A stretch of DNA of 64,000 nucleotides from Novakomyces olei (Eukaryota; Ascomycota; Novakomycetes; Novakomycetales; Novakomycetaceae). Made by a program: the position numbers and the translations under genes. The notes below the pieces were generated by a model. It saw only the letters and a list, made by a program, of their open reading frames with translations, searched no databases and was not told the origin of the DNA. Every line of letters starts with the position of its first letter. Position 1 is the first letter of the stretch. The stretch covers positions 62,001 to 126,000 of the forward strand of contig JADEYG010000005.1 of assembly GCA_016906335.1 (NCBI GenBank). The letters are read 5' to 3'. Positions 1 to 64,000 of the stretch are shown piece by piece.

Positions 1-127
1 GTATTGTTCTAAAGTAAACTGTTGGATTTTCCTGTATCTGGGTGGATTTTTTTCACTGCTTTCTCCCACATTTTAATATTGTGTTGAGTATGAATGTGGG
101 TTCAATACTAATCAGGCAAAAAGCCTA

Positions 128-1066
128 GTAAACATAGTTCTTTTACGCCCCTTTTCCTGGTCGACGTATTTAGGACATATGGCAAATACAAACATTGGCG
201 TATCTGAATACGACAGAAAAGTTCTTTTATTACATGACAGTGTTCTAAGGGTATTTTACTTCTCAAATAATGACGTTGGTTCTATGTCTACGAATGTCGA
301 CGTAATAGAGCTGCTCCGTGAAGTAGAAGCCTGTTTGAAACTTGAAGGAAAATCAGACATTTTGGGGGATATGATCAATTTTGTTGATTTGATACTGTTC
401 AGAATAAATAGAGTTTCTCCAATGCTTACTTCTCCTACTTTGCAGATGCGGCATAGGGCGACTCAGGCTGCAATTAGCATGGTCAGCTCTCTTTTGGGCC
501 TGTACAAGGCTAGCAAAATACAAAACATCTGGGCGGCATGTCACATCATTACTGAGATTTGTTTGTCTCTTTTGGACAGTCTCTGTGTCTCTTTAGATGA
601 ACCAGATGCAATTGAAACACAGTCGCTCACTAATTACGTAACCGTTTGCTTTACAATGTTGAAAAGTCTCACCAAAACTTGGTCACAAGCACGTGCGGGA
701 ATCAAAAGACTCGAGCTGTTCATCAATTCTGTTTTTCACGCATTTGGTCTGGAGTATGACGGTGTAGTGACGCTACTGGCTCCACAGGAAGTTCATGAGC
801 TGATTATACACAATTTAACTTTCCCTCATTGTCAAAAATACTCATCTGGAGTGGATCAAACGGGTATGATTTTACATTGCTTTGAACAGGTCGACAGTAC
901 AAATTTGAACGATTCTGTGTTTGAAAGTCCTCCGCGCGAACTAGATTTGTTGTCAATTGATGAAAGCAGTATCAATTTGCAAGACACATTCGATCACGAC
1001 GAGTTATTCGCCGCATTATTTTCGTCGGCCACAATGAAGGTTGACAAGAATATTCTTCCAACCTGA
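128..1066 (+). CDS. C-terminal part of a putative fungal-specific transcription factor (5' end outside or before window)
   Basis: An open frame ends at a stop at 1064-1066. The first ATG in frame is at 179, but the frame stays open upstream. A TACTAAT branch-like site at about 106-112, followed by AG at 126-127 or 136-137, suggests that an intron ends there and that this is a 3' exon. The visible protein (about 300 residues) is helical and leucine-rich, with a stretch (VSSLLGLYKASKIQNIWAA, then a W-S-Q-A-R segment) resembling the C-terminal half of Zn2Cys6 regulators. The acidic tail (DLLSIDESS, DHDELFAALF) looks like an activation domain. No zinc cluster is visible, so the DNA-binding part would lie to the left. 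If the family call is right, it may regulate the adjacent dioxygenase/transporter pair; that is inference. It could instead be an unrelated helical protein. Confidence 0.5.
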   Translation, partial: VNIVLLRPFSWSTYLGHMANTNIGVSEYDRKVLLLHDSVLRVFYFSNNDVGSMSTNVDVIELLREVEACLKLEGKSDILGDMINFVDLILFRINRVSPMLTSPTLQMRHRATQAAISMVSSLLGLYKASKIQNIWAACHIITEICLSLLDSLCVSLDEPDAIETQSLTNYVTVCFTMLKSLTKTWSQARAGIKRLELFINSVFHAFGLEYDGVVTLLAPQEVHELIIHNLTFPHCQKYSSGVDQTGMILHCFEQVDSTNLNDSVFESPPRELDLLSIDESSINLQDTFDHDELFAALFSSATMKVDKNILPT

Positions 1067-1350
1067 AAAGCTTTTCCGTTCTCTGGGGGTTTTGTGCGTA
1101 AATAGATTTGATGTTGCACGACAAAGGGAAAGAAGTCTTTTGTAAGATTAATTAAATAATTTTTTATTAGACATTTCTGCGCGTAGTCTTGGATAAACCC
1201 TAACCCTGTTAATCCTGATAAGTAAATAATATTACTAATAATGCTACGACTACAAATCATCGTATTCACTACATCTCAAAACTGCTTAAGATTTAACATT
1301 TGTATCATTTATTTCTATTGAACTCAAATTAACGCCAAGTCTTCTTTTGC
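1067..1350. other. Tail-to-tail intergenic gap with a telomere-like CCCTAACCCT
   Basis: This 284-bp AT-rich gap lies between two convergent genes. It contains AAACCCTAACCCTG at about 1196-1209, two units of a TTAGGG-type repeat on the other strand. Nothing else is recognisable. Confidence 0.6.
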
Positions 1351-2927
1351 TTAGCACAGGCCTAGCATTACACGATCTTGGTCTTGTGCGCATTCTCCGT
1401 CGTCTTCTTCGGTCATTGACGGAACTGGTACATTTGCCAGGGCTGTGAGTCTGAAAGCGTGCCTACGATCGCCGGCAGGGTAATCAAGAGTTTGCGAATG
1501 CTGAGTACACCTTTGATCCCAGATGAGGACTGTCCCAGGCTGGTACGCCACTCGGCAACTAAAGTCTTGACCTCTATTAATGTGGTCAAATAGGAACTTC
1601 AGCAGGTAGTCTGAGGGTTAGTATGTAAAAACCCACCATATTGAAAAAAATCAAACTATGAATCAAATTTAAGAAATTCAAAAACGCCAGTAGCAAAGAG
1701 ACAAAACAAAACGAAAATAGACAATGAATTGAAAATATAAACTCACTTGATTCGTCTTCGTCATAGCCAACAATACTTTGCGTATACGAAGAGTTTACGA
1801 ATAGATTCTTTTTCCCAGTGAGCGGATGCACCGTTACTACAGGGTGAACTGACGAGTTGATAGGACGCCGCACTACGGATTCTGAACCATTATCACGGAG
1901 TTCCCGAGACACTGCATTGGCGGTAGAATGGACGGCAGTCAGGCCTTCCAAGCGCTTGCGAAATTTTGGCGAAAGACGTTCATAAGCTTTGACAGTCTGT
2001 AACAAGCATTAGTCAAAATCAAACATTTAAAGATTGGCATTCAAAACAATTAAAATAAATAAATAAATAAATAAATTAGACTTGAAATTAAACCCAAAAT
2101 GAATATTGAAAGAAATATGCATCAATTTCAAAACATACATTAGACACGATTGTGTCGCCACCGGCACCGGCAGGCTGTTCCAAAATAGTGAAGAAAGTCA
2201 CTCCAGGAGGTTGAGACTCCGGTGACTGATCGACATGAAACTGGATAGGGCTTTTTCTTGCCCATGACTTTCGAATTCTCAAATCACTATTTTGTTTAGC
2301 TTAAAAGTCTTCCAAATACCTACTCTTTGGAGTCGTAAACAATCACAAATTGTGGAGGCCCGGATTGAGAATGCGGCATCCAACCGTGAACGTGTAAAGG
2401 ACCTAATGTTTTAATTTAAGAAAGCATATTTAAATATACCATAGTGCCTGACAGAATTAGTTTTGATTTCTAACAATTGATAGAACTTACGAAACAATTT
2501 CCATTTGCTTTTCAAAACCAGCATTGGCAAAGTTCTGATCTCTAAAGACGAGACAGCCGCGCTCGGCCACAAGAAGCGCCAATTCGTTCAATGCCTCTTC
2601 GCCGAGTTCGGTCTTAACTTTGTTAATAAAAAGGGAAATGTTTTTTATTTTTGATGGGTCTTACCAGTTGAATGCCCAAAATCTCAGTGCCACAGCTCGG
2701 ACTGAGTTCAGTGACTTTGGTGGCATTCTTTAGCAAGTTGGGCATAGCAGGATCCGCCAAATGGCCGGGGTCCTTATGCTCAAATGGACCCACCGGCTGT
2801 ATCTTTTCGAGTGGATCATAATGAGCTGACATGTAAGAATAAGGCGTTAAACAAATTCTGTCTTACGCAAGTACGCGGGAAAAAGGGGTGCAGATTGCTT
2901 CCTTTCGTCTTCAGAAGCGGACGGCAT
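1351..2927 (-). CDS. TauD/TfdA-type Fe(II)/2-oxoglutarate dioxygenase (sulfonate/taurine dioxygenase-like)
   Basis: Eight exons: 2927-2867, 2825-2665, 2612-2491, 2447-2440, 2402-2324, 2286-2139, 1996-1747 and 1610-1351, giving 362 aa. The protein starts MPSASEDERK and carries the yeast TauD signature segments (YDPLEKIQPVGPFEHKDPG; LSPSCGTEILGIQL). The iron-binding HxD lies in SPIQFHVDQSPE, the distal His in WDQRCTQHSQTLDY, and the 2-oxoglutarate Arg in RRHAFRL. Family members use O2 and 2-oxoglutarate to hydroxylate a substrate, for example taurine to sulfite plus aminoacetaldehyde. Exon 4 is only 8 nt, and introns 4 and 5 are 37 nt each. It is divergent from a Dal5-type transporter across a 449-bp shared promoter, which suggests that the transporter imports its substrate. 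The substrate cannot be read from sequence; other sulfonates or 2,4-D-like ethers are possible. Confidence 0.88.
2440..2447 (-). other. 8-nt microexon of the TauD-like gene
   Basis: The 8 bases GCACTATG are flanked by CTAATTCTGTCAG on the 5' side and GTATAT on the 3' side. Together with the neighbouring exons they encode S-H-Y-G-P within the conserved block before LHVHGW. Without this exon the flanking exons do not join in frame. Confidence 0.75.
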
Positions 2928-3376
2928 TTTGTCGAATTTTTTATTGGAGTAGATTTGCAGTTTCCAAAAAGACTTAGTGTTTTTAATTTCTTCGAGATGA
3001 AATTCAAAAGTCTTTTATACCAACAACAGAAAGCGCAAGTAGTATGATTTTGTGTCATTTTGTCCGTTTTGAGCGCTATATTCAGTTTATTCAGTCTTAC
3101 TGACCCGAAAACTCGACTGCCGGATATCGCCGTATCCGATTGCGAATTATAGGCGCGGATATCCGCAGTCATTTGACAAAATCTGTTAAGCGAAAGAAAA
3201 CCCTGTCTGGAACCTGTCAAGTTACGATAAGGCGATAAGCAAATTTGCAATGCTTTAAAAAGACCGTGGTTTGGTCCGGTTAAGCTACTCAACCATTTGA
3301 TCAAAGAGCACTGCAAACGATCATCAATAAAGGAGCTGTCGCTTTGCATTGAGTTTTTCCACTATCTTCGAAGAAA
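2928..3376. promoter_or_regulatory. Divergent promoter, TauD-like / Dal5-like pair
   Basis: This 449-bp shared upstream region contains two CGG/CCG inverted repeats: CGGATATCGCCG at 3121-3132 (CGG-N6-CCG) and the perfect palindrome GCGGATATCCGC at 3155-3166 (CGG-N4-CCG). Spacings of this type are typical of Zn2Cys6 dimer sites. A regulator of that class lies at 18286-20217. Binding is inferred only. Confidence 0.5.
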
Positions 3377-5229
3377 ATGGACGGCTCGAAAAAATTGGAC
3401 GCGTCGGAAACGATAACCTCTGCCGGCATGGCCGACTTGGAAGGCACTAAGCCAACAAACATGGCTGCCGTCAAAGCCGTAGAGGCAGGAGATACTCGAG
3501 ATATCGATATTGGTGCAGTTATCATTGCACAAGGAGAGAAAGACGCGATTGAGTGGACGCCGCAGCAGGATAGGCGCCTGATGCGAAGAGTGGATTTTCG
3601 CCTTGTAACTATTGTATGCCAAAACACAAGACCTTTGTTTATCCTGTCCGTTCAGTGTCATTGCAGCTTTTTCTTATACTTTTTCCGTACATACTTCAAG
3701 CCGATAGGCTTTCATTCAACTTCAATACTAACTTCAGCTTTTTGTTTGCGCAACTCTATCTGGTCTTGACAAGTCTGCCATGTCTACGGGTGCTATTTAC
3801 AATATGCGCAAAGATCTTCACTTGACTGGCCAGCAGTATTCGTGGTGCGGTTCTGCTCCCTTTTTTGGAGGGCTTTTGTCTATGGGCCCGCAAGCCTATT
3901 TGTTGCAGAGGTATAACCGGGAACAAGAATAATGAATAAAAGTGGAAAAATATTATGGCTATCTCTCAACATGTTCAGCATTTCTAATATTCAAGGCTTC
4001 CGGCTGTTCCCTTTTTCGCTACAAACTTTTTCTTTTGGGGAGTTCTCGAGATGTGCATGGCTGGGTGCTCTAATTTTGGTGGTCTGTTCACTTGCCGGTT
4101 TTTGCTTGGCGCGTGCGAAGCTATGCTTATTCCTGCTGTGACCCATTTTGTAGGCATGTGGTACCGTCCGGAAGAGCAGCCTCGTCGTAACAGTATCATT
4201 CTTAACGTTGTTGCGCCTATAATCAACGGATTTATTGCTTGGCTTTGCGGCTTCAACCACCACAATTTCCCAACCTGGAAAATCATTTTCCTTGCTATTG
4301 GAGGTTTCAATATCCTTTGGTCCTTCGTAGTGTTCTTTTTCCTGCCAAGCAGTCCGCTGGATGCAAAGTTTCTGAACGACCAAGAGCGATACATGATTGT
4401 AAAGCGCAAAATGGGCGACAATACGGGAATGGAATCGAAGCAATTTAAGATGGATCAATTGGTGGAGGCAGCCAAGGACGTGAAAAACTGGCTTGTTTGG
4501 TTTGCCATTATTGCACTGCAAGTACCCAACGGAGGTCTTACAACTTTCAATACCATTCTTATCCAGAACCTTAACTTTTCGAGCAGAATCACTGCTCTGC
4601 TGGCGATGCCTCCTGGATTCATGAGTACTGCATCCGGAATTATTTTGTCTTACATTGCCTCGCGCACTCGTCGGTATCGTGTTGTGATTGTCGTCGTTTC
4701 AATCTTGCTGCCTTTGGCCGGTGCTATTATCTGTTATTGCGTGCCTCATGATAACATCGCGGGCCAGCTGGTCGGACTTTACATCCTTTACACCTATTGG
4801 GCCCCGTACGTTACTTTGGTGTCGATCTACCAGGCCAATATTTGCGGTCATACGAAGAAAATGTCATTGTAAGAGATACTATATTTTTGAATCAGTTTTT
4901 ACTCACAATTTCAAGGTACGGTTGGTTCTACATTAGTTGGACTGTCGGTAACATCATTGGTCCGCAGACGTTTAGAGCAGGTAATTTTCCCAACTTTTAT
5001 CAAATAATTCTGCTTACTAACAAATCTAGAGCAAGCGCCAACGTATACTGGAGGCACGGTTGCTATGATTGTGTGCTATGCAGTTGCAATCTTCACGATT
5101 TCACTCTACGGCTTCTTTTGCAACTTGTCTAACAAGAAACGTGCCGCCGAAATCCAAAACTATGCTGGCGAAAGCGACTTTTTGGATGTCACAGACATGC
5201 AGAATAAGGGCTTCAAGTATACTACTTGA
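3377..5229 (+). CDS. Dal5/anion:cation symporter-type MFS transporter (allantoate permease family)
   Basis: Five exons: 3377-3613, 3738-3910, 3996-4868, 4916-4980 and 5030-5229, giving 515 aa. A long hydrophilic N-terminus leads to RRVDFRLVTILFVCATLSG, LDKSAMSTGAIYNMRKDL and HLTGQQYSWCGSAPFFGG, the order seen in Dal5/Tna1/Seo1 carriers. About 12 hydrophobic segments follow. Near the C-terminus come NICGHTKKM, GNIIGPQTFRAEQAPTYT and FLDVTDMQNKGFKYTT, all typical of the family. Family members import carboxylated, often nitrogen- or sulfur-containing anions (allantoate, ureidosuccinate, nicotinate, sulfonates) with protons at the plasma membrane. Introns end in TACTAACTTCAG, TTCTAATATTCAAG and TACTAACAAATCTAG. 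Pairing with the TauD-like gene suggests sulfonate or taurine uptake, but the substrate is unproven. A paralogue lies at 23054-25022. Confidence 0.88.
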
Positions 5230-5900
5230 TTTTTTAGATTTTTAGCTCTAGTTTCTCTTTAATTTATTTGTTACAATTTGTGGACGTCTTGAGCGAGTAT
5301 ATCCACCATATATGCGTTTAGTGCATGCTCCGGATATTCGGCCTATCACATAAACAATATTATATGAGGATAATGTTTATATCCAATGCTTTTCATCCCA
5401 GATGCGGAATCTAGCTCTATCACTATACTCAACTCTAACCCTTCGCCCAGAAAATCGTACTACTCTGTTGTCTGCGGTTACCATATAAACTTGCGTTCAT
5501 AGTTGACGATTTGGCCGGCAAATCAAATAAAGCATGTTTAAAGGCTGCGTATTCAGAATACAATCAAAAAGGCGGAACATTTAAATGAACAAAGATTTGG
5601 CCCCCAAGAACGGTTCCATTCAGATTTGATCTCTTGCACCAAACTTTTAAATCAATACCCTAAGTACATAAAACGTCTTTATCGATACAACACATGCAAA
5701 CGAGCTCTAGATACATTAATTAAAAATTTGGTAAACTGTCGTCTTGCGAGCACCAAACTGCCGTTTGGACCTCCCGATAAATCTCGATCTGATTGAGCCG
5801 TTAAGGCTCGCTTTTGCATCTCGTTTTGCCAGAATGTTGGAAGCCCTGGTCTGAAAATGTTTTGTCTATTAAGAATATTACAAATACTAGCCGATCAAAA
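5230..5900. other. Tail-to-tail intergenic region
   Basis: 671 bp of AT-rich sequence between the convergent Dal5-like and GMC genes. No coding frame, RNA gene or clear repeat is seen. Confidence 0.6.
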
Positions 5901-7740
5901 TCACAATCTAGCCTGAGCGAGGCTCAGCTTTGCGTCTTCTGCAATTAGCTCTGCGGCACGTTCGCCGATGGCTAAAACAGCAACCATAGGATTAATCGTC
6001 ACCATGTCGGGAAAAACGCCAGCATCAGCAATCCTCAGGTTCCTAATGCCGCGTACTTTGAGCTGCGGATCTACCACAGCCTTTGGATCGCGGGCCAGAT
6101 TGCCCATCTTTGTCGTTCCTGCTGGGTGGTAGACGGTGTGAGCAACACGTCTCCCGTACTCTGAAAGATCTTCGTCCGTTTGCACATTTGGTCCCGGAGC
6201 AACTTCGCGCTTGATCCATTCCTTGAAAGGAGACTGTTGCGCGATCTTGCGGGCGGCCTTTAGCCCCGCTACAATAGTGGCAGCATCGTAGCCCTCCGGG
6301 TCTGTAAAGTACCGGAAATCCAAAGCCGGCTTCACACTGGCATCGCTGGACACAAGGTACAATCGGCCGCGAGAACGAGGCCGCGGGATATTGGGGGTCA
6401 TACAAAAAGCATTAATGACCTCATCGTACCCCAGTCGGCTCGTATTCAACGTGAAAGGGATCTGATAACAGTGCATCATGAGATCAGCTGCCTGACCATC
6501 AAACCCAGCAGCATCTGCCGGCTCTCGGCGCAAGAAAATCCCAGCATCAGAGTCCATTGTTGTTTGGTTTGGGGGTACTGGTTTATTTAGTTCCCACAAG
6601 ATAATACTCTCCGGATGGTCCAGCAGGTTTTCCCCGACACCAGGAACATTCTTCACTACGGGAATGCCGAGGCTGTTGAGCTGCTCAGCCGGACCCAATC
6701 CTGAGAGCAGCAAAAGACGTGGGGTATCGATTGCACCAGCGCATAGTATAGTTTCCGCCTTGGCCGAGAGTAAGTGCTGCTCGCCAGATTTTAGGACGAC
6801 ATTTACACCCGTCAAAGCGTCGCCCTCAGAGTTGAAGCAGAGCTTGGAAACCCAGGCGTTGGTCAAAATAGTCAGATTAGGCCGGCTTTCCTCGCCACGA
6901 AGAATTGGGTGAATATAGGCGACACTAGCACTGCTGCGACGTCCGTCATCAGGGTTATATGACACGTTGAAGAAACCGACTCCCTGAGTCAGCTCTCCGT
7001 GCTCCCGAATCTCGTTGTTGAAATTATCGATAATTGGGATTTTCATAGCAGTAGAACACGCCTGAATCCAGTCTTTGCACAATTGGTTTCGGTGGCGCGC
7101 GTGAACGGGCTGAATTGTATTGCGCAATTGGTCAATTAGTCGGGTAAAAGTGGCAAAGTCCCAGCCTTTACAGCCTTTTGCCACCCAATTGCGGCAGTCG
7201 TACTCGAAGGGTCGGAAACTGATCAGTGTATTATGGCTCGAACAGCCGCCCAGCACTTTTGCACGCGAATGGCGAATATGCGAGTTTCCTTTACCGTTAA
7301 CACTTGCACTTGTGGATAGAGAAACAGTTTAATTTTATCACATTATTTTGACCCATTTTTTGACCCATTTTTTGACCCATTTTTTGACCCATTTTTGGCC
7401 CATTTTTGGGCTGCGTTATTTAAGGATCCCTCAATTGCATACGAAAATGAACGGCCCATTGGATTCGGGTTACAATCTTTTTAATTCTCGACTCACCATA
7501 AGGCTGCTCCACAGTGGGGTAGTCGTAATCGAGCTCGCCGCCCAAAAGACCAAGCCATTCCCTCAAATTTAAAACTTTATCGTCCATAAAATCGCTCGGT
7601 CCACCCTCGATTACGAGCACCCGCTTTTCCGGCAGGTACTGCGCCAGGCGCGCTGCAGTCACACATCCCGCCGTTCCACCGCCCACAATTATATAATCAT
7701 AATAATTATTGCTGCCCGTCGGAAGATGATTTGTAGTCAT
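5901..7740 (-). CDS. Choline-oxidase-like GMC flavoprotein
   Basis: Two exons, 7740-7497 and 7288-5901, joined after Q-P-Y-G to N-S-H-I-R-H, giving 543 aa. The FAD dinucleotide motif YIIVGGGTAGCVTAARL is near residue 15, followed by VLVIEGG. The block RHSRAKVLGGCSSHNTLI matches the choline oxidase region that carries the flavin-linked His (GGCSSHN). LDHPESI keeps the Glu that binds the trimethylammonium group in Arthrobacter CodA. HTVYHPAGT holds the catalytic His. The second catalytic position reads TINPMV, where CodA has NPN. Choline oxidases convert choline to betaine aldehyde and then to glycine betaine, releasing H2O2. It is divergent from a betaine-aldehyde-type dehydrogenase and close to a choline/GABA-type permease, which supports choline as substrate. 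Another amino-alcohol is possible. The 208-nt intron contains a 14-bp tandem repeat. Confidence 0.85.
7346..7409. repeat. 14-bp tandem repeat inside the choline-oxidase-like intron
   Basis: About four and a half copies of TTGACCCATTTTTT decay into TTGGCCCATTTTTG. All lie within the intron 7496-7289. This is probably a slippage-type minisatellite. Confidence 0.85.
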
Positions 7741-9073
7741 TACGCTCGGCAGAGGTTAGACAGCGGCTTAAACCAACCCGACTTGATTGAGCAAAAAGAT
7801 TTACAAAACAATGGTTTCGAAAAGCAAGAGCTTTGGTTTTATTTTTTTATTTTGATATTTATTTTTTATTTTATTTTTTTACTTTTTTTCTTTTTCTTTT
7901 CTTTTTTTTCTTTTCTTTTTCTTTTCCTCGAAAGACTCAGAAAAGTGTCGATACGTTTGTGCAAAGAAAAGATTTAAAGCCGAATGGAAGGAACGGCAGT
8001 TTATAAAGCACTTGTGACGGCATAGAATACCGGTAGGAACAGTAACGATTAAAAGAATACTCGCCTCCTTATCTGTCTGACTCGCAAGTAATCAGGCGCA
8101 AATTTCTATAGCGCTGTGCGTGTTATGTTATTGGCGCATTGCCCTGCTGCGTTAGTTTGGCGTTACCAAATTTGTCTTACTTTATCTGTTGTCTATGTAT
8201 CCCTCCCAATACTATGCACTGCCCTTATCAGCGAGCGGTGCGTGGTAAAAAGGGCGTAAAAATGGCATTACATTCGCAGGTTTCACTAATCTCATGCCAA
8301 ACGTGGCCCAGTTCGATCGTCGACTGTTGAGTGGGATTACCGATTGCCGGCTCGCGCTGCGGAGGGTGCTCTCCGGTCCAACCAAACAAAATTCCGACCA
8401 ACGATCAATTTCGATAAGCGTCATGTCGATCGTTGAAAGGGCTTAATTATGGTTTGTCGGCGCTGTATACGTGCCTCTAAGAGTTAAAGCGGCCATTAAT
8501 GCTTGGCCACTGCCTATATTCGGCAATTTTGCTACCTGCTGCTATACTTTATGTGACCTGCTCACAATAGGCGAGCTAATTTAAAATAAAACAAAGGTCA
8601 ATAAATAGGCAAAATAAAATACTTCCTTCTTGCAACTACTGACCGCCCTATTGACCGTAATATCGGCCACACTATCGAACTCGGCTTGTCTCTGTTTGCT
8701 ATAGTGTATCAGATCAGCGGCCATTCTCCGTAGCGCCATAGCTCAATCATTGAAAAACTCGAATCATGTATATTCCAACGTACTTTCAGTATAGAACCAG
8801 AGATTGAAGGGTTCACAAGTAGCACAGACTCACAAGTAACACAGAATACTATCTAATTAATTCCTATACTGTCGCGACAGGCTGTATCGCTTACAAAGAT
8901 ACGACAATCAGAGCCCACAATCCCGACGAATGGTCTCAGATCTGGTTCGTTCTATGATTGCAGACCATTGTACGTCGGCAACAATTTAACGGGATCGGCT
9001 ACAGTTTGTTTCTACAATTATCTTGTTTGCTGAGCTTTAGCCATTCGAATTGAGTGGGTGAGTGATTCTGGCC
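7741..9073. promoter_or_regulatory. 1.3-kb divergent promoter, GMC oxidase / ALDH
   Basis: Long shared upstream region of the choline-oxidase-like and ALDH genes. It holds a pyrimidine tract rich in T at about 7835-7926 next to the GMC start, and the 12-bp perfect palindrome CTGTCGCGACAG at 8869-8880, about 195 bp before the ALDH ATG. One CTTATC (GATA-factor core) lies near 8067. No gene is recognised. Confidence 0.5.
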
Positions 9074-10760
9074 ATGTCTGCCGACAAGTCTTTCCCCGAA
9101 CGAGGGCTCTATTATGACGGCCATGTTCAGTCAGCCTCCTCGGGCCGAACGTTTCAGTCAATTAACCCTGCCGATGCAACGATTCTGGCTGATATTCAGA
9201 TAGCCGCAGAGTCAGATATCGATGCTGCTGTTTCATCGGCTGAAAGGGCGTTCCCTACCTGGTCTCAAACACCAGCGATTGAACGTGCTCGAGTATTACA
9301 AAAAGCAGCTTTTATTTTGCGCCAACGCAACGATGAAATTGCACGAGTTGAAACTTTGGATTCTGGCAAAGCGTTTTCAGAAACAGCTGCTGTTGACGTT
9401 GCTACAGGTGCCGATGTGCTCGAATACTATGCAAATTTTATTGGCGGCGGCGGGTTAAATGGTGAAAATATACAGTTGCGCAAGGACGTTTGGGCATACA
9501 CTGTCAAGGCACCGCTCGGTGTTTGCGCCGGAATCGGCGCATGGAACTATCCCATCCAAATGTAGGAGACTTTGTTTGTCGTGAGCGTTCAATGTGTTGT
9601 TTTATACCAGTGTGCTCGCCACTTGTACATTTGTTTTTACATTTATTATTGGCTTTATTTTTTATTTTTTCGTCTCTTTGTCTTTTATAATCCTTTTTGA
9701 ATTGTGTTACATGCCAGTATTGCTGTTTGCATCTCTAACAATAAGCGCTTTATGGAAATCGGCAGCTTGCTTAGCGGCGGGCAATACGATGGTGTACAAA
9801 CCCAGCGAGTTTACTCCTCTCCACGGCCAAACTTTGGCCGAGATTTATACTGAGGCAGGATTACCGGCAGGAGCCTTCAACGTGGTACATGGACCAGGTG
9901 CAGTCGGAGCCTACCTGACGACTCACCCTGGTATTGCAAAAGTATCCTTTACCGGCCAAGTCTCGACGGGTAAGAAAGTAGCAGGGTCGGCCACGTCCAG
10001 CATGAAATACGTCACAATGGAACTCGGAGGCAAGAGCCCACTCATCGTTTGTCCTGATGCTGATTTGGAGACTGCCGTCGATGGAGCAATGATGGCAAAT
10101 TTCTATAGCTCAGGGCAAGTGTGCACAAACGGCACACGTGTTTTCGTCCCACGGCCAATGAAAGCAAGATTTGAACGGTGTCTGCTTGACAAAATTGGTC
10201 ACGTCAGACCGGGTCCATTATTTGACGAAAAGACAAATTTTGGTCCGCTTAGTTCAGCGGCTCACAGGGACAAAGTGGTCGAGTATATTTCACACGGCAT
10301 TTCGGTTGATAATGCTCTGCTTCTGTGCGGCGGACTGGGAAAGCCCAAAGTTCCCGCTGATTTGGAAGCCGGGTACTGGGTTAAGCCAACCGTTTTCACA
10401 GACTGCACTGATTCAATGCGTATTGTAAAAGAGGAGATATTTGGACCTGTCATGTGCGTTTTGTACTATGACACGGTGGAGGAAGCAGTAAGACGCGCAA
10501 ATGCCACTGAGCTAGGGCTAGCGGCCGGAGTTTTTACTAAAGATTTGAATTTGGCGCACAAGGTTATCAATCAACTTGAGGCTGGTATAACCTGGATAAA
10601 TACGTGGGGGGATAGTCCTGCAGAAATGGCTGTAGGAGGCTGGAAGAACAGTGGATTGGGTGTCGAGAACGGTCGGCGGGGGATAGAAGCTTGGCTGCAG
10701 AACAAAAGTACGCTTGTTGATATGAGCGGGTCTGTTGCAACAGTATTTGCAAAGCTTTGA
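9074..10760 (+). CDS. Aldehyde dehydrogenase, betaine-aldehyde-dehydrogenase type
   Basis: Two exons, 9074-9561 and 9746-10760, join within [15 protein letters not shown], giving 500 aa. The intron (184 nt) is T-rich and ends CTAACAATAAG. NAD(P)-dependent ALDH landmarks are present: [24 protein letters not shown], the glutamate motif [13 protein letters not shown] near residue 253, the catalytic Cys in [13 protein letters not shown] near residue 288, and [11 protein letters not shown]. The [12 protein letters not shown] form is that of betaine aldehyde dehydrogenases. The expected reaction is betaine aldehyde plus NAD(P)+ to glycine betaine, an osmolyte or methyl/nitrogen source. No targeting sequence is evident, so it is probably cytosolic. 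It shares a promoter with the choline-oxidase-like gene, so the two steps are probably co-regulated. A 4-aminobutyraldehyde or 4-trimethylaminobutyraldehyde dehydrogenase is the main alternative. Confidence 0.9.
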
Positions 10761-11436
10761 TATTTCTTTGTACTTGAAGGAAGTGAAAATAGCAGTTTTT
10801 GGGTTTTTACCTGTCCACAATTACAAATCAATCGATATCTTTCTGCTAGCAGAACTTTTCTGTTGCTATGTTTATATGCTTTGAATGGTTTCAATAGCAG
10901 TCTAGTACAAAGATAGTCGAGTGAAGTATTAAAGACTTGAAATAAACTTGAGAAATCATGAAACTATGAAATTATTGCATGGCTCGATTGGCATTGTCGT
11001 TTTAGTTAATTGTCAAGCACCCTTTTAAACTTAGTTGGCATCATTATCGTCGCCATCATAAACCTTTGAACCTGTGCGTAAAAAGGGTCTGCCTACTCCT
11101 GACCCCCCTTCTAGGTACAGGCCGAGCTCGCGAGTGATACGAGAAATATTTAATTATATTTGAGTAATACCTAGCTAACCCTAATGGCGATGCTAATGGC
11201 GATGGAATTTGGCGAGGTCAGAGCCATAATACTACGCTCTCATAAAGCCTTAATCCTTAGCGTGGGCTCCTTTTGACTCTACATATCGTCGTCCCGATTT
11301 CTGAGCAATCATTTTTTCACTACGAACGCACACGACTAAATTCAATCTGATTTAAGAGGCAAAGTGCTAGAATAAATCCATCTCACAACAAAGTAAAACA
11401 TAAAGAAGAAATACTTTTTACAAGTTTTTCTATCGC
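10761..11436. other. Tail-to-tail intergenic region
   Basis: 676 bp between the ALDH and permease 3' ends. It is AT-rich, with one CTAACCCTAA at about 11176. No gene is seen. Confidence 0.6.
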
Positions 11437-13447
11437 TCAAACTTTTGATTCGTCTCTTATCTTTCCATTTTGTGCCAAAGAAGTCTGCACGAAACCCTCT
11501 TCCCCCCGAACAGGTTGCTGATCAATTGCAGCATTTTTCCGTGGACCGATGTAATATTTATTTGCACCCGCAATCCACCAAATAAACGCAAACAGCCCAA
11601 CTCCAGCCAAAACCACAACCGCATAATTCATATTTTCCTTTGTTACCGGCATATACGTAGGGAACAGGAAAATTACAGTAACAAAACTAGTCCAAAGAAC
11701 AGCCCACAAATTAATCCAGAAAGAAAAGGGCCCAAGGTTCCACTGACCCGGTCGGTGCCCGAGCTTTTTACCCCAAATCATCCGTCCTGCGATCGGAATA
11801 CAATAACTCCAGTCTAGTGCAATCGCACATACATTGAAAATAGCAGAAATAGCGATATAAGAGCCGAAATCAATAAACCCTAGCAAAATACAGCAAACGG
11901 CCACCAGCCAAACTCCCGTGATTGGAGTTCCAGAAAAAGGGGCAACTTTTGTCCAAAAAGAAGAGAATGGAAGTGCCTCGTCTCGAGCAAAAGCAAAAGC
12001 TGTACGGCCGTTGGCTTGCATGGCAGTAATTCCGGTAAAGTTCAGGATAATAAAAGCGAAAACGGTAAAAGCGAGACCTCCGCTTTTGCCCAAGACGTTG
12101 TAAAAGATCTGTGCTACTGGTTGGCCGACGACGGAGCTGACAATATCCTCTGGGTTGCCCATCACAAATACAAGGACAATGTTAAACACCCAACCCAGCA
12201 AATACGTCAGCAACAAAGCAGAGCAAATGGCCCACGGGGCCCGTGTCTCTGCCTTTTCAATCTCCTCTGCAATATGAGCAGTGGCATCGTAATCCGTCAT
12301 GCACCAGGCAACTGAGAGAAAGCCAAACAAGAAAGAGAACCCAGGTGGATTCCATCCGCTGCTTGGTTCCACGTGAGTAAAAACGTATGACGTAGCGTGT
12401 GGCGTGTCGCACCGGACAAGCAAAGCTATTATAGCAGCAAAGACCACAATAATATGAAAAATTGCGTAGAATCTTGTAATGCGATCGAGCCAGCCGGTGC
12501 TCAACGAGTTGACGGATGCGTGAAATATAATAATGGCCGCGAATACTCCGACAGTTTGAAAATTGTTTGGCGTATAAGTGAAGTCACTACCCATGGACAC
12601 GGCAGCCAGCAGCATCTGCGCAGCTCCAAAGTCTGTCGATGCAACCCCGGCAATTTGGCCTGTCAAAGAGAGTTAGTAACTTCATGTAGGACTGGAATAT
12701 TGGATTAAGCCTTGATTTTTGGACGTCGGCAAGCAGAAGTCGAGCAAGAATAAAAAATAAATAAGTAAATAAATAAGTAAATAAGTAAATAAATAAATTA
12801 CCCAAAAAATTTAGCCAGCCGCAGACCCACGATACGATGGGCACATATGGTTTTGGAATTACTTCTCCACACACAAAGTAAAGCCCACCAGAAGTCGGGT
12901 ACGACGAAACCAGCTCGGCCACGGAAAGCGCGATGCACATGCACCCGAATCCTCCAATGAGCCACGCCCAAACAATACACGCTGCTCCGCCCGCATCTAG
13001 CGGGTACAAAAATGTTGTCGCAACTGTAGCATAAAGACCCGAAATCGAAAAGGCAAATGAAAACGTAGACAGCATTGAAAACTCGCGTTTGAACACCTGT
13101 GCATTTAGCCGACGCAATGATAACCAGAAATTGAATAACCCCGAATGTCGTGCGTCTTTGAGCGGGAAACAAAAACTACTGTACAAAGGATGGTAAACGG
13201 CAATGTAAATTAAAATTAAATAAATAAATAAAATAAAGGCACAAAGCAAAGACGCCAACGAACGACAGGATTGTGGCAGTATAGTGCTTACCGGCTTGTA
13301 GCCTAACTCGGCGAGCATGCGGTCCTCATTTGAAAGCTCCTGGAGTCCCGGTGCTTCGTTGATGGACGATTCCTTTGCACCAGACGATTCGCCCACACGC
13401 ACCCATTCCGCCGATTTGCCGTTTGCATCCGTCGAGCGAATACTCAT
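11437..13447 (-). CDS. APC-family permease, choline/GABA permease type (Hnm1/Uga4-like)
   Basis: Three exons, 13447-13292, 13096-12802 and 12659-11437, giving 557 aa. The hydrophilic N-terminus reads DRMLAELGYKP-VFKREFSML, the standard entry into fungal choline/GABA permeases. Next come FSISGLYATVATTFLYPLD, GGAACIVWAWLIGG and ELVSSYPTSGGLYFVCGEV, and later HIAEEIEKAETRAPWAI and MQANGRTAFAFARDEALPFS. About 12 membrane segments are visible. Family members import choline, ethanolamine, GABA or related amines with protons. The intron at 12801-12660 carries an AAAT/AAGT microsatellite and ends TACTAACTCTCTTTGACAG. Its location next to choline-oxidase and betaine-aldehyde-type genes makes choline or betaine uptake the best guess. 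GABA or amino acids remain possible. Confidence 0.87.
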
Positions 13448-14817
13448 TGTGTATATACAGATTACTTTTCGCGCTGTCTCTGCTCAACACTGTGCTCGAG
13501 TAACAGGTACGATCTCGAAGACTTTAGAGATCTTTGCAAGGCTGGGGAAGCCTTATAAATTGGCCTGCTCATTATTGTATGAGAGATAAACAATCAGATA
13601 TCATTTCCAGACGGAAAAAAGGCTGATATGACATCAAGTATAGTCGATCATAATTACGTTTATTGAGCAGCTATTCGTTCGGAATATGAGGGGTTTCCTG
13701 CGTTTTGATTAGTCCATTACCCACGGACGGGCCTTAACGGGTAAGCTTTGGCGCTGAGGACGCGATAAGAATATAAGCCTGGTTGCCCGCAACTGCTGTG
13801 CGACTTGACAGAGCACTAAGCCTTGGTTCCAAGTAACGCAGATGCAATAATTAAAAGGTCTAGTTATTGCATAATTTATTCATCCCACGCACAATTGCCG
13901 ACCCGGCAATATATAATAACTGAAAATATTGAAGTAATGCTATAGGCACTCGGTACCCTGGGCCTTATCGTGCCTTGGGCTAGAATTCCGAGAGAGCCGA
14001 AGAGGGTCCAAGGGCAGAAGCCTCGGATCTATGTCTCTTGATTGCCGCAGATACCGGTTGCATTTGTGGGTTGTAGACGTTGCAGATTGCCGGTTCTAGA
14101 CCATCGTATTCGGTATAGCGCGAGCATCCGCGCCAAGGTGAGACTTTTGTTCCATCCTTTTGGCGTGCTAGATAGAGTCTTGGGAGCAGCCGGGACTTGC
14201 GTACTACCCCGCTTTTCTTCAATTTTCTTGACCCTATATATTGGTAACTATAATTTTTTTGGAAAATGTACTTTTCTCGATTGTACGGATGAATTGCCAA
14301 GCTGCATGAAGAGCATGGCTGCCTATAGTGGGTGCAAAGATGTCATTTTAGAAATCCCCTTATCTTAGTTTAATTATACTTGCATCTAGACTGGAAAAGC
14401 GGCATTTGAGTGTGCAACATTGGTCAGCAAAAGCATACGCGAATGGTGTTAACCAATCATTGCATACCAATTGCTCGTTTACGTTCCCCTCAAAAGCCAT
14501 GTCACGAAAAAAGTGCAAGTATTTTCCATATTACCAGTGTCGCGAGCCAGCAACCATTCTTTCCTTAAACATAATATGCTTGAACAATCGTCATATCAAA
14601 TGGGAACGGATGCTCTACTGCGGCAAATATCAATGGCCTTAAATTGCTGATTTCTGGCAAACCTACTAGCCTTGGCTATCGTGAAACTGTACTTTTGCAC
14701 TATAGTGATATGCGTTTGTTTAAATATAACAGCTCTGCCTAGAGCCGACCGAATAAAAATAAAACCGCTTCATGTCTAAATACGTCTAAAACTGATTATT
14801 GCTGTGCATCACAATAC
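13448..14817. promoter_or_regulatory. Upstream region of the APC permease with an inverted repeat
   Basis: 1.37 kb between the permease start and the 3' end of the PhyH gene. It holds the inverted repeat ATTGCCG-ACC-CGGCAAT at 13894-13910 (7-bp arms, 3-nt loop) and GATAAG at 13764-13769. Short open frames here show no family signature, so I call it non-coding. Confidence 0.5.
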
Positions 14818-15950
14818 TCATTCCTCGATAATCTCCCGGTTGGAGCCAGCGATCCATTCTTCCTGCAAAGCGAAAAACTCCTTGATACGTCCCACGTTGG
14901 TCTTGTTTCCGGCAGCATGTTGCGCTTCAAGCTCTTCAAGCATGAGTTTGAGCCGGCTCTGTAAAACTTCAACTCTGTATTTGGCCCACTGATAGTATAA
15001 CTCAGAATGCTCAGTGATTGGCCGAATTGTAGTGAGGACTGAAGAGTCGGGAATAAGCGGGTCCTTGGGACGGAACGAGGTGATCATTGTAATCCGCTCG
15101 TTCCCTCCGATTGATCCGAGTGCTTGATGGAGAACGTGTCTGCCCTGCAGAATCACTGCGCTTCCCTAAAGAAAGAATTAGCTTTTATACATTTACGTTT
15201 CCAATTTGGCATTTATGTCTCCAATTTGGCATTATCTTACCATTTTAGGTCCTCGGATCTTTAATATATCTCCCGTGCCTGTTTGCAGTGCAGTTTCACC
15301 TCCCGTCATCTCCGAGGTATCGCTCATCATGACGACACAAACGAACGGATAGCTGTCATGGTGCCATTTGGTGACTGGAACATCGTCCGGGGACTGGTTG
15401 GCCTGTTTTGCAAAGACATTCTTCTGCGAATCTTCCTTTACAGAGATATTCAGATTGCCAATTTCAAGATCCATTATGGGAACGAGCTCAATGCCAGCAA
15501 TTTTCGAAACAATGGACAAAAGCTTGGGGTCATTCCATGCTTGGTACATGAATTGCGCGTACCTAAACAGATTTGTCAGTATGCAAGTTGCCTCTGAGCA
15601 GTCGCTTGTGCTTACTTTGGACTATGCGCCCGAATCTGGCAGCTGGCAAACGACGAACTGTACATGCAGTTGCCGAAGACTTCATCGGTAAAAAACTCGT
15701 TCCTCATAATCTGAATAGCATCGTCCGTGAACAGCTCAAACGGCTCAGAAACAGCGACTGGTGATATGCCCGAGTCTTCGGGAAAGCCCAAGTCTTTAAA
15801 GGTGGTTACCTTGGGGTACTCGTTGAACGACAGGTGCTGCTCGGCATTGAACTTTGAGGCGGCAGCATCGTCAAGGCTCTTGTTGCTGCGAGAGATGATA
15901 GGGTTAAATTTTAACGCGTCAAGCGGAGAAGGAACCACAACTTCACCCAT
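14818..15950 (-). CDS. PhyH-like Fe(II)/2-oxoglutarate dioxygenase, paralogue A
   Basis: Three exons, 15950-15616, 15562-15241 and 15165-14818, giving 334 aa. Phytanoyl-CoA-dioxygenase-fold landmarks: VTKWHHDSYPFVCVVMMSD carries the iron-binding HxD, GGETALQTGTGDIL follows, then the distal His in QGRHVLHQALG and the co-substrate Arg in ERITMITSFRP. The C-terminal third is a charged helical region (LQSRLKLMLEELEAQH). These enzymes hydroxylate, and sometimes thereby demethylate, small organic substrates. The nearest relative in the window is the intronless gene at 33151-34158 (WHYDQVQFVALLMLSDTSSM). Its partner across the 755-bp promoter is a different PhyH subfamily. The substrate is unknown. 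Position among choline/betaine-type genes makes an N-methyl compound a reasonable guess only. The last intron (15240-15166) contains a duplicated CCAATTTGGCAT. Confidence 0.82.
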
Positions 15951-16705
15951 TCTGCTTTTCCAGGTTTTGCTTTTATATTTGCTCTTTTATATTTGGTCTT
16001 TTATGTTTCTCTTTTGACAAAGGCCTCGGCGCAAACACGTACAATACCACTCTTACACCGTCAGTGCCACAAGACCAACACTCTCTTTGCCTCCTCGTCC
16101 CCGCACCCTTCAATTTATAGTGGTAAAATTCCGACCCGCGTCGAGTCCTCCTTATTTTGCGACGCTTAATCAGCCTTTGTGTGCGCCGAAACGCTCTGCT
16201 CCTTTAGGAAAGATAACTAGCTGAAAGCCTGGTTCTCTTGTTCCGTAGATCCTGCAAAGTAATGCAGCAGCCAGAATTCCGACGTTATCCTAACGCTGTC
16301 TTAACTTAATCTAGTGGTACATTATCACACAAGTCTAGCCAGCAAGACTAGACGTATATATCCCACCTGTCGGATTAAACTAATCCTGTCACTCTAGAAA
16401 TTCCGACACATAATGAAACCCGACATGGATGGATAAGGATCGAAATGGGACTTGGCAGCCCGGGATTCGTTTACCGTTCAAGTAATAGAGATTCCGAGAT
16501 ATGCCTCTAATGGATCGATGACATGGCGCTCAGCGTTGTTAAAACGGACTCAGGAGTACCATTTAATTAAAGAGTACCATTTGATTGGGACTTTTCCGAG
16601 ACAAAGCAGCCGTCTGGCCCACGAGCGTAAAGCAGTTCAGTATAAATAGCACTGCTTGTTTGTGGACACTGACGCGAGTTTCTGTATTCCTTTCCGAGAT
16701 CGGGT
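15951..16705. promoter_or_regulatory. Divergent promoter between two PhyH-like genes
   Basis: 755 bp. A direct repeat GAGTACCATTT occurs at about 16554 and 16572. TATA-like TATAAAT lies at about 16640, roughly 65 bp before the rightward ATG. No gene is recognised. Confidence 0.5.
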
Positions 16706-17774
16706 ATGGGATCTCCAGTGGCAAGGCCGCGACCGGCGCCTATTGACCCGTCCTACAAGCCAACTGCGTCAATTGCAAAGATCCCAGCGAGCTCAGACAT
16801 TTCAGATATTCTGGAGGTCATTGAGCGGGATGGCGGTGTTATTCTGACAGATTTTGTTGCCGAACCCGACTTGGCGGCCGTCGACGAAGAGCTCGATAGT
16901 TACAGCAGCAAGCAGGTCCGTACGACAGACAAGAGCGCACTGCATATAATCCCAAAAGAAACGCTTGCTATTCCCGGTCTCGTCGGCAAGTCCGACACAA
17001 TGGCCCATATCTGCAGCGAAAACCCTGTACTGGAGCAGCTGCGCACATACATTTTGGAGGACAAGTTTGACGTTAACCGCGAATCGTACATTGAGAAGAA
17101 CACGATTGATCCAATTTTGAGCATTAGTATTACTCTGCACATCGGGTATGGCGCTCCTCGCCAAGTCTTGCACCGCGACGATAACACGCATGGCACTAGA
17201 CACAGCGAAGAGTTTAATCTAAGGAAAGCCGGTCAGTTTGCCTGCTTGATTGCCGGCTCCAAGACCACTAGAGAAAATGGTGCTACTATGTTTATTCCGG
17301 GCTCGCATAAATGGGACGACAAACGGGTGCCCCGCTTGGACGAAGTTTGCTTCGCAGGTATGTTTTATTTACAACGTTTAGACGACTAAATGTTTCCCCA
17401 ATCAAAACATGGAAAAACGCAAATTACAGCTAGATATTCAAGCTCATTATATTGGTTTTGATTTTATTTCTAACCCGTTTATAGAAATGGAAAAAGGATC
17501 AGCACTAATTTTCCTGGCCTCCTGCTACCATGGGGGAGGCCACAACGCCGTACCCGACGAAACCCGTAAAATTCACGGACTTTTCTTTGTTCGGGGTACA
17601 ATGCGGACCGAGGAGAACCAGTTTTTGGCTATACCCAGAAGCAAAGTTTTGAAAATGAACGACAAAATGCTCACGCTTCTGGGCTACAAGAAGCCTACAA
17701 CTGTTTTGGGCATTGTTGAAAACGAAGATCCTGCTCAAGATCTGCAGGGAGTCTTTGCACGCAATGCCGCTTAA
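16706..17774 (+). CDS. PhyH-like Fe(II)/2-oxoglutarate dioxygenase, subfamily B
   Basis: Two exons, 16706-17357 and 17485-17774, joined at DEVCFA-E-MEKGSALIF, giving 313 aa. The intron ends CTAACCCGTTTATAG. The protein shows the fungal layout: a DGGVILTDFV entry, LHIGYGAPRQVLHRDDNTHG with the iron-binding HRD, GATMFIPGSHKWD, and SCYHGGGHN with the distal His, followed by RGTMRTEEN. This layout resembles fungal secondary-metabolite and ectoine-hydroxylase-type PhyH enzymes more than paralogue A. Expected chemistry is Fe(II)/2-oxoglutarate-dependent hydroxylation, desaturation or endoperoxidation of an unknown substrate. It shares its promoter with paralogue A, so co-expression is likely. No targeting signal is seen. 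Confidence 0.82.
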
Positions 17775-18285
17775 ATTTTTGTTGGAGGGATATGATAGAT
17801 GAATTTGTTTAATGTCACTTTGTGCAGAGAGAAAAGTTCCGAATCGTGGTCTCAAATTACAATAGATGGCGTATTATATAAAATCTCAACACGTAATAGA
17901 TTCATGTCGGCAGTAACAATTTCAAAGTACTGTCTGCGGAATTATTGCTACTTTCAAAAGTAGAAATAACAAAAGCACATAGTTACATTTGCATTCAATC
18001 AAGCCTTCAGTCCAAATCATATTCAGGTAAAACCGACCGTTGAAATAATTCTCTCTAAAACTGTCAATTTACAGTCAAACCCCAAGTGCTGATTTTGAAA
18101 ACACAAAGGGTAGACAAAAGAATGTACCAGCGATTCTGAACTTTCCACATTCATGTCCAATTGGCTTAAAATAGCTAGCAAAGAAAACTTGACAGGCACC
18201 CATTTATCTGGTATCTTTAATTTCTTCATTCGCTAACAAAAAGACTAAATTTACAACAAGGTCATTGCTAGAGAGTACACTGTCC
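17775..18285. other. Tail-to-tail intergenic region
   Basis: 511 bp of AT-rich sequence between the PhyH-B and Zn2Cys6 gene 3' ends. No coding frame with a family signature is seen. Confidence 0.6.
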
Positions 18286-20217
18286 CTAGGCATCCTCACC
18301 GAAAAATTCCAAATCAAACTCATCAAACCCGGGAGCCAAATCATTTGGAATAGTACGCGCGTAATAATCGCCAGCAGCTTCAGAACCAGCAGCTTCAGAG
18401 CTACTCAATAAAAGCTCAAAAGACGAACAAAAAGACACAGCTTTGGGGTATTTGTCCACCATGGCCTGTAATGACTGGCCACATAGCCCAATACATTCAT
18501 TCATTTCCGCTTTTTTGGGATTCTGTAGAATATTAAAATTCATGCGCACGTAAATCAACGTTGTGCCTGCTAAAAACAAATTACGTGAATGCTGCCAATA
18601 AACCCTAATTTTTCGTGCATCATGTAACTTTTTGTAAAGGCATATTAAATTAATGCAGATATTAATTAGAGCAAGCCATGATGCTGGGTTCGGAGAAGGT
18701 ATTGCCGGTGAAGGTGCGTGCAAAACGCGTAAAAGATTAAGGTAGATAAGGTCAAAGGATTCTACTGGTGTAGTAGCATTTTCATTTGGTATTGCTGGCC
18801 TTTGAGAATGCCACCACTCAATTTTCGCATTAAAATTAGTGGCCCAAGCTTGAACATTAAAATCTCCATAGAGCTGAGGAGTTTTCATATACAATACTTG
18901 GTGGGCTTCAGACTGGAGTTGACGGCATCTGAACCAATGAAGAGCACACTTCTTTTTTTGCGGTAGTAAATCCTGCATATCTAATATTCCATCTTCGCTT
19001 ATATATGCATCGTTTACGGTAGACGGAAACTAGAATTTAGACAAAGAAACTAAAATTGAAGAAGTTGAGCCAAATAAATAAACAAATATAATATAACATC
19101 GCGAATAAAATAAAAGAAGGGTTTTATGAAAACGGGTGTGGTCAAAGCCCAGAGGTTAACAAAACGTACAGGGAATCACTGCTATAATCGACCTTACTTT
19201 TATATCAATAACTTCATCTGGTATGAAAAAAGGCCGTCGAAAAACAACGCATATTGTCCGTTCCATCTCGTAAAGCGTCCAAAATACTCTGCGTCGTCTG
19301 TCAAAGTACAGCACATCTTCATCTCCATCTTCTGCTACTACCTCACGGTGAAGGTCTAATTGAAGGGCTAATCGAGCGCAGAATCCTGTGGCCTGCCACA
19401 TCCCTCCACAATTTGGATGTATAAAGCCATGCTGGCATAGCAAAAGCATACTTTCAAGCCCGTTCAAGTCATCCCCAAAAACTTGAGGCACCACAAACCG
19501 AATAGCCAAGTGAAAATGGTCTTCGGAGCACGAAAAAGGGACTTTAAGGTCCTTTCTATGGCTGATCAAGTAGGCAATCGCAAACACGAGATGTAATTGG
19601 AACAGGTCCTGCCTTAGTTCAATAGAATCTTCGATGTTTGTAGACTCCTGCATATTGTAAACATTACGCACGCGATCCATGAATGTCTGGAACTTGAACA
19701 ATGGAGTTCCAAACTCGGCAAAGTCAAAATACGCGGTAACAAGAGACATTGCCGTATCAAAAGTCGGAAGGCTGAACTTGGTCTGCCGCTCTATCGGTAA
19801 CGGATCGTTTGTAGGTATGCCTACTGCACCAATCAGAGCTCTTCGAATTTCATCAGACACGCTAACTTCCGATGCTTCCTGGCTCGATTTACCACTCTTT
19901 AGCGGGACGGCTTTGCTGGGTTTGCTGCCGTCATATTGAGCAACTTTTTGCTCAAGGTCGTAAAGGTAGCTTTAGCGTTAGTTAGCCAAGTAAACAGCAA
20001 TAGTGTTTGCCAACCTTCGAGATATTTCACGGCCCGTGATACTGTCAATGGACAAGCAATCGGCACCTGCCAATTCACAGTTTGTGCACGCCTAATCGCA
20101 ATTCAATATCAATATGCACATCAGACAAAATCTTACGGGGAGTCTTTGATCGCACCGCTTTTTCCTTTTCCGACATCGTGAACAGGAAGTCAAGTTTCCG
20201 CGCGCGACAGAGGTCAT
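18286..20217 (-). CDS. Zn2Cys6 transcription factor
   Basis: Four exons, 20217-20137, 20091-20015, 19969-19198 and 19029-18286, giving 557 aa. The zinc cluster is split by intron 1. Exon 1 gives C-S-R-C-RKRKKR-C-DQRLP and exon 2 gives A-C-T-N-C-ELAGAD-C, all six cysteines in canonical spacing. A short coiled linker (SYLYDLEQKVAQYDG) follows. The fungal-specific middle homology region follows (GGMWQATGFCARLALQLDL, RRRRVFWTLYEMERTI) and an acidic tail (DEFDLEFFGEDA) ends the protein. Intron 2 uses an unusual GTTGGC donor with a GCTAACTAACGCTAAAG end. It is nuclear, and binds CGG-containing DNA as a dimer if it behaves like its family. Located centrally among oxygenase, oxidase and permease genes, it is a candidate cluster-specific activator. 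CGG-N6-CCG sites lie in two nearby divergent promoters. Confidence 0.9.
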
Positions 20218-20667
20218 TTACAAGGAACCTACATGGATCCGTCAATGGCCGCAGTTGGTCCTGTTTACCTAATATTGCGCACAGGTACATTACTATGAAT
20301 GCCCGATAATATAAATTAGGGTTAGTTAGGATTATTGTGTTTTCTGTTTAGCGGTCTTATCAGTTTCTTCATACATATTACATTTGCATCATATTTTTGT
20401 TAGTTTGATGAAAACATGGTTAACCGTCGGGATTGGACACCACCCGATTTACCCTAATCTGACTGAAAGAAATGCTGCTTTGGATCATCTAGTTGGATCA
20501 TCTAGTCTTGTACGAATCCGAGTTTTGATTATAAAGTTTTAATATAATGTATTCTATCATATGCATCCTAAAGCAGCCGAAACCCCGGTCTATTCAATTC
20601 AAAAAATGGTGCTACCATGTTCATTCCGGTTCAGACTTGCATGAAAAGAGTATTCTTACCAGTCAAT
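20218..20667. promoter_or_regulatory. Upstream region of the Zn2Cys6 regulator
   Basis: 450 bp between the regulator start and the 3' end of the flavin oxidase. It includes a perfect 13-bp tandem duplication of GGATCATCTAGT(T/C) at about 20482-20507. Nothing else is recognised. Confidence 0.5.
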
Positions 20668-22105
20668 TCACAAATGTGCCCTTAATTCACGCATGGCATC
20701 TTTTAGCCGCGTGGTCTTGTCTATTGTCTGCTCCTGGCCCGGTTTCTTCCATGCCCATAATTTACAAAGCTCTGGGTCTAATTTACCCTCCAAGCGGTCG
20801 CATACAAAAGAACCGATGAGTGGTAGAAACTTCCATCCGTGCAAAGACCCGCAAGTAGCTGCAAAGAGTCCTTTAACGGCAGGATGAGGAGCAATTACGA
20901 AATTGCCATTAGGCGATGTGGCATCCCTGGCATTATTAGCACAGGCATTGATAAAAGTGTAATAGTTTAGAAGGGTCGCTCTCTTTTGTCGCTCTCTTTT
21001 GTCGCTATTTACGTTTCCCCTTATTTTCCTTTACTTACCAGCAAAGTTTTGTCGCAACAAAAGGACGTTCAGCGAGGGAGGGCATCATTTCGTGCAGATC
21101 TTTGCGTAAAGCGTTTTGAATGTCCATCGGAACTTGATTCTCCTTGGATTTGCTGAGAATTTCAGGCAAAGATAAGCGAGTCTGAAGCCCCCTTTGCTGC
21201 TCCGAGAAGCGAGGATGCGGGACGCTGACCGTGTTACAGAACCCGGGCCATCTTCGCAAGATCTTGACGCGTCCCTTGTGAGGGGGAAAGAGGTTAAACC
21301 CGGTACTCAGGTTTGTGGTAATAGACATCTTGGACCACTTTTTTTCTTCTGCCTCGGTGACGGGGATAAAGGCTACGGGAATAGCATAGACTTGCGTCTC
21401 TGACTCGAGATCGAGCAGCCTTGTTGACCAGGCTCCCGCAGCGACAATCACGAGCTGAGCATAAAGCACGGAACCGGATTCCAATTCAACCCCCGTAACA
21501 GCTTGGCCATCCGGCGTATAAATCAGTCTCTGCACTGCCTTTCCCGTGACAAAATGAATCGTTTTGTGGGCGAGGCATTTGTTATAATAAACACGGATAC
21601 ACTCCTCCGCGTCGGCCATAGAGGCAGACAAATTGCAGTACCCAATGTTCCACTGAGCCGGCCGGCCCAGCTCGGCCTCAGTAGGGCACTGTGCGTCTTG
21701 TCCGTGGATTCTAGTGTAAATCTCCCGGCGGCCCGGGCTCAAAGCGACACGCTGATTTGCGCGTTTAGCGTTCTCCAGTCCCGTCGTCCATTCGTCCTCA
21801 GCGTCCCCACGTGTGCCATCGTATACGAATGACATGCCCTTGTTATACACATGCTTAGACAGCTCTGGGTCCTGGGCAAAGGCCTGCTGGGCTCTTTTGG
21901 CCAGCTCAGTATAAGTCTTATCCGCATAGTCGGCTCTGACGCACCGATTCAAATCCGTACTTGCTCCGTCCGAGACCGGCGGAGTCTGACGGTCAACGAC
22001 GGTAATTCTCGTGCTCGGGTACCGCTCAGCGAGTTCAAGTGCCGTAGAGAGCCCGAAAACGCCGGCACCAACGACAATAACCGATTCTGGTGGACTCACG
22101 GCCAT
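20668..22105 (-). CDS. DAO-family flavin oxidase (sarcosine / fructosyl-amino-acid oxidase type)
   Basis: Two exons, 22105-21039 and 20926-20668, giving 441 aa. The ATG at 22105 precedes the FAD fold SVIVVGAGVFGLSTALELAE; the frame continues upstream without an ATG. Other landmarks are VVDRQTPP, a SSLNR-like ASTDLNRC turn, VIVAAGAWSTRLLDL, and near the end KLCWDATSPNGNFVIAPHP followed by GSLHGWKFLPLIG. The Cys in KLCWD sits where MSOX and fructosyl-amine oxidases attach FAD covalently. The family oxidises secondary or tertiary amines (sarcosine, dimethylglycine, pipecolate, glycated amino acids) with O2, giving an imine and H2O2. The intron (21038-20927) splits W-D just after that Cys. It shares a promoter with a Dal5-type carrier. 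With the choline/betaine-type genes nearby it could demethylate dimethylglycine or sarcosine; fructosyl-amine oxidation is an equal alternative. Confidence 0.85.
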
Positions 22106-23053
22106 ACCTCCTTCTAACGCTGAGCCAATCGGTACCAAACCCCAATCTTATTGCAGCCAAGCGGCGACGAGCATTTATATAGACGCTAAAAGTATGCACA
22201 GGCGGAGGACGTGTGCCGCCAATCAACGGTCCTCGGCGACGTCCTGTCGGCGATCGCCGTCGGAGGCCGACTCGTGCCACTAATGATAGAAAATGTAGTA
22301 CTAGTTCATTATTATATCAGAGAAAATCACGTAATGTGTTTTATTCAAGGTTTACAGTATTGGCAAGAGGGATTCAGTTTAAAAATTTATAATGCTGAAC
22401 CTGTCACTTTGCTTGAAGGCACTTTTTACACTATCGGCACTATCGGCACTCGGCTACGCTTTAGCGTTGCGATTGCCGGTTCGGCGATCAAAAGTTCCTT
22501 ATCCGCTTGCTTTGTCAAACGTGCACGTATTACATAATCTGCAGTTGGAGAGATAAAGTATGGCTGTAAACAAGTATTTTTTAATTTAGTGGTTTTACTG
22601 TAATTTAGTGCTTTAATAATATTTAGTGCGTTTAATAATATTCGGTGCTTTTACTGTAATTTAGTGAGGCTCTTACCTATTATTCAGTGCTTTTACTATA
22701 GAAAAATAACCATATAATCCAATTTTCTATCGCGATAAGAGCTCTGCACGTGTGCCTTATCTACGAACCTTCAAACGGCGGTGAATGGAGGCGCGACTGG
22801 CCAAAGTCTAATGATATCATACGGTACGCAATAGCAGCAATTACTATCGCGATAACGTGACTCTTTGAAAATTGCGTTATACATGATTTGCTGCAAGTGC
22901 GATGCGCGGGGCCTACAGCGGACTTCGGCGATCGGCGACAACTGGACGCGATACCGTTATCGACAAAACTTTATCAACGACAGAACCTGAAAACTAGGGT
23001 CGAGCGGCTTTATATAAACACATGAAAACTGACAAACTCACAAAGTAGACACG
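22106..23053. promoter_or_regulatory. Divergent promoter, flavin oxidase / Dal5-like pair
   Basis: 948 bp. It contains the 12-bp perfect palindrome CGGCGATCGCCG at 22248-22259 (CGG-N6-CCG), and two copies of the 10-bp palindrome TATCGCGATA at 22728-22737 and 22845-22854. GATAAG cores lie at 22734, 22756 and 22498 (the last two on the minus strand). An imperfect repeat of TTTAGTGNTTTTACTGTAA occupies about 22585-22700. Confidence 0.55.
22585..22700. repeat. Imperfect tandem repeat in the flavin oxidase/Dal5-like promoter
   Basis: Five to six degenerate copies of a unit built on TTTAGTGCTTTTACTGTAA, with TTTAATAATATT variants. The region is AT-rich and non-coding. Confidence 0.6.
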
Positions 23054-25022
23054 ATGGAGGATACCATGAAGACTCTGACGACCCAGCAAATCTCTGACGA
23101 AGGTCAAAAGATCGCTGGCAATGTGGAAACAGTCTACACCACTGAAGACGACATCAAGAAAAAGAGCGGTGGCGATGCGGCTTTGCGTTTCTTGCAAGAA
23201 AACGAAGGCACTTTTACCTTTACGGTTGAAGAGGAAAAGAAGGTTTTGCGTAAAATAGACTGGCACGTTATGCCTTTGCTTTGCATGCTTTACGGATTGC
23301 AGTACTTGGGTACGTGACTACCGCTTGGCAATTTAATCCTAACTTTTTTCAAAGACAAGATATCTCTAAGTTATACGACCGTCATGGGATTGGAGGAGTA
23401 CGCGCACTTGGCCGGGCAGGACTACAGTTGGCTTTCTTCCCTGTTTTATTTTGGGTACCTCGGATTTGTTTTCCCTGCCAGTATGATCTTGCAAAGGTTT
23501 CCCATTGCCAAAGTGCTCGGGAGCTTTCTGCTTGTGTGGGGGAGCTTGCTGCTTTTACATGCTGCTGCATCCAATTTTGGTGGGTTCGCCGCCTTGAGGT
23601 CTGTTCATACCCAAAAACGCGATATGTGACGAGTTTACTGACTTTTGTAAAGGATTCTGTTGGGCATATTTGAGAGCGCAATTACTCCAGGATTCATGTA
23701 CGCAGTTCTGCTTGGGACAACTGACTAATATTAGGCTGATTACTTCGCAATGGTACCGGGCTTATGAACAGACGACTCGCACTGGCATATGGTTTTCTAT
23801 GAACGGTCTTGCACAGATGGTCGGCGCTGTTGTGGGTAAGTTTTGGCTTTCTTTCATATATTTCGGATTGAAAAGTCTGACAGATTTAGCGTATGCTATT
23901 GCGACTGGGTCTCAAAACAACAATTTTACGGCTATTCCAGCGTTCAAATTCATCTTTATTTATCTCGGTGGTCTGACAGTTATACTCGGCTCAGTGTTTC
24001 TGTTACTGTTCCCCGACTCACCGGCAACCGCAAAATTTTTAACCAAGGAAGAAAAGATGATTGCTCTTGAGCGTATCAGAGACAATAACCAAGGAATTAA
24101 GAATGAAGAATTCAAGCGGTACCAGTTTATCGAAGCTTTACGAGATCCTTTGACCTGGCTTTACTTCTTTTCTTCGTTCATTCAGAATATTGTATGAAGA
24201 CTTTACTGCATAAAACTTTGTGCTAACTTTACACAGCCAAATGGTGTTATGAGTAACTTTACAAGTCTAATCATTGATGGCAAGATTATGATTCATATTC
24301 ACTTTGCTAACGACTTTCAGGGTTCGGATTCTCCGATACAATGTCTCTTCTGCTGCAATTGCCCGGTGGTTTCATTGAACTGACGACCTACATGTTTTTC
24401 GCTTGGCTTGCTGATCGAACCCGCCAAAAGAATCTGTGGGCAATTCTCTCTCTTCTCCCTACTATCGCCGGATTTGCAATCATGGTACCAGTCCATGGTC
24501 CTCATGATCGCGGAGTACAGCTTTTCGCGTATTACCTCACGTATACGTCGTCTGCAATTTGGCTGGTCATGCTCAGTTTGATTTCTACTAATACTGCCGG
24601 ATACACAAAGAAGGGCACAGTGAGCGCTATTAACTTGTAAGTGATTTGAGCTTCAATTGTTAAACTTTTTTTTTTCAATTCGTCTCGATTACTAATTTGA
24701 TACAGGATTGGATATTGTCTCGGAAATATTGTTGGACCACATTTGATCTCGGCTGACGACGCACCTACTTACATTACAGCAAAGACGGTGGTATGTTAAA
24801 CGGCAATTTTGTTATATTGTGAACATATCTAACTTTCAGGTTCTGGTCTTCCTTATCGTGACTGTTGTGTTTCAAGGTGTAATATGGCTTTACTGCTTCT
24901 TGGTAAACCAGCAGAAAAGACGCAGGCTGGCTGAGGCGGGAGATAGCTATACACGACAGGCAAATCAGGAATTTCTTGATTTGACGGACAGAGAAAACTT
25001 GGAATTTCTGTACGTCCTTTGA
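23054..25022 (+). CDS. Dal5/anion:cation symporter-type MFS transporter, paralogue 2
   Basis: Nine exons: 23054-23309, 23355-23598, 23653-23697, 23735-23835, 23890-24191, 24237-24279, 24321-24636, 24706-24790 and 24840-25022, giving 524 aa. Landmarks in order are KIDWHVMPLLCMLYGLQYLG, DKISLSYTTVMGL, QDYSWLSSLFYFGYLG, ILLGIFESAITPGFM, SQWYRAYEQTTRTGIWFS, LADRTRQKNLW, STNTAGYTKKGTVSAINLI and FLDLTDRENLEFLYVL. These are the canonical Dal5-family signposts, and 12 membrane segments are expected. Intron 6 (24280-24320) starts with GC, not GT: G/GCAAGA, with TGCTAACGACTTTCAG at its end. The gene shares a promoter with the flavin oxidase, suggesting that it imports that enzyme's substrate or a related carboxylated amine. 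The paralogue at 3377 has only four introns, so the pair is not a recent tandem copy. Confidence 0.9.
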
Positions 25023-26077
25023 ATTACATATATTATTTACGTACTTTTTTATTTGGATTATATGGAGGTTGTTTGCTGGGATAAGAATTGTACTTTTTAA
25101 TACATATGTTTATTATTTATTTATCTCTCCCCATGTATACACTCAAGCCCTGTTTTGTACAGACAAGTCAGCGAAACGGAGAAAAAGCATTTAAAATAGC
25201 GAAATAAAAAAGCGAAGAGGAAGTCTAACACTTGTTGCCAATGAATGTTGATGGGCCGGTTGAGTAAGGATATAAAATTCGTCTCGTAGAAAAACTGCAT
25301 CGCTACTTATAAAGACAAGCCAACTAGAAGGGCGATACTAACCTGGCTTTGGAAATGCAATTCCATCGTGCAGGTACCATGTAGTAGAGCGCATAATTAT
25401 AATCAGGAAGTGGTTTTGATTGGAAACTAAAGCAAAAAAATAAAAATCTGAAACCAAACAGAACAAAACAAAACATACGGAAAATGAATACTGACAGAGC
25501 ATCGCACATGATATAACTAATAAATAAATAAAAAACAATAATTTGCTCAATGTTAGGCCACGGTTAGTTTTCTTAGGTTGTATAGGGGGAAAATCAAGAA
25601 ATTTACCAAAATTTTGTGTAAGATAGGCAGATCAAGAGTAAGATGACCGCAAAATTCACGGTCAAGTTTCCAAAAGTTACGCGAAACGGATCATAAAACT
25701 CAGCTTTGGGTATGGCTGCCAATAGAAGTCAAGAATTCGAGTACAAAATTTGAGTCGCTCAATAATACGCATATGACAAAAGCATAGATTGAATTTGTAC
25801 TTGGCAAAAACCAGTCATAAAGCACTTTTAAACTAAAATCATCTTTGGCTCTTTGCAATGTTGTCTTTACTCCATATCGAAAGGAACAGCATTTGTTTTC
25901 CCCACATCATCTATATTTTTGGTCACGTGCTTTTTATATATAAATCTCAATGAATCGGATTATCCTTCTCTATACAAAATTATCTACAATGACGTGGGCG
26001 TCATTGACGATGAATTAACGTACAGATCGACTTTATCAGGGCTTAACAAAAAGAAACTGACTGGCAAAAATTACAAG
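25023..26077. promoter_or_regulatory. Intergenic region before the 11-exon APC permease
   Basis: 1.06 kb of AT-rich sequence following the Dal5-like stop. The permease frame is open for some distance before its first ATG at 26078, so a small upstream exon cannot be excluded. No other signal is seen. Confidence 0.5.
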
Positions 26078-28950
26078 ATGAGTGTAAAAGAGTCTAAACC
26101 GTCGAATTTGAATATTGCAGTCGTACCGCCGGCTGACAGAGGCAATCAATCGGATGACGATCTCTTGGTATCTAAAACATTTACTCGTCGCCGCTAACGC
26201 AGCAAGGCATCATTGGGCTATAAACCGGTAATCCGCAGTTACTTGATTTACCAATATTGCTTCTGATGCTTTACAGGTTCTTCATCGAACGTTCAATCTG
26301 TTTGAAAACTTTTCCACGTCTTTTGGTACCCCACACCCGACTATTATTCGTTTTTCAATTTTCTCGCCTTGATTGTGCGAAACGCGAGATATGTCCATTA
26401 TATTGTATCTTCCAAAATCATTATTGGTTTTTCTTGGGCTTTCACGTGCGTTCTTGGAAATCCTGAGCCCGATCCATTACTTCGCCGCTTCGGCAAGCAT
26501 TTGATTTTTTAATATTGCTTAGAAATTTGTCTGTCTTTATTTGAATTTGCTCGATAATATAATTCAAAACTATTATTAAATTTTAAGTTTTATTTTATTT
26601 TATTTTATTTTCCGATGCTTTACAAGTTCGAGCATGTGACGCCTCTTTTTCATTTTATACTAAATGTTTGATTTGGCAGTTTATCATTTTTGATATCAAT
26701 AACATCCATAACCGTCTTTTATTCTATCGCTTGAATTTTTTTAAGCTTATCATTCATTATTAATCGCCAGCTGCCTTATATTTTGTGGGTGGCGTCCGAG
26801 TAACTTTCTCCACTGGAATCGCAGCCGGTGGCCCATTGGCTTATTGGTATTTCGTCGTGGGTTTCAGCTTTATTCTAATAAAACGAGGACGAGTTACGTC
26901 GTTACGTGTTTTTTCACTTTTATTACAGCCGCCGTCGTAGCAGAAGCGTGTTCTGCGTCGCCAACAGCTGGCTCTATTTATTTATGGGCAGCAGAAGCGG
27001 GTGGACGGCGATTTGGTCGTCTTTTCGGGTTCGTCGTGGCGTGGTGGAGTACTACAGCCTGGACGACTTTTTGTGCTAGTAAGACATAGCAGAATCTTTT
27101 GTGAAGAAAAAAATTAGAGAAGATCAACAGGAATTGATTATTAAAATACATGAAATAATATGAGAAGGAAGAACGAAATGTAGTGTATGGTTTATTAAAC
27201 CTTGTGGAGGCAATACACAATCGGCTGTAAATTACATGCTCTCGGTACAAATACTTCACTTTTTTATTTATTCATATAATAGGAAATTGTCGTGTTTAAT
27301 CTCGATTTTCCGACGAATACGGACAATGTCAAATTCCGTGCCGTACAGTGGATCTGCACCGAGGTTATGCTCGCTCTTGCTGTTTTTTCAAATTTGATGC
27401 CACGTATGAATTTATATCTCTTTGCTTTGATTGTTATTAGAGGTTCAAACTTGGGATAAATCAATCTGAACTTTTATCGTTTGCATATATTTATTATTAC
27501 CGTTCTTTAAAACGTTCAATTCAACATTATCAGGCTACTTTTTAATATTACCTAATTGTTACAACAACTGATTTTCAGCGAGGCTATTTCGATACGTTTT
27601 CCTTTTCTCGACAGCCTGTGTGTTCCTCGACTTTTTCCTCAATCTAATATGGCTTCCCATTGGCGCGCATAGTACCTTGGGTCTACGTTCTGCCCATGAA
27701 GCCTTTTTAACCCAATACAACGGTACTGGAGCTAGTCCGGGCTGGAATTGGTGCCTTTCCTATTTGGCTACTGCTGGAATTCTTATAGGCTTTGATGCTT
27801 CTGGTCACGTTGCGGAGGAGACAAGAAACGCAGCTGTAAATGCCGCCAAGGGTATTTTTTGGAGTACCGTTGTCAGTGGTGTCCTCGGGTTTTGCGCCGT
27901 TATTCTTTTCCTCTTTACTATGGTAAAAGAACCAGATGTTTATTTGTTTGAATTATTTTCTGGCTTCTATTAATACTGTTCTAGCCTCCCATTGATGTTT
28001 TGTTTGCGTACGATGCACCACAGCCTTTTGTGCCCTTGTATGCCGCACTATTAGGTGAAGGTGGTCATATTATTATGAACATTTTGTCAATCGTTGCCTT
28101 ATGGCTGGTGAGTGTTCTCTTGTCTGTCTTATTCAACAGTGCTATTTCGTTGTGCTTTAAAAGCTCTCCTCTATTTTAAGCTACCACATATGTTTTCCTT
28201 ACTCCTTTAGTCTTTTAATATTTAGTTCTTTTCAAACTGTTTCCTTCCTTTTACCAATACTTATTCCGAGAATACGGCTATCGCTATAACAGCAGCCTCG
28301 CGATTAGTTTTTGCAGTTGCACGTGACGGCGTTTTACCGGGATCCAAATGGGTCGCGCGTGTTTCAGCGGCTGGTCAGCCTCGTAATGCTATTTTGGTCG
28401 TTTGGATTGCTGCATCAATAATTAGTTGTACTATTTTACCGTCTGCTGTGGCTTTCACGTCACTTGTTTCTGCTGCTGGGGTTCCCTCAGCGGCCGCCTA
28501 CGGCCTTATTAGCATTGGGAGATTATTCCTGGCTGATTCTAGCAGACTTGATGCTAAATGGTCGCTTGGACGGCTCAGCAAACCTTTTAATCTTATATCT
28601 ATTGTATGGAATGCCTGGGTCGTGGCTGTATTGTTCTCGCCCTATGCATTCCCCGTATCGGCCTCAACACTGAATTGTCCGTGGCTCTAAGCATTTACAA
28701 ATTTCACTTTGTGATTTAGTCTAAACTCACAATTTACAATTTACAGTTTAAAATTTAAAATTTTTTTTGTTTCACTTTTTGCGTGAGCAGGTTACAAATC
28801 GCAAAATTGCTAATTATAGATGCTCCTGTAATCATGGCAATTGTTACGATATTTGCTTTGATTTGCTGGATTTTTACACCAGCATCATCATGGCTACCAA
28901 AGGATCGATTGGCTGAGGTAGAACGCAATATCGAACGACGGGCTTGTTAG
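26078..28950 (+). CDS. APC-family amino-acid/amine permease with 11 exons
   Basis: Exons: 26078-26167, 26207-26227, 26277-26325, 26771-26846, 26888-27078, 27210-27244, 27283-27403, 27585-27922, 27985-28107, 28271-28676 and 28820-28950, giving 526 aa. Exon 2 is 21 nt and encodes ASLGYKP. Spliced, the N-terminus reads DDDLL-ASLGYKP-VLHRTFNLFENF, then ALYFVGGVRVTFSTGIAAGG, AEACSASPTAGSIYLWAAE, GFVVAWWSTTAWTTFCASN, LIGFDASGHVAEETRNA and LVFAVARDGVLPGSKWV. About 12 membrane segments are expected. The family imports amino acids, GABA or amines; the substrate is not readable. For intron 7 the acceptor at 27583-27584 (TTTTCAGCGAG) keeps the frame, whereas the nearer CAG does not. Intron 3 (26326-26770) is 445 nt, the longest here. 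It is convergent with the YAT permease at 29624. Confidence 0.82.
26207..26227 (+). other. 21-nt microexon of the APC permease
   Basis: GCATCATTGGGCTATAAACC plus a final G, between AG and GTAATCC. It supplies the A-S-L-G-Y-K-P turn that APC permeases carry just before their first conserved block. Confidence 0.7.
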
Positions 28951-29623
28951 CAGGAGCGAATGCTTTCGAGGCAGATGTCTTTGTTGCAATTAGTTCAATA
29001 AAATTAACTACTTGAGTCGTATAAAACAGACAGGATACCGTAATAAAAAAGTATATAGTAGGGACATGTGTCGGTCTCTTGTGTTAAATTTTTTATGGAA
29101 TTAAGATTTGTTCAAGACTCATGTCAGCACCTGTTTCAAGTAATCGAAGGACCCATATATTGTCTTGAATCTGCTACAATAATATTTAGAAAACCTGTTG
29201 CTGAATGGCTCACTTGTTCACGTAAAGAAGCATCATTGTAAGTACACATATCACTATTATATTACTTGAAACCTGATTCATTGCTTCGCAAGCAAAGGAC
29301 CTTTATATCATCAATATGCATTACATATTGTGTCGAAACTCCATTTTTCCAAGGTCAAGACTCTTTGTACAATGAATAGCTCAATTGTCGGGTTTAGTTG
29401 AATTTACTGAAAGGATTGCAGTTGACTCTAAATCTTACAAATAGCTTTACATCAAACAAGAAGGATGCTAATTGTACAAATTGATTCATCGTGTAATTTA
29501 AACACAAGTCAAAAGATATAACATTCTCAGAAATCTTAAGAGTAAAGATTTCGATAGTAAACCGACCGTCCTTCAAAATAACCCATCTTAATTCCATAGC
29601 CACTCCGCAAATATCTGTATTCT
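28951..29623. other. Tail-to-tail intergenic region
   Basis: 673 bp of AT-rich DNA between two convergent permease genes. Nothing is recognised. Confidence 0.6.
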
Positions 29624-31788
29624 CTACTTTCGTCTAAGAACAAAATTGTATATTTCACGGAAAAATGATTTTTCCGGCTTGTCGATGAACATCGACTCGT
29701 ACTTGTCAATGGCGGGACGGTCCCAAACAAGATCAGCTTCGTGAGACTTTACGAACTTTGTCTTTTTCAATAGTTTCCAAAAAACGTAAAATATGGGGAA
29801 AACAAAACACATTAGGTAGAATGTGAAAAATGTGCCCGTATTCCATTGTCCCGGTAGAAATGTCGTGTAGCCATAAGTTCCGACGGTCAGCGTCATGAAA
29901 ATAGCACCAAATATTGCGGAATAAGGCTGGCACCAGCCTTTATACGGCAGTGTATTGCGATCATATCCTTGTGCCTTCATAGCACGGTAAAAGAAGAGAT
30001 AAGTTATACACATCGTTATATAATTGACAATCTGTGAAGCCTCCGTAAGATTTGATAGCCTTAAAGTTAGCAACCACGCGTGAACAGAATTATTTCTGTG
30101 AACTTACCAGGTGATTCCCTGTGACGCGCTGCTGCCGACACTCAAGAATGAAAGAAAAGAAAATGCCATTGTGAGCAGGAAACAAAAGACGGGTATTCCA
30201 TTGCGAGTACAGCGAAGAAAGATTCGAGGTGCCATCCCATCTTTGGCCAGAGCATACAGAACACGGGACGCTGCAAACACATACGTGTTCCCTGCTGAGA
30301 AAATACTCGTCACCAGTAGCGCATTTGTCAAGTCTGGAAGTCCCTTTATCTTCATGTTGGTCATAGCCACGACATAAGGCGAAGTGGCAGCATTTCCAGT
30401 GTTTCCATTGTTCAAGAGATTGTTTAAAGTTGGATCGTTGTACGGAACGACAATTCCAACACACAATGCACCACCGATAAAGAATATGCCAAAGCGCAAA
30501 TAAACGGTTTTAAATGCTCGCTTGATCGTCTTGCGGGCTGAAGAGTTAGACTCATTAGGAAATTATAAAATGACTATTGTAGACAAAGCGTCCAATCAAA
30601 TTGAAATCCAATTAGACGCATAAAAACCTTGTAAAATAATTAAATGCACGAGTCGAAAAAATGCTCGCTATTGAAAACTAAAAATATGTGAAGAAAATGA
30701 AGCTTACGATGCTGTGCTTCAGCTGCCACCATGGCAATGTACTCTGGACCAACGATTGTGAACGCGCCTGTAAAGTGAGTAAACCGATCTCAAAATTTTT
30801 AACTTACCTTCATACAAAGCGGCCAGGAATCCTTCAAATCGTCCCAAGGGGCCAGTAGCCATATACTCTGCAAAGGCGCCCGGATTATTCCAATATCGAA
30901 ATCCATAAGCGTCGTGCTGTGGGTTTCCACCAACCTAATTAGATGAGTAAAAGAGGATTTCAAAGGCGAAACCAAATATTGATCAAGCACGTGCTACTAT
31001 AGCCACAGCGTCATAGAAAATTACTCACCATCGTTACAAAAGTAAACATAAATACAATGCCGATAAGTATGACTTTGCCGCCCGAAAGCCAAAACTCTGC
31101 TTCGCCATACCATCCAACAGCAACAATATTCAATAATCTATGCGAAGATCAGTAAACTGCGGCCGTATATCCAGTATTAATTTGCTGACGAAAACACTTA
31201 CGCATAAAGGACAATGCAGGCAACACAAATCGCAGCAGGCGGAATATGCGAGCTCCAATAATCGAGAACAAGAATAAGGGCTCTGTTTTCAAACGTTAGC
31301 ACTAGGCCAAGTCATAAGCAAAGCACTTACGAGATCTCAAAGGGAATGAGAAAAGCGAGATAGACAAAAAAATTCCAGCCGACAGCAAACCCAAAAGCCG
31401 GATCAACCCATTTCGCAGCCATGCGAACAAAGGACCCGTTTACGGGCATGAAGCAAACCATTTCTGCCAAGGAATTGTTTACATTGGCTATGAAAAGGCA
31501 ATAACAGATCCATGAAATGAATAGTGATCCTGGTCCACCTTCCACGAGACCCCAAGCAATGCTAACAAACAAGGCTGTACCAATTGAACCGCCAATGGCA
31601 ATAAGCTGAATCTGACGGTTTGTCAGGTTGCGTTGCAAGTCTGTTTGCTCGGAAACAATAGCCGAGTCCAGATCTTCAATGTCGCCCTCCTGCACAGACC
31701 CATCCCCAGGCCTCTCGCTTTTGTTGGAGTCCTTGCTTCCAAGCTCTTGCAGCTTGTAGCCGGACACCAATTTCTCTGTGAAGCCCAT
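29624..31788 (-). CDS. YAT-family amino-acid permease (Dip5/general permease type)
   Basis: Seven exons: 31788-31331, 31282-31202, 31137-31029, 30934-30808, 30767-30708, 30537-30108 and 30059-29624, giving 566 aa. The hydrophilic N-terminus leads to LQRNLTNRQIQLIAIGGSIG and TALFVSIAWGLVEGGPGSL, the hallmark of fungal yeast-amino-acid-transporter permeases. Then come EMVCFMPVNGSFVRMAAKWV, VGPEYIAMVAAEAQHPRKTI, KTVYLRFGIFFIGGALCVGI, VVPYNDPTLNNLL and FSAGNTYVFAASRVLYALAK. Twelve membrane segments are expected, with plasma-membrane proton-coupled import of amino acids, perhaps acidic or broad. The upstream region shared with the PhyH gene at 33151 carries five GATAAG/CTTATC cores, consistent with nitrogen control. 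Confidence 0.9.
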
Positions 31789-33150
31789 TTCGCGGGGGTA
31801 AAGCGGTGGACAAGGCTTTCTTTGAAAGTGCTGGAATTTGACGATCTTTTTTGCCCCTTAAAGCAGCTTCATTTGTTAGTATAATCGAAGCGAAGAAAGT
31901 GGTTTATATAAGCGAGAGCCAATGACGACACCAAAGTAATTAACCCGTCAGACATAAACAAATAACAAATATTACTAGCAAGTAAAAAGAATATAGAAGA
32001 ATTAATCGCCGTGCATGTCAATCAAATAAGAGAAAATAGGCGACCAATACATACAGTCAGGGCCAAACCTGTTTGGCAATGTTTTTCGATAACGACAAGG
32101 AACGAACTTACCAGCAACGGGGCCAATGCAGACTCAAATTTTCCAATGACGGCTCAGCTGCACTGTTTATATAAGAATAAAATTATCCGAGCGCAGCTGG
32201 GTTCAACCTTGTAATTGATTTCAGCTTGAGACTCTCCAGAGATACGTCCAGCGGCCATTACGTACAGGCAGATACTATAAACAGGCGTATCTATTGGCTC
32301 GGATATATGAGACGCTTGATGTGCATTTAGCTGAATACTTATCAAGCAGGGTTCGTTCCATGATAGCGGGCCCATTGGCAAAGAGACATAATAAACATAA
32401 AAGATAAGATCTCATGGTGGTTTAACAACGGAATTTCAGTTGTTAAGGAATTCCTACGGATGATTAAGTTTCAGTAACCAAACAAGTAAAAGAATTATTA
32501 ATAAAACAATAGGGATAAGAAACGTTTATCATTAAAAGTATTACCATAGCATTACTTGCAAGAAATAAATAATCCGCAAAAGTAATCGGTGCCCGGAAAC
32601 CGATGACGCCGGGCAGATAAGAATACGAGGTGTCAGGCAGCATGGAATTTCATTCGACACGATTATGTAATATAAGCTAGACGGAAAAGGCAATAACTTG
32701 AGTACGCAGATAGGCGAAAAAAAAATAAGCGTATATGATTGGTAGACATTGCCGACCGCAAATAAATTGCCCTTTCCAAGAGGGAATTAATGTCAGGCAG
32801 ATAAGCTGTCGACTTTCCCGGCCAAACAAAAGCCGTCAAACACGTTGAAAGAACATGGATAAAGAAAAGTATAAAGTTCTGACAGAATGCCTTAAAAGGA
32901 GACAGCAGGGCGGACGAGACCGCCGTGCAAAATATAAGGGGCGGGGATTAGTTGTGTAAATGTAGTTTGTCGTACATTAATAATCACCATTGCCCACAAT
33001 ATTTTAACCATATTGCAAATATCGTCTCCCCACGTGACGGACACAGCCAGCCAATCTCGGCGGCGTCGCTTTACCTCGATTAGATACCGCCAAGTGGGTA
33101 CAGACCAACGTTAGCTATACCCCTCGTTTTGTCGTACACGGCACCCAACC
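31789..33150. promoter_or_regulatory. Divergent promoter, YAT permease / PhyH-like C, rich in GATAAG
   Basis: 1.36 kb. GATAAG cores occur at 32338-32343 (minus strand), 32403-32408, 32514-32519, 32616-32621 and 32800-32805. The segment GCAGATAAG is repeated in the last two. Such clusters are typical targets of nitrogen-responsive GATA factors (Gln3/AreA type). No gene is recognised. Confidence 0.6.
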
Positions 33151-34158
33151 ATGTTGGCAAGCAATGCAGTCGATACAGCCAGAATGCCGACAAGCGTACA
33201 GTTTGATGCAGAGCGCCATCTTGCCATCGAGCTGCCGAAGCATATCGATCGGCTCTCCGATTTGGGTCTCGCTCAGGAACAAGAACTTTCAGACTTTGGG
33301 GCGTGTGCGCCTTTCCCCGTATTCACTCGCGAGGCTGTAGAGCTTATGCGGAACGATATCCTGAGCAAACCGGTTCTGGACAACTGCGTTTTTTCGCGGC
33401 CGGCTGCTCCTTGCTTTGTCAGGGGTTATGCTGGACGGTACTCGAGCTTTATCCGCGATGCTTGGATGCACCCAAAAGTACTGGCAACGCTTTCCAGCAT
33501 TGTCGGCCGTGAAGTTGTGCCTGTGTGTGACTATGAGATCGGGCACACAAACATTCAGCTGGACAATTCCGGTCTGGACGGACTGGCGTCGATACCCACG
33601 GCAATCGACACCCGTCGGGCCGAAGCTAATGTGAGCGAGAGTGAAGTGGACACTGCCCATTCGTACGACAGCAAACCCGTACACGACTGGCACTATGATC
33701 AGGTGCAGTTTGTAGCGCTTTTAATGCTTTCAGACACGTCCAGCATGCGCGGAGGACATACGGCCATTCGCTGTGGAGACGGAAGTGTTCGCAATATTCC
33801 GTGCCCTGGGCTAGGCCAGGTAGTGATTATGCAGGGTGGCCGAATTATGCACGCTGCTACCCGGTCAACAGCCCTGCCGGGCACTATTGCGCCAGAGCGA
33901 ATTGTCAGTGTGACTTCTCTGCGCTTTAAGGACCCTAATCTTCCCGATACAACGAACTTGCAAACCGCTCGGGAAGTGGAGAACCTTCAGGAAGCTTGCC
34001 GTCAGTATGCGCTATACCGAACAGAGATAATGTGCCAGAGACTCCAGGCTGCCATCCTGGCAAACAACCTGCAGACAGCAGCATTCGATCGTCAAGCATT
34101 CGCTTCATACTTGAACGAACAGATTTCGTTCATGCAACATACGGCCGCGCAAATGTAG
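33151..34158 (+). CDS. PhyH-like Fe(II)/2-oxoglutarate dioxygenase, paralogue C (intronless)
   Basis: A single exon of 335 aa. HDWHYDQVQFVALLMLSDT carries the iron-binding HxD, GGHTAIRCGDGS follows, then MQGGRIMHAATR with the distal His and PERIVSVTSLRFKDP with the Arg. It is collinear with paralogue A at 14818-15950 (KWHHDSYPFVCVVMMSDT; RITMITSFRPKDP) but lacks its two introns and has an insertion before the HxD. All catalytic residues are kept, so it is likely active. Substrate unknown. It shares a GATA-rich promoter with the YAT permease, hinting at nitrogen-regulated uptake and oxidation of an amino acid or derivative. It could be a retro-copy that has diverged, or paralogue A could have gained introns. 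Confidence 0.8.
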   Translation: MLASNAVDTARMPTSVQFDAERHLAIELPKHIDRLSDLGLAQEQELSDFGACAPFPVFTREAVELMRNDILSKPVLDNCVFSRPAAPCFVRGYAGRYSSFIRDAWMHPKVLATLSSIVGREVVPVCDYEIGHTNIQLDNSGLDGLASIPTAIDTRRAEANVSESEVDTAHSYDSKPVHDWHYDQVQFVALLMLSDTSSMRGGHTAIRCGDGSVRNIPCPGLGQVVIMQGGRIMHAATRSTALPGTIAPERIVSVTSLRFKDPNLPDTTNLQTAREVENLQEACRQYALYRTEIMCQRLQAAILANNLQTAAFDRQAFASYLNEQISFMQHTAAQM

Positions 34159-34459
34159 CTGGCGCACGCACAAACTAGATGATGAGGGGAAAGAACCGAT
34201 TCATTGGCGGTACTCGATATCCCTGTTTTATAATGTATATTATTGGTTGTTTCTTTGTTTGTAGCGAGCTTGCGTCTTGCTCAAGTATTGTTTGTACTAC
34301 AGTTCAAAGCTATAATAGAGACTATGAATTCAAACTTAACTTTGCATAATAAATTTTGTTACTTTCCACTCGTTCGCTATAGATTGCTTTACTCCCCGAT
34401 TCAGGCAACGTCCTTAAATTGGGCAATTAGCCAACCTCTTGTTCTTTTGCTGCCTTTTT
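34159..34459. other. Tail-to-tail intergenic region
   Basis: 301 bp between PhyH-C and the FAD monooxygenase 3' ends. AT-rich, with nothing recognised. Confidence 0.6.
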
Positions 34460-36531
34460 TCAGCATAAAATGTTTGTAAAATATTCGTCTAACAAAAAAC
34501 TGTCTATTCCACCACCAGATCCAACGAGACCATCTGGCCGTAAAATCACTATCCCGCCCTTGTCTATTGGAAAGCCAAACTTTTCGTGGGCTAAACTAGT
34601 AGTGTCGTAAAAAGTGTCCCCAAATGGATCCATCCCCAGAGTTTCGTAGGGCGAATATCCGGAAATTGCGCTTACTGTAATCCAACCCGCAGCGTTTTTA
34701 ACTTTTCCCAAATTTTTATTGCTCTCAAGATCGTGCTTTAACTGCAACAGTGATTCACGCGTGGACACCACGTTTCCCACAAAAACCAAAATCCAAAATT
34801 TGGCAAAGTTGCGCGTAATACGTTGAAGACGGATAACATGCCCTGTTCCAGGCACGCAAAGTTCCACATCAGCCGGCCGGCTTCCCGGAGGTTGCAGTCC
34901 TGCACTTGTCCCTCTTTTATTGACATCATTTGCGGGATAAGATATACCCAGCCCAGTGTTGAATGAAGCGGCTTTCTCAAAAATCTCTCCGAGTACGAGG
35001 TATGGGTCAGCATCCACATCGCCCTTGTACCACGAAGGCCACTTATGCGACATCAGTATTGAAATATCTCTGTCATAATCAATCAACTGCTGTACTGCCG
35101 TCATTCGCTCTGTTGAATACGTATCCAGAACGTTAGGTTTAGTGATATTTGCGATGTGCAGAGCAAGTTTCCAGCCTAAATTCACAGCATCATGAATACC
35201 CGTGTTTAGACCCTGTGCGGCTCCACTGCTGTGCGTATGAGCTGCGTCACCACAGAGAAAGACACGGTTCTTTGTAAATGTTGCGGCCTTTCTCTGGCCG
35301 ATTGAGTACCTGAGAACGATTAGCAGTTCATTCCAAGCTGAACACGAATTATTCAATCTGTTTTTATTCAATCTGTTTTTATTCAATCTGCTTTTATTCG
35401 GTCTATTTTTACAGTATTTTTTTAAATATTCTTTTGTCGCAAAGAGACTTACAGCGTCCACCAGTGAGTTTCTTTGAACGACACCTTGAACGGCTTCATG
35501 CACTCAATAGCTTCTTTTTCTGCTATTTCTTGTGTGATTCCGTGAGGATACTTTGAGGCAATTTCTGCGCTATAAGCATAACCGATTCGCGTTGCACCGT
35601 GATCCAGCGGCGCCCAAAGAACATTGCCATGAGTTTTGCTTTCAATGGCACTAGCAATTAGACAAGTCAAATCTAAAAGGTTTCTATAGTAATGCTCTAA
35701 TTACCCATAAGATCGGTTCAAGGGCATGTCGGTCTCCACTATTCCATCGATACGAACCCAAGCGTCACTCGTGGAATCGCCTTCAAACGGGATTCCGGCG
35801 TGTCTGCGGACAAAGCTTCGTCCGCCATCTGCTCCAACGAGATATTTGCTAAACTGTATCAGCCACCACACGCATTTCCGCATCTGACGGGTCCATTTGG
35901 AAACCAAAAATCCGCTTCTACTGCTCTCCTTACCTGTTCACACTGAACGTTTCTCCCGTACTCTTGACTTTAAAGCTCGCTTTCACGGAGTCGTTCACGT
36001 CTTGGAAATCAGTGCATTCCACTGACTGGAAATAATCTATTCCCATGCACCGTAGTTTTTCACGTAAAATTTCCTCAGTGTACATTTGACGAAGCACTAG
36101 CACAAAGTCATAGGTCGTGTCGGAAATATTCTCTATAAATGACCAGACTCTTCCGGGCAGCCTTCACGGATTAGCTGGTGCTGAAATATGAGATTCGCAT
36201 CTGAACGCAATCGCAAGACTAGGATAAAAAAATCAAACGGTTACGTATAGACGATGTCAACGTACACTCTTTCTCCGTCTTTGTAAGTTACGCTTGTTCG
36301 ACACGCAAAGCCGAGTTGGAGCATTGGCTCGATAAGATCTAATTGATCCAATAGTTCCAGAGTTCTTGGAAACAGGGCAATAGCTCTTCCGTATACGTCT
36401 TGCGTGCTTTTATCATACTGCTCCACAATACATACGCTGACTCCAAACCTTTTTAGCTGGTACGCAAGGAGCAAACCTACGGGACCTCCACCCACAATCA
36501 AAACATCGTAGCTTTCGGACTTGGGATACAT
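34460..36531 (-). CDS. FAD-dependent aromatic hydroxylase (phenol 2-monooxygenase / PheA-TfdB type)
   Basis: Five exons: 36531-36245, 36161-35934, 35848-35705, 35650-35453 and 35309-34460, giving 568 aa. N-terminal FAD motif DVLIVGGGPVGLLLAYQLKR, then FIENISDTTYDFVLVLRQ, KYLVGADGGRSFVRR (DG motif), GNVLWAPLDHGATRIGYAY, and the GD motif FLCGDAAHTHSSGAAQGLNT. The C-terminal quarter (after about residue 400) resembles the thioredoxin-like dimerisation domain of phenol hydroxylases (VILRPDGLVGS). The reaction would be NADPH- and O2-dependent ortho-hydroxylation of a phenolic ring. Intron 4 (35452-35310) carries four copies of a 15-bp repeat. It is divergent from the DUF1989-deacetylase gene. A benzoate- or indole-type substrate is also possible. 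Confidence 0.87.
35351..35410. repeat. 15-bp tandem repeat in an intron of the FAD monooxygenase
   Basis: Four copies of ATTCAATCTGTTTTT; the last two have 1 and 3-4 changes. Wholly intronic. Confidence 0.85.
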
Positions 36532-37439
36532 CTCCAGTCTTGCTCGGTATTGCTTTACCGGTTTCTCGCAGAATATTGGTGCGAGCTTTATCGGTGTAAA
36601 AGAAGTAAAGTATTTCTAACAAGCTTTGCTCCTGGAATACTTTCGAGTCGAAATCCTTTAGGAAATTCAGTAAATTGGATTGTTTTCGTCTATTAGATAA
36701 AATGTCAATACCGCGTGTAACATTCGGCAATGTTTATTCCATTCAGTGAATTAGTTCCCAATAGAGAAACGTCTACCAAAAATTTGGATTTTGTTTTACA
36801 ATGTAAAGCGATGATATTGCCATATTTGCCTTTATATGGCTTTTATCCATCAATCGGCAAATATCATTATTCTTGAGGGTAAATATTATTCTATTAATTT
36901 TAAAGCGTTTGTCCTAAATTACGTTTTGTCGTCTTTTACAGCGATAGGAAACGTCCGACAGAATAAATTCGTACATATTAAAAGTCCACTATTTATAGCA
37001 CCCTTATCATATCCCACGTAAGATGTGGGGGCCAAATAGAGATTCCACAAGTACCGTTTCCGTACACGAAAACTATTTATCCGTCAAATTCTCGCGCGCC
37101 AAGTAAGCCAACCCACCGGTGTGAATAAATCCTCAAAGTAGAATACATTAATCGAAAAGATTTCGTATGTACTTGCGCATTGTTAATAGGTGCCTTAACT
37201 AGGTCAATATTAATATTTATGAACACATAGAATGGCCAAGCTATTATCATTATTGTCTAGTGTTATCGTTAAGCGTTGACATTAAAAGATTTTGTGCGGG
37301 GCGGGCGGCTATTATGAATACCCGCCCGTCCAATTTTCGTGTCTGATAACCCAATCTCACACTCTTAGTCCTCCTCTATTGCGAGACTGCTGAATTGACC
37401 AGCCTTGATTGTAGCACAGCCTTTTGATTTCCCGCGTCA
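36532..37439. promoter_or_regulatory. Divergent promoter, FAD monooxygenase / DUF1989-deacetylase
   Basis: 908 bp, AT-rich except for a GC-rich inverted repeat at about 37300-37330 (CGGGCGG ... CCGCCCG around a TATTATGAATA loop), 110-140 bp before the rightward ATG. No gene is recognised. Confidence 0.5.
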
Positions 37440-39137
37440 ATGCCGATTCTCAAAGCGCGCAAGGCGGTGGCCTTTCAGGTCCAAAAAGGCCAAACTGTCA
37501 CGGTGGTGAACACCTTTGGCAAACAGGTAGTGGACTTTTTCGCATTCAATCCTCAAGACCCACATGACTACCTGTCCATGGTCCACTGCCGAACCATTCT
37601 CTTGAAGGTCTCTCTGAGCAAAGGCGACAAACTGTACTCCACACGTCGAAAGCCGATGCTTACACTGGTCGAGGATACAACACGAGGAGTCCATGACATG
37701 ATCTGGTCTGCTTGTGATCCGGAGCGGTACCATATGCAGGGCTTTCAGGGCTACCACGATAACTGTACAGACAACATGCACAAGGTGAGTGGTTTGGTGT
37801 TTTGCTGATAGTGCGGATCGCTGACGTCAGGCGTTGAATGAATATTTCCCGAATTTCAAAATTGCCGACGACTGGGTCCCCGATCCCTTGAACTTGTTTA
37901 TGAATGTTGCCATTGATCACCATGGCGGGTTGAACGTGAAAACTCCGACTAGCGAAAAGGGCGAATATGTCACGCTTCGGGCGGAGACTGATTTGATCAT
38001 TGTCATGAGCTCTTGTCCACAGGACATTGAACAAGTAAATGGAGGCGAACCAACTGACTGCGAATATACTGTCTCTGGAGGAAGCTCTCAAATCGCACCT
38101 GTGGTTAAAGCCAAAAGAGTTCCACGAGTCAAAATTTCGTTTTCCGTTGATTTTGATGGAGTTTCTCACTGGCTTGGAACTGGCTGCCATCCGGATAATA
38201 ATATGGCCGATTATAGCTCCGGTATATTTTCCGGCCAAGTTGGAGTGTACCGCCTTTTGGCACTGTTTAAAAAACATGCTATAGCGAATAAGGTGACATG
38301 GTTTGTCCCTGGTCATACGACAGAAACTTTCCCTGACGCAGCTCGGGCAGTTCTCGAATCGGGAGCGGAAATCGGTCTTCACGGATACTCACACGAGGGA
38401 ATCTATCAGATGACAGAAGAGCAGGAAAAAGAAGTTCTTTTGAAATGGTAGGTTGGCCCGAGAAGAATACGCTTTGACACGAACGATAAAGATACGGGAA
38501 TCGTGCCAACAAAATAAATTTCTGCTGCTAACAATATAGTATTGACGTTGCTACCAAACTGGTCGGTAAAAAGCCAAGGGGCTACAGAGCTCCTATGTAT
38601 ACGATTCGGGAAACTACAGTTAAGTTGTTGAGAGAGCACGAGCTCTTGTACGATTCGTCTCTGGCTCATCATGACTCACAGCCATATTTTACGCCAAACG
38701 ATCCGCCAATTAAACCAATCGATTTCTCTCAGCCAGCTTCGTCCTGGCTTAAGCCCTCTGAGATTGCCTCCCAAGAGTACCCGAAAGATCAGCATCCTTT
38801 GGTAGAGCTTCCCTGTGGCTGGTACAACGAGGACATGATGCCGCTGCAGTACCTTCCACATCTCGCGAACAGTATGGGATACATCCCAACACGCTCTGTG
38901 GAGCAAATGTGGAAAGACAAATTCATGTGGCTATGGAATAACGGCAAAGAGGGTTCAGAGTTTGCGGATTTCGTTTTCCCGGTTCTAATTCACCCTGATA
39001 CCAGCGGAATGGCTCACATTATTGGGATGATTGATAGATTCGTGGGCTGGTTGAAGAGTTTTGGTGAATCTGTAGAGTTTTGCACTCACGAAGATATCGC
39101 CAGAGGTTGGTTGAAGGCGCAGACTCAACGCTCATAG
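37440..39137 (+). CDS. DUF1989 (urea-carboxylase-associated / carboxyguanidine-deiminase-like) fused to a NodB-type deacetylase
   Basis: Three exons, 37440-37784, 37831-38447 and 38540-39137, giving 519 aa. Residues 1-205 form a DUF1989 domain: GKQVVDFFAFNP, EDTTRGVHDMIWSACDPERY, YHDNCTDNMHKAL, PDPLNLFMN and VMSSCPQDIEQVNG. Residues from about 228 form a polysaccharide-deacetylase (NodB/PuuE) domain: FSVDFDGVSHWLG (catalytic Asp), IGLHGYSHEGIYQMT (metal-binding His) and RGYRAPMYT. The junction lies inside exon 2, so the fusion does not depend on splicing. DUF1989 proteins include the bacterial carboxyguanidine deiminase subunits of guanidine degradation. NodB-fold enzymes include metal-dependent amidohydrolases such as PuuE allantoinase. 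A two-step C-N bond hydrolase acting on a ureido, guanidino or cyclic amide compound is inferred. No signal peptide is seen, so a cytosolic role is likelier than chitin deacetylation. Confidence 0.87.
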
Positions 39138-39540
39138 CAAAAATAAAGTCAAAATCGCTATAATTATGAAAAGTGAAGTAGTGCAGCTTAGTCGAATTTG
39201 AGTTTAATACATGAACGCGACACTCAAACTCGTTATAGAGATTGCAAGGTCAAATGGTTAGCAAGCGCGCAACGGCAGTTTACTGTGTTATAAGCATTGC
39301 CTAAAAATACAATAACTATTATAGATCTAGTGTCGCACAGCACTCAGCACGCAAATGAAAGTTTGTCCATGTTTATCGAGTCCAGATCCTGTTCTACCTT
39401 TACTTTTGCTCACACTAACGCAAATGTTTTCCGAGTGGGGTACATCTACTTTTTGGCCAAAATCTCGAAGTAGCAAATTGTGGAGACTCTTAAAATATAT
39501 TGGTCAAATAGACAAAATTAAATAAGAACGGAAAAAGCGT
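39138..39540. other. Tail-to-tail intergenic region
   Basis: 403 bp of AT-rich DNA between convergent genes. Nothing recognised. Confidence 0.6.
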
Positions 39541-40668
39541 TCAGTCACCTCCAACACTACTCAAAAGCTCGGCGGACGGCATGAAGAAAACTGTTCCTGT
39601 TAACGGAGTCGAGAAGTCAAGAATTCGATCGTGGGATCCTGGAGGGTCACCGACAAACATGCGCTCCAGCATTTTTTCCGTTACCCAGAGTCGGGCCGAG
39701 TAGCCAATGAAATAAGTACCAAACACTCCATGGCCTGGCGACCCAAAAGGCATATTATCGCGTACGATATCAAACTCCTCCCCTTGTTCGTTTTGTACAG
39801 TAGCCAGAGTTTTGTGTGATTTTTGTTCGTTAGCCTTTGCATCACCGAGCTCTACGTTATCAAATTTCCGTCTGCCGATAATTCTCTCCTGTGCCTCTGT
39901 TGGAAGTTTGTTCCAGGCATCCAAAGCATGCACGTATTTTTGTACAACACAATAGGTCCCACTGGAGGCAGCTTTATCCAGCTCCTGTGTGACTAGTACC
40001 GTCTCTGGAACTGCGGGTCCGACAGGATTAGCAGTACCATCTACAAAGCCGAGGAGATCGCGAGCATCAAAGTAGCGAAACCCCTGTGTCTCATCCACGA
40101 CTTTTACTGAAGCCGCTAATGACTCCAAGATCAATCGCTCGAGTTCAAAACAAAGATCCTGGCGATCAGCCCTGATATGGAAAAGAAGATCGCCCGGCGT
40201 TGAAGGCGCTGTATGCTTATTGCCTTTAATCTCTCGGAAAGAGTGCAATTCTTTCGGCCGCTGGCAACCCTTCATAACAGAATCCCACGCATCACTGCCA
40301 ATGCCGACAGCACAAGACAATTTGGCATCGGCATCGCGAAAGCTGACATTTTTAACCAAATCTGCAATGCCGCTGACACAGTCACGTACGCTTTCAGCCG
40401 CGTCCGGTGCCTTTGTGATTTCACATACTAAAAAGGTGGCAAATGATGTGAGCGGGAGATCTACTGCCGGCTGCGGTGATGCTGAGGCTGCCATGTGACA
40501 ACTGCTGTCCACGAATGATCGTTTAATTGGCGGCCTGAAAGCTGATTTGCTGCGTAAGCCTTGCTGCTGTAATGGGCGAAGCGGTACAGTGCTGTAGACT
40601 CTGCGAATCTGACCCTTTGAATGAATGCTAAACACCGTTCTCGCACGGATCGCTGACAAATTGATCAT
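39541..40668 (-). CDS. DyP-type haem peroxidase with a mitochondrial-type presequence
   Basis: A single exon of 375 aa. The first 50-60 residues are rich in Arg, Ser and Leu with almost no acids (MINLSAIRARTVFSIHSKG, then RPPIKRS), like a mitochondrial presequence. The remaining 310 residues match compact bacterial-type DyP/YfeX peroxidases: the GFVDGTANP motif near residue 206 with the distal Asp, the haem-ligand His in QKYVHALDAWNKL near residue 245, GTYFIGYSARLWVTEKML with the distal Arg, and MFVGDPPGSHDRILDFS. The usual secreted fungal DyP peroxidases are longer, about 500 aa. Function would be H2O2-dependent oxidation, perhaps of peroxide produced by flavin oxidases. An alternative Met at residue 59 (MAASASPQ) would give a cytosolic form. 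Compactness and lack of introns hint at bacterial ancestry. Confidence 0.9.
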   Translation of the reverse strand: MINLSAIRARTVFSIHSKGQIRRVYSTVPLRPLQQQGLRSKSAFRPPIKRSFVDSSCHMAASASPQPAVDLPLTSFATFLVCEITKAPDAAESVRDCVSGIADLVKNVSFRDADAKLSCAVGIGSDAWDSVMKGCQRPKELHSFREIKGNKHTAPSTPGDLLFHIRADRQDLCFELERLILESLAASVKVVDETQGFRYFDARDLLGFVDGTANPVGPAVPETVLVTQELDKAASSGTYCVVQKYVHALDAWNKLPTEAQERIIGRRKFDNVELGDAKANEQKSHKTLATVQNEQGEEFDIVRDNMPFGSPGHGVFGTYFIGYSARLWVTEKMLERMFVGDPPGSHDRILDFSTPLTGTVFFMPSAELLSSVGGD

Positions 40669-41026
40669 AAGACGTTGGCAGACACGGAGCGAGCAATGAT
40701 CAGTGCCGTTTAAATTTATACGCTACCCCATTGGTCGGCTGGCGATCTTCTATAAATGTTGGCAACTAGTTTATATGTAAGAGGGAAGCGTAACCGACAA
40801 GCAATCGCTACCGCCGGGATTGCTTGTTCGTTATACGCGCTCTAATCTATAATCGATCGGCCTAATTAGCAGTCAGCCTTAAACCAGAGTCAATCTTAAA
40901 GCTGGTTTAGCATGACGATTACCTATAAACTATTTCAATGCAAGCAGTGTACGTGTAATAATCTCGTATACGCATAGATTATTTCCAAGCTCTGGCGTGA
41001 AAGAAACGGGCAACGCAGTACCGCCT
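40669..41026. promoter_or_regulatory. Upstream region of the DyP peroxidase
   Basis: 358 bp between the DyP start and the GH1 stop. No distinctive motif is seen beyond AT-rich stretches. Confidence 0.45.
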
Positions 41027-42892
41027 CTAGTAGCCCAGGCCACCGCGGGCGCCGACGTAATCAACAAGGTCAAAAAGACTCTTCTTATAATGCCTTTCCA
41101 TGGTGGTAAGATTGACAGTTTGCATGCCAAAGTGGGAATCATAGTCACCAAACTCCCAATTGTCCATAAAACTCCAGGCAAATGCGCCGGCCACGTGAAC
41201 GCCATCCTCCCAAATCGCTTTCAAAAGTTCAGACATGAAGGATAGGTAGTACTGGCTGCGTGGGGTATCAAACAGCTGGTCAGGCAGCTCTTTATCTACT
41301 TCGCCAAACACGGGGAATCCGAATTCGGAAACGATAATGGGAGTCTCAAACGTGTTCCAGAGATAAGACAGGTATTCCCGGAGATACGTGGGCGTGTTGT
41401 ATACGTACGAGTAGGAGCGATATCCAATGTTCCAACCAAAACTATTTGTCCACTCCTGTACCACACAGTACGGATACAGTGGGTTAACACTAGCATTTTG
41501 TTGCACACAGGCCTCAATGCCCTCAGCGGGCACATACACGGACGTAGCAGTATAGGCATCAATACCGAAAAAGTCGGTAGTGTTGCCAATGTACGCCAGT
41601 TCCTCCGCGCTCAGAGGTTTGGCCCCCGGCAAAGTTGTCAGCAAGGCGTCCGGATACTGCTGACCTAGGCAAATGGGGTAGGCAAACCCACCGAGTTGCA
41701 TGTCGTTAAACCTTTTGGCCGCAGCAACTTCCGTTTCGTTGTCGGGGTGTTTGGGCACAGCAAAATTGTCGTTCAACTTGAATCCAACTTGTCCAGTGCC
41801 ACACAGGGTGTCGTGATAGTAATGGTAAAGAATTGCGTGGGCATGAACAACGTTATCGATACCGGCAAAGTCGTACGAGTAAAGCAGAGGCTCGTTTATC
41901 GTTACCCAATAAGGTACACGGTCGGCAAAGTGGGTGAACAGAATCTTGCCATAATGGACAAAAGCTTCAATGAAATCCGGGTGGTGGTAGCCACCATTGG
42001 CATTTCCAATTGGTGGAATGGCTGTAATGTTTTCATTTTGAACGAAATAAAGCGGTGTGTCGAAATGCAGCATGGAAACAACCGGGACCATCCCCACCTG
42101 CAAAACGTAATCGATCAAGTCCTGATAGTGTTGAATACCCTGCTGGTTGATTGGTGTTCCCGGAAGGGTAAAGGGGAGAATGCGTGACCACGAAATTGAG
42201 AAACTGTAATATTTTATGCCCATCGCCGCCAGACGGTTGATGTCCTGCTTGTACAAGTAGTAGCTTTCCGTGCCCACGTAATCCTTAGCACGGGAATCAG
42301 GTATAAGTTTTTCCATGATAGAAGGTCCACGGCCTTCCAAACCAATTGCTCCCTCAATTTGAGCAGCAGATCCAGCCACACCAAACAAAAAGTCTGGGGG
42401 GAAAGTGTAATTGTCAGTAGGGCCAAAGTAATCAGCTGGCGGAAGTATCAATTCGCTGGACGGGACTGGAGTTGGTGCAACCGTAGCTGAGTAAATCCCA
42501 GCTTGCGTATAGTTGATTAGCTTTGCATTTTGCCAAAGCGAAGACCAGGCTGCCTGGCCGTAAGGGTCAGCCCAATCTTGAGCAGTGATTTGTGTCTGGT
42601 TGGGCAGCCATGATCCATAGGTGGTCGTTATCAATGGGAAGTCGAGGCATTGCTTAGCTTCATCGTACGAAGCTGCGTACGTGGGCGTAGCGGTGGCCGG
42701 GGGAATCGATGATGCATAGCGAACAGTATCGCTTAACGAATACGAAAAGGGTTTGTGGTAGTACGTGGGACAGGCAGTAGCCCTCACACGGTCCGCCGTT
42801 GTTGTGACATAGATCTCTTGCGCCTGTGCCAGGGCAGCCAAGAATAAAATTAATATCATTTTTAACATCTCACAGAACCGAAAGCTCGACAT
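41027..42892 (-). CDS. Secreted GH1 beta-glycosidase
   Basis: A single exon of 621 aa. A signal peptide is clear (MLKMILILFLAALAQAQ; start at 42892 or at the Met at 42868). An N-terminal extension of about 140 residues, rich in Thr, Tyr and Ala, has no recognised domain. The GH1 catalytic domain begins NYTFPPDFLFGVAGSAAQIE. Next come KYYSFSISWSRILP, the acid/base Glu in PYWVTINEPLLYSYD near residue 332, and the nucleophile Glu in PIIVSEFGFPVF near residue 524, where most family members have ENG. VAGAFAWSFMDNWEFGD follows near the end. It probably hydrolyses beta-glucosides outside the cell. Several N-x-S/T sites fit a secreted glycoprotein. It does not obviously belong to the neighbouring amine genes, but could release a glycosylated aromatic substrate for the FAD hydroxylase (speculative). 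Confidence 0.9.
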   Translation of the reverse strand: MSSFRFCEMLKMILILFLAALAQAQEIYVTTTADRVRATACPTYYHKPFSYSLSDTVRYASSIPPATATPTYAASYDEAKQCLDFPLITTTYGSWLPNQTQITAQDWADPYGQAAWSSLWQNAKLINYTQAGIYSATVAPTPVPSSELILPPADYFGPTDNYTFPPDFLFGVAGSAAQIEGAIGLEGRGPSIMEKLIPDSRAKDYVGTESYYLYKQDINRLAAMGIKYYSFSISWSRILPFTLPGTPINQQGIQHYQDLIDYVLQVGMVPVVSMLHFDTPLYFVQNENITAIPPIGNANGGYHHPDFIEAFVHYGKILFTHFADRVPYWVTINEPLLYSYDFAGIDNVVHAHAILYHYYHDTLCGTGQVGFKLNDNFAVPKHPDNETEVAAAKRFNDMQLGGFAYPICLGQQYPDALLTTLPGAKPLSAEELAYIGNTTDFFGIDAYTATSVYVPAEGIEACVQQNASVNPLYPYCVVQEWTNSFGWNIGYRSYSYVYNTPTYLREYLSYLWNTFETPIIVSEFGFPVFGEVDKELPDQLFDTPRSQYYLSFMSELLKAIWEDGVHVAGAFAWSFMDNWEFGDYDSHFGMQTVNLTTMERHYKKSLFDLVDYVGARGGLGY

Positions 42893-43976
42893 TAGAACTT
42901 GAGCTGGTTTTGGTACCAGAAGTTTATTTTAATTTTTATTTGTTCCCCCTCTTTCTGTATGATTAACCCGCTGCTGCTTTTTTAGTTTTCCTCCCGGTCG
43001 GCTCTCGTCTATTTATTTATAGGCTGATTAAATCCGTTTAAATTCCATTCGTGTTTCTCCATTGCATACGACAAAAGACCATTCTCAATTGTTCCTATTG
43101 CAGCTGCAAAATTTTCGCTTAGAGTGACTGCCTCGCATGTGTTTCCTAGCTGAATGCCGTGTTTGCCAATCGATTGTGGTACTTCAACCGCTGCTCCCAC
43201 CCAACGCTTTCCTTTTTGGGATTGCGGGGATAATAATATTAAATCGCAACAATTTTTCATTCTAGTACTTAAGCCCACATTCAAGTAATCCCATATTTAG
43301 AACGAAACTGTCGCACCCCAAGAATGATAATTAAATCGTTCGAACGCTTTGGGATCCAGCTTCCATCGCTTTTCCAAACGGAGAAATATTTTTTTCTACA
43401 GGATATAATCGGCGTCCGAGGGAAACCATCAGATGTAAAGTAGATAATATTAAGCGAGCGATGCTATAATGTATGCGGGCGTGTTATCGGCAGTTGCGTA
43501 CCGTTTATAGCAAAAACGTGAGGTACCAATAACAAAAAACAAAAATAGACAATGATGCATCATTCCTGACCCCGCATCAAGGAACATATATTTGTAATCA
43601 AAAATATTTGCTTTAGCAATTGCTTTGAGGTGATAGTCGGTCAAAATTATACCGATTAAGGCCGCAATAGTTGCATTGTTTGTTGACGCCGTTGTATACT
43701 CCGAAAACATCGGTCGTAAAACAATGCAAAGACCAGCCTATTTGAAGTTTGATGTGTAAAATGCTCATTGCAGCAATCTTTTGCTACTCGTAAGCCTATT
43801 TTCTATATGAGAAGTTAAACAGGTCCCTCAAAAAGAAACATTGGAGGCTATTAAGCGTTAACGCTGAGAATCTGTCGTTTAGTTACTCGGAAAAATACAA
43901 GCACTATATTAAAGGAGGAGAATCTATACGGAGAATAAACCTAATAATAACCTACAGCAAGACAACAAGTTATGCC
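42893..43976. promoter_or_regulatory. Upstream region of the GH1 gene
   Basis: 1.08 kb. A minus-strand open frame of up to 91 codons at 43009-43284 is listed separately. The rest is AT-rich, with no recognised motif. Confidence 0.45.
43009..43284 (-). other. Unrecognised open frame, possible gene remnant
   Basis: An open frame of up to 91 codons whose composition looks protein-like (KGKRWVGAAVEVPQSIGKHG, then GNTCEAVTLSENFAAAIG). The first ATG is five codons in. I recognise no family, and no good upstream exon or splice site joins to it. It may be the 3' end of a decayed gene or chance. Confidence 0.2.
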
Positions 43977-45833
43977 CTAAAATTTGTCAGTCTTTGGATC
44001 GACCGTAACTTGGACGACTTGACCGTCAATATAATCTTGCTCATAGCCTTGCTGAAGTGATTCCTGGTGCGGAAAGATATGGCACAACAAAGTGTACAGT
44101 CCGCCCCCAACCGCAATTCCTACGAGGTAATTCAAGTCATAAATATACTGTGCTCCGCCTATATTGACATTGGGGTTGACGCTATTGATGAGGCCCGGCA
44201 TGTTGAGCGCAATTGCAGAGACCAGTGCAATGACAGCACGGAAATTGGTGCCTTTGTAATAACGATAGCATCCCCTCGGATCATAGAGAGCCGGCACATT
44301 AATTTTACCCCGTTTCACAAAGTAATAATCTGCAATACAAATTCCAGAAATAGGAGCAAGAAATATGGCGAGAGCAGATATGAAAGTGACAAGCTGCGGC
44401 GCACTACCAGAAATTTTCCAGGGGACCATGACCCAGCCGCCTACGATTGTGCCAATCAGCGCAGAGCGGCGAATATTCAAATAAGATGGGTAAAGCGTCG
44501 ACAGGTCGTTGGCAATGGAAATTACGTTGGCGGACATGTTTATACCAATCTGTGCAGCACAAAAGGAAATGCCACAGAAAAAAGCAGCAGCCCGTCCTGC
44601 AGGACTTGTCCAGTGGCTCAAAAGCTCTGCAGGACTCCAAATAAAAGTCCCGTACAGCACTCGGCCAGCACTACAGGCAATCATGCCCATTGTACCGATG
44701 TAAACTCCCATTATTGGTAAGCACGCAGCTTGTAATACCTGGCTTTTCGGTTTTGCAACGTAGCGGGAAACATCTGCGATATTGGTCGCCATTGTCGCCC
44801 ATCCACAGGTTGTCTCAAATACCATATAAACCGTCATCCATCTTCTTTCTGCTCCTTGAACAGTGGCGCTTTGATGAAACATTTCACCAGAACTTCCAGC
44901 CCTCACTGTCATACCAATAACAATCCCAATCGTGGTAGCTAGCATCATAACGGTTTTGGCATGGAAGAACCATCGCATCTTGTGTGGAGGGATAAGAACA
45001 AATGGCAGTTGTATTGTCCAAAAGATGAAATGAGCAACTAGTGTTTTCGAATCCACATCCTGGCTCGCAGGTACAGGGTTGTTTATGTGTCGGAACGACG
45101 GCCATATGGCAGCAATTACCTCCACCATGACTTGTGAGCCACTGTACGTTTGTAATGCATGCCAAAATATGGCAGTAACTGTTTGTTAGGCGCGTGCGCG
45201 ATTGACAATGGTATAAATGAGCAGGCATAGCGGAATCATAAGCGGAGAATAGTTAGATTTGCGCATTCTGCGTTGAACGACAAGTATTGAAATTTCGATT
45301 CGTAGTCATAAAAGACGTAAATTGGAAGTTTAAACTTACTTATTCGAATGATGACAACTACACGTGCAAAATAATACCCGAAACTGCTGCGGGCTTGGAC
45401 TGGGAAGGGAATACGTAGCTGAGCACCGATGTAACCATTAAGCACGACCGGGACGGCAATGAAAGCATCGCCAATGGCAGTGCAGTAGAGAGCCTCGCGA
45501 AAAGTCAAGCCCACCTGAAAATTGGTTAGTTTTGTCTTTGCTCGATCGTGGTAGATGGGTATAATTTCAAAAGGTTCTTGCACTTGATTATAGAATGAAT
45601 TGCGATACCCCAATAATAGTAGACATGGACTCCCATCCTTGAATAGACAGAATATCACTAAACCAGTAGGCAACAACTGTATACGGTTGCCATGTTTGTC
45701 GTTCTTTTGGCGTTGGATCAATATCGATATTAGTTTTGACATACGCGGGCGCTACAGCGCTCGGCTCTGTCTGCAGCTCCCAGGCGCGCACGCTGGTCAG
45801 CCGCCGCTTTAATTCCTTTTTGCTCCACAACAT
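43977..45833 (-). CDS. NCS1-family nucleobase/uracil/allantoin permease
   Basis: Three exons, 45833-45609, 45514-45340 and 45178-43977, giving 533 aa. The N-terminus NIDIDPTPKERQTWQPYTVV and AYWFSDILSIQGWE is the classic NCS1 entry. Next come GLTFREALYCTAIGDAFIAV, PFPVQARSSFGYYFARVVVI, TAIFWHALQTYSGSQVM, PPHKMRWFFHAKTV, ADVSRYVAKPKSQV, GINMSANVISIANDLSTL and ISGICIADYYFVKRGKINVP. The GFG-like RSSFGYY region and the DYYFVKRG loop are typical of Fur4/Dal4/Fui1-type carriers. It imports a nucleobase, uridine or allantoin with protons at the plasma membrane. Introns end CTAACCAATTTTCAG and CCTAACAAACAG. The start at 45833 is the first in-frame ATG. If allantoin is the substrate it would fit the ureide theme of the DUF1989 fusion. 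Confidence 0.9.
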
Positions 45834-46818
45834 ATCTCTTTTGGTCGGAAGCACCGAGTCTGATCTTGATTTATATAGAATCCTCCTCCTGGTTATTTCA
45901 TAATCCTATTTATCTCAAGCCTCGCAGAATACTAAATTTATACGCCAGAAGATTCATCATCGGATAACCATCGCGCTTAAGCCAATCGGGTAATTTGACA
46001 GCTCTAGCAGATAAAGATAACCCACGCCGACGGAGTGGGGCGATATAGATAGGGTTTATTTCTTAGGGTTTTTTGGAGATAAAGAGGGCTTCATCGTGGA
46101 AGAAGCATATTTTAAGGGGCGGAATATTATGAGTAGAATATTATGGAGTAGAAGAAATAAAAAAAGGAGACGATCAAATTTTGAGCCTCGTTTTGTATTA
46201 CCAGGAGGTGCTTCAAATGAGCAACAACGAGCAAACGGTAAATTGAGCAGTACGAGAATTGAATACTCTGAATGCATTTAGTTTGGCAATTTTGTATTAT
46301 CAAACTTTACGTTATCGTCAAAATTTCACGACTTGTTTATCTCAGGTACTAGACACGTGTAACCCCGTCGGCTATCCAGTCATTCGTCTATAACACAAAC
46401 GGTTAGACAAGTCACATAGAGCGCCTATTATGTGAACGACTGCAGGGTTAAAATTAAGATTAAGCCATCCAGAACTACAAGGTCATTTCTCCTGTTTATT
46501 GTTGTTCGTAGGACAAATGAGGGAAAAAATGCATTAAAACCGATTTGTTCAAATTAAACAGCCAAAATGAGATATAAAATTAGACAATCCGCTACTGGTT
46601 TGAATCAATCCGAATAAAAGACTATGGCCACAGCAGTTTATGATATGCCTTACATTAAATTGAGCCTAGACCTGCTCATATCTTATATTTATTATTTGAT
46701 GTTAATCATTGCGAAGCATGTACTGAACAAGATTGGATTGATCCTCGAAATATCACCATCCTGAAGATTCTCAAATAATGCTTAATTAATTAATATCCAT
46801 CTGCTTGGAGATCGAGTC
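45834..46818. promoter_or_regulatory. Upstream region of the NCS1 permease
   Basis: 985 bp. Contains TAGGGTTTATTTCTTAGGGT (two AGGGT cores) at about 46049-46070. No gene is recognised. Confidence 0.45.
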
Positions 46819-47421
46819 TCAGATATCCTTGTCCTGGAGTATTGCGAATAATTTCCCCAAAGCACTATCTAATGCCTTTGTTGATCCGTCAGATTCCCAA
46901 GTCTGAAGAAAAGTGTCAGGCAGCTCATGAGGCGGCGACGGCGTAACTTTTATCTGAAAAGAAGGCATTGGTTCAACAGCTAAAAGTCCCACAGCATGAG
47001 AAATTTGTTTCCAATGCTGAGCGGCCTTTGTTCCGCCGTGGCCACCATAGGTAACGATCACGACTGGTTTGTCTTGCCATTCGTGATACAGCAAATCAAT
47101 TGCATTCTTCCCCACAGCCGGTACAGACCAATTGTATTGAGGCGATACAATGATAAAGCCAGTGCTTGCTTTGACGCGACTTGACCAGTCACGTGTCTCC
47201 TCTTTGATGTAATGTGGAGTCGGATTACTCTTAGGAAGAGCTTGTGGAATATTGGTTTCTTCATAAAAAGGTAAACGGTTCTCTGCCGCCCCGAGATCAA
47301 CAGTTTCTAGCTCAATGTTTAGAGGCTTCAGCGCTTGGGCTGCGTTCAACACATACTTTGTTATTAGAGGTCCTATGCGTTGCGGCCTTCCACTGCAGCT
47401 GATCACGAGGACGCGTCCCAT
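46819..47421 (-). CDS. NAD(P)H-dependent FMN/quinone reductase
   Basis: A single exon of 200 aa. Flavodoxin-like fold: VLVISCSGRPQRIGPLITKY is the FMN-phosphate loop. GFIIVSPQYNWSVPAVGKNA holds the PxYNxS/V flavin-ring loop, and PVVIVTYGGHGGTKAAQHW is the third FMN contact. The family reduces FMN, quinones or azo dyes with NAD(P)H by two electrons, usually in the cytosol. It could recycle quinones formed after aromatic hydroxylation by the FAD monooxygenase 11 kb away; that link is inference. It is the last accessory-type gene before the housekeeping block. Confidence 0.85.
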   Translation of the reverse strand: MGRVLVISCSGRPQRIGPLITKYVLNAAQALKPLNIELETVDLGAAENRLPFYEETNIPQALPKSNPTPHYIKEETRDWSSRVKASTGFIIVSPQYNWSVPAVGKNAIDLLYHEWQDKPVVIVTYGGHGGTKAAQHWKQISHAVGLLAVEPMPSFQIKVTPSPPHELPDTFLQTWESDGSTKALDSALGKLFAILQDKDI

Positions 47422-48183
47422 TATAAATCAAATAATAAATGTGCTAGTTATATTATCTGTATTTATATGATCGTTCAAAGGATAAACCAGCGTGATAAAC
47501 CAGCGTAGATTAAAAACATGCCAATTACTTGCATATTTATACGCTGAAAAGGGAGACATTAACCGATAAGGACTCTATCGCCGCTGATAAGGGCCTTTCT
47601 CCGCAATCTATTATGGTAAGGCCGACTGGAAAGCAAGTACTATATTACCAGAATTTCAGCTCAATAAAAATGAATCGAGAGCGGCCAGCAGATTAGTACG
47701 ATTTAAAAAATTGAAATTCAGGTACGTAAAATCATCGTCCAATGGCAAAGCTACCAAGCCAGCTTTACCAGCAAACAAGTAACGTTGAGTGCCAGTGCAC
47801 TTTTGTCGTAACTGGTGTAGAAGGCCGGTGTCGTCACTGCGGAGATGGCTTTGTGAAAAAAGCGATAGTTCATATAGCCGCACCGACTGACGAATTGTAG
47901 ATGATTTTATATTGTGTTGAGACCTAGAATTGTAGAACTTGTATATAGTTACAAAGGAATGATTAGGTTGGCTTCACTGGCTCTAGTTGTCATTCTTCGA
48001 TCTGCCTTTAAAGACTGACAGATTTTCCTATTTATCCTCTGTCTGGTATACTCTTATGCAGAAATGCACTGTATTCTACGAATGCTGATATAATTTGTGT
48101 TTCAAGAACGGATTCATCTTTGTATCGCACTCTTGATGGTATCCGTTTTTTAAGAAGCTATATTAATTTGACCATTACAGTCT
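47422..48183. promoter_or_regulatory. Upstream region of the FMN reductase
   Basis: 762 bp, AT-rich. The direct repeat GATAAACCAGCGT occurs at about 47481 and 47494. No gene is recognised. Confidence 0.45.
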
Positions 48184-50351
48184 TTACATAGTCAAAGAAA
48201 ACGGATTATACAGGCGCGACTTTATGTATTCCACGAGTTCGTTCTCGCTCTTACCTTCCAACTCCTTATTGCGGCAGACACCGTCATGAAGAGCACTGAT
48301 AATAACTTCTTTGGTAACACTGACAGCAATATCTCGGATTCGCTCTGCCCTTGGATAAATAAGGCCATGCTCCCGCTCTTCGTTCGTAACCAAATCTGAA
48401 ACGCCTTTTGCTGCTGCGTAAAGCATATCATCTGTCACATGACTAGCCTTGGATATTATAACGCCTTGTCCCAAACCGGGGAACACGTAATAGTTGTTGC
48501 CTGTCGTCAGCATGAAGATATAAAATAAATAAACACGAATCACCAAAACTACCTTGACCGGGCTCGTAAACTTTCCCTTCGTATTTGAAGCGCTTGAAAG
48601 GGCTGCCACCTGCAAAAAGCACTTTACCATTGGTATACTTGATCGCATCTTCGAATGTACACTCTGCATTTCGAATAGGATTGCTCAAAGCAAATATGAT
48701 TGGCCGACTGGAAAAATCACACATTCTGTTAAGAACACCTTTGTCAAATGCTCCTCCCTTGAAGATCAGAAGTCATCATTTGATAGATTTTTATTGTTAT
48801 TTTTATTTGTTAAATATTTATTTGCGATCAATAAATAAGAATTTTCCATGTGAAGCTTACCACTGTCGATAAGCCGATTAGCGCTGTAGGCTTTATGTAT
48901 TCCAAAAGATCATTAATGCCTTTCACTTGATGGCCATAGTTGTCCCTGCGTACAAAGAACGATTCCATTTCTGAAATATTTCCGCGGTCCTCTGTTACAA
49001 GTCCATCGATATCGCAAAGATAAATAGTGCTTTTTGCCTCTTCCTCACTCAAATGGCCTTCTCGTCGAAGCCATAGAGTTATTGCTTTTGCGCAACCAAC
49101 AGAGGCAGAGCCTGCCCCAAAGAACATAATTCGCTGAGACTTGAGAGTTATATTGGGATCGTGTTGGTTTTGGATGTGAAATGCAGCTCGGAAACCTGCC
49201 AGCAGAACAGCGCCAGTGCCCTGAATATCGTCATTAAAGCACGTGTATGTATTAATATAACGATTTAAATAATAATTCGCATATTTCGTTTCGAAATCCT
49301 CAAACTGTTTGCCTCAGTACTGCTTATTTGTGCACATTATCTCAAATTCATGCTTTTTCATTTAATTAAATACATTTGTATTTTATTGTTCCTAAGCCTT
49401 ACCTGAACAAGACACCCCGGAAAGACTTTATGGCATGCACTCATAAACTCGTCCAAAAATTCGTGCTGAACATTTTCAGGAGCCCGATGTTCGCGAACAC
49501 CAATGTAGAGCTCGTTTTTCAATAGCTCTTCGTTATTTGTACCAAAGTCTATTGTTATCGGCAGTGTCTTCTCCGGATAAACTCCAGCGCACGCAATGTA
49601 CAGGCTTAATTTTCCCTTCGATAAGTATATACTATAGAAAATATGTGTAGACTTTACTTGAGGTATTCCCATGCCATTGGCCCCGAGGTCTCCCAGCCCG
49701 AGAATACGTCCGCCGTCCGTCACAACAATAATGTCAGGCTTTTTGTTCCAATTTTTTAAAACTTGTGCAACGCGTCCTTTATGCGCAAGACAAAGAAAAA
49801 GACCATCGTTGTTTAGAAAAATCTCGGAATACTGTAAGCATGCATCTCCAACTGTTGGTGTATAAAGTAACGGGACCATTTCCTGTACAGTTAGATAAGT
49901 CGGGTCATCGATCTCTGCCTTACAACAACCCGTTCCATCACCAACTTGTACAGTAAATGAGGATTAGTAAACCTTAAGTGTGCCTTTAAAATTTAAAAAT
50001 GTTAGCTTGAGCTTCGATAAAAGACTGAAACTATTGAATTTAATTTTGCAAACTTGCCAGAAATTGGTATTTGTCGAGATCAGACGACTGTTTTTCTACC
50101 AATGCAAGAAGCCGCCGGCTTTGGGTTTCCCATTTTTCAAACGAAGGTGTGACTAATCCTTCAATAGCTTGATTTCGTCGTGTCTGATGATCGAAGCCTG
50201 TATCAATATTGTTCCATTTCAATTGCAGCTGACTGCCTTTATCTGGCGGATTCTCCACGGGTAAACGCGGCTCAAAAGCTTCAAGAGCTTCAATGCCTGC
50301 TTCATGAATACGCTGTAGTCGCTCCTCTGCAGTAATCAGAAAATTTTCCAT
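48184..50351 (-). CDS. MAE1: Malic enzyme
   Basis: Seven exons: 50351-50058, 49983-49924, 49882-49658, 49615-49403, 49304-48861, 48757-48553 and 48500-48184, giving 585 aa. Landmarks: DKYQFLAHLRFTNPHLLYKL, EMVPLLYTPTVGDACLQYS, VVTDGGRILGLGDLGANGMG, FEDFETKYANYYLNRY, YTCFNDDIQGTGAVLLAG, RIMFFGAGSASVGCAKAI, RPIIFALSNPI and NNYYVFPGLGQGVIIS. It catalyses oxidative decarboxylation of malate to pyruvate, making NAD(P)H. The N-terminus is not clearly a presequence, so compartment and cofactor preference are open. Intron 1 is GC-AG (CTG/GCAAGT ... CTAAC ... AAAG). Intron 3 (49657-49616) is 42 nt, phase 0 and free of stops. It is divergent from DHODH across a 1.05-kb promoter. The gene symbol follows the single yeast enzyme. 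Confidence 0.92.
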
Positions 50352-51399
50352 CTTTGTCAAAGTTCCAAGGTTTGCGAGATGAAAGCTAAAACGATCTACA
50401 AATATCCCGTAAACTTGCCGCAGGGATCGCCTTTATGAATGAAACACTGATAATCACGTGACATACCTGCCGTTGCAGAGGGGGTTTATTATCAGTCGAC
50501 TTTGCAGCCTAAAATAGACGGGGCCCGTGTACTTAAATAAACGATATACTAAGCACATTTAGTATTACCTCTAGATTGGCTGTCATTGCAGACAGAGAAT
50601 ACTATTTTCCACAATTAGACAAAGGGAGCAGTAGAAACTTGCCTTGCGCAATACAATCAGTCTGTAGATTGCCATGAAGCGGGCCCGTCAAATGTGATTT
50701 TTCAAGTGCAGCCTTGGTAAAGCCAAGAAAAATAGAAGATTATTGATTAGCCAGTTTGAGTAATATAAAGCGTGGAATGCGGAGGGCTAAAATGTAAAAA
50801 TGTGCCATTTACGCCATGCATAGGCTTTATCCAGTACTAAATATCAATGGCTTTATTTGGGGGCAGAATAATATTATATCTTCTGTATTGACTTTGAATC
50901 AGCCATGGACGCTAGTTTTTGTTCTAGTCTCTCTTAATCAAACGCGTCAAACCAACAGCTAATTGAATAATTCATGCTTTACATAGCTGCCAAGAAACCC
51001 AGCGAATAAAGTGGCATTACGCCGCTACACCGTCTCACTAAAAAGATCTGATAAACAAGAACAGTACATTTAAAATGATTTAGAAATAAGTAATATAAAA
51101 TAAAAACATGGAAATAATCAAAGTCATTCTAGTGCTAGCTTTCTTTTTAAAGCAGCCATAAGCGGACGGGGCCCGTCTTTATAATAATCACGGTAACTTG
51201 TAGCATACAGCAAGTACAATCAAGTGACTCAAATGAAGGTCAGATATAAATTAAAGGCAGAAGCCAAGCGAATATTTTATTATTGTTAATCGGCGAGACA
51301 GATATAATAAATATGCATAATAATCTAAAACATTATTGTGAATAAACATTAGACGTTGGCACTATAATCCACAACTTTACCAACTCGACCCATAGCAAG
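50352..51399. promoter_or_regulatory. Divergent promoter, malic enzyme / DHODH, with three GGGCCCGT elements
   Basis: 1.05 kb, AT-rich. Three GC-rich near-palindromes occur: ACGGGGCCCGT at 50518-50528, GCGGGCCCGTC at 50679-50689 and GACGGGGCCCGTC at 51165-51177. A shared factor site is inferred. No gene is recognised. Confidence 0.55.
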
Positions 51400-53064
51400 A
51401 TGCGAGTACTGGCGCGGATACGCGGCCAATGCCGGTTGTATCCGACGCATAACTACCTCAAGCCCCAAATGCGGCAAATAGCGACACGTTCCCAGGCCGC
51501 GGAGAATGGTTATAATAGAATACGAAACTTTCTGTACGGCACTGCGACTCTAGGAGCAATTGGAGCCGGATACCTTTATCTTTCCGACTCACGGGCTGCT
51601 TTCTACCGTTGGATCGCAATGCCATTAACGCATCTGCTACTTGATGCAGAGACGAGCCATCATTACGCTATCAAAGCTCTGGCGACCGGTCTAGGTCCGA
51701 AAGACAAGGTGCAAGATCCGGAGGAGTTACAGGTCAAAGTATGGATAAAACAAGTCAAATGATTGGGAACTCAAGTTGACCTTTAGGCTTTTGGTAAAGT
51801 ATTTGAAAATCCTGTAGGCCTATCTGCCGGAATGGATAAGCAGGCCGAAGCAGTGGATGCGTTATTCGACTTGGGATTCGGCTACGTGGAGATCGGATCT
51901 GTCACGCCAGAGCCACAGGTATTCATTTTCTGTTTCTTAAATATAATTTATGGGGTTTTAGTTTATGAATATTTCAATTGTACTGAAATTTTTCGTTTAT
52001 CGTTTTCGTTTTTGCTTTTCCTTATGTATTTGTTTTTGTGTTCCTATTTTTGTTTCCCCCTTTTTTTCCCTTTTTTGTTTACAATCATGGCTAATGCAAG
52101 CCCGGAAATGATCCACCTCGTGTTTTCCGCTTGCCCGAGAACGAAGCTATTGTCAATCGGTACGGGTTCAACTCAGAAGGCCATCAAGCCGTCATTGGAA
52201 GGCTTCGAGCTCGACTTCGACACTTTTTGTTTCATGTTTACGGACCCGAGGACGCTGGATCGCAGCCTCGTAGCTTAAGGCCTGGAAAAGTTTTGGGTAT
52301 TAACTTGGGGAAGAACAAGGAAGGCGATGCGCTTGAGGATTATGCTAAGGGAGTACAGAACCTTGGAAAGTACGCAGATTTACTCGTTGTCAATGTTTCA
52401 AGTCCCAATACGCCTGGTCTTCGCGATCTGCAAACACAGTCCTCTTTGACAAAGCTTCTTTTGGCGGTATGGCTGATTATGATGATGATCAAAAGAAAAG
52501 TCAAAGAAATTAAAAATATTGAAAACTAAAAAAACAATATTAAATAATGACACGAGAGAGTTTACACGAATAGAGCTAACTTTATCCGGACAGGTGGTCA
52601 AAGAGCGCAATAAACTGGAAAATCGTCCCTCAATTCTTGTAAAAATTGCACCAGATCTGAGTCCGTCTGAAATTGAAGGCGTGGCCACCTCTATTGTTGA
52701 GAGCAAAGTTAATGGTGTTATCGTGGCGAATACAACGGTGCAACGGCCGTTAGCGCTTTTGCCCGAAGATCATATAATTGAAGCCGGTGGCCTTTCCGGA
52801 GCGCCTCTAAAGCCGATAACTTTATCAGTTTTACGGCAGCTTCGGACTTTGCTGCCTTCCGATATTCTGATTGTCGGATGCGGTGGAATTCGCAATGGCA
52901 AAGATGCAGTTGAATATGCTCGTGCAGGTGCAACATTGGTCCAAGCTTATACGGCATTTAGCTACGAAGGACCAGTATTCCCACGCCAGCTTAAAGACGA
53001 GATCTTGCAAGAACTTGGTGGTAAAAAGTGGACTGATATTGTTGGCCAGGATTTAGTAAAATGA
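51400..53064 (+). CDS. URA9: Dihydroorotate dehydrogenase, class 2 (mitochondrial, quinone-linked)
   Basis: Four exons, 51400-51732, 51787-51918, 52101-52466 and 52594-53064, giving 433 aa. The N-terminus is basic ([18 protein letters not shown]), followed by a membrane segment ([20 protein letters not shown]), the usual arrangement for the inner-membrane enzyme. Catalytic region: [62 protein letters not shown] (the class 2 catalytic Ser region), [35 protein letters not shown] and [20 protein letters not shown]. It oxidises dihydroorotate to orotate with ubiquinone in pyrimidine synthesis. Class 2, not the fumarate-linked class 1 of Saccharomyces, fits an obligately respiring or early-branching yeast. 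Intron 2 (51919-52100) ends GGCTAATGCAAG. Confidence 0.95.
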
Positions 53065-53655
53065 GCCGCCTTTAGAGCCGTTTTACCAATTGAAAACTCA
53101 TAAAACGTCATAGCAACATACAAAAACCTATTGCAAGTTGCAGTAAGAGCAATTTAAATAGAATATTAATTAGATGCTGACAACTAGTCAAAGACGGACT
53201 AGTCAGCAGAAGGAAATTGAAATCAGCCTCGAGTTATTTAAGCTCGTTTCAGATCGTCACTAGTCGCAAAGATGACTTTCAGGACCTATAAATGAAAACT
53301 AATTCCACTGCTCAACTGCTATTCTGGCTTTTAAACATACTACAATTATATATTTTATGCTCTAATATTGAATAATAATTTTAATGCGTTAGCGCAGGCT
53401 CCACTGTAAAGTTTATGACCTCAATAATGCAAGGAAACAGACAAAAGAAGGAAAATTCAGTGTGAAAAACTATTGGTATATTCATTGAGGCTGAAATACA
53501 AATTAAAGCCACTCCCTGGCCTCCATTTTATTCACTTTAAATTTATCAAGGTTTATTAAATTTTAGTTTATTCAAAAGTAGCGGCTCCTTGTCAAATGTA
53601 AACCCTTACAGCGAGAATCAGCCCCCTTCAATCGCTAAATCAATCAAAACAACGT
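53065..53655. other. Tail-to-tail intergenic region
   Basis: 591 bp of AT-rich DNA between DHODH and the PDI-like gene. Nothing recognised. Confidence 0.6.
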
Positions 53656-56205
53656 CTAATCAGCTTTCCCAATTTGGCCAGTATGCAAAAACTTTGAAAT
53701 CAAATGCCCCGGGCCCGAGGCCGACCCTTGCCCCAGGCTTGAAGATCTGGTCCGTGCGTACCCCCATACACCTCTAGCGCCATCTGAGCGTCTGCGTAGA
53801 CAATTACGCAAGCCTGTCACAGCAATCATTGCCAGTACAATCCCTCCAATCATAAGCAGAGGATGAGCCTCCAACAAGTCGGTGATATTAAAGTACCATT
53901 CTTGCAGCCAATTGCCCGTAGTCTCTGGCGTCAATCTGGGAGGGATTATCGTAATAAAGGGCAGAGTTTCCAAAATCTGCTCCTTGTCTACCAGCAAGAG
54001 ACGGCCCTTCCTGTCCCGGGGCCAGTACCTACGTCGATCGGTGTTTGTAACTACAACTCTGGCAGCTTTTCCATTTTCCTCGCCTTTTCCAGAGCTTGAA
54101 TCCACCAGATTATACTGCTCCTCAAGCCAGTTGCCCCAGACAAGACCATCTATCCAGGCAAAAACTACTCTGGGCGGATCAGGGACGACTACACGCTGAT
54201 TACGAGCATCCCTAGCTCCGTCATCATCATCCCGGGCTTTTGCTTCATCAACCAGTTTTTGTTTACGCTCTCTCTGCCTCCGTTTCTCCTGCATTGTATC
54301 CTGATCAACCTTATCAGCATAAGCATAGGCAGTATCCTTTAAGGTTTGATAATCAGCGGCAAAAGTTGCACTGTTGCGATCCAAGGCAGCCAGAACGACG
54401 TACTGGCTCTGCAGTATTACTTCTCCAGCATTTGCCGAAGTAATCTCGGTGACAATCGGCCTCCAAACAGTCTTGAACCAATTGAAAAGCCGTGTCTGGT
54501 CCCTCAATTCAGCAGGGCCCAAAGCGTTGTAGTACACGGGCCGATCATCGCGGACGACGAGCAGCCGGGGAAAAGTGGTTACGCGGTACTTGATAGCCAA
54601 GATGTTAGAATTAGACTTGACGATTGGAGCATGGCCCAGTAGGAGCATAGAGGCCCTATCAATTGCCTCGAAATCTTCCGGGCTGGTTGCTCCATCGTAC
54701 ATATAGAGAAAAGTGACATCATTTGCCTTTCGAACAGCTTCAAATTGGGCCACGTCGACGTCCTTTACACCTCCCTCCACTGCAGCATTGGCAAAGGCAA
54801 CAAGGTCACCAAACCCTCTCATCCCCTTGTACATGACTCTCTGTCTGTTTTTGAAAAACACGAGAGAAGGGTAGCCGGTGAAGGCCAGGTCCTTGCACAG
54901 CTGCCTTTCCTGCTCACAATTAACCTCCCCAATACTGAGCAGACCTTTCATGGCCGCTGCCAACTCGTCCCATACCGGTTCCAGTGCTTGGCAGTGATGG
55001 CACCAGGGAACGTAGAATTTGACGAAATAAGCATCGTTTGTTTGGGAGATTAGTTGCGAAAATTTTATGCTGTTGAGCGGTACTGATTGACCTAGCGGGT
55101 TGACGGCTGGCAGGGAATTCTGAAGCAAAAAAGACGAGTCCTGGTTTTGTTTTGCTTTTGTCTTTTCTTGCTCTGTAATGCGGGGTTCTTTGCCATCAAG
55201 CACCTCGCTTACATCGTCTTTTAGCCCTATCTTATCACCTTCTCTTGCCAGTGTTTCAAAATGGCCCTTGTCCTTGCTGACCGCGTCCAGCGCTGGATCA
55301 GATGAGGCGCTTGGTTCGTAATCTATTGCGGCGCTTGAAGGCTCAAAGGGCTCAATGGGGATCTGCGGGATGGCAGGATATGTCGCTGGCACTGCGCTTG
55401 CTTCTGACTTTATATCTGCGCCGGGCTCGTTGGGTGACGCTGTTGCTATAGCAAGCTCTGGTACTGAAGAAGCCTTGGCCGGTGCTGAAGAAGAATCGGG
55501 CGCATGGTTCACCAGCTCTTCCACGAACTTTTGCATTTGCAACGGTGTATCGTCTTTGCCTTGGAAAATAAAGGAATCCATTATTTCTCCATCACGCATA
55601 AGATTTATGGCCGGGTACCGTGTCACGCTGTGCTTGACACAAATATCTTGAGATTAGTATCAAAATAAGAGGATAAAAAGGATCGAAAAATCTCAATTTT
55701 GAAAGCTTCGCGCCTAGAAATCCTAGTTTTAAACGGAAGAAACTTGACGCTAGTGTCAAAACACCTGAGCCAATTTTCTATATTATTCTTCTATTTTGTC
55801 TTTTCCTTGATTTTGTCTTTGCTTACCTCCATAAGCTTCGCAGTTGACAATTCCAAAAGAAAGGTTTCGCTGTGCGGCCCAGGACGCATCAGACGAAGTT
55901 GGAGCTCGCTCAGTGACTTCTTGCACAAAAGCGTTCCAGTGCTTTGCAAACTCCTTGCAGTGAGGGCAACGTGGCGAATAGTGATCTAAAAGCCTGTTTT
56001 GAGAAACAAATATCGGGTTAGCAATCTGTACTGAAACTGTAAAGCAAGCGCCGCCCTACCAATAACCATGAGATACAGCGTCGAGATTTTCAGGTGTAAT
56101 TATAACACTGTCTTTGGCTAAGTGTTCGCCAAAGACAGGATCGTCTCCGGCGACAAGGAAAGCCGAAAGGCACAGCCATAGCGAGACCAACCTTAGCCAG
56201 ATCAT
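53656..56205 (-). CDS. ER membrane thioredoxin/PDI-like protein
   Basis: Three exons, 56205-56060, 55993-55827 and 55646-53656, giving 767 aa. The signal peptide is MIWLRLVSLWLCLSAFLVAG. The first thioredoxin-like domain has HYSPRCPHCKEFAKHW (CPHC) and later SVTRYPAINLMRDGE. An acidic, Ser/Pro/Ala-rich linker follows (about residues 150-275). The second thioredoxin domain has KFYVPWCHHCQALEPVWDEL (CHHC) and FTGYPSLVFFKNRQRVM. Later come a charged coiled segment (KRRQRERKQKLVDEAKARD), a membrane anchor (HPLLMIGGIVLAMIAVTGL) near residue 710, and a basic cytosolic tail. This order fits fungal membrane-bound disulfide isomerases. It probably oxidises or isomerises disulfides in secretory cargo. 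The usual Trp/Tyr two residues before the first CPHC Cys is replaced by Pro-Arg. Confidence 0.85.
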
Positions 56206-56330
56206 ACCGCTCTGTACTTCCTTTGGCTCAACGCCAGGATTGAATATGTAACCAAGGACAGCTAATATATGGAGAGTGGTAATTTTTTGTTATTTCGCTC
56301 ATTACGCTTTTTATTATATATATTTTTTTA

Positions 56331-56480
56331 TTGTCTTGTGTTTTATTGTCTTGTGTTTTATTGTCTTGTGTTTTATTGTCTTGTGTTTTATTGTCTTGTG
56401 TTTTATTGTCTTGTGTTTTATTGTCTTGAGTTTTATTGTCTTGTGTTTTATTGTCTTGTGTTTTATAGTCTTGTGTTTTA
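56331..56480. repeat. Minisatellite, 10 copies of a 15-bp unit
   Basis: Unit TTGTCTTGTGTTTTA, ten head-to-tail copies. Nine are identical or nearly so; one has GAG for GTG at about 56428, and the last starts TAG. Lies about 125 bp upstream of the PDI-like start. Confidence 0.95.
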
Positions 56481-57360
56481 TTGTTTTTATTATATTTGAA
56501 GCATTTCCCACATATTCCTCTCCTGATTGTCGTCATATTAAACTCCTCTTTTGCGCTCTACTCATTGCATGGATATAGCTTGTGTGTATATACAAGTATA
56601 CAAAACTGCTAATAAATGTCTCTAGTCTAAAGTCGAAAGTACCACGACCAAGTGTTTATAATAAATATTTCTAATGAATAATTTTCTTCCAAACCAGCTA
56701 TTTTCTCTTGATTAGAGGCTGTTGAGAAAAGGTCATAAAGGTAAGCTGAGGGAGGATAACACAAATTCTTCGTAATGCCAGATTCAACTTTTCCACAGTC
56801 TGCTTATTTGATGAAAATTACCTTCAATATATATATAGGAAGTGCCGGCCGAGCAGGGTCAAGTACTCTGTGCAGTGAGCCGATACCGGGGTCTCTGAGA
56901 ATCAGACTGTGCCAGAAGCTTTTTCGTTTAATTTACTCGCGTTTGAACTTTTTTGGAAAAGCCGCTAACTTTAGCAGATAGTAATAGATATAATTGCAAA
57001 GGATAAAGCCGAGAGAATTCGAGTTTTGTGGCAGCACACTGTGTGTACAGTACAGAACTATACCCGTGTTCTATTGCTGAAGGAAAACAGGTGCGAGAAG
57101 AAAGTCTGCCATATACATATTGGCGTGCTCGTGATTGTCGACACGTTTGCGCAAAGAATTGGCAGAGACAGATATTTAGGATAGATAAAGCTAAAAGAAA
57201 TGGAAATGTTTATGAATCGTGTAGCGTGTGTGTATTTCTTGGCAATAGCGCCGTAATCTATTAATCTAAATGTCGTTGTATGCTCAGCTTGCCGCATTGT
57301 GCTCTGCTCATGGAGCCCTCCCTTATCCAATTCCATACTCTACAGTACTTGCCCCGTACA

Positions 57361-57468
57361 GCCAATTTATTCGCCATTTTATTCCCCAATTTATTCGCCA
57401 TTTTATTCGCCATTTTATTTCCAATTTATTCCCCAATTTATTCCCAATCTATTCGCCATTTTATTCCT
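57361..57468. repeat. Interspersed short repeat, CCAATTTATTCGCCATTTTATT type
   Basis: About seven partial copies alternating TTTATTCGCCATT and CCAATTTATTCCC. It ends about 35 bp past the HUT1 stop codon, probably in its 3' untranslated region. Confidence 0.8.
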
Positions 57469-57503
57469 CGTGTATCGCGTACTAATCATCAACGGTCAAC
57501 GGC

Positions 57504-58575
57504 TCATTTCACTTTACCCGTTTTCCCATTGGCACTCTGTCGCAGTTTCAGGAGCGACTCTAGGGAAATGCCACACAGCACAAGCAGCACACCACTCCAC
57601 ATTTGCCACGTGAGTTTGTGTTTAAAATAGACAATACTCAGCAGCATGGTAAAGATTTTCCGTGTCAGTGTGACCGTTACGAGCCGCATGCTGCCGAACC
57701 TTTCGAGGAAAGCAAATATAAAAATTTGTCCAACAGCCCCGCATACGGCAAACGTTGCCAGATCGTGGGCAATGAGCGGATGCGCCCTTATAAAGCTCAA
57801 TCCCACGTGCAATTCGCTCGTCACATGCGACGCCAAGTAAGCGGCAAGCAGCAGTGCGGATACACTGTTCATTCCGACCATCATTTGCGCTCCGGAAACA
57901 TGTAGTGTTTTAAACACTTGATCCTGAGTGGAGTTTGTAAACCCGTCCAGCACGAGGCTCACAAAAAGCAGAGCCAGGCCATGAATACTGTTTGCACTAG
58001 CACGTGCTGCTTTCCGTGAGGGCGTGAAGAAAGTAAAGAGGAAGACGCCCGTCGTAACGAGGCCAACAACGAAATACTTGTGAGGAGGGAAAGAGGTACG
58101 GTACAGGAGCAGGTGTACGGCCATAACGGGCAGCAGTTTGCACGATTTCCCAAGGACAAGAGTCAAGTAGTCTAAATGCTTGAGACTGGCATAGCTAAAG
58201 GGGCTCGCGATCGTGGAGGAGAGTGCTACCAGCAGATACCCCCGATTTGTCTCTGAATCACGGAAAACTTGTCGAAAAACGCGAGATAATCTCGCCCGCT
58301 CAAACGTGCAGGTGTACAAAACGCCTACAAGCACTGCCGCCAGCGCTTGCAGCAGATTGAGGATCGCCGTACACCGAAACACACGGCCGTCAGCGCCATA
58401 GGGCGTAGTTGCGATTTTTTCTTGGTAGAACGCCCAACTGCACACGAGTTAGATCGCTAATTGCTATTAAATTCGTTTCTTTTCGCTCGTACAAACGCTT
58501 ATTCTTTGTTTACCTTAGAAAGCTCGCATATATCCCGGCAATGCATACAAATGCCTCACACACGCTCTTGCGCAT
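57504..58575 (-). CDS. HUT1: HUT1-type UDP-galactose/nucleotide-sugar transporter
   Basis: Two exons, 58575-58514 and 58437-57504, joined within IYASFLS-WAFYQEKI, giving 331 aa. Short N-terminus MRKSVCEAFVCIAG, then WAFYQEKIATTPYG, LVALSSTIASPFSYASLKHL, YLTLVLGKSCKLLPVMAVHL and GLALLFVSLVLDGFTNSTQD. Then VSGAQMMVGMNSVSALLLAA, RFGSMRLVTVTLTRKIFTML and LSIVYFKHKLTWQMWSGVLL. These are the HUT1/SLC35B1 signatures, with about ten membrane segments. It sits in the ER membrane and is linked to UDP-sugar or nucleotide exchange supporting protein folding. It fits its neighbour, an ER disulfide isomerase, though they do not share a promoter. The basic tail ends GKTGKVK, a KxK-type ER retrieval signal. 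The start codon follows a short upstream frame with its own ATG. Confidence 0.93.
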
Positions 58576-58810
58576 ACCTGCAATGCTCCACGTGTCGCGC
58601 AGCACTTTGCATCTGCGTGTAATAAATATACTATAACCTTTTGCTAATCCAAATTATATGAAATTATTTTAATTATTCTAATTATACGAAATATACTCAA
58701 TTATATCGTAGACTAATGCCACTCTAAAAGATAATGTATAGGGTTAGGGTTAGGGTCAAATTTTAGTAATAACAAAGTATTAGATACAAAAGAAAGCAGC
58801 CAAAGCACGT
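58576..58810. promoter_or_regulatory. Divergent HUT1/PRP16 promoter with TTAGGG repeats
   Basis: 235 bp. TATAGGGTTAGGGTTAGGGT at about 58737-58756 holds three telomere-type TTAGGG/TAGGGT cores, roughly 55 bp before the PRP16 ATG. In yeasts this motif is bound by Tbf1-type factors, so a promoter role is likely (inferred). Confidence 0.6.
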
Positions 58811-61800
58811 ATGGACGAGCTGCGAAAAGCGCTTGAAAACGGCCTCAATCGGACGTGTAACGATGCGTTAGTGCAGCGTGTAGTTTCGCTGTCGCATGCG
58901 CAAGCAGACTATACTGCCTTTGCGCGGATACTGTCGACCTTTGGCCGGTTCGATGAGGAGAAAGGCCGTTTGATTTACACGGCAGCGCGAGCGATTCCAA
59001 GCTCTGCCCAAGTTGCCTCCGCTGCGGCCGCGTTCGAGCCTGGAGAACGGTTACAGCAGGAGAGTCTTCCTTCTGTAGGAGGATTACTGGCAGCGCCAAA
59101 GTCGCGATTGCAGGCGAACGGATCAGGTGGGGAAAGGCCAAACAGACCCTCACTTTTGGGCCTCGACCGTTTGGCTCAGCAGAAGCGGCAGGAGCAAGCG
59201 CGGCAGCAGGATGGAGGCGCGCAGAGTGTAAAAGCAGTGGAACAAGAGTTAGAAACTGGCAGCGGCATTGGAGACAAGCGCCGTCGACTCGAACGAGACA
59301 AAGATCGATCCGAGTTTCGACGGCCGGCCTTGAGCAAAAGAGACCATGTCTCTCGGCAGAGAAGGCCAGAGACGCCCACTATGGGCTCTGGTCTGAGCCA
59401 AACAGCCCGGCAAAACTTGCAAGACTATTTGCAAAGGAGGGAGCAGCAAAAGAAACGGGTCGGTTCTGTTGTCTCTAATTCTGCTGTCTCTAATTCTGCT
59501 GTCTCTAATTCTGCTGTCTCTAATTCTGCTGTCTCTGTGTCGGGAAACGGCGCCGGTTCTGGCCGGCAGCAGAGCAGTTCTTTTGCTCCTGATTACGCCC
59601 GTACATCCTCCCGGCATTCAGGGCGGCAGGAGGAACGGGAGGGCAAACGGTCTATGGCTGCCCACGAATACACACGGCCCCCGTCGACTTTAATGGTTCA
59701 GCACGGAGCCGGCAGGCTCCGGCCTTCGCCGACGCCGACGCCGATACTCCCCGATCATGCGTGGGATGAGAGGGATGTAGAATACCCGGAACAAGACGTG
59801 GAACCCGTGGCGGATCGGCGAGAGTGGGAGGCAGAGCAGTCGCGACTGGACCGGGAGTGGTACATGTCGGACGAGTTGGGCCCGGGAATTTTTGGTGACG
59901 AGATTCATAACCCCTTTGCGAGCTATACTGCCTTTGATGCAGAGCAAGAGCAGCAGATGGCGGACAAGAAACGTGCTTCTTCAAGAGCAGAACTCCGTCA
60001 GGCAGAGCGTGTTAAGCAGACAGATCTATGGGAATCGCATCTAATGAACCGGACTGGTGTTGGAGCCCGTGATGCCATCAGGATGGAGGATTTGGATGCA
60101 GAGAGTGATGAGAATAGGGTGCATTTGCTAGTACATCAGCAAAGGCCGCCCTTTCTCGATGGTCAGCAGCTTTTCACGAAGCAGGTAGAACCAGTGTCGG
60201 CAGTTCGAGACCCGCAAAGCGATCTGGCCAAGATTTGTGCTCGCGGGTCGCGTGTAGTGAAAGAGCGGAGAGAGCAAAAAGAGAGGCAGGCAGCGGCAGC
60301 CAAAGCAGCTTCTGTGGCAGGAACTGCACTGGGAAATGTAATGGGGGTCAAAGACGAGGAGATGCTGGAGCAAGAGGCAGTACAGGGCAATGAGGAGGGA
60401 TCGGCACGGGCCAAAAACAGGTTTACCAACTTGGAGGGAAAAGAGACGGATTCGAAACAAGATGATAAAAGCGCCCAGTCAAGCTCAGCGTTTAGTCGGA
60501 CGAAATCGCTGCGAGAGCAAAGAGAATTCTTGCCAGCGTTTGCAGTTCGAGACCAGCTGCTCGATGTTATAAGGGACAATCAGGTAACGATCGTTATCGG
60601 CGAGACGGGTTCCGGCAAGACGACGCAGCTGACACAGTTCCTTTACGAAGATGGGTACGCACGGCACGGCTCTCTGATTGGCTGTACTCAGCCGAGACGC
60701 GTGGCGGCCATGTCTGTGGCCAAGCGGGTATCGGAAGAAATCGGGTGTCCGTTGGGCGGGGAAGTCGGGTACGCTATCCGCTTCGAGGACTGTACGAGCC
60801 CGGCGACGCGTATAAAATACATGACAGACGGTGTGCTCCTGAGAGAGTCATTGGTCCAGCAGAATCTGGAGCGGTACAGTGTGATTATTATGGACGAGGC
60901 GCATGAACGTGCACTAAACACTGATATTCTATTGGGTCTGTTAAAGCAGATACTCGCTCGGCGAATGGACATGAGGCTGATTGTAACATCGGCCACTATG
61001 AACGCAGACAGGTTTGCCCAGTTTTTTGGATCGGCGCCCACGTTTACCATCCCCGGGAGAACTTTTCCAGTGGACGTTTTGTTTAGCAAAAGCGTCTGTG
61101 AGGACTATGTGGACGCGGCCGTTCGGCAAGTACTGCAGATCCACTTGTCCGGTCCAGCCGGCGATATTCTAGTGTTTATGACGGGTCAGGAGGACATTGA
61201 AATGTGTGGAGAGATTGTACAAGAGCGGCTTGAGCAGCTGGACGACCCGCCAAAGCTGCTCGTTCTCCCAATTTATTCGCAAATGCCCTCAGACTTGCAG
61301 GCAAGAATCTTTGCTGCTGCTGAGCCGGGCGTACGTAAATGTGTAATTGCCACGAATATAGCGGAAACGTCACTCACAGTTGACGGGATAATGTACGTAG
61401 TTGACTGTGGCTTTTGTAAACTTAAAGTGTATAACCCTCGGGTGGGAATGGACGCTCTGCAGCTAACCCCAATCTCGCAGGCGAATGCCGGCCAAAGGTC
61501 GGGCCGGGCGGGAAGAACCGGAGCGGGTACGGCCTACCGGCTGTATACGGAATCTGCCTTTAGGAACGAGCTGTACGCCCAAACAATCCCGGAAATCCAG
61601 CGGACTAATCTGGCAAACACGGTGCTTCTACTCAAAACTCTGGGTGTCCAGGATCTGTTGCAGTTTGAGTTTATGGATCCGCCTCCGCAGGAGACAATGC
61701 TGGCCAGTTTGTATGATCTGTGGACGCTTGGGGCTATTGACAATGCCGGCAGACTGACCCGGCTGGGCCGGCAAATGTCTGCTTTCCCATTGTTCCCGTC

Positions 61801-62692
61801 AATGGCGAAGCTGATTATTGTCGCCCACGAGTTTGGGTGCAGTGAGGAGATGGCTACAATAGTGGCAATGCTCTCAGTCCCCAATGTATACTATCGCCCA
61901 GCGGAAAGGCAGGCAGAGGCGGATGCGCAGAGGGAAAAGCTGAGCGTCGCAGAGTCGGACCACCTCTCCCTGCTGTACACTTTTAATGTATGGAAGATGC
62001 ACGGGTACCGTGACCGTTGGGCAGCAGAGCATTTCCTGCAGCCGCGAGCACTACGCAGAGCTCGAGAAATTCGGCAACAGATTACCGATATTATGCGCAA
62101 AGCCGAGATGCTGCCCAGCTCTTGCGGACACGACTATGACGTCATTAGAAGGGTACTTTGTACAGGGTATTTTCACCAAGCAGCACGAGTGAAGGGTTTG
62201 GGCGAGTATGCGCATCTGCGCACGGGGGTCCCGTGCCATTTGCACCCAACATCGGCGCTTTACGGACTCGGGTTTCTGCCAGAGTACGTTATCTACCACG
62301 AACTGACCTACACCAGCCGCGAGTACATGTCCGTAGTGACGTCAGTGGACCCGCGGTGGCTGGCAGAGATGGGCAGTATGTACTACACCATCAGGGAAAA
62401 GGGGTCCGGCACGACTCGAGCCGCTCAGGATAAAGTGATTGCAATGGCAATGCAGAGAGATGCAGAGAAGGATAAAGGAGGTATTGAACAAGTGGAGATT
62501 GAACAAGTGGAGATTGAACAAGTGGGTCAGAAGGCCGATACCAGTGATGGCAGCAAGTCTTTCGGGGGTAAAGAGTCTAATGTTCCACGTGCCAAAAGCG
62601 CAATTATCAGGCCGGGACTTGATCGCGGTCGGGTGGGGAGTAGAACGCCACAGAGACGCGCTGAGACGCCGAGGCGAAGGTACGGAATTTGA
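58811..62692 (+). CDS. PRP16: DEAH-box splicing helicase PRP16 (DHX38 type)
   Basis: A single exon of 1293 aa. The first 560 residues are charged and low-complexity, with a (SNSAV)4 array near residue 221. The helicase core follows: GETGSGKTTQLTQFLYEDGY (motif I, about 597), TQPRRVAAMSVAKRVSEE (Ia), DEAHERALNTDILLG (II, about 694), VTSATM (III), TNIAETSLTVDGIMYVVDCG (V) and QRSGRAGRTGAGTAYRLYTE (VI, about 895). The winged-helix, HA2 and OB-fold region runs to KVNYRP-like VPNVYYRPAERQAEAD and YHELTYTSREYMSVVTSVDP. It remodels the spliceosome after the first catalytic step, in the nucleus. C-terminal copies of IEQVE come from a 15-bp DNA repeat. CTG codons encode conserved leucines in motif III context (MRLIVTSAT). 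Prp22 or Prp2 are less likely because of the long N-terminus and the RxxRWxAEHFL-type segment. Confidence 0.93.
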   Translation: MDELRKALENGLNRTCNDALVQRVVSLSHAQADYTAFARILSTFGRFDEEKGRLIYTAARAIPSSAQVASAAAAFEPGERLQQESLPSVGGLLAAPKSRLQANGSGGERPNRPSLLGLDRLAQQKRQEQARQQDGGAQSVKAVEQELETGSGIGDKRRRLERDKDRSEFRRPALSKRDHVSRQRRPETPTMGSGLSQTARQNLQDYLQRREQQKKRVGSVVSNSAVSNSAVSNSAVSNSAVSVSGNGAGSGRQQSSSFAPDYARTSSRHSGRQEEREGKRSMAAHEYTRPPSTLMVQHGAGRLRPSPTPTPILPDHAWDERDVEYPEQDVEPVADRREWEAEQSRLDREWYMSDELGPGIFGDEIHNPFASYTAFDAEQEQQMADKKRASSRAELRQAERVKQTDLWESHLMNRTGVGARDAIRMEDLDAESDENRVHLLVHQQRPPFLDGQQLFTKQVEPVSAVRDPQSDLAKICARGSRVVKERREQKERQAAAAKAASVAGTALGNVMGVKDEEMLEQEAVQGNEEGSARAKNRFTNLEGKETDSKQDDKSAQSSSAFSRTKSLREQREFLPAFAVRDQLLDVIRDNQVTIVIGETGSGKTTQLTQFLYEDGYARHGSLIGCTQPRRVAAMSVAKRVSEEIGCPLGGEVGYAIRFEDCTSPATRIKYMTDGVLLRESLVQQNLERYSVIIMDEAHERALNTDILLGLLKQILARRMDMRLIVTSATMNADRFAQFFGSAPTFTIPGRTFPVDVLFSKSVCEDYVDAAVRQVLQIHLSGPAGDILVFMTGQEDIEMCGEIVQERLEQLDDPPKLLVLPIYSQMPSDLQARIFAAAEPGVRKCVIATNIAETSLTVDGIMYVVDCGFCKLKVYNPRVGMDALQLTPISQANAGQRSGRAGRTGAGTAYRLYTESAFRNELYAQTIPEIQRTNLANTVLLLKTLGVQDLLQFEFMDPPPQETMLASLYDLWTLGAIDNAGRLTRLGRQMSAFPLFPSMAKLIIVAHEFGCSEEMATIVAMLSVPNVYYRPAERQAEADAQREKLSVAESDHLSLLYTFNVWKMHGYRDRWAAEHFLQPRALRRAREIRQQITDIMRKAEMLPSSCGHDYDVIRRVLCTGYFHQAARVKGLGEYAHLRTGVPCHLHPTSALYGLGFLPEYVIYHELTYTSREYMSVVTSVDPRWLAEMGSMYYTIREKGSGTTRAAQDKVIAMAMQRDAEKDKGGIEQVEIEQVEIEQVGQKADTSDGSKSFGGKESNVPRAKSAIIRPGLDRGRVGSRTPQRRAETPRRRYGI
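59466..59537. repeat. 15-bp coding repeat in PRP16 (SNSAV array)
   Basis: Four and a half copies of GTCTCTAATTCTGCT. They encode V-S-N-S-A repeats in the disordered N-terminus, in frame. Confidence 0.95.
62480..62522. repeat. 15-bp coding repeat in PRP16 C-terminus
   Basis: Three copies of ATTGAACAAGTGGAG, encoding I-E-Q-V-E, in the hydrophilic tail. In frame. Confidence 0.95.
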
Positions 62693-63166
62693 TTTGATTT
62701 GAGCAGGGGGGGAGGTATAGCACCAGAATTGTACAGATAAAGATCAAGGCCGAGTGGGTTTTGGCTATGAATTGCAGTTATTTTATTTTATTTGATTGCA
62801 GTTATTTTATATGATTGCAGTTATTTGATTTTATTTGACTCCAGTCATTTGATTTTATTTAATTGCAGTCATTTAATTTTATTTGACTGCAGTTATTGCT
62901 ACTCAAACGACTCGATGCGTACGGCTGAATGAAAAGCGCAAGTGAGCGAACTGTCCATGTTTTGTCTATATAATAAATTTACCCCATTTTGTGATCAAAC
63001 CGAATGGTTTATTCATGATGAGATAGATCTCGCATTAAGGCTTTGCCTTGTAATTAAAATAATACATTGCTTCTATATAATACATTACTTCTAAAGCTCT
63101 TACCAGAATACAACCCTTTTATCAGATGGGTAAGATATTTAAAACAATTTTCCTATTATTCAACTT
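62693..63166. other. Tail-to-tail intergenic region, PRP16 / CDC73
   Basis: 474 bp including the 24-bp minisatellite at 62770-62900. The remainder is AT-rich, with nothing recognised. Confidence 0.65.
62770..62900. repeat. 24-bp minisatellite 3' of PRP16
   Basis: About 5.5 copies of GATTGCAGTTATTTGATTTTATTT at 24-bp spacing (one unit shortened to 19). Begins about 78 bp after the PRP16 stop, probably transcribed as 3' untranslated sequence. Confidence 0.85.
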
Positions 63167-63805
63167 TTAATTGTGCTTTGCAAAAGCCGGCCATAAAGGC
63201 CACTTGTTCTCCATCCAGCGCTCAATTTTGTCCCACACATAACTGGCGACCTCTCTGTCTGTGTGCCGCTTGTACCGCTCAATCCAAATTGGCTGCACGT
63301 TCCACTCTTTCGTTGCTGGATGAGGAGCATCGCCAACGTATTGTGTAAGAAAACCCTGGTAAGTGTGGAAGAGCTTTGCTGGATTGGATTCCCTGTATTC
63401 GCGAAACTGCCACGACTGGCCGGTAGTGAAAATGCATACGACTCGGTCCCTAGTCATTAGATCATATGATTCGGGTTAAAAGAAGGAGGCAAATAGAAAG
63501 ATTATGTATTCGATAAAAGTATCGTAAAAGCACTGTAAAAAAAACTTTGCACTATTAATAGAGAGCGTACCAGTAGTCAGGTTTGAAACGCTCGACACCT
63601 TCCACAACAACAAACCGCACTTCTCCACGACTAGCACTCGGCATTTTATGTGAAAAAGCGATAAATTCGGGTCCGTGTCCCCCGCCAGCTTGAGCCGCGG
63701 CCGTCTCTGGCGGCACAAAGACTCCCTCTGATAAAAAGGCTTTAATATTGTGCATAGTCAAAAGGGAGGATGCTGAAGGCGAGAGAATGATAATAGGATC
63801 CTTGT
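63167..63805 (-). CDS. CDC73: CDC73 C-terminal domain (Paf1 complex), 5' part beyond window
   Basis: Two visible exons, 63805-63571 and 63449-63167. An acceptor, CTAACATCCCAG, precedes the first. The protein reads KDPIIILSPSASSLLTMHNI, KAFLSEGVFVPPE, VEGVERFKPDYW-DRVVCIF, TTGQSWQFREY and WIERYKRHTDREVASYVWDK, the GTPase-like fold of the Cdc73/parafibromin C-terminus, complete to the stop at 63167. It acts in the nucleus, linking the Paf1 complex to RNA polymerase II during elongation. The N-terminal exons must lie beyond 64000. The intron between the visible exons (63570-63450) ends CTAATGACTAG. Confidence 0.93.
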
Positions 63806-64000
63806 CTGGGATGTTAGCATGTGGCACAAAGAAATAAATTGATTGATAAAAATCGAATTGATTGATCAAATTTCAATTGATCAAATTTCAATTGATCAAA
63901 ATTTAATTGATCAATTTTGACCTGTAGTACAATCAAAATAGAACAATATAAATGAAACAATGTGACACGGTATGGCCAACAGCCAAAAACACAAATTGCG
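63806..64000. other. CDC73 intron or upstream sequence with TTGATCAA repeats
   Basis: This edge segment holds about four copies of a 15-bp unit AATTGATCAAATTTC at 63853-63918, each containing the TTGATCAA palindrome. The upstream CDC73 exon is not identifiable here. Confidence 0.6.

What the first reader, a model, noticed from the sequence alone, without database searches (positions are those of the whole stretch)
5901..25022. Candidate fungal choline/glycine-betaine catabolic gene cluster
Seen: a choline-oxidase-like GMC protein and a betaine-aldehyde-type ALDH share a promoter. They are followed by a choline/GABA-type permease, two divergent PhyH oxygenases, a Zn2Cys6 regulator, and a sarcosine-oxidase-type flavin oxidase divergent from a Dal5-type carrier. 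Known: choline to glycine betaine uses the first two enzymes, and secondary N-methyl amines are oxidised by DAO-family enzymes. Inferred: the Fe(II)/2-oxoglutarate oxygenases could carry out betaine N-demethylation, replacing the bacterial Rieske and Sox enzymes. As far as I know that would be an undescribed eukaryotic route.
Basis: partly seen in the sequence, partly recalled or inferred. Interest (0 to 1): 0.72.

Follow-up and report, generated by a model that had tools for sequence, protein, structure and literature searches.

The report
Fungal choline-to-betaine catabolic gene cluster
A fungal genome carries a probably co-regulated block of genes that takes up choline-like compounds and oxidises choline to glycine betaine, next to iron- and flavin-dependent oxidases that may strip the methyl groups off betaine; one of these oxidases is a close cousin of enzymes from the fungal swainsonine pathway.

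Summary
The genes are real and at the stated coordinates. The first half of the reading holds: a choline oxidase with its catalytic residues in place, a betaine-aldehyde dehydrogenase over one of two curated cut-offs, an APC permease and a true Zn2Cys6 regulator. Choline oxidase, ALDH and flavin oxidase end in peroxisomal-type tripeptides (ARL, AKL, AHL). A 12-base motif found 6 times in 14.3 Mb lies in three cluster promoters (choline oxidase/ALDH, permease, flavin oxidase/carrier) and inside one oxygenase gene; GATAAGG sites are enriched. Joint, nitrogen-type control is likely, not proven. The demethylation half stays inference. No Rieske oxygenase and no DMGDH/SARDH-type match was found in the genome, so betaine breakdown, if it happens, needs something else. 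Corrections: only one oxygenase is PhyH, and it is a SwnH1/SwnH2-type enzyme (58%/52% identity); the other belongs to no Pfam family and is called a 2OG oxygenase by motif alone; the flavin oxidase is a diverged fructosyl-amine-oxidase-family protein. A choline-to-glycine route in a fungus (A. nidulans) is already in print with a different enzyme set. Conservation in relatives could not be tested.

The parts
5901..7740 (-). Choline oxidase (GMC family), 543 aa, one intron 7496-7289; C-terminus ARL
   Evidence: PDB best match choline oxidase (2jbv) E 3e-119; residues equivalent to H99, E312, H351, V464, H466, N510 kept, S101 is Thr; exons
8342..8353 (+). Motif GATTGCCGGCTC in the GMC/ALDH promoter
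9074..10760 (+). Betaine-aldehyde dehydrogenase, 500 aa, one intron; C-terminus AKL
   Evidence: NCBIfam PRK13252 equivalog 705.3 bits, cut-off 593; TIGR01804 BADH 609.6, below its cut-off 668.6
11437..13447 (-). APC (amino-acid/choline-type) permease, about 557 aa, exons 13447-13292, 13096-12802, 12659-11437
   Evidence: AA_permease_2 248.5 bits; first intron set by eye, agrees with the 88% paralogue on C2
14085..14096 (+). Motif GATTGCCGGTTC upstream of the permease
14818..15950 (-). OxA: unclassified putative Fe(II)/2OG oxygenase, 334 aa, HxD (179-181), H232, R243
   Evidence: no Pfam/NCBIfam family; these residues invariant in three paralogues
16706..17774 (+). OxB: SwnH1/SwnH2-type Fe(II)/2OG dioxygenase, 313 aa, one intron; H156, D158, H233
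   Evidence: PhyH 71.9 bits; PDB SwnH1 365.8 bits, SwnH2 340.4 bits; 57.6% and 52.3% identity
17248..17259 (+). Motif GATTGCCGGCTC inside the OxB coding region
18286..20217 (-). Zn2Cys6 transcription regulator, 518 aa in the model, Cx2Cx6Cx6Cx2Cx6C
   Evidence: model; Zn_clus 36.9 bits and Fungal_trans 47.2 bits
20668..22105 (-). Flavin amine oxidase of the fructosyl-amine/sarcosine oxidase family, 441 aa, C-terminus AHL
   Evidence: DAO 108.2 bits; PDB fructosyl-amine oxidase 124 bits, monomeric sarcosine oxidase about 50 bits
22471..22482 (+). Motif GATTGCCGGTTC in the flavin oxidase/carrier promoter
23054..25022 (+). Dal5-type MFS carrier, 518 aa and six introns in the model
   Evidence: MFS_1 80.8 bits; model; the Dal5 label is by resemblance, not by a family model

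Best explanation
This is a fungal choline-utilisation cluster under a Zn2Cys6 regulator and nitrogen (GATA-type) control. Choline enters through the permease and is oxidised to glycine betaine by choline oxidase and betaine-aldehyde dehydrogenase, both with peroxisomal-type C-termini. Betaine is then broken down as a nitrogen source: a DAO-family flavin enzyme is not expected to oxidise a quaternary nitrogen (recalled chemistry), so an Fe(II)/2OG oxygenase (most likely the SwnH-type OxB, possibly OxA) hydroxylates an N-methyl group and releases formaldehyde, giving dimethylglycine; OxA and/or the flavin oxidase take the remaining methyl groups to glycine. Shown: gene identities, choline-oxidase residues, BADH call, promoter motif, no match for the known betaine and dimethylglycine enzyme domains in this assembly. 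Inferred: uptake substrate, compartment, regulator-motif pairing and every demethylation step.
For: Choline oxidase and BADH assignments. Motif GATTGCCGGYTC: 6 exact copies in the 14.34 Mb assembly, 4 of 6 inside 14.1 kb of this cluster, 3 of them in the promoters of GMC/ALDH, permease and flavin oxidase/carrier (reversed control 2). Permutation: 6 shared 12-mers, 1 of 600 shuffles reaching 6; 2 shared 13-mers, 2 of 600 reaching 2. GATAAGG 7 in 4.4 kb of the four promoters, 2 in 7.9 kb of nine other intergenic stretches, 0 of 200 shuffles reaching 7. No Ring_hydroxyl_A match, no FAO_M match; Rieske domain in two places only, which I read as an AIF-like protein and the bc1 protein; one S-methyl_trans match, whose only solved relative is a homocysteine S-methyltransferase. 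C-terminal ARL, AKL, AHL (PTS1 rule recalled). SwnH1 or SwnH2 is proposed to make an iminium at a carbon next to N (PMC5473758, passages).
Against: No substrate, expression or synteny data. The motif was first picked by eye from these promoters; at least one shared 12-mer occurs in 149 of 600 shuffles and in 31 of 126 quadruples of other intergenic stretches, and the looser 10-mer is not clearly enriched (5 in the window, 2.6 expected from control loci). GATAA as such is not denser than in other stretches (4.5 against 5.3 per kb). The OxA/OxB promoter lacks the motif; its AATTCCGA copies were found post hoc. A TauD/Dal5/flavin-oxidase/permease block recurs at C7:60-70 kb without choline genes (ORFs read by eye), so such neighbours may just mark nitrogen-scavenging regions. 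The flavin oxidase has at least five other family members in the genome. OxB is nearest to alkaloid hydroxylases. Betaine can be an osmolyte end product. In another fungus, dimethylglycine oxidase, sarcosine oxidase and Rieske proteins appear together among up-regulated genes (PMC5545021, passages), so a 2OG route need not be general.
Confidence: 0.45

Rival explanations
1. Two modules side by side: choline to glycine betaine (osmolyte or methyl reserve) and an unrelated nitrogen-scavenging set in which the flavin oxidase and Dal5 carrier handle a secondary-amine acid (fructosyl amino acid, opine, saccharopine or pipecolate) and the oxygenases act on other small amines.
For: Flavin oxidase nearest to fructosyl-amine oxidases; similar Dal5/TauD/flavin-oxidase/permease block on C7 without choline genes in its 10 kb; the window continues with other permeases, OxC and a DUF1989 protein to about 46 kb; A. 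fumigatus choline oxidase discussed as osmoregulation (PMC2556354, passages).
Against: Shared rare motif links the choline oxidase/ALDH, permease and flavin oxidase/carrier promoters; GATAAGG sites in all four promoters; the flavin oxidase is far less FAOX-like (124 bits) than its C7 paralogue (216 bits).
Confidence: 0.35
2. The oxygenases demethylate or hydroxylate another betaine (carnitine, proline betaine, trimethylated amino acids) whose breakdown joins the choline enzymes, not glycine betaine itself.
For: SwnH relatives are proposed to act on cyclic amines (PMC5473758, passages); OxB differs from both SwnH1 and SwnH2 just after the HxD motif (N160, T161 for M, I), which suggests a different substrate.
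Against: No gene specific to carnitine or proline betaine was recognised among the 15 window genes scanned with Pfam; this was not searched genome-wide.
Confidence: 0.12
3. A secondary-metabolite (swainsonine-like) cluster.
For: OxB is 58%/52% identical to SwnH1/SwnH2, and SwnT is described as related to a choline transporter (PMC5473758, passages).
Against: No NRPS-PKS, NmrA-type reductase or aminotransferase among the 15 window genes scanned with Pfam, and no open frame of NRPS-PKS size in the window lists (longest 1302 aa, a PRP16 helicase). The largest frame met by a KR search (C7:2.32 Mb) has AT, ACP, KR and dehydratase matches and no adenylation domain in the 2077 of 2615 residues scanned. 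No search for adenylation domains was run genome-wide.
Confidence: 0.04

Closest known systems
Aspergillus choline oxidase / betaine-aldehyde dehydrogenase pathway (A. fumigatus CODA; A. nidulans AN1430 and dimethylglycine oxidase AN8654)
   Same: Choline to betaine by the same two enzyme families; A. nidulans takes up choline as carbon and nitrogen source and is proposed to carry betaine on to glycine (PMC4830055, passages; PMC2556354, passages)
   Different: This genome gives no FAO_M match, so no dimethylglycine-oxidase-type protein was found; a SwnH-type and an unclassified oxygenase lie in the cluster instead
SwnH1 and SwnH2 dioxygenases of the swainsonine (SWN) clusters
   Same: OxB is a full-length homologue with the Fe ligands kept; SWN clusters also carry a transporter described as choline-transporter-related
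   Different: No SwnK-like gene seen here; residues after HxD differ; context is choline oxidation. SwnT itself was not compared with the permease
Bacterial choline/betaine catabolism (GbcAB Rieske demethylase, DMG and sarcosine oxidases; recalled)
   Same: Same chemical sequence proposed
   Different: No Ring_hydroxyl_A match in the genome (Rieske control)
Fructosyl-amine oxidase / monomeric sarcosine oxidase family
   Same: Flavin oxidase is a full-length member; the CW segment aligns with fructosyl-amine oxidase
   Different: Only 124 bits to FAOX and about 50 to MSOX; substrate undetermined

Membership tests
Choline oxidase | Full-length GMC homology with flavin-linking His and catalytic His/Asn/Glu set of A. 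globiformis choline oxidase | tested here: met
   His99, Glu312, His351, Val464, His466, Asn510 kept, Ser101 to Thr (roles recalled)
Choline oxidase | Oxidase activity on choline | not testable with these tools
   needs enzyme assay
Bacterial choline dehydrogenase (BetA) | Over a curated choline dehydrogenase cut-off | tested here: not met
   PRK02106 302.5 of 605 bits, TIGR01810 260 of 732.1
Betaine-aldehyde dehydrogenase | Score over a curated BADH equivalog cut-off | tested here: met
   PRK13252 705.3 over 593; TIGR01804 609.6 is under its 668.6
PhyH (PF05721) | OxB over gathering score | tested here: met
   71.9 over 22 bits
PhyH (PF05721) | OxA over gathering score | tested here: not met
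   no Pfam family; profile comparison with PhyH proteins gave probability 0.3% (only 3 against 3 sequences)
Fe(II)/2OG oxygenase superfamily (OxA) | HxD...H...R plus double-stranded beta-helix fold | tested here: inconclusive
   motif residues invariant in three paralogues; fold not obtained, pLDDT 35.8; best Pfam E 0.15 in one of three
SwnH1/SwnH2 family | Full-length high-identity homology and Fe(II) triad | tested here: met
SWN swainsonine cluster | swnK NRPS-PKS linked to swnH genes | tested here: not met
   no such gene among scanned window genes or long window frames; genome-wide only a KR search was made
Monomeric sarcosine oxidase | Curated soxA_mon model over cut-off | tested here: not met
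   77.8 against 479.65 bits
Fructosyl-amine oxidase family | Full-length homology | tested here: met
   activity untested
Bacterial-type betaine demethylation | Rieske oxygenase with Ring_hydroxyl_A domain in the genome | tested here: not met
   0 matches; Rieske domain control finds two places, read as AIF-like and bc1 proteins
DMGDH/SARDH/dimethylglycine oxidase route | FAO_M domain protein in the genome | tested here: not met
   0 matches; 14 of 42 DAO candidates were scored and their frames read
Conserved cluster in related fungi | Co-location in relatives | not testable with these tools
   G000 has no relatives held

The most novel reading that the evidence does not exclude
Betaine N-demethylation in this fungus is done by a SwnH-type Fe(II)/2OG dioxygenase, with OxA (a family without a Pfam model) and a diverged flavin oxidase finishing the job. 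The swainsonine hydroxylases SwnH1/SwnH2 and the transporter SwnT would then descend from a choline/betaine catabolic cluster whose oxygenase already attacked carbons next to a cationic nitrogen.
Probability: 0.22. Interest if true: 0.75.

Novelty: new variant of a known kind. Interest (0 to 1): 0.52.

Why it matters
Linder (PMC7033051; [quoted passage not shown] Whether this genome is a budding yeast was not tested; it gives named candidate genes for the question. If OxA or OxB demethylates betaine, eukaryotes would have another chemistry for it beside methyl transfer to homocysteine and the bacterial Rieske route (both recalled). It would also give the swainsonine oxygenases an origin in primary metabolism.

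Tried and rejected
Structure of the OxA family: AlphaFold2 on OxC with OxD and OxA exons gave mean pLDDT 35.8; the model was discarded and no fold search was made. Bacterial relatives: pattern scans of genome contigs confirmed none for the OxA family or OxB; such scans are of limited reach. Profile comparison of the OxA family with three PhyH proteins found nothing, as did a profile search of solved structures (best E 1.2, unrelated proteins). OxA alone gave two BsmA-domain sequences at E 0.48 and 0.94, not usable. A shorter motif core (10-mer) was not clearly enriched, so only the 12-mer is used. The permease found no solved relative, so its substrate is unsupported by structure. Paper searches for a fungal or 2OG betaine demethylase or a choline oxidase/PhyH/sarcosine oxidase cluster: none of the titles and abstract starts listed names one; the lists were cut (25 of 32; 15 of 25; 15 of 55), and the library is open-licence PMC only. 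The old Cylindrocarpon didymum enzyme work is recalled, not found (0 occurrences in the 15 papers listed). PMC9030584 (passages) and PMC12731236 (one passage) added nothing used here. Organism identity: a PRP16 search of solved structures ranks human above S. cerevisiae (species of those chains recalled) and settles nothing. A swainsonine cluster was considered because of OxB and set aside.


Full report
Setting. The window is bases 62001-126000 of a 438,701-base contig in a 14.34 Mb, 15-contig genome. Most gene models have introns (GT..AG, often with a TAAC-type branch site).

Observation. Three divergent pairs (GMC/ALDH, OxA/OxB, flavin oxidase/Dal5 carrier) frame a permease and a regulator. 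Pfam supports all but OxA.

Choline to betaine. The GMC protein's best solved relatives are choline oxidases (E about 1e-119 to 1e-115; the next entry scores 217 bits against 391-402). It is 47.5% identical over the four of six aligned blocks that I counted, and the residues equivalent to His99, Glu312, His351, Val464, His466 and Asn510 are kept, Ser101 being Thr (roles recalled). It is far under the bacterial choline dehydrogenase cut-offs. Two GMC matches were found in the whole genome, a lower bound. The ALDH passes the PRK13252 betaine-aldehyde dehydrogenase cut-off (705.3 over 593) but misses TIGR01804 (609.6 under 668.6). The two proteins end in ARL and AKL, and the flavin oxidase in AHL, all fitting the recalled peroxisomal rule [SAC][KRH][LM]; OxA, OxB, permease, regulator and carrier do not.

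Regulation. By eye GATTGCCGGYTC stood out in three promoters. In the window it has four exact copies: 8342, 14085 and 22471 in promoters and 17248 in the OxB coding region. In the whole genome it has six, against two for the reversed pattern. Among 12-mers shared within one mismatch by at least three of the four promoters, all six are this motif; 1 of 600 dinucleotide shuffles reached six, although 149 of 600 had at least one shared 12-mer, as did 31 of 126 quadruples of other intergenic stretches. For 13-mers the figures are 2 observed, 9 of 600 with any, 2 of 600 with two or more. The evidence is therefore moderate, and the selection by eye must be kept in mind. GATAAGG, a GATA-factor type site (recalled), occurs 7 times in 4.4 kb of these promoters, in all four of them, against 2 in 7.9 kb of nine other intergenic stretches; 0 of 200 shuffles reached 7. 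GATAAG is 2.3 against 1.3 per kb, and plain GATAA is not denser than in the other stretches (4.5 against 5.3 per kb). The regulator has a textbook Zn2Cys6 cluster, and the motif's CCGG fits that class of protein (recalled); no binding was tested. The OxA/OxB promoter lacks the motif and instead holds three AATTCCGA copies, with one each in the GMC/ALDH and permease promoters and none in the nine others; AATTCCGA[CG] has 5 copies in the window against 2.6 expected from 97 kb of other loci. This was found after the fact.

The oxygenases. OxB is not a generic PhyH protein. It matches SwnH1 (365.8 bits, 57.6% identity) and SwnH2 (340.4 bits, 52.3%) of the swainsonine pathway; the next structure scores 84.7 bits. 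Its Fe ligands H156, D158 and H233 are kept, but two residues after the HxD motif differ from both (N160, T161 for M, I), so its substrate is probably different. A search with OxB found no second copy in the genome at E<=0.001; the Pfam search finds other, more distant PhyH genes. OxA, OxC (33151-34158) and OxD (C7, about 105.9-107.1 kb) form a family at 33-43% identity with an invariant HxD, a distal His and an Arg eleven residues later, as in 2OG oxygenases (recalled), but OxA matches no Pfam or NCBIfam model and no usable structure could be predicted. The description of SwnT as choline-transporter-related, and the proposal that SwnH1 or SwnH2 makes an iminium at the carbon next to nitrogen (PMC5473758, passages), make a shared chemistry plausible. 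SwnT itself was not compared with the permease.

The flavin oxidase. It is a full-length member of the fructosyl-amine oxidase/sarcosine oxidase family, nearest to fructosyl-amine oxidases (124 bits) and weaker to monomeric sarcosine oxidase (50 bits). The genome has at least five other members (some read from one exon only), and the one on C7 is much more FAOX-like (216 bits). Its substrate cannot be read from sequence.

What was not found in the genome. No Ring_hydroxyl_A match; the Rieske domain search, which serves as a positive control, finds two places, which I read from their frames as an AIF-like fusion and the bc1 protein, without a family search on them. No FAO_M match, so no DMGDH, SARDH or dimethylglycine-oxidase type protein was found. 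The one S-methyl_trans match has a homocysteine S-methyltransferase as its only solved relative at E<=0.001; betaine-homocysteine methyltransferase, recalled to be in that library, did not appear. These searches read exon by exon and are lower bounds.

Against the reading. A Dal5 carrier, a TauD oxygenase, a FAOX-type oxidase and a permease, read by eye from open frames, also sit together at C7:60-70 kb with no choline gene in that 10 kb, and the window goes on for another 20 kb with further permeases, OxC and a DUF1989 protein. Proximity in such regions is weak evidence on its own; the shared motif is the better argument, and it does not cover the OxA/OxB promoter. Nothing here shows that betaine is broken down at all.

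Literature. A. nidulans takes up choline as carbon and nitrogen source and up-regulates BADH and dimethylglycine oxidase on choline (PMC4830055, passages). In Colletotrichum, dimethylglycine oxidase, sarcosine oxidase, Rieske proteins and choline transport appear among genes up-regulated in infection (PMC5545021, passages). A choline-to-glycine route in a fungus is therefore not new; the enzyme for betaine to dimethylglycine is not named in the passages I read. For budding yeasts the pathway and enzymes were stated to be unidentified in 2019 (PMC7033051, three of four parts). In nine searches of the held library no listed title or abstract start names a fungal or 2OG-dependent betaine demethylase; three of those lists were cut.

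Verdict. A real, probably co-regulated choline-utilisation cluster with a SwnH-type oxygenase in it. The betaine-demethylase idea is a good, testable hypothesis that this work sharpens (which enzyme, and which known enzymes were not found here) but does not prove.

Noticed in passing
window 1351-5229: A TauD/TfdA dioxygenase (166.8 bits) and a Dal5-type MFS carrier are divergent across 544 bp just outside the finding; a similar TauD + Dal5 + FAOX-type oxidase + permease block sits at C7:60-70 kb (L031).
   Followed up: partly
window 33151-34158; L030 4892-6121 (-): OxC and OxD, paralogues of OxA; an oxygenase-like family without a Pfam model.
   Followed up: partly
window 37440-39137 (+): Fusion of DUF1989 (178 bits) and polysaccharide deacetylase; the DUF1989 part resembles a stretch of the trimethylamine N-oxide demethylase model (124 bits, far under its 1100 cut-off).
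   Followed up: no
G000 C2:1517600-1519375 (L043): A second copy of the cluster permease, 88-91% identical over most of its length, with no choline enzyme recognised beside it in 10 kb.
   Followed up: partly
G000 C3:361011-364593 (L001): The only other GMC oxidoreductase match lies about 1.5 kb from another member of the same permease family (31% identity).
   Followed up: no
G000 C7:2318501-2324732 (L042): Part of a 2615-residue open frame, a polyketide synthase with AT, ACP, KR, dehydratase and a phosphopantetheinyl-transferase-like end.
   Followed up: partly
window 26745-28960 (+): Permease-like gene whose model scores poorly; wrong intron choices or decay.
   Followed up: no
window 56228-56578: Simple repeat open on both strands (KTQDN-like repeats).
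   Followed up: no
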